From the NCBI GenBank assembly GCA_964017185.1, contig OZ024875.1:42439486-42503485 (forward strand): a DNA stretch of 64,000 nt, written 5' to 3'. This stretch comes from Rugalucina vietnamica. Taxonomy: Eukaryota; Mollusca; Bivalvia; Lucinida; Lucinidae. Made by a program: the position numbers and the translations under genes. The notes below the pieces were generated by a model. The model was not told the origin of the DNA. It did not search any database and worked only from the letters and a program-made list of their open reading frames with translations. Shown here in pieces: positions 1 to 64,000 of the stretch (position 1 is its first letter; each line of letters starts with the position of its first letter).

Positions 1-290
1 TGAAACAGGCGCTTTTGAGACTTGGCAAGTCGTAGTAAAATTCCTACTTACATGTTACTTTATGTTTTCATTCAAGAATGACTAGATCTAGAAACAAAAT
101 AAAACAAAATCGTCGTCTGAATTCCATTTATCCTTTTTATTAGCGATAACTTTTGACGATTATTTCTAATTTTATAAATGCAACTGCAGCACGTTAATTT
201 TTACAAATACAACTGCAGTTTATTAGCGTCGATGCGGAGGAAAACATGGCTGCCATTTTCTTATGAAAAAGGAACGTTGAATGACGTCAT

Positions 291-372
291 TTTCATATTG
301 GCCGACTTTTCTCGTATTGGCCCAGTTTTTCTCGTATTGGCCGACTTATTCTGTATTGGCCGAGTTTTTTTA
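291..372. repeat. Short tandem repeat, ~21-bp unit
   Basis: Four imperfect head-to-tail units built around 'cgtattggccgac' are visible. No gene is recognised here; the short open frame across it is a by-product of the repeat. Confidence 0.7.
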
Positions 373-479
373 TTCGTATGATGCGGGCTGATTTATTCGT
401 ACAAATATCAATGTTAATGTAGTTAATTAATGATACAGTATTACAACGTAGTGGAACGTATTACATACGGCTATATACG

Positions 480-840
480 GCTATATACCTGGCCCATGCC
501 AAGTTCAAACTAAAGCTACAGTCACACTGTCACGTTTCGAGGCCTACGTTTTACTACGTTTCCAAGTCCCACGTTTTGCCCTAAATTTGTCCGGTTTTGC
601 AGGTTGTTAGGTTTCAGTACGTTTATAGCTACGTTTTGCGACGTTTTACTCCGTATCGATACGTATTGTCAAGTTATCCAACGGCTTAGGGCCACAGTTT
701 CACTAGGGATTGGTACGTTTAGCTACGTATTTACTACGTGCCGATACATTTTCCTACGATTCAGTAGTATAGGTTTTATCAGGTTATTACTACGTAGCGT
801 CCGGATAGTTCACTTGTACCCGTGACGTATTTATTGGAAT
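480..840. repeat. Degenerate tacgtttt-rich simple repeat
   Basis: The motif (c)tacgttt recurs about fifteen times at irregular spacing, with variants such as tacgtatt and cacgtttt. It looks like a decayed simple-sequence expansion. No coding signal or splice structure is seen. Confidence 0.6.
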
Positions 841-984
841 TATCGCACCAAAATTAATTAGTTGCATGATGACCACCAAGAGTGGATCCAAGAAAAGCTA
901 CATGGGTGGCAAATCTGCGCGTGCACCGGGGCTGTTAAGTGCACTGCAAGATGACACTGAAGAGGTTACTCGATTTATTGCATC

Positions 985-1040
985 TAAAAAATAAAAAAAA
1001 TAAAAAAAAAATAAAAAAAAAAACATCACAACCACAATAA
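985..1040. repeat. A-rich low-complexity run (aaaaaaat)n
   Basis: Poly-A interrupted by single t or c residues. It could be the A-tail of an old retroposon, but no body is recognised upstream. Confidence 0.6.
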
Positions 1041-1194
1041 AAAACATCATGTACGCATTTAGTGCATATTACTATTTGTTTCGAAAATGCACCCAATTCT
1101 TAATCCCATGCGTACTGGCCATGAACTTCAGTTTGCATCGATACACAATTTACGAAAACATGCTCATGCAATTTATTTTTAAAGTTGTAAAAAA

Positions 1195-1341
1195 GGAATC
1201 GGCGGGGCGGTTCAAACGAGTACCCACAATCTATACTTTGGAGCCCAAATAAGAAAATTGGGTACATCTATGCAAACCCCAGTTTTGCTGTATAAAAATG
1301 GGGTTCAAGGGGCTATACTTTTCATGGACATGTTTTCCTGA
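1195..1341 (-). mobile_element. Partial copy of the gggtac-hairpin MITE family
   Basis: It contains 'cgagtacccacaatctat', an 'aaataagaaaattgggta' segment, the paired ccccagttt and tggggttcaa blocks, and the terminal 'gacatgttttcctgatg'. The same blocks occur in the same order in copies near 10.6, 12.4, 49.1 and 49.5 kb. One hairpin half is missing. Confidence 0.7.
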
Positions 1342-1818
1342 TGTAAATGATTCATCATTGGAATGAGAGTACTCGGCATTACATGTCTGTGTTTAAAGAG
1401 AAATGTCGTTTATGCAGTTAATACTGTCATGTATGGCGCATGCAATTTGACATATTATGAGCAGTAATTTAAATTTACAAGTATTCAAAAACTAAATTGA
1501 CAATGAGCGCATATGTTTCTGTGTCAAACAACACTTTTCTAATGGCATCTTTATAAATGATGCCAGAAAAAATACGAATTTTCATAATGGTCATCAAACA
1601 TGTTCGGTTGTATGAAATTAAAGATCACTTCAGTGAAGAATTACTTCAGTCGATAATCCTTCTAAATCCCATCACTGTTGTTAACAAAGGTGTCACTACT
1701 AAAAAAAACATGTTTTTATAACGAGTGCATTTCACACCTTCGGCTGACGTACTTAATAAAACCGATGACGCGTGTTTTCAGCAATTATTATGTTTTGGGT
1801 TCAGGGGTTGCCACATCA

Positions 1819-1850
1819 TGACAAAAAAAAAAAAAAAAAAAAAAAAAAAA
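1819..1850. repeat. Poly-A run of about 30 nt
   Basis: An uninterrupted adenine homopolymer. The open reading frame across it encodes only polylysine there and is not credible as a gene. Confidence 0.9.
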
Positions 1851-2041
1851 GATGGGTCGAAAATTTTAAAATTGTTGTCGCCGACGATTAAATTGTATCG
1901 AAAAAAAAGTTTAAAGGCCACCTGTCTTCTGAATTTCATTCAAACCCACACTAAAAGAACTATTTTGTATCATGTTTCTGAAATTCAGCTAAAAGTATCC
2001 GAAATACAGGACTGAAGGCTGATTTTAATTAAAAAGGGCTT

Positions 2042-2236
2042 ATGATAAACGTTTGTCATTAGCGATTTTTCGTATAAATCGTTATTGACAAACGTTTGTC
2101 AATAGCGAAACTACGGGAAATCTACTATTTACAAACGTTTGTCAATAGCGATTTCTTCGAAAAATCGCTAATGACAAACATTTGTCAATAGCGATTTATA
2201 CGAAAAATCGCTAATGACAAACGTTTGTCAATGCAG
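2042..2236. repeat. Cluster of nested palindromes (acaaacgtttgt / aatcgctaatg)
   Basis: The perfect 12-bp palindrome acaaacgtttgt, or one-base variants, occurs five times. The occurrences are separated by inverted pairs of 'aatcgcta' and 'tagcgatt' with a short cgtataa loop. The whole block can fold in several registers. It lies about 330 bp upstream of the membrane protein gene and may be a MITE cluster or a regulatory module. Confidence 0.8.
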
Positions 2237-2570
2237 CATGACAACTTCTGTTAAACAATGAAAATGCAAGTTGTAAACATACGGTAGTGTCCATTAATTG
2301 ACCCATGCTCAAAGGAAGAACGGATCGTAAATTAAGACTGGATTGTTTTATGTAATTCTGGCTTATTTTCAAGTGCAAAAGAGCGATCAACTTATTCGTC
2401 AGTCAGTTGTACAATATTATTATATTGTATAGAAAAGGTAACATAATACTCTTTGCCATTCAAGGTTAAAATCTGTGAAATACTAGAAAACTTGTAAAAT
2501 ACGCCTTTATGACCAGGAACTTAAGTGTGCATGAGCGTTTTTGCGACACATAATAAGACAATGGCGTAAA

Positions 2571-5507
2571 ATGGAGAGATACACAATGATGACCAAGATA
2601 ATATTTGTGATATCTGTCGTCAGCTTTTTGACCATAGAAGCTGTCCCGACGCCAACACGCGACTCAACAGCAAAGCCAGACGTCGGAACTGAAAAACTGG
2701 CCAGTGATAATTCTTCCAAAGGAGTCAATACTTCGGACACGTCTTCAGGAATATTTCTGCTGTCACTGGCGGCAAGCAAGTTTAAGTCATTTGCTACCCT
2801 GAAGAACTGTTCTGTGACTGTAAATGATGAAGGAATTCCAGTTCATATCAAAGAACTGTTGGACAGTGGAACTAAGCTCATTAAATATAACATAAAGCTT
2901 GAAGACAACGGCACTGTAATAAGAGACAGTGGTAAGACATTGATCTACAAACCTTTATACTGGGTCCGGACCACGGGCAGACAGGGGACAGGGCTATTGC
3001 TGCTGAGAAACGAATTCGATGTCATGTCCATGCATTCACTTTCGATAGGAGTGGAGACTGTTGACGTTATGTTGACAGAAACGCCAAGGAACTGTCTTGC
3101 AAGACTAGGAATCGATGACGTTGAGAATTTACTGAGAGAAACTGTTATGAACAACTTTCAAAATACAAGTGTTGGAAACAACATGCAACTAAACGAAAAT
3201 GTATGCAACATGCATGTTAGAAATAGGAATAACGTGGTGGAGTTCAGATACTATTGTTGCCACAGACACGACGATGGAAATATCACTTGCAACTATTTGT
3301 ATGAAGACACGTGGTTGATGGTTCTCTTTTATATCATTGGTATTTTGAAAATCTTGGTGATCCTATACGGGCCTCGGTTTGTTCCCGGTTCGTATTATCG
3401 TGAAAAGTACGTTGCTGCGCCTTATATTCACAGACTAAAGGATGACGTCCATGACAACAGATTTGAATGGAACGTGGTGTTGACAAAGTATCCAGAACGT
3501 TTCAGAAACGTAAAACCTGAACGAGTTTTCAGGTTATGGAAGTTTAGATTAATGAAACGTTTTAAGGAAACGCTACAGTCACTTCGTCATGATGTTCCGT
3601 ACAAAATAAAGTTTGAAGACATTCAAATAAAAGTGAAAGCCAATCGTCTGCTACCAGAAGATTACGCACCAGTGGGTTTAGCGCAGTCTCTGTACGACAC
3701 CATTCTAAAATGCGGCATACGCAAGAGACCTGCACTGGCGACATGCTGCAACGCGGACGTTTGTTCCATGTTACCGTTGGAGATGAGTTTCAGTTGGTAC
3801 AAGTTGATGAAGAAACTTGCAGAGATGGTTCTTGTGATAGCCTTGATAACACCATGGATTCTTCGCGTAGTGATCTACTATGAGTTCCAACATACAGAAA
3901 TGCACATGCGCAAAGATGCGGCAAACGGAAGGACTTTACAATTTTACTTCCCGGGAAATTTGCACGTTGTGTTTGTTCTAATATACATTTTGTTGTCACT
4001 TGAATCGTGTATTTATGGTGTAATGAGCAAGAAAGTTAAAGAGCAATTCAAATTTGTGTTGCGGAAGTGCTTCCGGGACATGCGTGAAAGGAACAAAGGT
4101 GGCGTAGTTGGCTGGGCAGTGAAGTTGTCCTTGCAGCCTTGTTCTAAATACGGCGCCTTGGGATTTATCTTTGGTGTCGTTCTTTGGGCTGTCAGGGCTC
4201 CATTTATAATGGCTATACTGGCATTTTACATGCTCCCAACACTGAACATAACTTTTCGACTACTAGCCCATTTCATTGTCTATCTAGTGCCGCGTCATGT
4301 TTGTGACTATCTTTGCTGTGCACGGATCTATGATTTTCTATTGAGTCTTGAAAAGAGTTTTGAAATGGAAGAAATCACTTCAGATGAAAGTCTCGAAAAG
4401 AACGAAGGAGCGTTAAAGACTCGCTCTGGAAGATTCCAGCAATTGACAGTGATAACATTTTGTCTCATATCGCTTTATTCCATTATATTTCTGCTCACTG
4501 AAATTGTGTCATTTGCAGTCGAAATTTTCATTCACACCTTAATGGGAATCATACTAAACGCTGCAGTGACGTTAACGTACGTTTCGTTGATATTGCTTCT
4601 CGTTGTTTATGCAAATGACTGTTTTGGAAACGTAACAAAATCTTTCCTTGCATTTAACAAAACTCTTAATGGAATGATCCTTGGGCTTGGAAGAAAAAAG
4701 TGTGAAAACAACATGTACAAGATTGAAAACAATCAGGAAAACTTAGCATTTAGAGTGGGTACTGAAAAGTCAACTGTCGTCGAAAACCCCATTGAAATGG
4801 AACAGGATATAATCGGATATCCAAGATGGCGGGTTTCTCGTCTGCTACTGTTTCTGAGCAAAGAGGATGTTCCGTTGATACCAAAATCTCTCTATTTCGC
4901 GGCTTGCAAATTGCCATTTTATGCCGTTCAAGGAGATTTGTTGATGTGTTATCTCAGAGCGGCTGTGGAGTTTGGGACTATCATCCTATTTCTTCTGTTT
5001 GTTCTGATTGTCGTCCTAGCTTTTGGCGACACCTACCAGATCTCAACATCCAATCAGCTGCTAGCAACTGTAGCTGGCGGTTTTGTGCCATTCATGCTCA
5101 GAAAAGTAGTTTTCAAAGCTCACGTTGCACCGAGTTTAGACACTTCAAACATCAATTTTCAAATTTGTTTCACGCGCTTGCTAGAAAAATATAAACAATC
5201 CTGGCCTATCCATGACATCATTGTTGACACACCAAAGAGATTAGACCTAGAACGACAACAATCAGAACAATCAGTATATTTTGACTGCCTCCCAGACGCG
5301 GAAGTACTTGAGGAGGCGGAGACTGACGAGACTGATGGTAGATTAGCCAATGAGAGAACGTCTCTTACTGATCACGTGGCTAACGCTTTGGCGCCCGTGA
5401 GTGACGTTGAAATCGATCTCCTTATTGACGTAAAAGACGTTGACGTTGATGAATTTCCAGGAATGTGTAGAACACCTTCTGGCGGAGACATGGTTGATTT
5501 TGCTTAA
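2571..5507 (+). CDS. Polytopic membrane protein of unknown function (intronless, 978 aa)
   Basis: One uninterrupted frame with no visible introns. The frame extends upstream to a TTG at 2541, but the first ATG is at 2571. The protein then opens with MERYTMMTK followed by a hydrophobic stretch (IIFVISVVSFLTIEA) that reads as a signal peptide. Residues of roughly 30-240 look extracellular: they contain several N-x-S/T sites (for example NSS, NTS, NCS, NGT) and cysteines, including a CCHRHDDGNITC segment. Hydrophobic helices follow at about 245-265, 415-440, 460-485, 530-585, 630-695 and 805-850. The C-terminal ~100 residues are acidic and soluble (EEAETDETD; ends in GDMVDFA). The segment LLLFLSKEDVPLIPKSLYF precedes the last membrane region. 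I do not recognise a named family. Large intronless multipass families of this kind occur in bivalves and lancelets (recollection). Function not assignable. Confidence 0.85.
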   Translation: MERYTMMTKIIFVISVVSFLTIEAVPTPTRDSTAKPDVGTEKLASDNSSKGVNTSDTSSGIFLLSLAASKFKSFATLKNCSVTVNDEGIPVHIKELLDSGTKLIKYNIKLEDNGTVIRDSGKTLIYKPLYWVRTTGRQGTGLLLLRNEFDVMSMHSLSIGVETVDVMLTETPRNCLARLGIDDVENLLRETVMNNFQNTSVGNNMQLNENVCNMHVRNRNNVVEFRYYCCHRHDDGNITCNYLYEDTWLMVLFYIIGILKILVILYGPRFVPGSYYREKYVAAPYIHRLKDDVHDNRFEWNVVLTKYPERFRNVKPERVFRLWKFRLMKRFKETLQSLRHDVPYKIKFEDIQIKVKANRLLPEDYAPVGLAQSLYDTILKCGIRKRPALATCCNADVCSMLPLEMSFSWYKLMKKLAEMVLVIALITPWILRVVIYYEFQHTEMHMRKDAANGRTLQFYFPGNLHVVFVLIYILLSLESCIYGVMSKKVKEQFKFVLRKCFRDMRERNKGGVVGWAVKLSLQPCSKYGALGFIFGVVLWAVRAPFIMAILAFYMLPTLNITFRLLAHFIVYLVPRHVCDYLCCARIYDFLLSLEKSFEMEEITSDESLEKNEGALKTRSGRFQQLTVITFCLISLYSIIFLLTEIVSFAVEIFIHTLMGIILNAAVTLTYVSLILLLVVYANDCFGNVTKSFLAFNKTLNGMILGLGRKKCENNMYKIENNQENLAFRVGTEKSTVVENPIEMEQDIIGYPRWRVSRLLLFLSKEDVPLIPKSLYFAACKLPFYAVQGDLLMCYLRAAVEFGTIILFLLFVLIVVLAFGDTYQISTSNQLLATVAGGFVPFMLRKVVFKAHVAPSLDTSNINFQICFTRLLEKYKQSWPIHDIIVDTPKRLDLERQQSEQSVYFDCLPDAEVLEEAETDETDGRLANERTSLTDHVANALAPVSDVEIDLLIDVKDVDVDEFPGMCRTPSGGDMVDFA

Positions 5508-5800
5508 TGTCAAACACTCTTTCTTAACTCCTTCCCAAAAGCTAAGCATAATTTTCTATAAGCAAGCAAAAATATCTGGAAAATTCGATACCCTGCAGAA
5601 AGTAAAAGAAAAGAAAAAAAAAATGTCACTTTCCGATGTCATGGTTAATTCATTGGCAGAATTTATACTACGGCAAACTTACTATGTTGCTCATTTCCAA
5701 ACGAGCAACATTCTAGTTTGAGAACTTCGAACAAACTGGACACGTGACATGCAAATTTGATTTTAAAGGGAAAGGCAAGGTTGAAATACAATGCATCTTA

Positions 5801-5806
5801 AATAAA
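5801..5806 (+). terminator. Candidate polyadenylation signal AATAAA
   Basis: A canonical AATAAA lies about 290 bp after the stop codon of the membrane protein gene. It is the first good match seen downstream on that strand. Position-based inference. Confidence 0.45.
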
Positions 5807-5899
5807 AGTGCCCGCTTTCCTTAGCAACATGGTACATGTATATGTTTTATCAAAATTTGATGCAATTCAAGAAAGTTATGTTGGTTTGAAGATTCATCA

Positions 5900-7400
5900 A
5901 TGTTTGTTTAAGGAGGCAGCCATCTTGGATATTCATGAGGCTTTATGACGTCATAAAGCCCTAATTGAATATGCATAATCAATATTAATGAAACACTATT
6001 AATATTTTTCTGTTACTGTTTGTTTGAATGTTTACTACTATTGATTTACTATCAATTCTAGCCATATTTCACCATATAATCTTTGAAATATATATTTTAT
6101 TCAAAGTTTAAGATTTTACAGTTTTCTAATTAAATATTCAAAATGGCTGCCAAAAGTCACTTTGTTACAAAATTTCAAATGTCAATATCTCACTTATTCA
6201 TAGACGGATTTAAACAAAATTTGCGGCAGAATGTTCTTTGACCAGTTCTTTATTTAAAAAGATATTGGTGTTGAATATTGCGTTCTCCTTTAATTCGTTA
6301 CACAGATTTTCATAAAATAGTGCATTAGAAATTTGTCCACAAATTTGTTAGGCTAAGAAAAATGGTTACCTATTGTTTGCTATGGCATGTTTCCTTTCCA
6401 AATCAACAACATGGTTTTATCTATTTTGTCGTATTACATGTTTTCTTCGGAAATGCATTTATACATAAAGCAAAATGATTTACCAAAAACTAGCTTGGGC
6501 CGAATTTTTCATTTTGACGCCGTTGGGAATCCCGGATGACGTTATAGAACGTTTTTCACTAAATAGCGTCTAAAACATCAGTAATCCACTCGATTAGAAA
6601 TCAGACAACATAGAATGATAGCCAGATGACAGCCCACGGAAAACACAACAATTTGTGGAAATGTTTCAGAAATAATATGTCTGCACTTACGTTGACAGCA
6701 AGTCCTTGTTGGTGTCCGTCTAATTTTTCGAAGGCCGTTTCAAGTGCAGTACATGTAAGTCCATTCTAGTCGCGATAATCATGTAAAATGTGTTATGTGT
6801 AGAGGGCCATCATTGCACCAAAAGAAATTGGCTCTTCTCTTTCGTTTGACTATAAACGGTCAATCAACGTCAAAAATTAAAGACGTCACGAAGACCAAAT
6901 GAATGACAATCGAGGAGTAAAATCTACCAATTTGATTTTGTCTTACCACGTACATTAAAAAACTGATGTCGATTTGATTTTGATTCGCACGACACTGTAA
7001 AACCTGATACGGTTCTTTGGAAAATGACATTATCTTGAACTTTACGTTCTGGGGCGGATCCAGGATTTCTGGAAACCACTCGACTATTGGGTCCCGATTA
7101 CTATGTTTCTTTACTGACTTATAACATGAAAGTTCTTGCAAGGGAGAATACTCCATATGATTTAATTTTTGGGCTTTTTGGCTTTTTTTTTTAAATGAAC
7201 AACTGTGTCAAATTATGAGTTTTATAAATAGAATAGTAAATTATAATTAGAAGATAAGTTGGAGCCTGAATCATACAGTCTTTGTTAAAGCAGCAGCTTA
7301 GTTCCATTGTTTCAATAAGTTGATAATCACCACCTTTACCATTTGAAATTTGCTTTATATCTAAACCATTGAATTTAGCTTGTCTTTACTGCAAGCGATG
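5900..7400. other. Intergenic AT-rich region without recognised gene
   Basis: No exon-like frame or known repeat body is recognised. A weak inverted pair (cagccatcttgg near 5927 against aaaatggctgcc near 6140) could mark the ends of an old MITE of about 230 bp. The rest appears to be unique sequence. Confidence 0.4.
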
Positions 7401-7455
7401 CTACAGCTTAATGGGCAGTAGTGACGAAAGGCTTGTGCATGACACAACGTCAAGC

Positions 7456-8130
7456 ATAAAGCCGGGGACCCAGGTGGGGGACTGGGGACCCGGGTGGGGG
7501 ACTGGGGACCCGGGTGTGGGACTGGGGAACCGGGTGGGGAGATTGGGGGTGACCCGGGTGGGGGACTCGGGTGGGGGGACTGAGGATCCGGGTGGGGGCA
7601 GTGGGGATCCGGTAGGGGGACTGGGGATGTGGGTGTGAGATTCGTGACCCGGTAGGAGGAATGGGGACCTGGGTGGGGAGACCAAGGAACCAGCTGGGGG
7701 GGGGGACTGGGGACTGGTGGGGGGACTGGGGACCCGGCTATGGGACTGGGGGGGAATGGGTAGGAGGATTGGGGACCGGGGACCCGGCTGGGGGACTGGG
7801 GACCCAGGTGGGTGGATTGGGGACCTGCATGGGAGGACTGGGGACTCGGTGGGGGGACTGGGGACCCGGATGGGGGACTGGGTAGGAGGACTGGGAACCT
7901 GGGTGGGGGACTGGGGACCCAGGTGGGGGACTGGGGACCCGGGTGGCAGGACTGGGGACCTGGGTGGTAGGACTGGGATGGGGGGAATGAGATGGTCACT
8001 GGGTGGGGTCCCAGATGGGGGACACCCCAGGGGGGATCTGGTGATATTGGACATGGGGAGGGGTCATAGGGGACCCAAGGGATCGAGGTTGGACTGGGGG
8101 AGGGGAGGTGTAGATTAGGGGGATTCTAGT
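7456..8130. repeat. G-rich minisatellite, unit ~18-20 bp (ggggactggggacccgggt)
   Basis: Thirty or more imperfect units of 'gggggactggggacccgg' type are tandemly arranged, with almost all runs of G on the + strand. Runs of 3-9 guanines at short spacing satisfy the usual G-quadruplex pattern many times over. The Gly/Trp-rich (+) and Pro/Ser-rich (-) open frames of up to 217 residues are products of the repeat. Confidence 0.92.
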
Positions 8131-8379
8131 GATGTGGGGTGTGGCTCATGGGGACTTGAGGGTGGGAACGGGTGTTGGTGGCGGTTCAGTCCTGGGTACC
8201 CGGCCTCATGTAAAACACATATTTTGAAGAATTTTAGAAATGAAAAATTGACAAATTTCAGTTAAAAAAGTTTGATATTGGTTGTATGGGTGTTGTATGG
8301 GTCTTATACTTACAATTCAGATTTCGGGTACACGTTCATGGACATTATTTTTTTCTTTTATTGTTTTCTTGCCTTACTG

Positions 8380-8475
8380 CAGCTGCAACTCTACTCTGGG
8401 GTCCCTGGTGACTCGGGGGCTGTGCCTTGGGACTCCGGAGGTCCCCTGGGGACTCAGGGATGTTACTGGGTGTCA
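8380..8475. repeat. Second short G-rich block (gggactc/ggtcccctgggg)
   Basis: It contains imperfect units related to the larger minisatellite 250 bp upstream. Both blocks are preceded by a similar AT-rich segment ('gacaaatttcagttaaaaa' near 8249 and a close match near 8548), so the flanks as well as the repeat seem to have been duplicated. Confidence 0.6.
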
Positions 8476-8639
8476 CTTGTAGAAGGAGACCTTGAAATTT
8501 GGACATTATGAAAAAAATGCTTATGTATTGTTCCTTAGTTTAAAAAAATGACAAATTTCAGTTCAAAATGTTTGATATTTATCCTATTTATACTTACAAT
8601 TTACATAACTAACTGTTTATCTATACCACAGGGGTGAAT

Positions 8640-9560
8640 CCATGATTTCTGGAAGCGGGTTCAAACTCCATAATGAGGGGGTTCGTTTTCAACATTATAA
8701 CCTGATTTTTCATAAATTTCCTCACGAAACTGAAATATTTTGGTTCAAGAGTGGGGGTTCATGCAAATCACACGAACCTCTTTTAAATCTGCCACTGACA
8801 TTGCAATTCATTAATCATAAGCGCCAGCATTCTGGTTTTCATATCACATTAAAGACAAATGACGGAGGCTGATGATCATGCCATCCAATAAGTTTTTTTG
8901 AACATGTGTATATGTTGCGAAACTATTGCTTTTACAGCGAAAGAAGTCAAACAATGGACAAAGTGACTGAATGATTCCTTTTGTACTTCTTAATCTTTAA
9001 ATTGGTCAGAATTTTCCTACTTTTCCACAATTCAAATCAATTGCAAATTGCTCTGGTCAATGCTAAAGAGAACCAACTAAAGTGGCCAAATCTGCTGATT
9101 TCAAATGTGTACCAATCTAACTTGCTTTATAAGTCAATCACCATAATATGAAGATTGTTAGGAAGATATTTAATGTTGGCAAGTTGATAGGGCAATCTCT
9201 TCATTACTTCACAAAGAAGTTAACAGTCCATCAATGAATTTATACAGAATGTTTGCAACATTGAAAAGACCTTAGGTGTTACTTTGCCCATACTTAGTGT
9301 TCCCCGGCTGTAAGTGTATTCTGCAGTAGCACGATTAAACTAGAACATGTTGAGGAGTTTACTTTTATTGCCCTTATATTGTTGCTCATCAATATGTTAG
9401 TACGTCTATACTATAAATCATTGGACCCGTTTACTAGATATATTACATTTTTAAGCAGAAAGAATTTAAGTCAAATGTGTGTTTTATTTTTGTGCCTTGC
9501 ATTGTTAAGAGACCGACCAAAATGAAGAAATTCCTGGAATGTGCATAGAGTTGCGTTTAG
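8640..9560. other. Intergenic region without recognised gene
   Basis: AT-rich and apparently unique sequence. I see no exon with conserved protein content on either strand and no clear tandem or inverted repeat. Confidence 0.4.
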
Positions 9561-9569
9561 CTTGAATAT

Positions 9570-9875
9570 CACCTAAGCCAAAGGCTCACCAAGTGAGCGT
9601 ATAGCATCCATGACCCAGCGACCGTCTGCCATTCATAAACGTTAAAATATCTGGAATCTGTGCATCAATTTGCATATTACATCATTGTTTCGGGCCTATC
9701 GGTCTTAAAGATAACTGCATTTTTACCATGAAAGAGCTAATGACCCATTGTTAAACAACCAAATGATCTTATGTTGACCTTGACCTACTTTATAACAAGG
9801 TCATAATTTGGCCACTTAAGCTGTTAAACTGAAACAAGAGGACCACTGGTCCTGTAAAGCTCACCTGAAACTTGA
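9570..9875. repeat. Fragments of the 'ggaccactggtcctgtaaag / ctcaccaagtgagc' repeat family
   Basis: It contains 'ggctcaccaagtgagc' on the left and 'gaggaccactggtcctgtaa agctcacctga' on the right. These are the end signatures of the large array-bearing elements at 45.7, 50.3 and 54.1 kb. Here almost all of the interior is lost or diverged; a 'gttgaccttgacctac' piece remains. Confidence 0.6.
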
Positions 9876-10165
9876 TCATTCCAAGGTGATACTTCTATAG
9901 TCGTTCCTTCTGGTGTATGTTATGGCATTGAATTGTTTGTGGCGTTTACTCCTTATGTATGTTTTCATATTTTAGTTAAGTTTTGGTAACTGAGAGGCCG
10001 CCTATTGGGGAAAATAGCTGCTCATATAAGATCACTGGACTTACTTTTTCTCAGTATGGGTGCTTTATTGTTTAGTTTTTTCCCCCACATCGATTTTTGG
10101 AGTGGGGATTTCTTTCTGATTGCACCATTTCCTGATCATTGCCTACATTTCCCTTTTGGTATACA
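9876..10165 (+). repeat. Interspersed repeat R, copy 1
   Basis: It shares ordered blocks with 16,790-17,075: a cttatgtatgttttcatatt block, a 'ccgcctattggggaaaatag' block, a 'tttttggagtggggatttc' block and a 'ttcctgatcattgcctac' block. A third, partly deleted copy lies just inside the left terminal repeat of the foldback element in the opposite orientation. Class unknown; no coding capacity. Confidence 0.7.
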
Positions 10166-10347
10166 TTTGAATACATCAGCAAAACATGACCGTGAAATAT
10201 ATACTCTCTTAAACCCCACTTTTACGTATATAGAAAATCTGGGGTTTGCTGGGGTTTACCTTTTTTTTCTTATTTCTGATCCAGAACATAGATTGTGGGT
10301 ACTCAGCGAGGCGGTTCTATCATGTACCCACAATCAATGTTTTGTGC
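10150..10347 (+). mobile_element. gggtac-hairpin MITE family, diverged copy
   Basis: The blocks acatcagcaaaacatgacc, ccccacttttacgtata, 'tggggtttgctggggttta' and the central hairpin 'acatagattgtgggtact' paired with 'gtacccacaatcaatgttt' are in family order. The hairpin loop is shortened to 'cagcgaggcggttctatcat'. Confidence 0.75.
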
Positions 10348-10577
10348 AAAAATATTAAATAACCTTGGTACCCTGGGGGTCAATCAAATACAAATTTTGT
10401 TGAGCTTCAGTCTCCAATACCACGTGTAAGTTCCAAGACCAATTCAATTCAATTGATCGTGCCAATTGACCTTTGATAACAGCCATTTATTTGTTGATCA
10501 GACTGCTTCAGACAGACATTTTAAGTAATGACATTCTGATAAGGTCAATAAGACATGTCTACCCACTTCCTGTGATA

Positions 10578-10870
10578 CACTGTATACATCAGGAAAACAT
10601 GTCCGTGTAAAGTATACCCCCTCATTCCCCACTTTTATACAGTAAAACTGGGGTTTGCAGGGGTATACCTATTTTTCTTATTTTTGCTCCAAAACATAGA
10701 TTGTGGGTACTCGTTAGAACCGCCTCGGCAAGGCGGTTCTAACGTGTACCCACAATCTATGTTTTGAGCAAAAGTATCAAAAATTTTCTACTTAATTTTT
10801 TCATTTTTTACAACTTTAAACATCTCTGTATATTGCATGGGCAAGTTTTTGTAATGCAATGTTTACAAAC
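10578..10870 (+). mobile_element. gggtac-hairpin MITE family, near-complete copy
   Basis: A near-perfect palindrome of ~80 bp (10,694-10,773) is built from 'acatagattgtgggtactcg' and its reverse complement around 'ccgcctcggcaaggcgg'. It is flanked on the left by the gaaaacatgtccgtgtaaag block and on the right by a 'gtatattgcatgggcaagtt' block. No protein-coding capacity. It is non-autonomous by structure; the superfamily is undetermined. Confidence 0.85.
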
Positions 10871-11492
10871 AGTTGTCATGAGAGATCAAGTGACATGGTC
10901 AAAGAAATCGCACTATACTGCTTTAAAATGGTATAAAAAATGATTTGTCTTTTTTTTTTTGCCTCATGTAAACTGTTCAAAATATTTGTTTGAATTGATG
11001 CTTAATGACCCAGTCAACAACTAAAGGTCATGTCGGGACGTTGCCTCCATTTTGTGGGACTTTTACCCAAAATTAGGACGTCATGACATCCAAAATGTAC
11101 TTCAAATATAACCACGGAACTTAACCAAGATGGCTTATATGTATGGATGGTTTGACTTGAACCACTTTTCCTGGGCTGGCTCAGACCTGAGCAGTTAAAC
11201 AGTACTAAGATGGTCAGTCAGTAAAGTATAAGCTATGCTTGCAGGCACAAGCAGACCATCTATTTCTTTAGGCCCTGATGGGCAGGGCCCATATTCCCAA
11301 CCTACAAAGGAGCATAAAATACAACAATACGTATATGTGTCATGAAGCTTTATTTTCAACCATAGTTTGAATAAATCATCCAGAAAACAGAACAAAAGCT
11401 CACATTAGGTCATTACTCATTTACTAGACACTTTCATTGCTAACTCACAACTACTGTTAAACATAGTCACGTTTTACTAGCACATGAATATT

Positions 11493-11728
11493 TGAGCCGC
11501 CAAATGGGAAAACCGACAATGTGGTTTCCGAACAGGTCCGACACAAACCGGGCTGTACAGCCACAGAAGACAGCTAGAAGCTTGAAATTTTGGAGTTAAG
11601 TAGATGCGGAATTGTACTATCCGAGTAGCGAAAACAAAGGCGCTGATCAGCTTCGCGGTTACCGCAAAGCTAATCTGCGCCTTTGTTTTCGCATATGCAA
11701 ATTGTTGGTTTTCCCATGAGGCGGCTCA
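11493..11728 (+). mobile_element. gagccgcc-TIR MITE family, copy A
   Basis: The termini tgagccgccaaatgggaaaa and 'ttttcccatgaggcggctca' form an inverted repeat of about 28 bp including 'accgacaat/attgttggt'. An internal hairpin pairs 'aaaacaaaggcgctgatcag' with 'gcgcctttgttttcgc'. The same architecture occurs at 11.8, 13.7, 16.3, 42.2 and 44.1 kb. Confidence 0.88.
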
Positions 11729-11814
11729 TTTCTTTCATCATAATACATTGTTGTAAATTTAACTGTCAACTAAAATTCTGTATTCATTAGGATCCAAAAT
11801 TTTACAATAATAAT

Positions 11815-12033
11815 TGAGCCAATAAATCAGAAAACCCACAATTTGGGGTTCCGACCAGGTCTGACACAGGTCTGTACAGTCACAGAAGCATGCTAGAAGC
11901 TTGAAATTTTGGATTTAAGAAGAAGAGAGATTGTACTATCCGTGAAGCAAAAACAAAGACGCTGATCAGCTTTGCAGTTACTGCGAAGCTGATCTGCGTC
12001 TTAGTTTTTGCATAGGCAAAAAGATGCGGCTCA
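11815..12033 (+). mobile_element. gagccgcc-TIR MITE family, copy B
   Basis: A diverged copy 87 bp downstream of copy A in the same orientation. It keeps the 'aaacaaagacgctgatcagc' hairpin arm and 'gcggctca' right end, but the left TIR is altered (tgagccaataaatcagaaaa). Confidence 0.8.
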
Positions 12034-12224
12034 TATGATGTTCGAAAAAAAAACCCCAAAAACAAAACACTATCTGGGCAACAACCTCAAAAACCTTTTT
12101 TTTTTCAGTAAAAGCGCTGGGCTTCTTTTTTCCAACTTACTCAAAGAGGCCTTTGTTGTTAAGCGCTACTGTTTACTTCTAAAATAGCAAGACAAGAACA
12201 TCTCATCAGTTGAACATCATTATG

Positions 12225-12500
12225 AAAACTTGCACATTCAATATACAGTGATTTTTTAAGTTTAAAAAATGAAAATTTTCAGCAGAAAATTTTTGTTATT
12301 ATTCTTATTTTTGCTCAAAACATAGATTGTGGGTCCACGTTAGAACCGCCTCGGCGAGGCGGTTCTAACGAGTACCCACAATCTATGTTTTAGAGCAAAA
12401 ATAAGAAAAATAGGTATACCCCTGCATACCCCAGGCAGTTTTACAATATAAAAGTGGGGTTTAAGGGGGTAAACATTACACGGACATGTTTTCCTGATGA
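12225..12500 (-). mobile_element. gggtac-hairpin MITE family, inverted copy
   Basis: The palindrome is centred near 12,355 (gaaccgcctcggcgaggcgg). The order of flanking blocks is the reverse of the copy at 10.6 kb and ends in 'gacatgttttcctgatg'. A 'ttgcacattcaatatacag' block is present at the other end. Confidence 0.85.
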
Positions 12501-12711
12501 TGACATCACAACAGGCTGGAAATCCTGAAGAGTTTATCTGACAAGGCCTGCTTTCCTCAGACTTCCCTTTGAATAGTATCACACAAAGTCAAGCTAATTA
12601 AATAGGCTGAGCATCCATTTATTATAAAGTGGGTGTTAAATTACTGTCTATACACCATCTTTCAGAAACTGCATTTTCCGAAATCTCAATTTCTGAAACA
12701 CCACAAGAAAA

Positions 12712-12744
<33 letters not shown>

Positions 12745-12750
<6 letters not shown>

Positions 12751-12935
12751 CAGTTTTACGTCCCTTTCAAGATTATTTCAGCTCATATGAGACGGGCCAA
12801 TCAGTAGGTGGGGCGAAAACGGGAGAACCCCGAGAAAAACCACCTGACACACCCGCAAGCAGAACTTGGCTTGTCTCACATGTGGCCAGAGTGGGGCTCG
12901 AACCCACACCAGACACAGCGGTGAGACAAGAAAAA
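12745..12935 (-). mobile_element. tRNA-derived SINE (Pol III box B on - strand)
   Basis: On the - strand the sequence GGGTTCGAGCCCC matches the Pol III internal box B. It lies downstream of 'ctcaccgctgtgtc', and the body ends at a 30-nt A run on that strand (a T run at 12,716-12,746 on +). The body (tttcgccccacctactgatt on the - strand) resembles the body at 44.4 and 53.4 kb only loosely. Probably a SINE; tRNA type not determined. Confidence 0.55.
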
Positions 12936-12939
12936 TATG

Positions 12940-13700
12940 ACCATGTCATCTTTTTGCAACCCCAAATCGTATAAATAAAGTTCCGCAAAAATTTTGAAAA
13001 TCGGTCCACTAATAAAACAATTATGCCCCAAAATTATTTTGAATAGACATTTTACATGTGCAAGGGAGGTAACCCAAACACCTTAAAATTCAGGCAAATC
13101 TGTGGAAACATTTTAAGAGTTTGGCGCTCAGCTATATACACATTTATTTTTTGGTTTGGAGCATTTTAAATGAAAAATAACCCAATTTAGATTTTTTCCA
13201 CGAAAATAGTTATTTCCCTTGCTGACATTTTTTACAACGGAAAAAACCCTATTCAAAATTATTTTATGACATAAAATTTTTATTTGTTGACCGATTTTCA
13301 ATTTTTTGTGGCACTTTTTGAGACTTTTGGAATGCAAAATGGTGACATGGTGATATTTTTCTTGAGGTCCTTCAGAAAAGTGATATTTTGAAAAATGCAG
13401 TTTCGGCAAGATGGTGAATAGGCAGTAGCCATTGTCCAGAAGAGGCTTGCAGAAAATAAATGCAAATTCTTGTATGACTGTAGAAATGACAAAGCTGTAT
13501 ATAGATGTGTATTTTACCAAGTCCGGTTTGCACCAAAATCAGCCTAGATATTACATTACAAAGATTTCTTTCCACATTTTAAATACCCAGAAAATATAGC
13601 TTCACTTAAACATCAATGTCACAAATACAAGCCAAACCATGAGAAAATAATTTGGCCAAAAAGAAATAGTAACACTTGGCTTATAAAAATATTAATAATT
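12940..13700. other. Non-coding region, no gene recognised
   Basis: AT-rich sequence with several short open frames on the - strand that overlap in different frames and show no domain. No repeat ends are identified. Confidence 0.4.
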
Positions 13701-13936
13701 TGAGCCACGTTACGAGAAAACCGGAATCTTGCCAATGCAAAAACAAAGGCACAGATCAGCTTCGCAGTAAATGTGAAGCTGTTCAGCGCCTTTGTTTTTG
13801 CTACAAGGATAGTACAATTCTTTTATTTTCTAAATCTAAAAATTCCAGCCTCTAGCCATCTTCTGTACTTGTACAGCTCGGTTTGTGTCAGAGCTGTTCA
13901 GAAACCTTAAGACCGGTTTTCTCACGTCACAGCTCA
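13701..13936 (-). mobile_element. gagccgcc-TIR MITE family, copy C (inverted)
   Basis: It starts tgagccacgttacgagaaaa and ends 'ttttctcacgtcacagctca', with the internal hairpin 'aaaacaaaggcacagatcag' against 'cgcctttgttttt'. The internal asymmetry (hairpin first, the tgtacagctcggtttgtgtc block second) shows inverted orientation relative to copies A and B. Confidence 0.82.
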
Positions 13937-14413
13937 TTTGGTCTGCTTCCTAATTAGTATCCATGTTAAAGAAATTAAAGCATTAGTTGTGGTTTAATAA
14001 ACCAGTCAACATTTTTACAGTGATGTCGGGATGGAGCTACCTGCTTCCTGGGGATTTCATGTACCATTATGTACAGTCACAAAAGCTAGAAGCGAAAACA
14101 TTTTTCTCATTATATGGTCTATATTTATATCTATACAACACATCTTTCAGCCATTTTAACATTTATAACATTTATTTCCGTCTGTGAAATAGAAACTGAA
14201 AAACAATAGCACTCATGAATATAAATTCATCGTTATTGTACAGGTGAGGAAAAACTATGTACAAAATTTGAATCAATGAGCTATTACACGACAGAATTAC
14301 TCAAATGACGATTAAAATAAATAGTCTTGGCTTCAAAATGAAAGTAAGAAAAGACTGGACAGACCTTGTCTAGGGTTACTTGTATCTTAGCAAGAATATT
14401 TAAAATTCTGGTG

Positions 14414-14628
14414 CCAGTTGTTAAAAATTATCAATGTCCGTAGCTAACAATTCGTCAAAATTTCAATTGGCAATATTTCAAATACACTGTCATTTGTATT
14501 TTTTTTTTGTTGATAAAATGTGAGAATCCTTTGCAATGAAAGGATTCTCACATCTTTTCAACCCAAAAAAAATAACAGTGTTTATGCTTTTGAAGACGAT
14601 ATATAGTTAACAAACTGGGCCCAGTGGT
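14414..14628. mobile_element. gtgagaatcc-hairpin MITE family, copy 1
   Basis: The terminal 'ccagttgtt' and the central hairpin 'atgtgagaatcctttgcaa' / 'ttgcaatgaaaggattctcaca' (arms split by a short loop) are flanked by 'aaatacactgt' and 'aacagtgttt'. The right end abuts the next copy. Confidence 0.78.
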
Positions 14629-14917
14629 TCAAAACTAACGACGTCGTTAGTTAACGTTTCGTTAAAATTTCAAACATTTATATTACAAATACACTGTTAT
14701 TTTTTGTTGAAAAAAATGTGAGAATCCTTTGCAGTGCAAAGGATTCTCACATTTTTTCCGAACAAAAACTGTTATTTTTTGTTGAAAAAAATGTGAGAAT
14801 CCTTTCTCACATTTTTTCAACAAAAAATAACAGTGTATTTGTTACTTTAGCTGATATTTGCTTATCAAATTTATGTCTTAACGATATCGTTAAGCTAACG
14901 ATGCTTTGAACAACTGG
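14622..14917. mobile_element. gtgagaatcc-hairpin MITE family, copy 2 with doubled hairpin
   Basis: The ends gcccagtggttcaaaac and 'gctttgaacaactgg' are inverted, and cgttagttaacg-type palindromes lie just inside. The central hairpin 'gtgagaatcctttgcagtgc' is present twice. The second is truncated, suggesting slippage or gene conversion at the hairpin. Confidence 0.8.
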
Positions 14918-14929
14918 ATCCAGAGGGCT

Positions 14930-15885
14930 TATCTACAGCGTTAAGCTAACAAGTTTAGCCATTATATGTTCCGTATAAACTTTACATATGCTCAGTACAG
15001 GGCCTATTGATGAAGTCTGTATTATAAAATGGGTCCTCCCATTGTATTCCACGGTCAGACTCGATTGAAAACGAAAGTAGGGTGAAAAACGACCTCAGTT
15101 GTTTGCCGCGTTGACAGACCTTACATTCGGGTACGACTTTAGTCGTTCACCGCGCGGCATGGCTATAGGATTTCCATTAAAATAAAGGTTTTTAAAGGTT
15201 TTAAAGGTTCCCCTAGGGGCCCTGAGTAACAGCACATCTGATCTCCACCTTAATTTTCGCTACACGGATAGTACAATCCCTCTTCTTTTCAAGCTTCTAG
15301 CATTCTTCAGTGATTGTACAGGCAGATTTGCGTCGGACCTGGTTTACAACCCTGAGGGAAGGTTAGTTCCATCCATAAAACTCCGGGTTTTTCTCGTTTT
15401 TTATCGGATATTTATATTGAAAAACCGCGGAGTTTCATTAGAAATAGCCGCCATTGCTGTTAGTATAGCAGCGCACAAGTCGCTTGCGCTGCACTTGTGT
15501 CACTGAATCTGCTTTTGTGTGAATAAAACAGATCAAAATGTTTATGTAGTCTTGTAGTACCACATGTTTTCTTGATGACTGCACTAATAAAAACTTTTTT
15601 GACTTACTGCCAAGTATATTTTCCTATGTTTCTTTTATACATCCCTCACAAACATCCGATCGTTTTGACATATGGCTAATCGGGTCATGACCTCATGCCG
15701 TTCTACCAATTAAAATTTTCTATTTGAACGAAACGAAAAAAAAATATTTTCGGGACACTTCGCTCTAGCGAAACTTAATTCCTATGCAAAATAATGTTTC
15801 GATCATACACTGTTACAAAAGAATATAGCTCTCTAGTACATTAACCGGCAAAGCCAAGGCAAGAAGTCGTTTTTGTCCTACAGAG
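14930..15885. other. Non-coding region with a partial MITE
   Basis: No gene is recognised. A fragment of the gagccgcc-TIR family lies at about 15,252-15,356 (ttttcgctacacggatagta and following). A rejected alternative is a homeodomain or ribosomal gene: nothing conserved was seen on either strand. Confidence 0.45.
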
Positions 15886-15987
15886 TTTCAGTTGTGTTGT
15901 TTCGTGCCTGAGTCATTTAGCCAAAGGTCAATTAAGGCCCTAGCTGTTGATAACATGCATTTATTTAGAACAGATACGGTGCTGTCT

Positions 15988-16110
15988 GGTCAACTCGTAA
16001 CGAAGTCAACTAGTACCCATTTTGATCAACTGGTACCTGATCTTTGGTCAACTCATATCTACCCAAGTCAACTCGTACCTGTTTTGGTTAACTCGTATCC
16101 ATTCCGGGCC
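15988..16110. repeat. Short tandem repeat of gtcaactcgtacc
   Basis: The motif (g)(g)tcaactcgtacc recurs about seven times at a spacing of 14-26 bp with spacer sequence between units. It lies directly before a 'cctttttttttt...aaaaagg' inverted pair. Confidence 0.65.
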
Positions 16111-16256
16111 AGTCTTACCCTTTTTTTTTTCAAAAAGGGTCTAGGTTGGTAGGTAGGTAGGTAAAATGGTACTTCTAAGCTCAAGAGAACCTTGTTCCTC
16201 TGACAAATAATGTTTCGATCATACACTTCCACGAAAAAATGCAGCTTTCTGGTACA

Positions 16257-16455
16257 TGAGCCATCGAATGAGAAAACCAATTATTTGCATATGTGAAGCT
16301 TATCAGCGCCTTTATTTTTGCAACAGGGATATGACAATCCAACTACTTTCTAAATTCCCAAATTTTCGAGCCTCTAGCCCTCTTCTACAACTGTACAGTC
16401 TTAGTCCTGTGTTAGACTAGGTCGGCAACCAAATTGTTGGCCCCGACATAAAGCT
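16257..16455 (-). mobile_element. gagccgcc-TIR MITE family, copy E (degraded, inverted)
   Basis: Blocks tgagccatcgaatgagaaaa, 'tcagcgcctttatttttgca', 'gtacagtcttagtcctgtgt' and 'aaattgttgg' are in the order of copy C. Half of the internal hairpin is deleted. Confidence 0.7.
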
Positions 16456-16789
16456 ATTCATTTTAGTTGGTTGGGGCCGGAGCTTCATGTCTGTTGCTTG
16501 GCCCACCGGGGTCCAACTGGTGTTTTTCTTTTGCTCCGGAGTTAGTAGGTTATTCGGTGCCCAGGGATCTCCATCGTTGGGCAGCTTACTCAGTCTGTGA
16601 GTCCTGGCTTTTGATTCATCAGGATGTTTATCATGATTTATTTGTTTGTTCTTGATGATTCATTGACTAGTTAGAGATTCACCACGAGGACCGAATAACT
16701 AACTAAATGTTATGAACCACTGCAGAAGCTGAGGGTGAGGTTATGGCCATGTAAAACCGATTTAAACCCGCCAGTAACTTTGTGTTACT

Positions 16790-17075
16790 GATCGTTCCAA
16801 GTCGATACTTCTGTGGTGGTTCTTTTTGTTTTATGTCTTGGTGTTTAAAAATTTTTTGTGCTGTTGGCGCCTTATGTATGTTTTCATATTTTTAGTTAAG
16901 TTAAGGTAACTGAATGGCCACCTATTGGGAAAATAGCTGCCCATTCGGCTTACGATTGTTTCATGGTATAAGTGCCTGATTGTTAGTTTGGTTTTTTCCC
17001 ACCTCGGTTTTTGGAGTGGGAATCTTTTTCTGATTGCGCCTTTTCCTGATCTTTGCCTACTTGTACCTTTTTGTC
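16790..17075 (+). repeat. Interspersed repeat R, copy 2
   Basis: Collinear with copy 1 at 9.9 kb over about 280 bp (cttatgtatgttttcatatt, then 'cacctattgggaaaatagct', then 'ttctgattgcgccttttcct'). It lies directly upstream of the CR1-like LINE and could be part of that element's 5' region, but copy 1 has no LINE after it. Confidence 0.65.
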
Positions 17076-17437
17076 ACGTGACGGTTTGAGTCGGTTCGAG
17101 TCATTTCATTTCATCGAAGGTCAATAAGGTCTTCTTGTTTGCTTGTACATTTTGGACACATCTAGATATCCTTAGCTCAGCACCAATGAGAATTCCCCAT
17201 GGTGTATGTGAGGTGATTAGAGCACTGCAATGGACAAATCCGGGTCGTTTCTCCCCAGACAGTGAAAATGATAAACGCTTGTTGAAAATTTTAAATACTC
17301 CTCTAATTTTTGCTCAGAACATAAACCGCGAATATATTAATATAGAACCGCCTGGCCGAAATGCGAGTGCAGGATTTGAAAACAGCGGGTGGTCTGTCCT
17401 CCGACTCTAATACTGACTCTCAACCGGACAAGACAAG

Positions 17438-18976
17438 GTGTATGCCAGAGATAATTATATCAGAAAATGGCCTCTTAAAATTATTAAAAATCTTAAACCG
17501 GGTAAGGCAGCTGGTCCTGACAAATTGAAACCCCTTCTGTTGAGGGAGCTTCGGGAAGAGATTGCTCCCATGCTCAAGATCATTTACGAAAGATCGTTAC
17601 AGACCGGAAAGCTCCCCGCGGATTGGACCAGGGCCAATGTCATGCCCGTGTTTAAGAAAGGTGACAAGTCTCTGGCATCAAACTACCGACCTATCTCCCT
17701 TACTTGCATCCTTTGCAAGGTTCTCGAGCACATATTAGCATCCAATATAGCAAAGCACCTTGATGAGCAGGGCCTCATGTATGATCTCCAGCACGGATTC
17801 AGAGAGAAAAGATCATGTGAGACCAAGCTCATCATGCTGATCGAGGATCTTGCGAGGGCTGCTAGTGCAGGCAAACAAACCGACATAATTCTCCTTGATT
17901 TTTCAAAAGCATTTGACAAGGTTAATCATAGTAAACTTTTATGGAAATTACACCAGTACGGAATTCGAGGACATGTGCTGAGATGGATCCAAGCCTTCCT
18001 TGGGAGTAGGTCTCAGCGGGTGGTTATTGACGGGGAGGAGTCGGAGTCCATACCTGTTACATCTGGTGTCCCCCAGGGTTCAGTTCTGGGTCCGATTCTC
18101 TTCCTCGTCTACATAAATGATCTGCCCGAGGAGGTCTGCTCCCAGGTGAGATTGTTTGCAGATGATACGGCTCTATACCTCACCATGGAGGGCAAGGACG
18201 ACAGCAAGGCACTCCAAAATGACCTAGACATTTTATCAACATGGGAGACTAAGTGGGACATGGAATTCAACCCCTCCAAATGCCAGGTGGTACATGTGAC
18301 GGGCTCTAAGTCTAAAAGACCAATTAAAACTGACTATATATTGCATGGACAGGTCTTGGAGTCCGTCACCTGTGCCAGATATCTGGGAGTTGACATTTCC
18401 AGTGATCTCACTTGGAACTCCCATGTTGACCGCATAACAGGAAATGCAAACAGAACCCTTGGTTTTATTCGCCGTAACATCAAAACAAAAATGCCAAAAG
18501 TACGTGAAACTGCTTACAATACCCTAGTCAGGCCACAGCTATAGTATGCCTCAGCTGTCTGGGACCCCAATACTGATAAACTGATACGTCAGATAGATCA
18601 AGTCCAGCGTAGGGCCGCTCGCTGGACAGTCAATAACTTTTGCAGGCAGGCAAGTGTAACTGGGATTATTGAAAATCTAGGATGGCGAACATTGGAACAA
18701 AGACGGGCTGACGCCCGCCTTTGCTTGTTTTACAAAGTGGTTCACGGCTTGGTTGCAGTACCCCTCCCGGACCATGTGCAGTACTCAAATAGGATATCAC
18801 GGTACTGCCACTCCATGACCTTTAGGCAGGTCTCCACATCCACAAACTATTATTAATATTCCTTCTTCCCCCTAGCAATAGTACAGTGGAACTCCCTACC
18901 CGAGTCAGTTGCAACACTGCAGAGCCTTGATGCATTCAAGGCTGAAGTCTGCAAGTTGCACCACTCGCGCCCATAG
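17438..18976 (+). pseudogene. CR1-like non-LTR retrotransposon ORF2 fragment (reverse transcriptase)
   Basis: The frame encodes a reverse transcriptase of the non-LTR type. Fingers motif KPGKAAGPDK comes first, then NYRPISLTCILCKVLEHI, DFSKAFDKVNH (first catalytic Asp), SGVPQGSVLGPILFLVYIND, and FADDTALYL in place of YADD. A thumb/C-terminal region follows (LGVDISSDLTWNSHVD). The conserved QLEYASAVWDP site reads QL-stop-YASAVWDP at 18,543. A second stop lies at about 18,854, after which the frame continues (FFPLAIVQWNSLPESV) to 18,976. A frame change just upstream of KPGKAAGPDK is also likely, since PEIIISENGLL sits in another frame. No endonuclease domain is seen, so this is a 5'-truncated dead copy. 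Its 3' region appears to end in gatagataaa near 19,170. The architecture fits the CR1/Jockey group; exact clade uncertain. Confidence 0.88.
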
Positions 18977-19500
18977 ATCCCTGATGCCTGTTTTTATCTG
19001 ATTTTAGCTATTCTTAACTATTTTAACCTATCATCTGTTTTTATCCTTTACTATTTTACTTTAAACCTCTGTACTATAATCCCCTCTTTTTTCTGTCTGC
19101 TACTAACAGACGATGCGCGAGCCTGCCTAGAATGTCCGCGAGGGCGTATGGCAGTATATAGAGATAGATAAAATATCGAGCTAAAAATGTCTAGGCAGAC
19201 GTGTCCCTGACCTATGATTTTGGACCGAGATGACCCGGAAGGAATGAATAGTTTTCGTTTAAAAAAATCCAATTTTTACTTGTCACCCACAAAACAATAG
19301 AGTGCAGCAACATGGAAGTCGACAGTTTCATTCTTTTCTGATTTTGCACCATAATATTGCTGTCTACAGACAAAATCAAAACTTTAGGTGAGAGAAGAAG
19401 GTATCTACACATTAGAGATGATAGTAATTACACATGAAAATGCATTAAAATCGATTTATTAATGATTTTTAAAATGCTTACTCGGTTGGAGATATCTCTG

Positions 19501-19566
19501 GTTTAACGTCAAGCTGTACAACTAGCAATATCAGTATGTAAATAGGTACAGCTTGTAACGTTAAAC
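19501..19566. repeat. Short inverted repeat, 18-bp arms
   Basis: The arms tttaacgtcaagctgtac and 'gtacagcttgtaacgttaaa' are separated by about 26 bp. It lies in the HUWE1 intron left of the interrupted exon. Possibly a small MITE remnant. Confidence 0.6.
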
Positions 19567-19702
19567 TGGTTGAACTAAGGGAAGGTTTTCTCGCACTGCG
19601 GCTCATTTAATACTGCAGAACTTCAGACATTGCATCAATAGCAAGAATGGCCACATGCAACAAACAATGGCTAAATGAACTATTTCAGTAAATTATATAT
19701 AC

Positions 19703-19727
19703 CTGTAATGAAGTGGGCTGATACTTG
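19703..19727 (-). CDS. HUWE1: HUWE1 exon A, distal 25 nt (cut off by the foldback insertion)
   Basis: Read on the - strand this piece is the duplicated target caagtatcagc followed by 14 exon bases, then a donor (CAG|gtatat). Joined to the piece at 40,619-40,893 without the element and one duplication, it gives KYQPTSLQ and a 300-nt exon in phase 0/0. The human protein has KYQSNSIQ at this place (recollection). Confidence 0.88.
19717..19727. repeat. Target-site duplication, left copy (gctgatacttg)
   Basis: The 11-bp sequence is identical to 40,608-40,618. The two copies bracket the terminal inverted repeats directly, and the sequence is HUWE1 coding sequence (KYQ). Confidence 0.9.
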
Positions 19728-19858
19728 AATGAAATCAAGCTTTCTGACAATAACTTTCTGACAACAAGCTTTCTGACGATAACAATCAAGAGAGACAACT
19801 GCAACTGGCATATATACGACTGCTGTTATAAAACCCGGTATTACCGGTAATTAAGGCG
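19728..19858 (+). repeat. Left terminal inverted repeat of the foldback element
   Basis: It begins aatgaaatcaagctttctga and ends cccggtattaccggtaatta aggcg. About 95% of positions match the reverse complement of 40,481-40,607 by eye. The outer 55 bp contain three degenerate direct repeats of ctttctgac(a/g)a(t/c)aa, which could be transposase-binding sites. Confidence 0.92.
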
Positions 19859-19869
19859 AATGTTGTAAA

Positions 19870-20015
19870 AATGTACAAGTAGGCAATGATCAGGCAATGG
19901 CGCAATCAGAAAGAAACATATCGTAAGCCGAGTGAGCAGCTAGTCCCTAATAGGCGGCCACTTAGTTACCCGAACTGAACTAAAAATATGAAAATGTACA
20001 AACAGCACTGGTCAT
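19870..20015 (-). repeat. Fragment of interspersed repeat R inside the left end of the foldback element
   Basis: The reverse complement matches the repeats at 9.9 and 16.8 kb ('tttcatatttttagttcagt', 'ggccgcctattaggga', 'cgcattgcctgatcattgcc' approximately). The right arm has no such fragment: there the TIR joins the satellite directly. Confidence 0.75.
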
Positions 20016-23000
20016 TTTTAATGTCCAAATCTGACCTTATTAGGGAATGTGACACAAACTGTATACCATACATAGCTAGTGTATATACCTAGCAAACCAT
20101 TAACCACCAAATGATTTGGGGGAGTAAATTCTGACAGTATCAAACTGATTTGTGAAAATCACCAAAATTTATAAAATTAACATTTTTGCTGTAATGTGTG
20201 GTCATGTGCAATGTACAAATCTGACCTTAGTAGGGAATGTACAGCTGTATACAATTCCTAGCTAGGGTATATACTTGGCAAACCATTAACCACCAAAATG
20301 ATTTGGGGGAGTAGAGGCTGTCAGTATCAAGCCGATCTTTGAAAATTACTAAAAGTTACATATTTTGGTGTTGTCTGGTCATTTGCAATGTCCAAATCTG
20401 ACCTTACAAGGGAATGTGACACCAGCTGTATATCAGACTTAGGTAGGGTATATACATAACAAACCATTTACCATCAAATGATTTGGGGGAGTAGAGGCTG
20501 ATAGTATCAAACTGATCTTTGAAAATCACCAAAATATATAAAATTTACATGTACATATTTTGCTGTAAAGTATGGTCATACGCAATGTGTATATCTGACC
20601 TTATTAGGGAATGTGGCACCAGCTATATACCATACCTAGCTAGGCCATATACTTGACAAACCATTGACCACCAAATGATTTTGGGGATCAGAGGCTGACA
20701 GTATCAAACTGATCTTTGAAAATAACCAACATTCATGAAATTTACATATTTTGCTGTTATGTCTGGTCATTTGCAATGTCCAAATCTGACCTTACAAGGG
20801 AATGTGACACCAGCTGTACACCATACCTAGCAAAGGTATATACCTAGCAACCCATTACCCAGCAAATGGTTTGGGGGAGTAGAGGCTGACAGTATAAAAC
20901 TGATTTTTGAAAATGACCAAAATTTATAAAATTGGCTTATTTTGCTGTGAAGTCTTGTCATTTTCAATGGCCAATGGTGACATCATAAGGGAATGTGACA
21001 CAAGTTGTATACCATACCTAGGTATAACATATACCTAGCTAGCCATTAATTACCAAATGAGTTGGAAGAGTAGAGGCTGACAGTATCAAACTTTTATTTA
21101 CAAATCACCAAAATTTATGAAATTTAAATATTTGCTGTAAGGTCTTGTCATATGCAATGTCCAAATCTGATCATATTAGGGAATGTGACACCAGCTGTAT
21201 ACCATACCTAGCAAAGAAGTATACCTAGCAAACCATTAACCACCAAATGATTTGGGGGAGCAGAGGCTGACAGTATCAAACTGATCTTTGAAATGACCGA
21301 AATTTATTGACCTATTTTGCTGTAAAATCTGGTCATATGCAATGTAAAAATCTGACCTTATTAGGGGATGTGACATCAAATAAATACCATACCTAGCTAT
21401 GGCATATTACTAGCAAGCTATTTATCACCAAACTATTTGGGGGAAAAGAGGTTGACAGTATGATCTTTGAAAATGACCAAAACTTATGAAATTGATCAAT
21501 TTTGCTGTAGTATTGTCATGATCAATGTCCAATTCTGGCCTTATAGGGGAATGCGACACAAGCTGTATACCCATCCTAGCTAGGGTATGTACATAGCGCC
21601 TTATTAACCACTAAATGAATTGTATATGTGGGAGTAGAGGCTGACAGTATCAAACTGGTCTTTGAAAATGACCAAAATTTATAACATTGACCTATGTTGC
21701 TGTAAAGTCAGGTCATTTTCAATGTCCAGTGGTGATATCATAAGGGTATGTGACACCAGCCGTATATAATATCTAGCTAGGGTGTGTAAATAGCAAACCA
21801 TTAACCACCAAATAACTTGGGGGAGTAGAGACAGACAGTATCAAACTGGTCTTTGAAAATGACCAAAAATTTATAAAATTGACCTATCTTGCTGTAAAGT
21901 CAGGTCATTTTCAATGTACAATGGTGACATCATAAGGGAATGTGCCACAAGCTGTATACCATACCTAGCTAGGGTATATACCTAGCATACCATTAACCAC
22001 AAAATCACTTAGGGGTGAAGAGGCTGACAGTATCAAACTGATCTTTGAAAATGATCAAAATTTATGAAATTGACCTATTTTGTTGTTATGTCTGGTCACA
22101 TGCAATGTCCAAACCTGACCTTGTTAGGAAATATGGCACCAGCTGTATACAATACATAGCTATGGTATATACCTAGCAAACAATTACCACCAAACTATTT
22201 TTGAGAGTATAGGCTGACAATATGAAACTGGTCTTTGAAAATGACCAAAATTTATAAAACTGGCCTATTTTGCTATAAAGTCTGGTCATATACAATGTCT
22301 TAATCTGACCTTATTAGGGAATGTGACACCAGCTGTATATCATACCTAGATAACGTATATACCTAGCAAATCATTGACTATCAAGTGATTTGGGTGTCTA
22401 GAGGCTGATAGTATCCAACTTATCTTTGAATATTTATAAAATTGACCTATTTCGCTCTAAAGTCTGGTCATATTTAGTGTCCAATGGTGACATCATAAGG
22501 GAATGTGACACAATCTGTATACCGTACCTAGCTAGGGTATATACATAGCCAACCATTAACCACCAAATAACTTTGGGGAGTAGGGACTGACAGTATCAAA
22601 CTGACCTTGGGAAATGACAAAACATTATGAAATTGACCTATTTTGCTTTTATGTCTGGTCATATGCAATGTCCAAACCTGACCTTATTAGGGAATGTGAC
22701 GCCAGCTGTATACCATACATAGCTGGGGTATATACTGAGCAAAGCAATTACCACCAAAATATTTGGGGGAGTAGAGGCTGACAGTATTAATCTGGTCTTT
22801 GAAAATGACCAATATTTTTACAATTGACCTATTTTGCTGTAAAGTCTGGTCATATTCAATGTCCAAATCTGACCCTATTAGGGAATGTGACACCAGCTAT
22901 ATACCATACTTAGCTAGGGTAAATACTTAGCAAACATCAACATGAAATGATCTGGGGGCGTAGAGGCTGATAGTATCGAACTTATCTTTGAAAATTTATA

Positions 23001-26000
23001 AAATTGACCTATTTTGCTGTAATGTCTGGTCACATGCAATATCCAAACCTGACCTTACAAGGGAATGTGACATCAGCTATATACCATACCTAGCTAGGAT
23101 ATATACCTAGCAGACCATTTACTATCAAATGATTTGGAAGAGTAGAGGCTGGTAGTATCGAACGTATCTTTGAAAATGACCAAAAGTTATAAAATTGACT
23201 TATTTTGCTGCAATGTCTGGTTACATGCAATGCCCAAAACCTGTACTTATAAAGGATTGTGACACCAGCTGTATACCATACATAGACATGGTATATACCT
23301 AGCAAAACAATAACCACCAAACTATTTGGGTCAGTAGAGAATAACAGTAACAAATTGATCTTTGAAAATGACCAAAATTTATAAAATTGACCTATTTTGC
23401 TGCACAGTCTGGTCATTTTCAACGTCCAATTCTGACATCACAAGGGAATGTGACACCAGCTGTATACCATATCAAGCTAGCGTATATACCTAGTAAATCA
23501 CTAACCACCAAATGATTTGGGGGAGTAGAGGCTGATAGTATCGAACTTATCTTTGAAAATCACCAATAGTTATACAATTGACCTATTTTGCTATAAAGTC
23601 TGGTCATTTTCAATGTCCAATACTGACATCATAAGGGAATGTGACACCAGCTTTGAAAATATTTTGGTGTAAAGTCTGGTCATTTGCAATGCCCAAATCT
23701 GAGCTTACAAGGGAATGTGACACCAGCTGTATATCATACTTAGCTAGGGTATATACATATGCTGTATACCATACCTAGCTAGGGTATATACCTAGTAAAA
23801 CAATAACGACCAAATCATTTCGGGGAATAGAGACTGACAGTACTACACTGATCTTTAAAAATGACCAAAATATGTAAAATTTACATATTTTGCTGTTATA
23901 TCCGGCCATATTCAATGTACAAAAATGACCTTATCAGGGAATGTGACACCAGCTGTATACCATACCTAGCTATGTAATATATCTAGCAAACCATTATTTA
24001 CCAAATGATTTGGGGGAGAAGAGGCTGAAAGTATCAATCTGATCTTTGCAAATTACCAAACGTTATTTTCAATGACCAAATCTGATCCGACTATTTTGCT
24101 GTTAAGTCTGGCCATTTTCAATGTCCATTGGTGACATCATAAGGGAATGTGACACAAGCTGTATACCATACCTAGGCATGGTATATACCTAGCAAACCAT
24201 TAATCACCAAATGATTTGGAGGAGTAGAGGCTGGCAGTATCAAACTTGTGTTTAAAAATCACCAAATTTCATAGAATTTAACTGTTTTGCTGTAAGGTCT
24301 GGTCATATGCAATGTCCAAATCTGATCATATTAGGGAATGTGACACAAGCTGTATACCATACCTAGCAAAGGCGTATACATAGCAAACCATTAACCACCA
24401 AATGGTTTGGGGGAGTAGAGGTTGACAGTATCAAATTGATGTTTGAAATGACCAAAATTTATTGACCTATTTTGCTGTAAAATCTGGTCATATGCAATGT
24501 AAAAATCTGACCTTATTAGGGGATGTGACACCAACAATATACCATACCTAGCTATGACATATTACTAGCAAGCTATTAACCACCACACTAATTGGGGGAG
24601 TAGAGGCTGACAGTATGAAATTGATCTTTGAAAATGACCAAAACTTATGAAATTGACCGATTTTGCTGTAGTATGGTCATGATCAATGTCCAATGGTGAC
24701 ATTATAAGGGAATGAGACACCAGCTGCATACCACGCATAGCTAGGGTATATACCTAGCAAACCATTAACTACCAAATAACTTGGGGGAGTAGAGGCTGAC
24801 AGTATTAAACTAGTCTTTGAAAAAGACCAAAATTTATAAAATTGACTCATTTTGCTTAAAAGTCTGGTCATATGCAATGTCCAAATCTGACCTTATTAGG
24901 GAATGAGACACCAGCTATATACCATACCTAGCTAGGGTTTATCCATAGCAAAACATTAACAATCAAATGATTTGCGGGAGTAGAGGCTGATAGTATCGAA
25001 CTTATGTTTGAAAATTTATAAATTTGACCTATTTTGCTGGTCATTTTCAGTATCCAATGGTAACATCATATGGGTATGTGACACAATCTGTATACCATAC
25101 CTAGCTATGATATATCCCTAGCGAACCATTAACTACCAAATAACGTGGGGGAGTAGAGGCTGATAGTATCAAACTGATCTTTGAAAATGATCAACATTTA
25201 TGAAATTGATCTATTTTGCTGTTATGTCTGGTCACAAGCAATGTCTAAATTCTGATCTTATTACCGAATGTGACACCAGCCGTATACCATACATAGCTAG
25301 GGTATATAACTAGCAAAACAATTGCCACCAAACTATTTTGAGGAGTAGAGGCTGACAATATGAAACTGGTCTTTGAAAATGACCAAAATTTATAAAATTG
25401 ACTGACCAAAATTTATGAAATTGACCTATTTTGCTGTTAAGTCTGGTCATATGCAATGTCCAAATCTGACCTTATTAGGGAATGTGACACTAGCTGTATT
25501 CCACACTTAGGGTATATACATAGCAAAACATTAGACATCAAGAGGAATTGGAAGACTAGAGGCTGATAGTATCGAACTTATCTTTGAAAATTTATAAAAT
25601 TGACCTTCTGGTAACATGCAATGTCCAAACCTGTCCTTACAAGTGAATGTGAATACCATACCTTGCTAGGTTAATACTTAGCAGAACATTTACCATCAAA
25701 TGATTTGGGGGAGTAGAGGCTGATAGTATTGAATGTATCTAGGAAAATGACCAAAAGAAATAAAATTGACTTATTTTGCTGTAATGTCTGCTTACATGCA
25801 ATGTCCAAACCTGACCTTATTAGGGAATGTGACACCAGGGTATATACCTAGCAAAACAATAACCACCAAATCATTTTGGCTAGTAGAGACTGACAGTATC
25901 AAACTGATTTTTGATACTGACCAGCATTTATAAAATTGTCTGGTCATTTTCAATGTCCAATTCTGACATCATATGGGAATGTGACACCAGCTGTATACCA

Positions 26001-26537
26001 TACCTAAGTTGGGTATATAGCTAGTAAACCAATAACCACCAAATGATATGGTGAGTAGAGGCTGATAGTATCGAACTTATCTTTGAAAATCACCAATATT
26101 TATACAATTGACCTATTTTTCTATAAAGTCTGGTCATTTTCAATGTCCAATACTGACATCATAAGGGAATGTGACACCAACTGTATACCATACCTAGCTA
26201 GGGTATATACATAGCAAAACAATATCGACCAAATTATTTGGGGGAGTAGAGACTGACAGTATCAAAATCATCTTTAAAAATTACCAAAATTCATAAAATT
26301 GACCTATTTTGCTGTTATTTCTGGTCATATGCAATGTCCAAACCTGACCTTATTAGAGAATGTGACACCAGCTGTATACCATACCTTGCTAGGATATATA
26401 CCTAGCAAACCAAAAACTACCAAATAATTTGGGGGAGTAGAGGCTGATAGTATCGCACTTATCTTTGAAAATCACCAATATTTATACAATTGACCTATTT
26501 TGCAATAAACTGTGATCATTTGCAATGTCCAAATCTG
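20016..26537 (+). repeat. Satellite array, left arm (~188-bp monomer, ~35 copies)
   Basis: Successive copies of the landmark gggaatgtgacaccagctgt start at about 20.05, 20.42, 20.61, 20.80, 20.99, 21.18, 21.36, 21.55, 21.74 and 21.93 kb and continue regularly. The period is 180-197 bp, about 188 on average. Each monomer carries an imperfect dyad around 'ataccatacctagctagggt', the block 'gggggagtagaggctgacag' and the block cctattttgctgtaaagtc. Monomers diverge by roughly 10-20%, with a few shortened units (for example near 23.65 and 25.85 kb). Short open frames here are not genes. Confidence 0.93.
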
Positions 26538-26556
26538 ACATTGCACGTGACCAGAC
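26520..26556. repeat. Inversion hinge of the satellite palindrome
   Basis: The forward monomer reads ...catttgcaat, then a 13-bp spacer (gtccaaatctgac), then 'attgcacgtgaccagac', which is the same monomer segment in reverse. Monomers are + to the left and - to the right without exception, as far as I followed them. Confidence 0.88.
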
Positions 26557-29500
26557 ATTACAGCAAAGAAAGTCAATTTTATAAAGTTTGGTCATTTTCA
26601 AAGATACGTTCGATACTGTCAGCCCCATACTCCCCCAATTCATTTGATGGTTAATGGTTTGCTAGGTATATACCCAAGCTAGGTATGGTATACAGCTGGT
26701 GTCACACTCCCTTGTAAGGTCAGATTTGGACATGGAAAATGATCAGTCGTTACAGCAAAATAGGTCAATTGTATAAATATTGGTGATTTTCAAAGATAAG
26801 TTTGATACTATCAGCCTCTACTCCCTAAAATCGGTCGATGGTTAATGGTTTGCTAGGTATATACCCTAACTAGGTATGGTATACTACTGGTGTCACATTC
26901 CCTTGTGATGTCAGAATGGGACGTTGAAAATGACCAGATTGTACAGCAAAATAGGTAAATTTTATAAATTGTGGTCATTTTCAAAGATCAGTTTGTTACT
27001 GTTATTCTCTACTCCCCCAAATAGTTTGGTGGTTATTGTTTTGCCCTGTCTATGTATGGTATACAGCTGGTGTCACAATCCTTTATAAGTACAGGTTTGG
27101 GCATTGTATGTAACCAGACATTGCAGCAAAATAAGTCAATTTTATAACTTTTGGTCATGTGATCAAGATCCCGATACTGACAGCCTCTGCTCCCCCAAGT
27201 TATTTGGTGGTTAATGTTTTGCTAGGTATATACCCAAGCTAGGTATGGTATAAAGCAGGTGTCACATTCCCTAGTAAGGTCAGGTTTGGACATTGCATGT
27301 GACAAGTCATAACAGCAAAATAAGCCAATTTTATAAATTTTGGTCATTTTCTAAGATCAGTTTGGTACTGTCAGCCACTACTTCCCCAAATAATTTGGTG
27401 GCTATTGTTTTGCTAGGTTATTGCCTAGCTAGGTATGGTATACAGCTGGTGTCACATTCCCTAATAAGGTCAGGTTTGGACATTGCATATGACAAGTCAT
27501 CAGCAAAACAGGTCAATCTAATAAATTTTTGTCTTTTTCAAAGGTCAGTTTGAAACTCTCAGTCTCTACTCCCCCAAATCAGTCGATGGATAATGGTTTG
27601 CTAGGCATATATCCTAGCTAGGTATAGTATACTGCTGGTGTAGCATCCCCTAATAAGGTAAGGTTTGGACATTGCATGTTACAAAACAACAGCAAAATAG
27701 GTCAATTTTATAAATTTTGGTCATTTTCAAAGATCAATTTGATACTGTCAGCCTCTGCTCCTTCAAGTTATTTGGTGACTAATGTTTGCTAGGTATATAC
27801 CCTAGCTAGGTATGGTATACAGCTGGTGTCACAATCCCTAATAAGGTCAGGTTTGGACATTGCATATGACAAGTCATAACAGCAAAATAGGTCAATTTAA
27901 TAATTTTTTGTCTTTTTCAAAGATCAGTTTGAAACTGACAGTCTCTACTCCCCCAAAATCAGTCGATGGTAAATGGTTTGCTAGGTACATACCCTAACTA
28001 AGTTTGGTATACTGTTGGTGTCACATCCCCTAATAAGGTCAGGTTTGGACATTGCATGTGACCAGACATTACAGCAAAATAGGTCAATTTTATAAATTTT
28101 AGTCATTTTCAAAGACCAGTTTCATATTGTCAGCCTCTACACCCCCAAATCATTTGATGGTTTGCTAGGTATATACCCTAGCTAGGTTTGGTATACTGTT
28201 GGTGTCACATCCCCTAATCAGGTAAGGTTTGGAGTTTGCATGTTACACAACAACAGCAAAATAGGTCAATTTTATAAATTTTCGTCACTTTCAAAGATCA
28301 ATTTGATACTGTCAGCCTCTGCTCCCCCAAGTTATTTGGTCGTTAATGGTTTGCTAGTTACATATACCATAGCTAGGTATGGTATGCAGCTGGTGAGACA
28401 TTCCCTAGTAAGGTCAGGTTTGGACATTGCATGTGACAAGTCATAACTGCAAAATAAGCAAATTTAATAAATTTTGGTCATTTTCAAAAATCAGTTTGGT
28501 ACTGTAAGCCTCTACTTTCCCAAATAATGTGGTGGCTATTGGTTTGCTAGGTTATACCCTAGCTAGGTCTGGTATACTGCTGGTGTCACATTCCCTAATA
28601 AGGTCAGGTTGTGACATTACATATGACTAGTCATAACAGCAAAATAGGTCAATCTAATAACTTTTTGTCTTTTTCAAAGGTCAGTATGAAACTGTCAGTC
28701 TCAACTCCCCCAAATCAGTCGATGGTTAATTGTTTGCTAGGTATATACCCTAGCTAGGTATGGTATATTGTTGTTGTCACATCCCCTAATATGGTCAGGT
28801 TCGGACATTGCATGTGACCAGACATTACAGCAAAATAGGTCATTTTTATCAATTTTAGTCATTTTCGAAGACAAGTTTCATATTGTCAGCCTCTACTCCC
28901 CCAAATCATTTGATGGTATATAGCTGGTGTCACATTTCCTTATAAGGTCAGATTTGGACATTGCATATGACAAGACTGTATAGCAAAATAAGTCAATTTT
29001 AAACATTTTGGCCATTTTCAAAGACCAGTTTGATACTGTCAGCCTTAACTCCCCCAAGTTATTTGGTGGTAAATGATTTGCTAGGTATATACCCTAGCTA
29101 TGTATGGTATATAGCTGTTGTCACATACCGTAATAAGGTCGGATTTGGACATTGCATATGACAAGACTTTACAGCAAAATAGGTCAATTTTATAAATTTT
29201 GGTCATTTTCAAAGACTGAATTCATACTATCAGCCTCTGTCCCCCCAAATCATTTGGTGGTTAATGGTTTGTTAGGTTTATACACTATGTAGGTATGGCA
29301 TACAGCTTGTGTCACATTCCCTTATGATGTCAGAATTGGACATTGAAAATGACCAGACTCTATAGCAAAATAAGTCAATTTTATAAATTTTGGCAATTTT
29401 CAAAGACCAGTTTGATGTTGTCAGCCTTTACTCCCCCAAGTTATTTGGTGGTTAATGGTTTGCTTAGTATATACCCTACCTAGGTATGGTATCAAGCTGG

Positions 29501-32439
29501 TGTCACATTCCCTTACGGTGTCAGCATTAGACATTGAAAATGATCAGACTTTACAGCATGATAGGTCAATTTTATAAATGCTGGTCATCTTCAAACACGA
29601 GTCTCTACTCCCCCAATTAGTTTGGTGGTAATTGTTTTGTTATGTATATACCCTAGCTATGTATGATATAATGCTGGTGTCACATTCCATGATAAAGTCA
29701 GGTTTGGACATTGAATTTGACCAGACATTACAGCAAAATTGGTCAATTTTATAAATTTTGGTCATTTTCAAAGACCAGTTTCATACTGTCCGCCTCTACT
29801 CTTCCAATGAGTTTGGTAGTAATTGTTTTGCTAGGTATATAGCCTAACTATGTATCGTATACAGCTGGTGTCACATTCCCCTCTAAGGTCAGGTTTGGAC
29901 ATTGTGACTAGACATAAAAGCAAATAGGTCAATTTTATAAATTTTGGTCATGTGATCAAGATCCCGATACTGTCAGCCTCTACTCCCCCAAATTGGTGGT
30001 TAATGATTTGCTAGATATATACCCTAGCTAGGTCTGGTATATAGCTGGTGTCACATTCCCTTAAGGTCAGGTTTGGACATTGCATGGGACCAGACATAAC
30101 AGCAAAATATGTCAATTTTATACATTTTGGTCGTTTTCAAAGATCGGTTTGATACTGTCAGCCTCTATTCCCCCAAGTTATTTGGTAGTTGTTTTGCTAG
30201 GTATATACCCTCGCTATGTATCGTATACAGCTGGTGTCACATTCCCTAATAAGGTCAGCTTTGGACATTGCATGTGACCATAACAGCAAAATATGTCAAT
30301 TTTATAAATTTTGGTCATTTTTAACGATCAGTTTGATACTGTCAGCCTCTACTCCCCCAAATTATTTGGTGGTTAATGGTTTGCTAGGTATATACCCTAG
30401 CTAGGTATAGTATACAGCTTGTGTCACAACCCCTAATGATGTATGGTATAAAGCTGGTTTCACATGTCCTAATAAGAACAGGTTTGGACATTGCATGAGA
30501 CCAGACATAACAGCAAAATATGTCAATTTTATAACTTTGGTCATTTTCAAAGATCAGTTTGATACTGTCAGCCTTTACTACCCCAAGTTATTTGGTCGTT
30601 AATGATTTGCTCAGTATAGCCCCTAGCTAGGTATGGTATATAGCTGGTGTCACATTCTCTTATGATGTCAGAATTGGACATTGAAAATGACCAGACTGTA
30701 TAGCAAAAGAGCTCAATTTTATAAATTTTGACCATTTTTAAAGACCAGTTTAAAACTGTCAGCCTCTACTACCCCAAGTAATTTAGTGGTTATTGTTTTG
30801 CTACGTATATACCCTTGCTATGTAGCATATACAACTGGTGTCACATTACCTAATAAGGTCAGGTTCGGACATTGCATGTGACAAGACATAACAGCAAATA
30901 GGTCAATTTTATAAATTTTGGTCATTTTCAAAGATCAGTTTTATACTGTCAGCCTCTACTTCCCCAAGTCATCAGGTGGTTAATGATCTGCTAGGTATAC
31001 ACCCTAGCTAGGTATGGTATATAGCTGGTGTCACATTCCCTTATGATGTCAGAATCGGACATTGAAAATGACCAGACTGTATAGCAAAAGAGGTCACTTT
31101 TATCAATTTTAGTCATGTATATACCTTAGTTAGGTATGGTATATATCTGGTCTAGTTTAGTTAGGTATGGTATATATCTGGTGTCACATTGCCTAATAAG
31201 GTCAGATTAGGACATTGCGTATGACCAGACTTTACAACAAATTGGTCAATTTTATAAATGTTGGTTATTTTGAAACAATCGTTTCATACTATCAGCCTCT
31301 ACTCCCCCAAATCGTTTGATAATTAATTGTTTGCTAGATATATACCCTAGCTAGGTATGATATAAAGCTGGTGCCACATTCCCTAATAAGGGCAGGTTTG
31401 GACATTGCATGTGACCAGACATAACTGCAAAATATGTCAATTTTATAAGTTTGGTCATTTTGAAAGATCGGTTTGATACTGTCAGACTCTACTCCCCCAT
31501 ATCATTTGGAGGTTAATGCTTGCTAGGTATATACCATAGCTAGGTATGGTATACAATTGGTGTCACATTCCCTAATAAGGCGAGATTTTGACATTAAAAA
31601 TGACCAGACTTTACAGCAAAATAGGTCAATTTTATAAAATTTGGTCATTTTCAAAGATCAGTTTGATACTATCAGTCACTACTCCCCCAAGTTATTTGGT
31701 GGTTAATGATTTGCTAAATATACCCCATAGCTAGGTATGGTATATAGCTGGTGTCACATTCCCTTATGATGTCAGAATTGGACACTGAAAATGAGAAGAT
31801 CGTATAGCAAAAGAGGTCAATTTTATAAATTTTGGCCATTTTCAAAGACCAGTTTGAAACTGTCAGCCTCTGCTCCCCCAAGTTATTTGGTGGTTAATGG
31901 TTTGCTAGGTATATACCCTAGCTAGGCATGGTATACAATTGGTGTCACATTCCCTAAAAAGATGAGATTTTGACATTTAAAATGACCAGACTTTACAGCA
32001 AAATAGGTGAATTTTATAAATTTTGATCATTTTCAAAGATCGGTTTGATACTCTCAGACTCTATTCCCCCAAATCATTTGGGGGTTAATGGTTTGCTAGG
32101 TATATACCCTAGCCTCTACTCCCCCAGGTTTTTTGGTGGTTAATGATTTGCTAAATATACCCCCTAGCTAGGTGTGGTATATAGCTGGTGTGACATTCCC
32201 TTATGATGTCAGAATTGGACATTGAAAATGACCAGATAGTATAGCAAAAGAAGTCAATTTTATAAATTTTGGCCATTTTCAAAGACCAGTTTGAAACTGC
32301 CAGCCTCTACTCCCCCAAGTTATTTGGTGGTTATTGTTTTGCTAGGTATATACCCTCGCTATGTATCGTATACAGCTGGTGTCATATTCCCTAATAAGGT
32401 CAGGTTTGAACATTGCATGTGACCAGATATAGCAACATA

Positions 32440-32679
32440 TATACTGAGAGGAACTAGAAACTTAAGTTTCAAACTTCCCATAGTTTGGTGGTTGGGCTCC
32501 GTAAAATCGATATTAGAACTCTGGTAATTTCTTTCCTGCATTACAAAGATTAGTCACAGCAGAATCGCCTTCAGACGGCCAGTCAGACGATTACTGGAGG
32601 GTTCAAATCGATTCTTACGGGGTTCCAACCCAAAGTATAAGAATTAAAAAAACTTAAGTTTCTAGTTCCTCTCAGTATA
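32440..32679. mobile_element. MITE inserted in the satellite (ctgagaggaactag TIR)
   Basis: The termini ctgagaggaactagaaactt and aagtttctagttcctctcag are perfect inverted repeats of at least 25 bp, flanked on both sides by tata. The body has no coding capacity and no satellite similarity. A paralogous satellite unit at 35,153-35,210 keeps the uninterrupted sequence gcaacatataggttcatgtg, giving a related empty site and a TATA (or TA) duplication. Tc1/mariner-like mobilisation is possible from the TA-type target. Confidence 0.88.
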
Positions 32680-33609
32680 GGTGCATGTGACCAGGTATAG
32701 CAACAAATAGGTCAATTTTATAAAGTTTGGCCATTTTCAAAGACCAGTTTGAAACTGCCAGCCTCTACTCCCCCAAGCTATTTGGTGGTTATTGTTGTGC
32801 TAGGTATATACACTCACTATGTATTGTATACAGCTGGTGTCACATTCCCTAATAAGGTCAGGTTTGGACATTGCATGTGACCCAAAACAGCAAATAGGTC
32901 AGTTTTATACATTTTGGTCATTTTCAAAGATAAGTTTGATGTTGTCAGCCTCTACTCCCCCAAATTATTTGGTGGTTAATGGTTTGCTAGGTATATACCC
33001 TAGCTATGTATGGTATACAGCTGGTGTCACATTTCCTTGTAAGGTCAGGTTTTGACATTGCATCTGACAAGTCATAACAGCAAAACAGGCCAATTTTATA
33101 AATGTTGGCCATCTTCAAAGACCAGTATGAAACTGTCAGCCTCTACTCCACTAAATTATTTGGTGGTAATTGTTTTGCTAGGTATATACCTTAGCTAGGT
33201 ATGGTATATATCTGGTGTCACATTGCCTAATAAGGTCAGATTAGGACATTGCGTATGACCAGACTTTACAACAAAATAGGTCAATTTTATAAATGTTGGT
33301 CATTTTGAAACAACCGTTTCATACTATCAGCCTCTACTCCCCCAAATCGTTTGATAATTAATTGTTTGCTAGATATATACCCTAGCTAGGTATGATATAA
33401 AGCTGGTACCACATTCTCTAATTAGGGCATTGCATGTGACCAGACATAACAGCAAAATATGTCAATTTTATAAGTTTGGTCATTTTCAAAGATCGGTTTG
33501 ATACTGTCAGACTCTACTCCCCCAAATCATTTGGTGGTTAATGGTTTGCTAGGTATATACCCTAGCTAGGTATGGTATACAATTGGTGTCACATTCCCTA
33601 ATAAGGCGA

Positions 33610-34380
33610 GATTTTGACATCAAAAATGACCAGACTGTACAGCAAAATAGGTCAATTTTATAAATTTTGGTCATTTTCAAAGATCAGTTTGATACTATCA
33701 ATCTCTACTCCCCCAAGTTATTTGGTGGTTAATGATTTGCTAAATATACCCCCTAGCAAGGTGTGGTATATAGCTGGTGTCACATACCCTTATGATGTCA
33801 GAATTGGACACTGAAAATGAGAAGATCGTATAGCAAAAGAGGTCAATTTTATAAATTTTGGCCATTTTCAAAGATCAGTTTGAAACTGTCAGCCTCTGTT
33901 CCCCCAAGTTATTTGGTGGTTAATGGTTTGCTAGGTATATACCCTAGCTAGGCATGGTATACAATTGGTGTCACATTCCCTAATAAGATGAGATTTTGTC
34001 ATTAAAAATGACCAGACTTTACAGCAAAATAGGTCAATTTTATAAATTTTGGTCATTTTCAAAGATCAGTTTGATACTATCAATCTCTACTCCCCCAAGT
34101 TATTTGGTGGTTAATGATTTGCTAAATATACCCCCTAGCAAGGTGTGGTATATAGCTGGTGTCACATACCCTTATGATGTCAGAATTGGACACTGAAAAT
34201 GAGAAGATCGTATAGCAAAAGAGGTCAATTTTATAAATTTTGGCCATTTTCAAAGATCAGTTTGAAACTGTCAGCCTCTGTTCCCCCAAGTTATTTGGTG
34301 GTTAATGGTTTGCTAGGTATATACCCTAGCTAGGCATGGTATACAATTGGTGTCACATTCCCTAATAAGATGAGATTTTG
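33610..34380 (-). repeat. Recent 382-bp dimer duplication within the satellite
   Basis: The segment starting at 33,614 recurs at 33,996 with almost no differences over two monomers. Neighbouring monomers differ by 10% or more, so this dimer was duplicated recently. Confidence 0.82.
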
Positions 34381-35296
34381 TCATTAAAAATGACCAGACT
34401 TTACAGTAAAATAGGTCAATTTTATAAATTTTGGTCATTTTCAAAGATCAGTTTGATACTGTCAGTCTCTATTCCCCCAAATCATTTGGGGGTTAATGGT
34501 TTGCTAGGTATATACCCTAGCTAGGCATGGTATACAATTGGTGTAACATTCCCTAATAAGATGAGATTTTGACATTAAAAATGACCAGACTTTACAGCAA
34601 AATAGGTGAATTTTATACATTTTGGTTATTTTCAAAGATCGGTTTGATACTGTCAGTCTCTATTCCCCCAAATCATTTGGGGGTTAATGGTTTGTTAGGT
34701 ATATACCCTATCTAGGCATGGTATACAATTGGTGTCACATTCCCTAATAAGGTCAGATTTGGACATTAAAATGACCACACTTTACAGCAAAATAGGTCAA
34801 TTTTATAAATTTTGGTCATTTTCAAAGATCAGTTTGATACTGTCAGCCTCTACTCCCCCAAGTTATTTGGTGGTTAATGATTTACTAAATATACCCCCTA
34901 GCTAGGTGTTTTATATAGCTGGTGTCACATTCCCTTATGATGTCAGAATTGGACATTGAAAATGACCAGATGGTATAGCAAAAGAAGTCAATTTTATAAA
35001 TTTTGGCCATTTTCAAAGATCAGTTTGAAACTGCCAGCCTCTACTCCTCCAAGTTATTTGGTGGTTATTTTTTGCTAGGTATATACCCTCGCTATGTATC
35101 GTATACAGCTGGTGTCACATTCCCTAATAAGGTCAGGTTCGGACATTGCATGTGACCAGATATAGCAACATATAGGTTCATGTGACCAGGTTTAGCAACA
35201 AATAGGTCAATTTTATAAATTTTGTTTATTTTCAAAGATCAGTTTGATGCTGTCAGCCTCTACTCCCCCAAGTTATTTGGTGGTTAATGGTTTGCT

Positions 35297-35306
35297 AGGT
35301 ATATAC
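35297..35306. repeat. Target-site duplication of the nested LINE, left copy (aggtatatac)
   Basis: A ten-base satellite sequence repeated at 36,961-36,970. Between the two copies the sequence is entirely non-satellite. Confidence 0.8.
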
Positions 35307-36960
35307 AAGGTATATATAAGTATAGGTATATATAAGGATGCATCCATAATCCACCTATACAAGCGGAAAGGAAATCCTCAAGTATGTGACAATCACAGAG
35401 GCATCTCCCTCCTATCAATTGCTGGGAAGATACTTGCAAAAATTCTGTTGAATCGTCTGAATGCTCATCTTGATCAGACGGGACTTATCCCTGAAAGTCA
35501 ATGTGGATTCAGAAAAGACAGAGGGACAATAGACATGATCTTCACAGCAAGACAGCTTCAGGAGAAATGCCAAGAACAGAATGTAGATCTATACATGACG
35601 TTTGTTGACCTCACCAAAGCTTTTGACACTGTTAGTCGTGATGGACTCTGGAAAATCATGGCCAAGTTTGGCTGTCCACCCAGATTCATAGCTATGGTGC
35701 GGCAGTTTCATGATGGCATGCAGGCACGTGTACAGAATGATGGAGAGTTCTCTTAACCATTTGAAGTAACAAATGGGGTCAAACAAGGCTGTGTTCTGGC
35801 ACCAACACTGTTCAGCATGATGTTTTCTGCCATGCTTATGGATGCTTTTCAGGACAGTGACACTGGTTTTCCAATCAGGTACCGTTTTGATGGCAACATA
35901 TTCAACCTCAGAAGGTTGCAAGCCAAAACTAAGGTCCAGACTGATGTGCTAGATGAGCTCCTCTATGCAGATGATATGGATAAGAATGCCAACACAGAGG
36001 CAAAAATGCAAAGAGCCATGGATCAAGTCTCACAGTCATGTGATAACTATGATCTCACAATCAGCACAAAAAAGACAGAGGTTGTACACCAACCAGCCCC
36101 CGGAAAACCATAAAATGAACCAATCATCACTGTGAATGGGCAAAAACTGAAAGTTGTTGACAAGTTCACTTACCTGGGAAGCACTCTCTCCAGAGCAGTG
36201 CATATTGATGATGAGATCACTGCCAGAATTGCAAAAGCTAGTGTGGCATTCGGAAGACTCCGTGCAAATGTCTGGGAGCGAAATGGAATCAAGCTTGACA
36301 CCAAGCTGAAAGTCTACAAGGCTGTGGTACCGCCAACCCTCTTGTATGCATGTGAGACCTGGACAGTATACCAACGCCATGCAAAGAGACTTAACCATTT
36401 CCACTTAAGCTGTTTGAGAAAGTTGTTAAAAATCAAGTGGCAGGACAAGATTCCAGACACAGAGGTCCTGAGGAAAGCAGGGATGCAAAGCATGCATACA
36501 GTCTTAAAGCTAGCACAGCTAAGATGGACTGGCCATGTTATAAGAATGCCTGATGCGCGACTTCCAAAGAAAGTTTTCTATGGAGAACTACAGGAGGGAA
36601 AGCGCTCTCAAGGTGGCCAGAAGAAACGCTACAAAGACACCCTCAAAGCCTCTCTGAAGGATTTCGAAATACCAATGGGGTCCTGGGAACACAGGAGCGA
36701 TCAAAGTGGCGAGGTCTCATCAACAAAGGAGCAGCTCTCTATGAAAAGAAGAGAATCTGTGAAGCTGAAAGAAAGCGAAGAGAGCGCAAAGCCAAAACAA
36801 ATGTGCCACCAGCAGACTCTATGACATTGACTTGCTCTACTTGCAACCGACAGTTTAGAGCCAGAATTGGCCTAGTCAGCCATCAAAGAACTCACCAACA
36901 CACATCAGCACTATTCAAGAAATAATGATGGTCTTTCTCATTAGTGAGAGACGAACTATC
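35307..36960 (+). mobile_element. 5'-truncated LINE with C2H2 finger, nested in the satellite
   Basis: One main frame encodes reverse transcriptase: NHRGISLLSIAGKILAKILL, FVDLTKAFDTVSRDGLWK, NGVKQGCVLAPTLFS and LLYADDMDK, then a C-terminal domain (FTYLGSTLSRAVHIDDEI, RWTGHVIRMPD). Two nonsense codons interrupt it, at 35,754 and 36,111. An 8-bp deletion near 36,690, relative to the copy at 43.2 kb, shifts the frame. The C2H2 finger (C-x2-C ... H-x3-H, CSTCNRQFRARIGLVSHQRT) lies at 36,833-36,905. No endonuclease domain, so 5'-truncated and dead. The domain order suggests an RTE/I-group LINE of invertebrates; clade uncertain. Confidence 0.88.
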
Positions 36961-36970
36961 AGGTATATAC
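36961..36970. repeat. Target-site duplication of the nested LINE, right copy
   Basis: Identical to 35,297-35,306; the satellite monomer resumes here in frame with its interrupted left part. Confidence 0.8.
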
Positions 36971-39900
36971 CCTAGCTATGTATGGTATACATCTGGTGTC
37001 ACATTTCCTTGTAAGGTCAGATTTTGACATTGCATGAGACAAGTCATATCAGCAAAATAGGCCAATTTTATAAATTTTGGCCATTTTCAAAGACCAGTTT
37101 GAAACTGTCAGCCTCTACCCCACGTTATGTGGTGGTTTTTGTTTTGCTAAGTATATATCCTCGCTATGTATCGTATACAGCTGGTGTTACATTCCCTAAT
37201 AAGGTCAGGTTTGGACATTGCATGGGACCAGACATAACAGCAAAAAGGTCAATTTTATAAATTTTGGTCCTTTTCAAAGATCAGTTTGATACTGTCAGCC
37301 TCTTCTCCCCCAAGTTATTTGGTGGTTATTGTTTTGCTAGGTATATACCCTCGCTATGTATCGTATACAGCTGGTGTCACATTCCCTAATAAGGTCAGGT
37401 TTGAACATTGCATGTGACCAGATATAGCAACAAATAGGTGCATGTGACCAGATATAGCAACAAATAGGTCAATTTTATAAATTTTGTTTATTTTCAAAGA
37501 TCAGTTTGATGCTGTCAGCCTCTACTCCCCCATTCCCCAAGTTATTGGTGGTTAATGGTTTGCTAGGTATATACCCTCGCTATGTATTGTATACAGCTGG
37601 TGTCAAATTCCCTAATAAAGTCAGGTTTGGACATTGCATGTGACCAGACATAACAGCAAATAGGTCAATTTTATACATTTTGGTCATTTTCACAGATCAG
37701 TTTGATACTGTCAGCCTCTATACCCCCAAGTTATTTGGTGGTTATTTGTTTGCTTAGTATATACCGTAGGTAGTAATGGTATATATCTGGTGTCACATTG
37801 CCTTATAAGGTCAGATTAGGACGTTGCATATGACCAGACTTTACAACAAAATGGGTCAATTTCATAAATTTTGGTCATTTTGAAACACCCGTTTCATACT
37901 GTCAGCCTCTACTCCCCCAAATCGTTTGATAGTTGATAGTTAGTTAGGTATACCCTAGCTAGGTATGGTATAAAGCTGGTGTCACATTCCCTACTAAGGG
38001 CAGGTTTGGACATTGTATGTGACCAGACATAACAGCAAAATATATCAATTTTATACATTTTGGTCATTTTCAAAGATCGGCTTGATACTGCCAGACTCTA
38101 CTCCCCCAAATCTTTTGTTGTTAATTCTTTGCTAGGTATATACCCTAGCTAGGTATGGTATTTTTCTGGTGTCACATTGCCTAATTAGGTCAGATTAGGA
38201 CATTGCATATGACCAGACTTTACAACAAAATAGGACAATTTTATAAATTTTGGTCATATTGAAACAACCGTTTTATACTGTCAGCCTCCACTCCCCCAAA
38301 TCATTTGATAATTAATGGTTTGCTAGACATATACCCTAGCTAGGTATGATATAAGCTGGTGTCACATTCCCTAATAAGGGCAGGTTTGGACATTGCATGT
38401 GACCAGACATAACAGCAAAATATGTCAATTTTATAAGTTTGGTCATCTTCAAAGATAAATCATTTGGTGGTTAATGGTTTGCTAGGTATATACCCTAGCT
38501 AGGCATGGTATACAATTGGTGTCACATTCCCTAAGAAAGTGAGATTTTGACATTAAAAATGACCAGACTTTACAGCAAAATAGGTCAATTTTATAAATTT
38601 TGGTCATTTTCAAAGATCAGTTTGATATTGTCAGCCTCTACTCCCCCAGGTTATTTGGTGGTTAATGATTTGCTAAATATACCCTCTAGCTAGGTGTGGT
38701 ATATAGCTGGTGTCACATTCCCTTATGATGTCAGAATTGGACATTGAAAATGACCAGATCGTATATAGCAAAAGAGGTCAATTTTATAAATTTTGGCCAC
38801 TTTCAAAGACCAGTTTGAAACTGTCAGCCTCTGCTCCCCCAAGTTATTTGGTAGTAAATGGTTTGCTAGGTATATACCCTAGCTAGGCATGGTATACAAT
38901 TGGTGTCACATTCCCTAATAAGGTCAGATTTGGACATTAAAATGACCAGACTTTACAGCAAAATAGGTCAATTTTATAAATTTTGGTCATTTTCAAAGAT
39001 CGGTTTGATACTGTCAGACTCCATTCCCCCAAATCATTTGGTGGTTAATGGTTTGCTAGGTATATACCCTAGCTAAGCTTGGTATACAATTGGTGTCACA
39101 TTCCCTAATAAGGTCAGATCTGGACATTAAAAATGACCAGACTTTACAGCAAAATAGGTCAATTTTATAAATTTTGGTCATTTTCAAAGATCAGTTTGAT
39201 ACTGTCAGCCTCTACTCCCCCAAGTTATTTGGTGGTTAATGATTTGCTAAATATACCCCCTAGCTAGGTGTGGTATATAGCTGGTGTCACATTCCCTTAT
39301 GATGTCAGAATTGGACATTGAAAATGACCAGATTATATAGCAAAAGAGGTCAATTTTATAAATTTTGGCCATTTTCAAAGACCAGTTTGAAACTGTCAGC
39401 CTCTGCTCCCCCAAGTTATTTGGTAGTTAATGGTTTGCTAGGTATATACCCTAGCTATGTATGGTATACAGCTGGTGTCACATTCCCTTGTAAGGTCAGG
39501 TTTGGACATTGCATGTGGCAAGTCATAACAGCAAAACAGGCCAATTTTATAAATTTTGTTCAATTTTAAAGATGAGTTTGGTACTGTCAGTCTCTACTTT
39601 CCCAAATAATTTGGTGGCTGTTGTTTTGCTAGGTATATACTCTGGCTGGGTATGGTATACAGCTGGTGTCACATTCCCTAATAAAATCAGGTTTGGATAG
39701 TATATATGACAGACATTACAGCAAAATATGTCAATTTTATAAATTTTGGTCATTTTCAAAGATAAGTTCGATACTATCAGCCTGTACTCCCCCAAATCAT
39801 TTGGTGATTAATGGTTTGCTAGATGTATATCCAAGGTAGGTATGGTATATATCTGGTGTCACATTGCCTAATAAGGTCAGATTAGGACATTGCATATGAC

Positions 39901-40480
39901 CAGACTTTACAACAAAATATGTCAATTTTAAAATTGTTGGTTATTTTGAAACACCCATTTCATACTGTCAGCCTCTACTCCCCCAAATCGTTTGATGATT
40001 AATGGTTTGCTAGGTATATGCCCTAGCTAGGTATGGTATAAAGCTGGTGTCACATTACCTAATAAGGTCAAGTTTGGACATTGCATGTGACCAGACATAA
40101 CAGCAAAATATGTCAACTTTATAAGTTTGGTCATTGTCAAAGATCGGTTTGATACTGTCAGACTCTACTCCCATAATTCATACGGTGGTTAATGGTTTGC
40201 TAGTTATATACACTAGCTAGGTATGGTATACAATTGATGTCACATTCCCTAATAAGGTCAGATTTGGCATTAAAATGACCAGACTTTACAGCAAAATATG
40301 TCAATTTTATAAATTGTGATGATTTTCAAAGATCAGTTTGATACTGTCAGTATCTACTCCCCCAAATCATTTGGTGGTTAATGGTTTGCTAGGTATATAC
40401 CTTAGCTAGGTATGGTATACTGTTTGTGTCACATTCCCTAATAAGGCCAGATTCGGGCAGTGCATACAGCAAAATAGGTC

Positions 40481-40607
40481 GCCGTATTTACCGGTAATAC
40501 CGGGTTTTATAACAGCAGTGGTATATATGCCAGTTGCAGTTGTCTCTCTTGAATGTTATCGTCAGAAAGCTTGTTGTCAGAAGTTATTGTCAGAAAGCTT
40601 GATTTTA
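40481..40607 (-). repeat. Right terminal inverted repeat of the foldback element
   Basis: Reverse complement of the left TIR, including the inner 'taccggtaataccggg' palindrome and the outer ctttctgac repeats. Its outermost bases differ (taaaatcaag here against aatgaaatcaag), so the exact termini are uncertain by two or three bases. Confidence 0.92.
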
Positions 40608-40618
40608 GCTGATACTTG
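40608..40618. repeat. Target-site duplication, right copy (gctgatacttg)
   Basis: Identical to 19,717-19,727. It lies inside HUWE1 coding sequence; on the - strand it reads K-Y-Q. Confidence 0.9.
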
Positions 40619-40893
40619 TGGTACTCCGTATTGGCCTTGAGATCGTCAATGTCAATCGTCGGCAAGCCTGATATCAACAATTCAAGCTCCTGCTCGTTGA
40701 AGATCGAGATAAGTTTCTTTGGCACAATATCATAGAATCCCTCGAGGAAAGCGGTGAGCTGCTGCCTTATGGCACCCGTCATTTTCATCTGGCAGACTAG
40801 TTTGACATACTCGTATTTTGTTTCTTCTGTAACCAAGGTATTTCTGCCATCTGGTTTCAAGTCTCGGATTGAGTTTACACCAAATTCCTGTAT
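40608..40893 (-). CDS. HUWE1: HUWE1 exon A, proximal part (HECT N-lobe end), interrupted
   Basis: The acceptor is ttattgacag|ATACAG. The frame reads [18 protein letters not shown], then [33 protein letters not shown] and ANTEYHKYQ. These are diagnostic HECT-family blocks (LISG and the NTEYHKYQ hinge). At KYQ the coding sequence runs into the foldback TIR. Ribosomes reading on would meet TIR-derived residues (LKSSFLTIT) and soon stop. With the 25-nt piece at 19,703 the original exon is 300 nt, phase 0 at both ends. Confidence 0.93.
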
Positions 40894-41239
40894 CTGTCAA
40901 TAAGGAAAATACTACTGTTGGCCTACGTAAAACAGAATTTTTGTAAATGAAGAAGACAAATTATCTAGAATGAATACTAAAAATTATTTAGGAAGATTTT
41001 TATGAATAAACAATGAGAGCTCCAAAGCCATTACTATTATGACATGAACACAAAAGAAAAACTTGAAATAATTTTGATGGTGCAGTTCCAGGTGTTCAAG
41101 ATTTTTATGTTGGATAATATTGGATACAAGGCTGGTTTACAAGGCAAGCGGCTTTACCAAAACTCTTAAGAGATGTGTAACACCGACTGTGGAAAACAAG
41201 AGGTTTTATTCCATGCTTTCCAGGCTCTAGGACTCTTAC

Positions 41240-41345
41240 CTCAGTACTAAAAGTGAGATCATATCCGAGATCCTTGATATTACTCTCTAACAAGAACTCT
41301 AGACCCTGGTAGAACGAGTAGTCTTCACTCTCCATGTCTATATGC
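41240..41345 (-). CDS. HUWE1: HUWE1 exon B (HECT N-lobe)
   Basis: A 106-nt exon with acceptor cttgcag|G and donor GAG|gtaaga. It encodes [19 protein letters not shown] and [10 protein letters not shown], closely matching HUWE1 'DMESEDYHFYQGL' and '[10 protein letters not shown]'. Phases 2 in, 0 out, matching its neighbours. Confidence 0.93.
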
Positions 41346-41619
41346 CTGCAAGATTTGTAGAGTTAATGTGTTCATAAAACTACCTCAGTACACATTTATT
41401 GTACTAAAGCAGTCATACATTTAATGTAAATAGTGTTTGGCTTATTATTTGCTTTGTTTGGGCTCTCCTTAACAGTAAACAGCTATGGTCATGTTAGATG
41501 ATCAGACATCCAAGAGGCAGTTTACCAATACTTCGTGCAGATTGCTTTCACCACTAACTGACAACTGCTCTTCTTGAATCAGCAGAGGAGGACTTCACAA
41601 CCCAATTTTCATGAAAAAA

Positions 41620-41700
41620 AAATGTGCTGGGCATGAAGATAGATCACAGGACTGCTTCAATACAGACATGCTACCAACTGAGCTATCACACCCAGTTTCA
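41620..41700 (-). mobile_element. tRNA-derived SINE fragment in HUWE1 intron
   Basis: On the - strand the D-arm sequence TAGCTCAGTTGGTAGCATG is an excellent Pol III box A. It is preceded by gggtgtga, as in a tRNA acceptor stem, and followed by an anticodon-arm-like 'tctgtattgaagca'. Box B is degenerate. An intact tRNA gene is unlikely because the T-arm does not pair. Confidence 0.6.
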
Positions 41701-41879
41701 ACCAGGTACGGTATCTTATCATTTGCTGCACATATCAAGCAAAACTAACTTTGTATGTCTATGTCTATGATAAGCATGGTTATGATGGATGATTGGTCTG
41801 ACAACGTATGTAAAATTTACCATTTCAAAGGTAAGGGCTTTATAAGAAATTCTTAGTTTTATTTCAATTTAGAACTTAC

Positions 41880-42150
41880 TTGACATGTGCCCCGATGATG
41901 TGTTTATAGAACGACCTGGTGAAATAGCACTCTAGTAGCTTATTATCGTAGATCGCCTTGGCAATGATACGACCCACAAACTTGAAGTAGCTCAGGTGGT
42001 TACTGTTACAGTGAGATGACTGGTTGATGGTGTAGGTCACGCGGTCCCCGGGGGAGGTACAGAACAGGGCATACATTGGGTTGAAGATCTCACGGGCTAT
42101 GATGATGTACCACTCCCTCAACAGTCCACCGGCATCCTGACCATCCTCAC
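41880..42150 (-). CDS. HUWE1: HUWE1 exon C (HECT N-lobe, E2-binding side)
   Basis: A 271-nt exon with acceptor attcgacag|GT and donor GTCAA|gtaagt. It encodes [20 protein letters not shown], then [20 protein letters not shown], then [18 protein letters not shown] and [14 protein letters not shown]. All are core HECT N-lobe motifs. Phases 1 in, 2 out. Confidence 0.95.
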
Positions 42151-42194
42151 CTGTCGAATTAGGGAAATTTAAATCCTATCTTCATTTAAATAGC

Positions 42195-42390
42195 CATTTT
42201 TAAGGGTTTCCAATCAGGTCTGACACAAACCAGCTTGTGCAGACTCAGAAAAATGATAGAGGCTTGAAATTTCAGATTTAAGAACAAAAGGGGATGTACC
42301 GTCAGTAAAGCAAACAGTCATTTAGTTACTGTACAGCTGATCTGTACATTTGTTTTTGCATAGTTTTCATGACCAGGCTAAAATTTAAAT
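42195..42390 (+). mobile_element. gagccgcc-TIR MITE family, degraded copy F (HUWE1 intron)
   Basis: Blocks 'gtttccaatcaggtctgaca', 'cttgtgcagactcagaaaaa' (approximate), 'ggcttgaaatttcagattta' and 'ctgatctgtacatttgtttt' are collinear with copies A and B. The TIRs are no longer recognisable. Confidence 0.65.
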
Positions 42391-42687
42391 GGCTCTGCAA
42401 TGGTGTGATGCTCCTAAGTATGCAACAAATAGAGTGAGAAAGGCTACACAGGTATCTAAAGTATCTAGAGCTCATAGTTTGGGGTAAAGGCATTCTACTT
42501 TCTAAGTGTCTAAAACTACAAAGTGGCTGCTATGCATCTTTGAGTAGTTTGTCCTGGAGTAACAACAATTTGTCCTACTTGGCTCAATATTACTATATAG
42601 TGCCCCATGGTTATTTGCAAAGGGTAAACACAGATCTCCTCTTATGTACTAAGGCCAACTTAATTAAACTGAAAAAAAAAATCCTAC

Positions 42688-42963
42688 CTTCAAACACAAT
42701 ATAGAACCTATGTTTCCATTCCTCTGGTGACCGTCTAAACAGCTCCCGGAATGAATCTTCAAACACATTCTCTCTCCGCACGTGAACAGCAAGATCTTCC
42801 CGTCTCATACCCTCGTCAAGTCGCTCCAGCTCATGACGGAAGAAGCGCCGCTTCACGTCGAAGTCGAGTATGCGTGTGTGGTCAACCAGGACAGAAAATG
42901 GGCCGTCAGATAGTGGGGTCGTGGACTGTCGGAGGATTTGATTCAATACTGTTCTGTGTGTTT
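42688..42963 (-). CDS. HUWE1: HUWE1 exon D (start of HECT domain)
   Basis: A 276-nt exon with acceptor gatttcag|AAAC and donor GAAG|gtagga. It encodes [20 protein letters not shown], then [20 protein letters not shown], then [16 protein letters not shown] and FYIVFEG. The FDVKR...F segment is the usual HECT entry. Phases 1 in, 1 out. Confidence 0.95.
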
Positions 42964-43184
42964 CTGAAATCAGAGGAGTTAATTATCAACATTTTTGATA
43001 CATACTTGTCTATTTTTGCAATAATCTTTCATGCATCTGTCATTGCTACCAATGTCTCATCAAGAGCTAAAATCATACAGAGATATGAATTTGGTTTTAC
43101 CATTTCATATGAAAGACTGGTGAAGCTAATATTGAACTACAGGCTTTATAGCACTTAAGTTTATACCTTTGCGTTAATAGGACC

Positions 43185-44030
43185 TTAGCATGAGTGAATG
43201 GAGAAAAACTGAAAGTTGTTGATAAATTCACCTACCTGGGAAGCACTCTTTCCAGAGCAGTGCACATTGATGATGAGGTCACTGCAAGAATTGCAAAAGC
43301 CAGTGTGGCATTCGGAAGACTCCGTGCAAATGTCTGGGAGCGAAATGGAATCAAGCTTGACACCAAGCTGAAAGTCTACAAGGCTGTGGTACTTCCAACC
43401 CTCTTGTATGCATGTGAGACCTGGACAGTATACCAGCGTCATGCAAAGAGACTTAACCATTTCCACTTAAGCAGTTTGAGAAAGCTGTTAAAAATCAAGT
43501 GGCAAGACAAGATCCCAGACACAGAGGTCCTGAAGAAAGCAGGGATGCAAAGCATGCATACTGTCCTAAAGCTAGCACAGCTAAGGTGGACCGGCCATGT
43601 TATAAGAATGCCTGATGAGCGACTTCCAAAGAAAGTCTTCTATGGAGAACTACAAGAGGGAAAGCGCTCTCAAGGTGGCCAGAAGAAACGCTACAAAGAC
43701 ACCCTGAAAGCCTCTCTGAAGGATTTTGACATACCAATTGGGTCTTGGGAACAGACTGCACAGGAGCGATCAAAGTGGCGAGGTCTCATCAACAAAGGAG
43801 CAGCTCTCCATGAAAAAAAGAGAATCTGTGAAGCTGAAAGAAAGCGCAGAGAACGCAAAGCCAATACCAATGGGCCACCAGCTGATTCAATGACATTGAC
43901 TTGCTCTACTTGCAACCGACAGTTTAGAGCTAGAATTGGCCTAGTCAGCCATCAAAGAACTCACCAACACACACGAACCTATTCAAGAAATAATGATGGT
44001 CTTTCTCATTAGTGAGAGACGAACCACCAG
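43185..44030 (+). mobile_element. 5'-truncated LINE 3' end with C2H2 finger (HUWE1 intron)
   Basis: An open frame of 272 residues (43,194-44,012) covers only the C-terminal domain of the same LINE family as the copy nested in the satellite. It starts at EKLKVVDKFTYLGSTLSR and ends after the finger CSTCNRQFRARIGLVSHQRT (C-x2-C, H-x3-H). It is in the opposite orientation to HUWE1. Identity to the satellite copy is about 95% by eye, and the frame here is intact, so this copy is younger or less damaged. It lacks the catalytic domain. Confidence 0.88.
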
Positions 44031-44071
44031 CATTTTGGCTCCCTAGATACAATCATTTTATCTCCTAAATT

Positions 44072-44307
44072 TGAGCCTCCTCGTGGGAAAACCAACAATG
44101 TGGTTTTCGAACAGGTCCAACACAAACCAGCCTGTACAAGCACAGAAAAGAGCTAGAAGCTTGAAATTCCAGAGTTATGTAGAGGAGGAATTGTACTATC
44201 CGAGTAGCGAAAACAAAGGCGCTGATCAGCTTCGCGGTTACCGCGAAGCTGATCTGCGTCTTTGTTTTCGCCTAAGCAGATTGTTGGTTTTCCCATGGGG
44301 CGGCTCA
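44072..44307 (+). mobile_element. gagccgcc-TIR MITE family, copy G (HUWE1 intron)
   Basis: Best-preserved copy beside A. The ends are ttgagcctcctcgtgggaaa and 'ttttcccatggggcggctca'. The central hairpin pairs 'gcgctgatcagcttcgcggt' with 'accgcgaagctgatctgcgt' almost perfectly. It lies 42 bp after the LINE fragment. Confidence 0.88.
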
Positions 44308-44404
44308 TTTATATTTCAAACCTTGCAAACTTCCACCGATGTACAACTCATTTGTGACAAATCCTAATTGCTGCTAGTTGTTGGTACTCATTTTTCTAAA
44401 ATAC

Positions 44405-44575
44405 ATGTAGTTGGTTGATTTGGGGTTTAACGTCCCACGAACAGCTAAGGTCATATGGAGACAGGACCTCGGTTTAAAGTCTCATCCCACAAACAGAAGA
44501 AGCCTGGGATCGAACCTGTGACCCCTGGTTTACAAGGTGAGTGAGGTAACCTTCTTTTCTAACATAGACCTTGTC
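44405..44575 (-). mobile_element. tRNA-derived SINE (HUWE1 intron)
   Basis: The - strand carries a good box B (GGTTCGATCCCAGG) about 45 bp after 'ggttacctcactcacc', a degenerate box A region. The body includes cgaggtcctgtctccatatg and 'gggacgttaaaccccaaatc'. The body matches the SINE at 53.4 kb. Confidence 0.65.
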
Positions 44576-44607
44576 TACTATATAGCCTCAGTTGAAACCA
44601 GACCTAC

Positions 44608-44814
44608 CTGCAAACTTGAGGAATTTCTGTGTATCTGGCGGTAGATTAGTGACTGATGTGCTGGCCTGCATAGAATTCTCCCTGGACAGTAGCCCCGGGT
44701 GGTCGGAGGACTGACTGGGCTGGGGGGAGGTGGGGGCTAGGTCTATGTTGAGATGGGACAGCTGATCTTCTCGTTTCTGGGGCTTGGTATCCTGCTTCTT
44801 ACCATCCTTCTCAC
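44608..44814 (-). CDS. HUWE1: HUWE1 exon E (linker before HECT domain)
   Basis: A 207-nt exon with acceptor gtgtag|GTGAG and donor GCAG|gtaggt. It encodes a charged linker (EKDGKKQDTKPQKREDQLS), a Pro/Ser-rich stretch, and then LPPDTQKFLKFA, which continues as ETHRTVLNQ in exon D. The human protein has LPPDTQKFLRFAETHRTVL here (recollection). Phases 1 in, 1 out. Confidence 0.93.
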
Positions 44815-45223
44815 CTACACAGAAAAATAATCATTGGACTTTTTTTAGCAATTCTACATTTTTGACACAAGAAATACAAACTAATGGAATCACCCAATAA
44901 TTTAGAGAAATTAACTTCTAATAGCCATAGCAAAAATATGCCTTCTAAAAGCACATCTTTATAAGGGTCTATTCTCAAAATTCCTTGCCATAAAACTTGA
45001 TGTTTTCCAGGCCAATAAGCACTGACACACATTTGATGAAGTGAAATATTAAATCTTAAGGGCAAGACCATGTAAGGCAAGTCAGGCTGCATAGTCACAT
45101 TGTTACATTTAAGCTGTCACTTGTCATATTGTATGGTATATATTTCTTACCGATTTTAGTCCATGACAGATAACACAGACTCCCTACTTACTAACTAGTG
45201 AGTCACATAAAAAGAGTACTCAC

Positions 45224-45418
45224 CAGCATGCACAATGAAGAAAGCCTCCACTGCAGGCTGCAGTATGAGAACAGCGTGATGGTCCGGCGTCTTGCTCAGC
45301 TCAGTCAAACACTCTCCAAGTGCTTGCCATAGATCCTCTAAGTCAATCTGTTCACTGAGCCGTGGTAGTTGTATCTCTTCTACCACAGCTGGTGGAGCTT
45401 TGTCTTCTGTTGATGGGC
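45224..45418 (-). CDS. HUWE1: HUWE1 exon F ([12 protein letters not shown] block)
   Basis: A 195-nt exon with acceptor tattccacag|GCC and donor GCTG|gtgagt. It encodes [20 protein letters not shown], then [20 protein letters not shown] and EAFFIVHAG. It corresponds to the conserved pre-HECT helical segment of HUWE1. Phases 1 in, 1 out. Confidence 0.94.
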
Positions 45419-45449
45419 CTGTGGAATAAACATGTGATAAAAGCGTGAT

Positions 45450-45600
45450 GTGAGCTCAGTCACACTCTCTCAAAGAATTTGCCACAAATCCTCTAATCAA
45501 TCTGTTCACTGAGCTTATGTTAGTTGCACCACGGTAGTTGTATCTCTTTAACCACAGCCGGTGGTGCTTTGTTTTCGCTAGATAGACCAGTGGTATAAAA
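45450..45600 (-). pseudogene. Decayed partial duplicate of HUWE1 exon F
   Basis: About 150 bp directly upstream of exon F (higher coordinates) repeat exon F in order and orientation: 'agctcagtcacactctctca', 'cacaaatcctctaatcaatc', 'tgttcactgagc', 'cggtagttgtatctctttaa', 'ccacagccggtggtgctttg'. Small deletions break the frame, there is an extra insertion (ttatgttagttgcac), and a stop follows from the taa. It looks like a tandem exon duplication in decay. Confidence 0.8.
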
Positions 45601-45670
45601 GCGTATAGGACATTTACCATTTTCCAAAAAAACATGTTCATTACTATTTGAAACATTACTACATAAAAGC

Positions 45671-46220
45671 ACAAGTAGCCCAAGGGCAACGATCCCTCAC
45701 CTGTGAGTCAAGAAGCACACTGGACAAAAGAAAACTGGTTGGGGTCTCAGTCATGTGGCCTGGATTTTTTTATACACACATTTAGTTCCCCCTTCCTATA
45801 GATGCTTCATATGAATGGCCAAGAGGTTTCAGAGGAGAGGATATTTGAATGTTATGGTAATATTCATGTATACTGTCTCGTGGTGGGGGCAGATGAGCCC
45901 CTGGGGTCCAATTTTTTCATAGTCATTGATATCGTCCTACTGCCCATTTCCTGCAAGATTTTCCCTTTAACATTTTTACAGTTTTTTTGCATAGGCAACC
46001 TATGTTCAAGATTTTTGAAGGGTTCTTACCATATATGGGCATGGCTGCCATGTTGGTCATGTGACCTGGATTATTTATATACACATTGGTTTCCCCTTCC
46101 TATAGATGCTTATATAAAATTTGGGTATGATCAGAGAAGAAGAGAACTGAAAATGTGAATGCACGGACGCCTGCTTAAGAACCATCTTATAAGCTCCCAT
46201 AAGCCTTCGGCTCAGGTGAG
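45671..46220 (+). mobile_element. Array-bearing repeat element, short copy (HUWE1 intron)
   Basis: It starts acaagtagcccaagggcaac gatc and 'cctcacctgtgagtc', and ends cttcggctcaggtgagc. It contains one copy of the ~456-bp unit seen in 50.3-51.8 kb ('accatatatgggcatggctg'). The short inverted ends (ctcacctg...caggtgag) are shared with the large elements downstream. Confidence 0.75.
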
Positions 46221-46301
46221 CAAAAAAGTAAACCTAAAGATTCTATAACATTTGGAAAAAGTATGTATTACAGCATGCTCATAATGTATCATGATCTTTA
46301 C

Positions 46302-46592
46302 CTGGTTTATTTGTCTCCATAGGACTTTCTTCCTGACCTTGACTCTGACCTTCACCTTGCTCTGAACTTTGACCTTGGCTTGAGCTTTGACCTTGAGGTT
46401 CTTGACTTTGACTCCCAGCAGCAGACGTAGGTGCAATAGGGGGCGTGTCAGGGACGTCTGGAGCGTTTGATTCATCATCTGTGATGATGCGATGTCTACG
46501 GCTAAGTATTTGCATAATAGCCTCTGCATCGCCTCTGACGTCTGCTTCCAACATTGCCATGGCCTCTCCAAACTGCTGAAGGTCACGAACAT
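46302..46592 (-). CDS. HUWE1: HUWE1 exon G (acidic, Gln/Ser-rich linker)
   Basis: A 291-nt exon with acceptor ttttgtag|ATGTT and donor CCAG|gtaaag. It encodes DVRDLQQFGEAMAMLEADVR, GDAEAIMQILSRRHRI and then a disordered SQGQSSEQGEGQSQGQEESP segment. The position corresponds to the human [20 protein letters not shown] segment. It needs a G from the preceding exon (phase 1), which exon H supplies. Confidence 0.88.
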
Positions 46593-46826
46593 CTACAAAA
46601 CAAACAACAATGATGCAGCATACTTTTCTATCACTGATAAAAAGACGAACTACTAACTAACATTTTGTACATCCCTCCAGATATCATATATCATTAAATT
46701 TACACGTTAACTGCCATCATAAAATATTTCAGGATATGGTTCCCTATGAATGTTTTAAAGTGAGATTATCAAAACCACACATAGAACATAGTGGATACTC
46801 ATCAACAGGCTTTTAAGCCAACATAC

Positions 46827-48653
46827 CACTTTTTATCTATTAACTCATTTAAGCCTGGCGTCCCTTTAATGGGGCATAGGCAAACAGAATCACCCCAGAT
46901 GTGATGCCGCATTATCATTATCTGCTAAATTGCTTCATTATTACGGAAACGAAATTACTTAGTTTTATGAGCTTAGTAGTCGAATTTGAAGTAAACAGTT
47001 CTTTATATTTGAGGATGTTTGGGCTTTTATAGTAATATGGTTTAAGGTATTGTTTGCGGTGTTGGTCAAAATGTTTACACTCAAGCAAATAATGGAACTC
47101 ATCAGCGACGGACGAATCGTCGCAGAGGGGGCAATCCAGTTTTTCGTCTATATCTGTTTTGTCTTTTTCCCAACGGAGGGTCTCAACTGGTAAGAAATGG
47201 TTTGCGGTCCTGTATTTTATCAGAGGAAGGTATTTCGCTCTTGGCAGAATTTTAAGATATTCCTCAAGTTTTGGCTCGTCTTTGATAAGGCTATAATTCT
47301 GACCTTTCGAAGAATCGTTTAACAATTTTTGCCAGTTTTGTTTAAACAGATCGATAAGAGTGTTTTTTACTATGAGTTTAAGATTATTTGGAATGTTTTG
47401 TGTTTGATTAAGCCATATATCGTTTCTCCCGACTTCCTGTAATATAGACATAACATTTTTGATCCATTTAAATTTTTGTTCTCCTAATTGACACAACTTT
47501 TGATAGATAATATTTGTGAATTTTGATGGTTTTCCAGTTATAATTTGTTTTCAAAAATTAATGACTTTTGTTTTGACAATAACAGAAAGCGGATAGCGAC
47601 CCAGCTCGCCATATAGCATATACATTGGTGTGCTTTTTCTACATTTTGTAATTGTTCGCAAAAATTGATTATGTATTCGTTCCATTATATCCATATTTTC
47701 ATAGCCCCATACCTCGCTGCCATATGTAATTATAGGAAGAATTGTACTGTCGAATAATTTTAATTGCAGGTCTATTGGGAGATTTAAGTTGTAAATGCGC
47801 TTATAGAGTAGGTGCATGGCCTTATTCGCTCTTTCGTGAATGTACTTTCTGGCATTAAGAAAACTACCATTGCTGGACATCATTAGCCCTAGATATTTGT
47901 AAGTTTTTACTATTTCCATGATGTTGCCATCTATTTTAAAGCAGAAGCAGTCAATCTTATTTGCACCAAAATAACAATTTTTGTTTTGTCATAATTTATA
48001 TTCAACTTCCATAACTTACAAAAATCTACAAAATTATCCAGAGTTATTTGAAATTCGTCTGGTGACTCACATATAATTGCTGTATCATCTGCATAAAGAA
48101 GCACAATGAATTTTAAGTAAATGAACATATCATCAGTTGCCAACTCGAAATCCACTCCAGTGTCATTTTTGTTTTGGAGATAGAGCTCCAAGTCGTTCAA
48201 AAAGATGGAAAAAAAGCGCTGGAGACAAGTTCTCACCCTGACGCAACCCAATAAAACTTTCAAAAGGCAGGGACCTATTGCCATTTAGAGAGATGCATGA
48301 CTTAATGTTTTGATACAAGTTGTAGATTACATTAAAACATTTTCCATTGATTTCATTTTCTAGTAATTTATTCCATAGACCTACTCGCCAAACGCTATCG
48401 AATGCCTTTGAGAAATCGACGAAGGCACAGTAGAGTTTTTTCTGCTTTAACCTAAGGAGTTCAAAAATCGAATGTAGTGCGAATATGTGGTCACTTGTTG
48501 AATAATGTTTGCGAAAACCTGCTTGGTTCTCATTAAGGATAAGGTTTTCATCGAGATAGTTGCTTAAGCGGTCGTTTAATACAGCTGTAAATAACTTTCC
48601 AAGGCAGCTGAGTAAAGTTATAGGCCTATAGTTCTCGGGATTAAGTGGATCGC
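46827..48653 (-). mobile_element. LINE (reverse transcriptase fragment) inserted at HUWE1 exon H boundary
   Basis: It encodes [73 protein letters not shown] and LLYADDTAIICESPDE, then a C-terminal part with YKYLGLMMSSNGSF and LDCPLCDDSSVADEFHYLLE (a C-x2-C ... H-x4-C finger-like motif). At least three frame changes (near 48.2, 47.93 and 47.53 kb) kill it. 5'-truncated: the sequence starts inside the fingers domain ([11 protein letters not shown]). Same transcriptional direction as HUWE1. The 5' junction is fused to the last base of exon H and the 3' junction to a GTATGT donor-like sequence. Confidence 0.88.
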
Positions 48654-48796
48654 CTTGTATAATGACCTTGAGAATTCTCAGGAAGAAATGTTGACTGGAA
48701 GCTTTGCTGGTCAGGGCTGACATGGATGCCAGTTGCAGTTCACGACCACCTTTAGTCTTCTTGGGAGCTGTCACAACTACATTAGCTCCAGAAAAC
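48654..48796 (-). CDS. HUWE1: HUWE1 exon H, donor displaced by a LINE
   Basis: A 143-nt exon with acceptor cattttcag|G. It encodes [37 protein letters not shown] and [10 protein letters not shown], matching the human GGRELQLPSMSMLTSK and FFLRVLQVIIQ segments (recollection). It ends ATACAAG, and the next bases are gcgatcc of the LINE instead of a GT donor. The phase (1 out) fits exon G exactly, so the original donor must have been at this base. Confidence 0.9.
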
Positions 48797-48984
48797 CTGA
48801 AAATGAAATCATATATTTTCAATTTGTAAAATCTTAGCATCTATTAAGTCATGCAAACAGTGCTATTTCTTCACATGTTGGCCATACACCTTAAAGAATG
48901 ATGTCCAATTATTTTTTGCTAATGGCATCCATCTTAACATAGTTACTTTTTCCACAAACTGAGAACTGCTTTTCTTAAATCAGT

Positions 48985-49270
48985 ACAGCAGCCTCATCAG
49001 GAAAACATGTCCATGAAAAGTATACCCCCTCATACCCCACTTTTATATAGCAAAACTGGGGTTTACAGGGGCATACCAATTTCTTTCTTATTTTTTGTTT
49101 CAAAACATAGATTGTGGGTACTCGTTAGAACCGCCTCTGCACACAATCAATGTTTTGAGCAAACATTAAAATTATCAAATTTTTTACAATGAAATTGTCA
49201 ATATTTTTTTTTATTTTAATGCTGAAAATAGTTCTCTGTAAATTGAATGGGTAAGTTTCATAATGTAAAA
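48985..49270 (+). mobile_element. gggtac-hairpin MITE family, copy with deleted hairpin (HUWE1 intron)
   Basis: Blocks 'catcaggaaaacatgtccat', 'ccccacttttatatagcaaa', 'acatagattgtgggtactcg' and 'gcacacaatcaatgttttga' are present. About 35 bp of the hairpin are missing on one side (gaaccgcctctgcacacaat). Confidence 0.78.
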
Positions 49271-49369
49271 ACATGGCCATAAAAATAATTGTCTGACCGG
49301 ATCTTCAAGATCTTGATGTCCATCATTACAAAGAAGATACTGCATCATTACAGGTCTGAACCCAAGCAT

Positions 49370-49645
49370 ATCATTACGAAAACACGCCCATGCAATATAC
49401 AGAGATTTTTAGGTGGTAAAAATTGAAAATTTTCAGTAGAATTTTTTTGTTATTTTTCTTATTTTTGCTCAAAACATAGATTGTGGGTACACGTTAGAAG
49501 CGCCTCGCCTAGGCGGTTCTAACGAGTACCCACAATCTATGTTTTGGAGCAAAAATAAGAAAAATAGGTATACCCCTGCATACCCCAGTTTTACTATATA
49601 AAAGTGGGGTTTAAGGGGGTATTGATTGCACAGACATGTTTTCCT
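49370..49645 (-). mobile_element. gggtac-hairpin MITE family, near-complete inverted copy (HUWE1 intron)
   Basis: It lies 100 bp from the preceding copy in opposite orientation. The hairpin 'acatagattgtgggtacacg' / 'cgagtacccacaatctatgt' is intact, and the element ends 'gacatgttttcctgatg'. The two neighbours together could form a ~650-bp inverted repeat. Confidence 0.82.
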
Positions 49646-49649
49646 GATG

Positions 49650-50280
49650 TGCCTTTAGTGCACTTCATGTGCAACACGAGTGCACAGTTCCCTATACATT
49701 TCTTTAACTGTAAAGTGCATCTCATGTGCTCAACCAGAGCACAAACATGTATACTTTAGTTCAAACTTCACTGTACGAGGGAAAATCCAAAATAACGTAA
49801 ACTTTTGCTGTAGCTTCGATATACGTGGATGAATTTCAGAAAAATGTATATTGCGATAAATCAGAACATTCTTAGAACAAGATAAGATAAAACAATCACA
49901 CATTTTATACGTATCTGAAACACGCCGTGCCATTTCAAAACCATGGTGACGCATAGACGGCGCACGCGAATTTTCGGTCCTGACTTGTGTCATACATGTC
50001 TTGACAAAATGTAAAATAGGCATGCGAATCGCGCCAAACTTGGTCCAGTAAAAGCTTGGTGTATGGATAATGCTGTGCATAAGTTTCAACAAATTTGAGT
50101 AGTATACTTTTGAAATATTAATATCAATGTTGCGCTTTTTCAGTGAATTTAACGTTAAAAACGTCGTCGCCAGATACAGCTAAAATCTATGCTATTACTA
50201 AACTTGCCACGATTTTGGATACAATACAATACAAAGACCGAAAATAAGTAAATGTAGACATAACGGGAATATTCAATGAA
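49650..50280. other. HUWE1 intron, no feature recognised
   Basis: Apparently unique AT-rich sequence with 'gtgcac/gtgctc' words near 49,660-49,740. No exon with HUWE1 similarity is seen. Confidence 0.4.
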
Positions 50281-51808
50281 CCAGAGGACCAATGGTCCTG
50301 TAAACGCTCACCTGAGATTTGTTGTACGTATATACCAATAAACATGTTTGCATATTATGGAAAAAAGCCCCAGTAAAGGGGCAGATGATTCCCTGGTGTC
50401 CATTATTTTTCTTCATAATAATCAATATCCTGTCCATTTGCCAATTGCCTGCAAGTATTTCCCTTCAACCGACAAATAACAGTTATCCCCATTCAAAGGC
50501 ATAGGCAACCTATGTTGACCTTGTCGTAAAATAGGTCAAGGTCATCACAGGGTCATGATTTATATATACATTGTAGTCCTTAAGCCATTGATGTTTCATG
50601 CCAAGTTTTGTTGAAATCGGTCCACCGGTTCCAGAGAAGAAGATTTTGGAAGGGTTTTTACCATATATGGGCATGGCGGCCATCTTGGTCATGTGACCTG
50701 GATCATTTATATACACATTGGTTCCCTCATTCTATAAATGCTTCACATAAAATTTGGCTTTGATTGGCCAAGTGGTTTCAGAGAAGAAGATGTTTGAATA
50801 TTTTGGTAATATACATGTATATTGCCCCGGGGTAGGGGCATATGAGCCCCATGGGTCCATTTTTTTTCTTCAGAATCATTAATATTCAGTCAAACTACCC
50901 ATTCCTGCAAGATTTTCACCTCAAATTACTTTTTAAAAGTTTTCCCCATTCAAATGCATAGGCGACCTATGTTGACCTTGCCATAAAAAAGGTCAAGGTC
51001 ATCACAGGGTCATGATTTATATACACATTGTAGTACTTGAGCCATCAATGCTCCATGCCAAGTTTCTTTGAAATCAGTGTACCGGTTCCGGAGAAGAAGA
51101 TTTTGGAAGGGTTTTTACCATATATGGGCATGGCGGCCATCTTGGTTATGTGACCTTGATTATTTATATACACATTGGTTACCCCTTCCTATTGATGCTT
51201 CACATAAAATTTGGCTTTAATTGGCCAAGCGGTTTCAGAGGAGATGATGTTTGAATATTATGATAATATACATGTATATTGCCCCGGGGTGGGGGCATAT
51301 GAGCCCCTGGGGTGCAAATTTTTTCAGAATCATTAATATTCAGTCCTATTGCCCATTTCCTGCAAGACTTTTACTTAAAATGACATTTTAAAAGTTTTCC
51401 CCATTCAAATGCATTGACGACCTATGTTGACCTTGCTGTAAAATAGGTCAAGGTCATCACAGGGCCATGATTTATATACACATTGAAGTGCTTGAGTCAT
51501 CGATGCTTCATGCCAAGTTTCGTTGAAATCGGTCCACCGGTTCTGGAGAAGAAGATTTTTGAAGGGTTTTTACCATATATGGGCATGGCGGCCATCTTGG
51601 TCATGTGACCTGGATTTCTTATATATACATTGGTTCCCCCTTCCTATAGATGCTTCATATAAAATTTGGCTTTGATTGGCCAAGTGGTTTCAGAGGAGAA
51701 GATCTTTGAAATTGTGGACGGACGACGGACGGACGACGGACGGACGCCGGATGGCATGGCCATCCTATAAGCTCACCTTGTGAGCCTAACGGCTCAGGTG
51801 AGCTAATA
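50281..51808 (+). mobile_element. Array-bearing repeat element with three ~456-bp units (HUWE1 intron)
   Basis: It starts agaggaccaatggtcctgta aacgctcacctgag and ends gcctaacggctcaggtgagc. The landmark 'ccatatatgggcatggcggc' lies at 50,661, 51,119 and 51,573, so units are 454-458 bp. Each unit holds 'aggtcaaggtcatcacaggg', with an extended half-site TCAAGGTCA. A (ggacggac)n microsatellite precedes the right end (51,715-51,750). No coding capacity. Confidence 0.82.
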
Positions 51809-52390
51809 AATAAGTTGTGTAAAAATATTCCCGTTGTGATTCTGACGATAAAACAGCATAACAAAGATAGAAAAAGAAACAAAAATAACGCGCGTCAGTG
51901 GCGACGTAAATGCGTAATGCGCTGACCGCATGCAGACGGCTGGTGATGTGGGGATTTTGAAGCAATTAAAAGTATGAATTTATTTTGAGTTTTGGATACT
52001 GACGGGAAATTTGTGAAGTACAAAGCACAATAAGTTAAAAATACTTTTATCTATGGTACATGTTGAATAGATGGCCGTAAGCGCTTAGGATGTGTTAATT
52101 TCAACATGAATAAAACGCCAATGACGTTACGAAATTAAAGATGACGTGCGCCGGGTAGACCTTAGTGACCTTTTTGTTGTGACTGTAGATTTTGAACGGG
52201 TCGTTATTTTTGCCTGATATTTTGCCACGATATTCTAGACATATTCCGATTTATGTTCATGTTATTTTATAAGCATTTGAATAAGTTGTATAGAAACTAC
52301 AACAGAAGTCTACGTTATTTTGGATCATCCCCCGTACATGAACAATATTCATTGTTCACACCATTGTTTTTGTTACAGTTTATAAATCTG
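51809..52390. other. HUWE1 intron, no feature recognised
   Basis: No exon, repeat end or tandem array is recognised in this stretch; sequence appears unique. Confidence 0.4.
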
Positions 52391-52391
52391 T

Positions 52392-52664
52392 GGCCAGTTG
52401 TTCAAAATTGACAATGTTGATAGCTGACTATGCGTTAAAATTCCAAATGGAAATATTACAAATACATGTACAGTGTTATTTTTTGTTGAAAAAATGTTAG
52501 AATCCTGCGAAGGATTCTCACATTTTTTTTTTTTCAACAACAAAAAAAAAAAACAACAGTGTTTTTCAAGTCGATATATAATCGGCTTTTCAAGTCGATA
52601 TATAATAAACGAACTGAGGGCTTAATGACAGCATTAAGCTATCGAAGTTTTGAACAACTGGGCC
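52392..52664. mobile_element. gtgagaatcc-hairpin MITE, copy 3, abutting the exon I splice donor
   Basis: The ends 'ggccagttgttcaaaattga' and 'gttttgaacaactgggccc' are inverted. The central hairpin is 'gttagaatcctgcgaaggat', then 'tctcacattttttt'. The right end lies at intron position about +5 of exon I (donor gtaag followed by ggcccagttg). Confidence 0.82.
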
Positions 52665-52669
52665 CTTAC

Positions 52670-52789
52670 CTGTCTGTGAGCACTCCCCTCATGCTATGAC
52701 TAGTAGATGATGTTTCCATTTCTTTGCCATCTTCTGACTCCACTTCAGGTACCACAAGGTTCAATGACTTCAACTCCTCCAGTAAACTC
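52670..52789 (-). CDS. HUWE1: HUWE1 exon I
   Basis: A 120-nt exon with acceptor atgtttgtag|G and donor ACAG|gtaagg. It encodes SLLEELKSLNLVVPEVESED, then METSSTSHSMRGVLTD. It joins RSLLEELKSLN from exon J to RFSGANVVV in exon H in consistent phase (2 in, 2 out). It corresponds to human LLAELREYNLEQ and the following variable linker. Confidence 0.88.
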
Positions 52790-52919
52790 CTACAAACATA
52801 CATGGAAGAAATACATATGAAACCCAAGTTTTAGTAGGTCCAGCTTCAGCATTCAATCCATAGCAAAAGGAAGCTTCACCTGAATGCCATAATGTTCTAA
52901 CCCCAAGTAAATAGAGTTC

Positions 52920-53420
52920 AAATTTGAGATTCTTTGATATTGCATTAGTTGATAGCACAAAGATGCAAATCATAGTTTGAATGATTTTTGATGCCAAATG
53001 TGTAGAAAGAATAGTTTCTCATATCACTTTCAAAACCCAAGCTTGCTTTTGCAGCTGCTCTGGTTTATTGGTAGATTTCCTGCTTTAAATTTGAGATTCT
53101 TTGATATTGCATTAGTTGATAGCACAAAGATGCAAATCATAGTTTGAATGATTTTTGATGCCAAATGTGTAGAAAGAATAGTTTCTCATATCACTTTCAA
53201 AACCCAAGCTTGCTTTTGCAGCTGCTCTGGTTTATTGGTAGATTTCCTGCTTTAAATTTGAGATTCTTTGATATTGCATTAGTTGATAGCACAAAGATGC
53301 AAATCATAGTTTGAATGATTTTTGATGCCAAATGTGTAGAAAGAATAGTTTCTCATATCACTTTCAAAACCCAAGCTTGCTTTTGCAGCTGCTCTGGTTT
53401 ATTGGTAGATTTCCTGCTTT
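52920..53420. repeat. Three identical 167-bp tandem units (HUWE1 intron)
   Basis: Units begin at 52,920, 53,087 and 53,254 with 'aaatttgagattctttgata' and end 'gatttcctgcttt'. By eye they are identical, in contrast to the diverged repeats around them. This indicates a very recent triplication or a local assembly duplication. Confidence 0.9.
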
Positions 53421-53575
53421 ATGTCCCACACCAACAACTAGGGTCATAGAGAGACAGGACCTCAGTTTAAGTCTAGTCCATCCAACTGGAGAAGCCCAGA
53501 ATTGAACCCATGACTCCTGATTTAAAAGGTCAGTGGCTTAACCACTATGTCACACAATTATCTTGTGAATGGTTT
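53415..53575 (-). mobile_element. tRNA-derived SINE (HUWE1 intron)
   Basis: On the - strand 'acatagtggttaagccactg' matches box A of a type II (Ser/Leu-like) tRNA head. 'catgggttcaattctgggct' matches box B about 35 bp later. The body continues with gaggtcctgtctctctatga, shared with the element at 44.4 kb. Confidence 0.7.
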
Positions 53576-53622
53576 GTATCTTTTGTTGTTAAATGAAAGA
53601 TGATCTATATTCTAGCAAGTAC

Positions 53623-53839
53623 CTGATATTCTGACAGACAGTGAGCCCCAGTTCTCTCCCTCCTTGTAACAGTAACTGTAGGATAGCCTCCCTTGTCAGA
53701 CTGTTGGCCCAGGACTGTTGGAGCAAAAGGTTGGTGGCGTCCTCCAGTCCTTCCTCTGAACAGGATTTAGATGTGAGAACTTCCACTGCCGTGGCCAACT
53801 GAGGCTCCAGGATAACCTCGTCTGGGACTTTCTTGGCTT
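53623..53839 (-). CDS. HUWE1: HUWE1 exon J ([10 protein letters not shown] block)
   Basis: A 217-nt exon with acceptor acatttcag|AAGCC and donor ATCAG|gtactt. It encodes [40 protein letters not shown] and LQGGRELGLTVCQNIR. The human protein has [20 protein letters not shown] (recollection). Phases 1 in, 2 out. Confidence 0.95.
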
Positions 53840-54173
53840 CTGAAATGTTACATTTTCATAAATTTTCGATGTTTGATGTCCATGGTGTACTCCTGAGGGT
53901 ATTTATCTTTGACACACTGTTCCTGGACACCCTTCCCACCATTCCAATAGGCATATCACTGGTACCATATTTCACCATGCTCTTCTTGATTCATTGAAAG
54001 AGGTAGAATGAGTGTTGCTACACAAAGAAATTTATTAGGTACGGGGGGCTGGTTACTTGGTCGCAAGTCTGGTTAGCTTCCATACCAATTGGACAGGCTA
54101 CCAACCTTAAACAAGTAGCCCAAGGGCAACGATCGCTCACCTGAGAGTCAACAAGTACAGTCACTGGACAAAG

Positions 54174-54174
54174 T

Positions 54175-54228
<54 letters not shown>
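54174..54228. repeat. Poly-T run of about 55 nt
   Basis: A homopolymer just inside the left end of the composite element. Its length is unreliable in any assembly. Confidence 0.9.
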
Positions 54229-54235
54229 CTAAGAT

Positions 54236-54600
54236 CTGATCAAAATTGAAGATGCTGGAGTGGCCACAACACTAAAAATTGATTTTTCAAACATTCAAGG
54301 GCAGCTAACTCCGCAGTCCAGGGTCGAATCTGGCTCAAATTGGAACTCATCCCGGATGTTATGCTTATCCTTGTTTCTTTCAAGAATGAAGAAGATCCGA
54401 TCAAAACTGAAGGGCTAGAGTGGCCACAATACAAAATATTGATTTTTCAAACACTAAAGGGCAGCTAACTCCGCAGTCAGAGGTCGGATCTGGCTGAAAT
54501 TTGAATTCATTGGACATATTGTAGTTATTCTTGTTACCTGCAAGAATGAAGAAGATCCACTGAAAAACAAAGATGCTAGAGTGGCCACAACACAAACTAG
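54236..54600. repeat. Tandem array, ~155-bp unit (first block)
   Basis: Two and a half units share 'tggccacaacac', 'ttgatttttcaaac', 'gggcagctaactccgcagtc' and 'gaatgaagaagatcc'. The same unit recurs at 59.2-60.4 kb. Confidence 0.85.
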
Positions 54601-54619
54601 AAAATGTGTTTATGAAACA

Positions 54620-55600
54620 CTATGCCCCCAACTGGTAAGTCACTTTCAAGATGTAAAAATGTCCAAAAAATGACTAAGTTCAAATTGTAAAAAAGTGACA
54701 AAAATTAATCTGAGGAGTATATCCCAACCACATGCATATCTTCAAAGCATGGTCACAATGTCTGCAAAGTTTCAAAAGTATCTGTATAAAATCGTAGGAG
54801 GAGTTGCGCACACAAGGTACCCTCTATCCATTCACTAAAATGCCCGAAAAAATGACTAAGTTCAAACTGTGAAAAAAATGACAAAATATAACCCAAGGAT
54901 TATATCCAAACCACATGCATATCTTCAGACCATGCCCATAACATATGTAAAGTTTTAAATGAATTGGCATGAAACTGTAGGAGGAGTTGCGCACACAAGG
55001 TACCCACTGCCCATTCACTTTCATTGTGAAAATGCCCGAAAAATGGCTAAGTTCAAATTGCAAAAAACGTAACAAAAATTAATCTGAGGATTATATCCAA
55101 ACCACATGCATATCTTCAAAGCACGGTCACAACATCTGTAAAGTTTCAAGAGAATCAGAATAAAACTGTAGGAGTAGTTGTGCACACAAGGTACCCACTG
55201 CCCATTCACTTTCATTGTGAAAATGCCCGAAAAATGGCTAAGTTCAAATTGCGAAAAAAGTGACAAAAATTAATCTGAGGATTATATCCAAATCACATGC
55301 ATATCTTCAAAGCATGGTCACAACATCTGTAAAGTTTCAAGAGAATCGGAATAAAACTGTAGGAGGAGTTGCGCACACAAGGTACCCACTGCCCATTCAC
55401 TTTCATTGAGAAAATGCCCGAAAAATGGCTAAGTTCAAATTGCAAAAAAGTGACAAAAATTAATCTGAGGATTATATCCAAAGCACATGCATATTTTCAA
55501 AGCATGGTCACAACATCTGTAAAGTTTCAAGAGAATCGGAATAAAACTGTAGGAGGAGTTGCGCACACAAGGTACCCACTATCTATCCACTTTATCAAGA
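54620..55600. repeat. Tandem array, ~180-bp unit
   Basis: Five units are defined by 'aaaatgcccgaaaaatggct', 'aatctgaggattatatccaa', 'ccacatgcatatcttcaaag' and 'ggagttgcgcacacaaggta'. Short frames on both strands are repeat artefacts. Confidence 0.88.
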
Positions 55601-55889
55601 ATTAATAAGAGCTGTCGCAGGACAGCGTGCTCGACTGTTTCTGACCTTTGTCAAACATAAGGCCAAACCCGACCAGTAACCCATACATCTTTTTGCCTTG
55701 ATGCAATAAGGCAAAATCACTGAACCATGGAAGTTAACTATAACTACCTAAGATTTAGAGGTCTCACTCATATTGTGAAAGAAGTGTGTTCATATATCAA
55801 CTGAGTGCCACCAGGAGAGGATGTTTATAAGCCATATGACTTGTTTTCCAATCCTGGCACTTTATTTGTTATGTAATGTAAATTGATAT

Positions 55890-57260
55890 GTTATTTTGAT
55901 TCAAAATAAATATTGTTTAAACCAACTGAGTGCCAAGACACAAGGCAAAATCACTGAACCGTGAAATAAGGTCACATTGACCTATAAGTATTTCAGGGTC
56001 AAAGGTCTAGTGATACTTACTCATAATGTGAAAGAAATATGATCATATACCCATTTAGTGTTGAGATATAAAGCAAAATCACTGAACCATGAAATTAGGT
56101 CATAGTGACCTATAAGTATGTTTGGGTTAATGGTCTGGTCATACTCATTCATAATCAGAAAGAAGTATGAAAAAATACTAACTGAGTGTCGAGATATAAG
56201 GCAAAATCACTGAACCATGAAATTAAGTCACAGTGACCCAGGAATACTTTACGGTCAAAGGTCTTGTCATACTCATACATATCGTGAAAGCAGTATGTCC
56301 ATATACCAATTGAATGCCGAGATATAAAGGAAAATCACTGAACCGTGAAATCAGGTCATATTGACCTAGGACTACTATAGGGTCAAAGGTCTTGTCATAC
56401 GCAAACATAGTGTGAACGAAGTTTGTTCATAAACCACTTGAGTGCTGAGATATAAGGCAAAGTCACTGAACCATGAAATTAGGTCACAGTGACCTATAAG
56501 TATATTGGGGTCAAAGATCTGGTCATACTCACTCATAATCTGAAAAAAGTATGAAAAAATACTAATTGAGTGTCAAGATATAAGGCAAAATCACTGAACC
56601 GTGAAATTAGGTCATAGTGACCTAGGACTACTTCAGGGTCAAAGGTCTTGTCATACGCAAACATACTTTGAAAGAAGTTTGTTCATAAACCATTTGAGTA
56701 CTGAGATATAAGACAAAATCACTGAACCGTGAAATTAGGTCACAGTGACCTATAAGTATATTGGGGTCAAAGGTCTGGTCATACTCACTCATAATCTGAA
56801 AAAAAAGTATGAAAATATACTAATTGAGTGTCAAGATATAAGGCAAAATCACTGAACCGTGAAATTAGGTCACAGTGACCTAGGACTACTTCAGGGTGAA
56901 AGGTCTTGTCATAAGCAAACATACTTTGAAAGAAGTTTGTTCATAAACCATTTGAGTACCGAGATATAAGGCAAAATCACTGAACTGTGAAATTAGGTCA
57001 CAGTGACCTATAAGTATATTGGGGTCGAAGGTCTGGTCGTACTCACTCATAATCTGAAAAAAGTATGAAAATATACTAATTGAGTGTCAAGATATAAGGC
57101 AAAATCACTGAACCGTGAAATTAGGTCACAGTGACCTATAAGTATATTAGGGTCAAAGGCCAGGTCGTACTTACTCATAATCTGAAAGAAGTAAGAAAAT
57201 ATACTAATTGAGTGTCAACATATAAGGCAAAACCACTGAACCATGGAAAGTAGGTCAACC
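55890..57260. repeat. 128-bp tandem array carrying palindromic nuclear-receptor-type sites
   Basis: About eleven units share 'aggcaaaatcactgaaccgt'. Each contains AGGTCAnnnTGACCT followed ~22 bp later by GGGTCAAAGGTC(T). Perfect palindromes start at 55,969, 56,097, 56,353, 56,481, 56,609, 56,737, 56,867, 56,995 and 57,123. The first form is the textbook inverted repeat with 3-bp spacer bound by oestrogen-receptor-like factors; the second resembles a DR1 site (established knowledge). Activity is untested. Confidence 0.9.
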
Positions 57261-57299
57261 GACCCTTACCGTCGTGACACACAAGACAGTGTCAAAAAG

Positions 57300-58998
57300 T
57301 CAAAAGATGAATGACCAACCATCTTCCTAAGTTGTTTCTATTAAGAAATAAAAAGAAAAAAAAATCGGTGTTCTAGATTTTGACCTCTAGCCCCGCCCCC
57401 CTGACTCCGACCCGGTCGGATGCCATGGAACCTAAAGTGTACAAAGTATGAATGCTTTATGATAAGTTGTTGTCAAGATATGGACTCCTTGTAAAAGTTA
57501 CACAGCAGTAAATCTATTTTTTACAGTGTTCTAGTTTTTAACCTCCAGCCCCACCCCCAGGCATGGACCCAGAGATGCGATGCCATGAAATGAAACTCAA
57601 CCCTACAAGGTACCTATGGTCCCAGTATGAAAGCCCTCTGATAAAATTTTTTCAACATATAGACTTCTAGAATACAATATCACAGAAAAGCCATTATCAT
57701 TAATGGTGTTCTAGATTTTAACCTCTAGCCCCTCCCCCTGGCATGGACCCAGGGACCTGATGCTATGGAATGAAAGCCGACCCTACAGGGTGTCAATGGC
57801 CCAAGTATCAATGCTTTCTGATGAGTGGTTGTCAAGATATGGACTTCTAGAAAACTTTAACACAATAATAGCTATTTTTTAAGGTGTTCTAGATTTTAAC
57901 CTCCAGCCCCCCCCCCCCCCCAGGCCAGGACCCAGGGGCCCGATGCCATGGAATGAAAGCTAACCCTACAGGGTATCTATGGTCCAAGTATGAATGCTTT
58001 CTGATGAGTGGTTGTCAAGATATGGACTTCTAGAAAACTTTTAACGCAAGTGTGACGCGCACGGGAACGGGTACGGGAACGCACACGGGAACGGAACGTG
58101 GACGACCGGGGTGACTGCAATAGCTCTATGCACTTCGTGCAGTCGAGCTAAAGATGAATGACCAACCATCTTCCTAAGTTGTTTCTATTAAGAAATAAAA
58201 AGAAAAAAAATTCGGGGAGTTCTAGATTTTGACCTCTAGCCCCGCCCCCCTGACTCCGACCCAGAGGTCCGATGTCATGGAACCTAAAGTGTATGAAGTA
58301 TGAATGCTTTATGATAAGTTGTTGTCAAGATATGGACTCCTTGTAAAAGTTGCACAGCAGTACATCTATTTTTACAGTGTTCTAGTTTTTAACCTCCAGC
58401 CCCACCCCCCAGGCATGGACCCAGAGATCCGATGCCATGAAATGAAACTCAACCCTACAGGGTACCTATGGTCCGAGTATGAAAGCCCTCTGATAAAAAG
58501 TTTTCAAGATATAGACTTCTAGAATACTATATCACAGAAAAGCCATTATTATTAATGGTGTTCTAGATTTTAACCTCTAGCCCCACCCCCTGGCATGGAC
58601 CCAGGGATCTGATGCCATGAAATGAAAGCTGACCCTACAGGGTGTCAATGGCCCAAGTATCAATGCTTTCTGATGAGTGGTTGTCAAGATATGGACTTCT
58701 AGAAAACTTTAACACAAGATTTGCCATTTTTGAAGGTGTTCTAGATTTTAACCTCCAGCCCCACCCCCTGGCCTGGACCCAGGGGCCCAATGCCATGGAA
58801 TGAAAGCTAACCCTACAGGGTATCTATGGTCCAAGTATGAATGCTTTCTGATGAGTGGTTGTCAAGATATGGACTTCTAGAAAACTTTAACGCAAGTGTG
58901 ACGCGCACGGGAACGGGAACGGGAACGCACACGGGAACGGGAACGTGGACGACCGGGGTGACAGCAATAGCTCTATGCACTTCGTGCAGTCGAGCTAA
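57300..58998. repeat. 850-bp tandem duplication of ~170-bp units
   Basis: The segment starting 'aaagatgaatgaccaaccat' at 57,302 recurs at 58,152. Each half holds four ~170-bp units ('tgttctagattttaacctc', 'ggcatggacccagggatc', 'gttgtcaagatatggacttc') and ends in an (acggga)n block and 'cacttcgtgcagtcgagcta'. Confidence 0.88.
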
Positions 58999-59224
58999 AA
59001 AGGGAAATAACTCTAACAGAATGGGCCCCTAGCCCCTTGAATTTACCTGAAAGAAAAAAATATGGGTCCTTTTAATTTCCATATACAAACTACATACCAA
59101 ATTTCAAGATCCTAGCTCTAACGGTTTCTGACCGAGTGCTCACGCATCACAGACAGACTGACTGACTGACAGACTGACTGACTGCACGGACAGACCCAAA
59201 CCAATATGCCCCCTCAACTTCTTC

Positions 59225-60400
59225 GAAGTTGGGGGCATAAATGTTGATTTTTCAAACACTCAAGGGCCCAGTCAGAGGTCGGATCTGGTCGAAATTCAGA
59301 CTCATCCGAGATATTGTAGTTATCCTTGTTACCTGCAAGAATGAAGAAGATCCACTGAAAAACAAAGATGCTAGAGTGGCCACAACACAAAATATTGATT
59401 TTCAAACACTCAAGGTCAGATAACTCCATAGTCAGAGGTCGGATCTGGTCGAAATTTGAACTCAACCGAGATATTATGGATGTCTTTGTTACTTCCAAGA
59501 ATAAAGAAGATCTGAATAAAAATGAAGGCACTAGAGAGGCCACAACACTAAATATTGATTTTTCACACAGTCAAGGGCAGATAACTCTGCAGTCAAGGGT
59601 CGGATCTGGCTGAAATTCAAACTCATCCGAGATGTTATGGCTATCCTTGTTACTTCCAAGTATGAAGCAGATCCGGTCAAAATTGAAGGCGCAAGAGTGG
59701 CCACAACACAAAATATTGATTTTTCAAACACTCAAGGGCACGTAACTCCGCAGTCCATGGTCGAAAGTCACTGAATTTCGAACTCATTCAAGATCTTATG
59801 GCTGTCCTTGTTGCCTGCAAGAATGAAGAAGATCCCATTAGAAATGAAGGCGCTGGAGCGTTCAGAACGTCTTTCCCATTGTAAGTCAATGGGGATTTTT
59901 TCAAACGCTCAAGGGCAGCTAACTCTGCAGTCCATGGTCGAATCTTGCCGAATTTCGAACTCATCCGAGATCTCATGGCTGTCCTTGTTACATGGAAGAA
60001 TGAAGAAGATCCAATCAAAAATGTAGGTGCTAGAGTGTTCACAACACTTATCAGCCATTTTCCAAACGCTCAAGGGCAGGCAACTCTGCAGTCCATGGTC
60101 GAATCTTGCTGAATTTCGAACTCATACAAGATCTATTGGTTGTCCTTGTAACATGCAAGAATGAAGAAGATCTGATCAGAAAAGAAAGCGCTGGAGTGTT
60201 CACAACATCTTTCCCATTGTAAGTCAATGGGGATTTTTTCAAACGCTCAAGGGCAGCTAACTCCGCAGTCCATGGTCGAATCTACCTGAATTTCAAACTC
60301 ATCCGAGATCTTATGACTGTCCTCATTACCTGCAAGAATGAAGAAGATCCTATCAAAAATATAGGCGCTAGAGTGTTCACAACATTTTTCCCATTGTAAC
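59225..60400. repeat. Tandem array, ~155-bp unit (second block)
   Basis: Seven units are homologous to the block at 54.2 kb, so the intervening families appear to have been inserted into, or grown within, an originally continuous array. Later units carry 'cccattgtaagtcaatgggg', a palindromic addition. Confidence 0.85.
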
Positions 60401-60876
60401 CCTATGGGAGCTATCTGTTGCCATGGAAACCAGAGTTCTAATCCGACCTGTCCCAAAACCTTATGCAACCTTTCCCCCACCCCAATGATGCGTCTGATAA
60501 AATTTGATTGCAATTGACTGACTAGTTGTGGAGATATTTGTTGTTGAAAGTGTGGACGGACGGACGCATGCACGCACGGACGGCGTCTCGACTACCATAC
60601 TATAAGCTCACCTTGTGAGCCTTCGGCTCAGGTGAGCTAATAAGTAAATAAATATTAACATTCACTTAGTTCTCAGAAAAATTGCATATTGCAGAAGTTT
60701 ACAAACTAGGATCCAACCTGTCCTTTCATATGCAGAGCCAAGACTCTACAACATTGCTGTTAAGCTGGCTTCAATTCCCCAAACACTGGTTAAGTAACCA
60801 AGAAGAAAGGGGCTCCATCTCAACATTATAGAAAATTTTTAACTGGGAAATTAAGAATCCAACCAAACAAACTTAC

Positions 60877-61188
60877 CTTCTTTCTGTTCCGCTTCCTTTT
60901 TTGGCCTGTTCTGTTGTTTGCGGAGGATCAACTGAGGTGCCTTCTGGAGGTACGACCCCCTGCGTGTTGGTTCCCGTATTAGCTGTAGCTGGCCGAACTG
61001 TGGCTGCCGTCACTCCCCTACTAGCACTGGCATCATTGTTCAGAATCACTATACCTCGTGGTGGATTATTGATACGTATATTAGTAGCAGCTTGTTGCTG
61101 GTTGCTGAAAGACCCGTGGACACTAATCCAAGAAGCCGTAATAATCTGTCCGTTAAAAGTTGGCTTCGTTTGATCACAGGATTACAGT
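60877..61188 (-). CDS. HUWE1: HUWE1 exon K with two frame changes
   Basis: The donor is GAAG|gtaagt. The start is uncertain (acceptor probably atctaag|AC). The first part reads NPVIKRSQLLTDRLLRLLGL, matching human NPV and LLTDRLLRLLSLIS (recollection). The frame is then lost near 61,085: the following low-complexity sequence is open only after a one-base shift (NQQQAATNIRINNPPRGIVI). It returns to the phase required by exon J only if one A is removed from the A6 run at about 60,897-60,902 (EQAKKEAEQKE). Read literally the exon contains stops. Real indels or sequencing errors are both possible. Confidence 0.75.
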
Positions 61189-61189
61189 C

Positions 61190-61533
61190 TTAGATCTGAT
61201 TTAGGCAGTTGCAATATTTTGAAATGTTTTTTATTGAAACTCGTGAAACAAAAACATACAAATTCACAATCTGTCATAATCTTCATAATTACATGGGCAT
61301 GTTTGCGTAATGCTGTCATAATCTTCACAAACCTATCAATATTCAGAGCAATAATGCCCAACATCGAGATTCTGATTATCTTATGTTCTGTTGTTGTTTG
61401 TTTTTTCCTTTAGAAATATTTTTTGTCTTTAATATTGTTTTGCACATGTATATGCATAGTAAATAAATGCACAAAATGTAAATGACTTAATGCTTTTGCC
61501 CTTTTGGTCATGACTCTTCCTGTTTCTCTATGG

Positions 61534-61569
<36 letters not shown>

Positions 61570-61640
61570 TTCTTTTGGAGAAAAATGTGAGCTGATGTCC
61601 ATTGTAGAGGTATCTTGAGAAGACAGACCATTACCAAAAC
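61190..61640. other. HUWE1 intron with long poly-T
   Basis: No exon recognised. A ~28-nt T run lies at 61,539-61,566. The rest is AT-rich without recognisable repeats. Confidence 0.45.
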
Positions 61641-61862
61641 TTGTCCATGCAATATACAGAGATTTTAAAAGTTATAAAAATGAAAAATTTCAACAGAAAA
61701 TGTTTGATATTTTTCTTATTTTTGCTACAAAACATAGATAGGCAGTTCTAACGTGTTCCCACAGCGAAAATAAGAAAAATATAAAAAAAAATTCTACTGA
61801 AAATTTTCAATTTTTACAACTTAAAAAATCTCTGTTTGTTCCATGGGCAAGTTTTCGTAATG
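61640..61862. mobile_element. gggtac-hairpin family, palindromic derivative
   Basis: The halves 'cttgtccatgcaatatacag' and 'ctctgtttgttccatgggca' are inverted around a collapsed centre ('aaacatagataggcagttct'). It retains 'tttttcttatttttgct' and 'gcgaaaataagaaaaat'. Most of the long hairpin stem has been deleted. Confidence 0.7.
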
Positions 61863-62044
61863 ATATGTATCATAAACAGGTAGTCTTAAGGTCAAGAAGT
61901 GAATTCTTGAGATCTTGCCTAAGTGTAAGTGTAATGCTGCTTGTACATAATTACAAGGTGCATTGCTGAGACAGTGACAAGTTGCCAAAACTTTGATGTG
62001 ATAATGTAATTTTCAGTTGTACAAAATTCAAGAGACGGTTTCCC

Positions 62045-63340
62045 TATATCTTGCCAAATGCTAGCTTTGTCAAGTGTAATGTTCACTTGCACTCATGTCA
62101 AGACATGGTATCTGAGATTTTGGCAAAATCAAGACTTGGCAAGTGCAATCTGTTCTGGTACACATGGTAAGATAAGAATGTCCAAGATTTTGCCAAAACA
62201 TTGACTTTCCAAGTGCAATCCGTTCTGGCACACATTGTAATAGATGAATACCTGAAGTCTTGCCAAAACCTTGACTTTCCAAGTGAACAACTTTCTGGTA
62301 CACATTATAATAGATGTATGCCCGAGGTCATGCCAAAATCTTGGCTTGCCAAGTGTAATGCATTCTGGTACACATGGTTAGAGATATAAATGCCTAAGGT
62401 TTATCTCCAAAACCTTGACTTGCCAAGTGCAATCTGTTCTGGTACACATTGTAATAGATGTATGCCGGACGTCTTGCCAAAACCTTGGCTTGCCAAGTGT
62501 AATGCGTTCTGGTACACATGGTTAGAGATAAATGCCTAAGGTTTTGCCAAAACCTTGACTTGCCAAGTGCAATCTGTTCTGGTATACATTGTAATAGATG
62601 TATGCCCGAGGTCTTGCCTAAACCTTGGCTTGCCAAGTGTAATGCAATCTGGTACTCATGGTAAGAGATGAATGTCAGGCCTTGCCAAGTGTTATGCATT
62701 CTGGTATGCATTGTAATAGATGAATGCCTGATGTCTTGCCAAAACCTAAGACTTGCCAAGTCTTATAAATTCTAATACACATGGTAAGAAATAAAAGCAT
62801 GATTTTTGTCAAAACCCAGACTTGCCAAGTGTAATTGAATGCCCGAGGTTTAGTCAGAACCTTGACATTCCAATTGTACTGCGTTCTGGTACACATTATA
62901 ATAGATGAATGCCTGAGGTCTTGCCAAAACCTTGACTTGCCAAGTTCTGGAGTACACATTGTTATATGACGACTAGGACAAATACTTTTTTTCCTCAAGT
63001 CATATAAACATGACATAAGAGATTAAAAAATATTTCTACAGGCTGCAGGTAACATGAAAACATTTATAAAATGAATATTAAATCTAAACAAGCTATGCTG
63101 TTCATGAATGCTATAGACGAATGCCGGACGTCTTGACAAACCCTTGAATTTCCAAGTGTAATACTTTCTGGTATTCACCTTAATAGATGAATGCATAAGG
63201 TCTTGCCAAAACAATGACTTGCCAAGTGTAATGTGTTCTGGTACACATTGTTATAGATGAATGCCTGAGGTTTTGCCAAAACCTTTGCTTACCAAGTATA
63301 ATGTGTTCTGGTACACAAATGTAATAGATGAATTTCTTGC
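62045..63340. repeat. Minisatellite, ~70-bp unit, first block
   Basis: The unit contains gccaagtg(c/t)aat, then 'gttctggtacacat', then 'taatagatgaatgcc', then gaggtcttgccaaaacctt. Eighteen or so units are diverged. A ~150-bp non-repeat insertion lies at about 62,970-63,110. Confidence 0.88.
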
Positions 63341-63349
63341 ACACCAGCT

Positions 63350-63760
63350 GATAGAGAAATCCTACGTTTTACCCCATGTGAGAAATTCTTATCTCACCCT
63401 CGTTATCTCACCCCGGTCACACCCTGCGTTCAAGTGTTCTTTTTTAACATTGGTTGTAAAGGACGTCACGTAATTTCGTCGCTAAGCGCACACGTCACAA
63501 TGACGTCGAAACGTTTTATTTCAAAATGGCGGGCGCCGCGATTGTAGCATTTTTCTAGGTAAATAGCATAAAAATCAAGCTTCGCCGCATTAAGGCGTGC
63601 AAGAAAAAGAATCCATCATTCGCGTAAGGTATGGATAGACAAATCTGTCCCGCGGGTCACAATTTGGCATCACTCGTCGAGCCTCGTGATGCCAAAATGT
63701 GACCCTCGGGACAGATTTGTCTATCCATACCTGACACTCATGTATGATTCTTATAGTATG
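63350..63760. mobile_element. Hairpin-bearing insertion in the ~70-bp minisatellite
   Basis: The GC-richer block (containing 'caaaatggcgggcgccgcga') interrupts the array. At 63,628-63,731 it carries a near-perfect inverted repeat with ~45-bp arms ('ggtatggatagacaaatctg' and its complement) around a 12-bp loop. The minisatellite resumes at 63,763. Probably a MITE; ends not defined. Confidence 0.65.
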
Positions 63761-63762
63761 GA

Positions 63763-64000
63763 GTCTTGCCAAAACATTGACTTTCCAAGTGTAATGCATT
63801 CTGGTACACATTTTAAGAGATGAATATCTGAGGTCTTTTTAAAACCTTGACTTGCCAAGTGTAGAGTGTTCTAGCACACATGGTAAGAGATGAATGCTTG
63901 AGGTCTTGCCAAAACATTGATTTGCCAAGTGTAATGCGTTCTGATACACAATGTAATAATTGAATGCCTTCTAGGTATTGCCAAAACTCTGACTTGCCTA
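63763..64000. repeat. Minisatellite, ~70-bp unit, second block
   Basis: The same unit as before the insertion; runs to the window edge. Confidence 0.85.

What the first reader, a model, noticed from the sequence alone, without database searches (positions are those of the whole stretch)
19717..40618. A 20.9-kb foldback transposon with satellite interior is inserted inside a HUWE1 coding exon
Seen: matching ~130-bp inverted ends, an 11-bp direct repeat (gctgatacttg) on both sides, and HUWE1 coding sequence interrupted at KYQ on the right flank. Its missing end (PTSLQ plus a gt donor) lies on the left flank. Removing the element and one repeat gives exactly 300 nt, phase 0/0, and the expected HUWE1 sequence. 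This gives insertion site, polarity and element limits in one stroke. Foldback elements are known, but one of this size, built from a ~188-bp satellite and lodged in an essential-gene exon, looks undescribed.
Basis: partly seen in the sequence, partly recalled or inferred. Interest (0 to 1): 0.95.

Follow-up and report, generated by a model that had tools for sequence, protein, structure and literature searches.

The report
Giant satellite-filled palindromic jumping genes
A 20.9-kb palindromic transposon built mostly of satellite DNA sits in an exon of a broken spare copy of the HUWE1 gene in a likely bivalve genome, and eight further copies with matching ends, seven of them also 15-25 kb, suggest that such satellite arrays probably jump as whole units far larger than DNA transposons are thought to move easily.

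Summary
The element is real and belongs to a genome-wide family; the "essential gene" part is wrong. The insert is window 19728-40609 (20,882 bp): unequal ends (left AATG, right TAGC), ~130-bp inverted repeats, two opposed arms of a 191-bp satellite (36 + 66 monomers), a nested LINE and MITE. The target duplication is 9 bp (TGATACTTG), not 11. The host assembly (1.09 Gb) holds 29 matches to the end. Of nine copies with both ends read, eight are 15.2-25.0 kb and one 2.4 kb; seven have exact 9-bp duplications, one 8 of 9, one 7 bp. Two copies on different contigs are 99.1% identical over 17.4 kb of aligned sequence (3.2 kb of gaps), so the large unit itself reached new sites. In the seven copies compared, the terminal 133 bp are better conserved than the sequence just inside. 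The exon is HUWE1 coding sequence; its 300-nt empty site is confirmed by an intact copy 46 kb away and by a database protein reading through. But it lies in a tandem duplicate without HUWE1's 5' end, last two exons and another exon's donor, beside an apparently complete HUWE1. Best reading: a non-autonomous Mutator/Foldback-type family, likely mobilised in trans; no transposase was found.

The parts
19719..19727 (.). left copy of 9-bp target duplication TGATACTTG
19728..40609 (+). whole element, 20,882 bp
   Evidence: end motifs shared by 9 copies
19728..19860 (+). left terminal inverted repeat (L-type end, begins AATG), with ~14-bp internal direct repeats
19861..20006 (+). left spacer, not satellite; shorter than in six other large copies (about 270-305 bp), absent in C13; resembles repeats at window 9956-10157 and 16875-17072
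20007..26544 (-). left satellite arm, 191-bp monomers (36)
26570..40468 (+). right satellite arm, 191-bp monomers (66), opposite orientation, with internal block duplications
32440..32681 (.). nested MITE, ~30-bp inverted ends, TA flanks; array paralogue without it at 35146-35215
35308..36950 (+). nested 5'-truncated LINE with reverse transcriptase, in three open stretches split by two stops
   Evidence: RVT_1
40479..40609 (-). right terminal inverted repeat (R-type end, ...TTTTAGC)
40610..40618 (.). right copy of 9-bp target duplication TGATACTTG
40610..40893 (-). 5' part (284 nt) of the interrupted HUWE1-duplicate exon (called exon 4 here)
   Evidence: PDB HUWE1 E 1.7e-47; HECT PF00632
19703..19718 (-). 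3' part (16 nt) of the same exon, followed by gt donor
41234..42967 (-). three further HUWE1-duplicate exons (about 42967-42686, 42151-41879, 41350-41234), canonical splice sites
44609..53879 (-). upstream exons of the HUWE1 duplicate
46850..48655 (-). LINE (RVT_1) at a place where 93 bp, including the 3' end and donor of another exon of the duplicate, are missing
2556..5504 (+). 983-aa gene, part of the same tandem duplication (second copy at about C7:42506978-42509920)

Best explanation
This is one copy of a family of giant foldback DNA transposons, two opposed arms of a 191-bp satellite between ~130-bp terminal repeats, that likely moves by cut-and-paste with a Mutator-type transposase supplied in trans and leaves 9-bp target duplications. 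Shown: shared ends, 9-bp duplications, 15-25 kb size in eight of nine copies, and near-identity of whole 19-kb units at two sites. Inferred: superfamily, trans-supplied enzyme, cut-and-paste, and array growth by unequal exchange. In the window it landed in exon 4 of a partial tandem duplicate of HUWE1; reading into the element would add 33 residues before a stop, but this fragment was probably already dead or dispensable because it lacks the gene's start and its last two exons and an apparently complete HUWE1 is next to it.
For: 29 end matches in the assembly; 9 copies read at both ends, 7 of 9 with exact 9-bp duplications, C13 8 of 9, C5 7 bp. Same layout in the eight large copies: left arm 22-40, right arm 37-82 monomers. 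C3b vs C5 99.08% over 17,402 aligned positions (3,216 gap columns); C2 vs C4 97.6% over 15,589 (3,906); C3a vs C3b 97.5% over 14,095 (5,971). L-ends identical (0/133) in six copies and 2/133 from the window's; R-ends differ by 0-3/131 among these seven; L and R differ by 8-9/133 inside each of the seven, so the two ends travel together as distinct types. Between the two groups of copies the terminal 133 bp differ by 0-1.8%, the adjoining left spacer by 4.6-8.3%. Intact 300-nt exon, 291/300 identical, at C7:42526.5k; the duplicate has no recognisable exons 5-6 and no 5' end. P0146 reads through the insertion site.
Against: No transposase found in any copy; 59 Mutator-type (PF10551) matches in the genome, none within about 600 kb of an end match (the two lists compared by eye), so enzyme and superfamily are unproven. 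The window copy's interior is only about 76-95% like the others, so its own transfer as a full 20.9-kb unit is inferred from the family. BLAST chaining of the same three pairs, not forced to be collinear, gave lower identities (96.3, 93.1, 96.1%). C13 and C11b ends are more diverged or rearranged. Two of nine copies lack a perfect duplication. No reads could be checked.
Confidence: 0.85

Rival explanations
1. A short foldback element inserted and its satellite array grew in place to 20 kb.
For: A 2.4-kb copy with 12 monomers exists at C11; the window array has block duplications, with two pairs of monomers at 1.00 identity to two decimals; array length varies between near-identical copies.
Against: C3b and C5, on different contigs with different flanks, are 99.08% identical over 17.4 kb of aligned sequence including both arms. 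Monomers in the window array differ by about 20% on average while the duplication and the exon pieces are intact.
Confidence: 0.1
2. The insertion knocks out the functional HUWE1 gene.
For: Coding sequence is cut with a target duplication; exons of this copy are open, and 66 synonymous against 5 nonsynonymous differences from the intact copy show that it was long under constraint.
Against: Intact exons 4, 5, 6 at C7:42517621-42526753 and the only matches to the 5' end at C7:42606625-42619128; the interrupted copy has no recognisable exons 5-6 and another exon lost its donor at a LINE.
Confidence: 0.03
3. The element is spliced out as a new intron and the duplicate still makes protein.
For: The left end is open in frame towards the exon end and has in-frame AGs.
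Against: Before the stop at 40507-40509 the best GT in or near the junction is CAA|GTATCA, -2.7 bits against 2.25 to 6.08 for the four real donors (weights recalled); the better-scoring donors lie after the stop; exons 5-6 are missing.
Confidence: 0.03
4. Assembly artefact or haplotype mis-join.
For: Inverted repeats are hard to assemble; a read-through protein for the site exists in another record (P0146).
Against: Nine copies with the same end motifs and mostly exact site-specific duplications; no N in the window; arms differ by about 20%, unlike palindrome artefacts; duplicate and intact exons differ at 16% of synonymous sites, too much for alleles in my judgement.
Confidence: 0.05
5. Copies spread by segmental duplication or recombination, not transposition.
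For: C12 shows two left ends with near-identical flanks about 14 kb apart.
Against: Flanks of the nine counted copies differ and carry their own duplications.
Confidence: 0.03

Closest known systems
Tetris (Drosophila virilis foldback; PMC4079207)
   Same: Outer flanking domain, then ~220-bp tandem repeats in inverted arms, no apparent coding capacity, 8-10 bp duplications; arrays that behave as satellite DNA, up to 66 copies; fibre-FISH showed long arrays flanked by two outer domains.
   Different: Tetris TIRs are given as up to 1,735 bp, and its authors suggest that larger arrays may have disrupted transposition. Here six of eight 15-25 kb copies with 72-104 monomers carry exact 9-bp duplications.
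Tm1 Mutator/Foldback elements (root-knot nematodes; PMC3169594)
   Same: 9-bp duplications, ~14-bp direct repeats in the TIR, unequal terminal motifs at the two ends, TIRs of one element 93% alike on average (here 93-94% in seven copies).
   Different: Tm1 has a transposase-coding member (Phantom-like); no 191-bp satellite arms in what I read; sequence homology not tested.
Muta1 (Aedes aegypti MULE; PMC5225508)
   Same: Long TIR with 12-bp subterminal repeats, 8-9 bp duplications, derivatives with foreign interiors.
   Different: 3.2 kb with a transposase.
Galileo (P superfamily, foldback-like; PMC3573991)
   Same: Long, internally repetitive TIRs.
   Different: 7-bp duplications; TIRs at most about 1.26 kb in D. 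mojavensis.
Satellite-bearing Helentrons of oysters (PMC7492417, seen in search listing only)
   Same: Mobile elements dispersing satellite-like repeats in a bivalve.
   Different: Helentrons, as named in the listing; from recall such rolling-circle elements make no target duplication or inverted arms.

Membership tests
Foldback (FB) elements | long inverted arms made of tandem repeats | tested here: met
   8 of 9 copies; (the 2.4-kb copy has one arm only)
Foldback (FB) elements | target duplication of 8-10 bp | tested here: met
   7 of 9 exact 9 bp, the others 8/9 and 7 bp
Mutator-like (MULE) superfamily | TIR over 100 bp and 8-10 bp duplication | tested here: met
   criteria from passages of PMC5225508
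Mutator-like (MULE) superfamily | a Mutator-type transposase encoded by a member with these ends | tested here: not met
   59 PF10551 matches, none within about 600 kb of an end match (lower bound); gap ORFs in other copies were listed only, Pfam was run only on ORFs of the window copy. So filed as Mutator/Foldback-type by structure, not as a proven MULE
Tm1 family | unequal terminal motifs outside the inverted repeat | tested here: met
   left AATG, right TAGC in 9 of 9
Tm1 family | sequence homology of the ends | not tested
   no eukaryotic repeat library held
P superfamily (Galileo) | 7-8 bp duplication | tested here: not met
   9 bp in 7 of 9
Functional HUWE1 gene | complete HECT end with catalytic Cys exon | tested here: not met
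   no exons 5-6 for the window copy

The most novel reading that the evidence does not exclude
A long inverted satellite array is itself the mobile unit: the family keeps ~14-20 kb of opposed satellite arms and transposes them whole, dispersing satellite DNA through the chromosomes and overturning the idea that large arrays end a foldback element's mobility; the palindrome may even take part in the transposition reaction.
Probability: 0.4. Interest if true: 0.82.

Novelty: new variant of a known kind. Interest (0 to 1): 0.6.

Why it matters
Foldback elements and their link to satellite DNA are known, but the literature read here puts DNA-transposon efficiency falling above about 6 kb of cargo, artificial constructs apart (PMC6431247, section 5 read), and suggests that large arrays may stop foldback transposition (PMC4079207). 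A family with eight 15-25 kb copies, six of them with exact site-specific 9-bp duplications and seven with near-identical ends, gives a natural counter-case. It offers a route for spreading satellite arrays, and sits as a marker in a broken gene duplicate. Seven literature searches listed no such giant satellite foldback family; most subscription papers are not held.

Tried and rejected
Rejected: 11-bp duplication (other copies fix the ends). Dating the insertion by left/right TIR divergence (the same 8-9/133 difference is in seven of nine elements, so it predates insertion). Exact splicing of the element. Transposase inside the copies (within the limits stated). Exons 5-6 hidden in the left flank: none by protein or DNA comparison. 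First count of coding differences had one segment in the wrong frame (48.8 kb); it was redone with nine segments, 594 codons. Two ways of comparing array copies disagree in size: BLAST chains 96.3, 93.1, 96.1%, global alignment 99.1, 97.6, 97.5% for C3b-C5, C2-C4, C3a-C3b; the longest single BLAST piece of C3b-C5 is 10.8 kb at 99.06%. I use the global figures and give both. Rfam: nothing at gathering thresholds. Whole-genome distribution of the satellite monomer could not be tested: the same request did not complete eight times.

Rows dropped: of 29 end matches, 18 form the nine copies counted. Three lie in a 37-kb rearranged C12 locus not counted (its duplication untested), and eight are unpaired: C2:12401624 and C6:57832308 have satellite beside them, the other six were not examined. 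C13 and C11b were left out, which compared seven copies.
Full report
What is in the window. The insert runs from 19728 to 40609 (20,882 bp). Its two ends are inverted copies, 123 of 128 positions identical, with ~14-bp internal direct repeats. Inside are two arms of a 191-bp satellite in opposite orientation: 36 monomers on the minus strand and 66 on the plus strand, meeting near 26.55 kb. Mean identity between monomers is about 80-82% (97 monomers above 100 bits), while two pairs in the right arm are at 1.00, so the array turns over. Nested in the right arm are a LINE fragment with reverse transcriptase and a MITE with TA flanks; a paralogous stretch of the array lacks the MITE.

The site. 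Removing the insert and one repeat gives a 300-nt open exon in phase 0/0 ending KYQPTSLQ|GT. The first 96 residues of the open frame match solved HUWE1 structures at E 1.7e-47. Of the 120 relatives listed, two (P0003, P0042) carry exactly KYQPTSLQ|IQWFW, and several records read Q|V... into an intron at the same place, so the exon end is right. At near-invariant HECT columns the window copy departs at 4 of 121, each a conservative change, against 0-3 in 12 relatives, which neither shows nor excludes slight relaxation.

The family. The window's own assembly (1.09 Gb, 47 contigs) holds 29 matches to the 133-bp end. Eighteen of them form nine elements whose both ends I read. Lengths are 24,973 (C11a), 20,882 (window), 20,245 (C13), 19,456 (C4), 19,031 (C5), 18,989 (C3b), 15,628 (C2), 15,172 (C3a) and 2,441 (C11b). 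All nine begin AATG and end TAGC. Seven of nine have an exact 9-bp target duplication, C13 has 8 of 9 and C5 has 7 bp. The eight large copies share a left arm of 22-40 monomers and a right arm of 37-82; the right arm is the longer one in seven, in C13 they are 40 and 37. C11b has 12 monomers in one orientation only.

The large unit moves. By global alignment C3b and C5 are 99.08% identical over 17,402 aligned positions (3,216 gap columns), on different contigs with different flanks; C2-C4 and C3a-C3b are 97.6% and 97.5% over 15.6 and 14.1 kb. BLAST chains not forced to be collinear gave 96.3, 93.1 and 96.1% for the same pairs, with one 10.8-kb piece of C3b-C5 at 99.06%. Left ends are identical in six copies and differ by 2 of 133 from the window's; right ends differ by 0-3 of 131 among these seven; but left and right differ by 8-9 of 133 inside each of the seven. 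C13 is more diverged (left 11-13/135, right 5-7/131), and C11b's left end matches over its first 104 bp only. The two ends are therefore distinct types that travel together. Between the two groups of copies the outer 133 bp differ by 0% (left) or 1.7-1.8% (right), whereas the left spacer just inside, which is not satellite, differs by 4.6-8.3%; the window copy differs from the six by 0-2.7% in the outer left 133 bp and 9.9-12.4% in the aligned part of the spacer. I read this as constraint on the ends for recognition by a transposase (inference); gene conversion of ends is not excluded.

What moves it. No transposase was found in the copies: one search lists ORFs in the non-satellite gaps of C11a, C13, C3a, C4 and C12 (up to 294 aa, one of them a reverse-transcriptase-like reading in C12, by eye), without a family scan; the whole-genome search for the Mutator domain PF10551 gave 59 matches, none within about 600 kb of an end match (a lower bound, lists compared by eye). 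Structure (TIR over 100 bp, subterminal direct repeats, 9-bp duplication, unequal terminal motifs) matches Mutator/Foldback elements such as Tm1 (abstract, section 9 and passages of PMC3169594) and Muta1 (passages of PMC5225508). So I call it Mutator/Foldback-type and non-autonomous; the enzyme is inferred.

The gene. HUWE1 exon 4 occurs twice on C7. The copy at C7:42526.5k is 291/300 identical to the empty site, uninterrupted, and is followed by exons 5 and 6, with the Cys codon split between them. Of 17 matches no second exon 5 or 6 of like identity appears. Three exons matching the recalled human N-terminus were found once each, at C7:42606625-42619128. The window copy belongs to a tandem duplication that also holds a 983-aa gene (window 2556-5504 and about C7:42506978-42509920, 95.5% identical). 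Within the 30 kb of the intact gene examined, its HUWE1 part matches about 12 kb; it has no recognisable exons 5-6 or intron 4 (homology stops at window 14471 and resumes at the exon), and another exon lacks its end and donor where a LINE sits. So the transposon sits in a partial, broken duplicate. Reading into the element adds 33 residues and then a stop at 40507-40509.

Timing and polymorphism. Over nine coding segments (594 codons) the duplicate differs from the intact copy at 66 synonymous and 5 nonsynonymous positions (pS 0.165, pN 0.0036). It was thus under constraint for most of its history although it now lacks both gene ends; why is unexplained (a fuller paralogue that recently lost its ends, or a piece of a diverged lineage). 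Database protein P0148 matches the intact exon with its own intron read-through, and P0121, on a contig of the same length, is 100% identical to the second 983-aa copy over 975 residues, so at least one record comes from the same or a very close species. P0146, from a different contig, reads PTSLQVCIIY, one residue from the window's left-flank intron reading VYIIY: the duplicate's exon without the insertion. The insertion is therefore probably polymorphic or recent.

Host. Named relatives of the 983-aa gene are from Mercenaria, Ruditapes and Mya, with one gastropod (Biomphalaria) as the weakest of 24 hits; hence likely a bivalve. The species was not identified.

Known kinds. Tetris is the closest described element: tandem ~220-bp repeats in its inverted arms, 8-10 bp duplications, TIRs up to 1,735 bp, arrays of up to 66 copies, long arrays flanked by two outer domains seen by fibre-FISH, and a suggestion by its authors that larger arrays may have disrupted transposition (abstract, first part, passages and section 19 of PMC4079207 read). 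Galileo TIRs reach about 1.26 kb with 7-bp duplications (passages of PMC3573991). A review gives falling efficiency above 6 kb for DNA transposition, while noting 100-200 kb cargoes in artificial constructs and 16-20 kb CACTA families in a red alga (section 5 of PMC6431247). The present arms are several- to tenfold longer than the Tetris TIRs, and exact duplications flank six of eight large copies. Searches listed nothing like it; the library misses most subscription papers.

Limits. No reads, no RNA, no second genome at DNA level, no eukaryotic repeat library; the genome-wide satellite map was not obtained because the search did not complete. Mussels show massive hemizygous presence-absence variation (passages of PMC7653742), a plausible setting for such polymorphic insertions.

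Noticed in passing
window 40610-53879 vs C7:42526468-42538635: The partial HUWE1 duplicate shows 66 synonymous against 5 nonsynonymous differences (pS 0.165, pN 0.0036) although it now lacks both gene ends; unexplained.
   Followed up: partly
window 46850-48655: A LINE sits in another exon of the HUWE1 duplicate where 93 bp, including the splice donor, are missing.
   Followed up: partly
window 2556-5504 and about C7:42506978-42509920: 983-aa gene in one open frame (precomputed Pfam PF28478 on its relatives) duplicated in tandem with the HUWE1 piece; relatives named in clams.
   Followed up: partly
window 19700-19703: Homology between duplicate and intact HUWE1 stops within 3 bp after the exon-4 donor, as if a deletion or breakpoint fell exactly at the splice site.
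   Followed up: no
window 43194-44024: Second copy of the nested LINE (93.6% over 833 bp) in an intron of the HUWE1 duplicate.
   Followed up: no
window 7464-7977: G-rich 20-bp minisatellite (GGGGACCCGGGTGGGGGACT) with strong GC skew.
   Followed up: no
window 50377-63998: Dense run of tandem arrays (periods 457, 167, 191, 128, 180, 161, 70 bp); the 167-bp array at 52920-53421 has three copies at 100% match.
   Followed up: no
G000:C12:47337206-47388181: Rearranged or old member with three ends, two left ends having near-identical flanks about 14 kb apart.
   Followed up: partly
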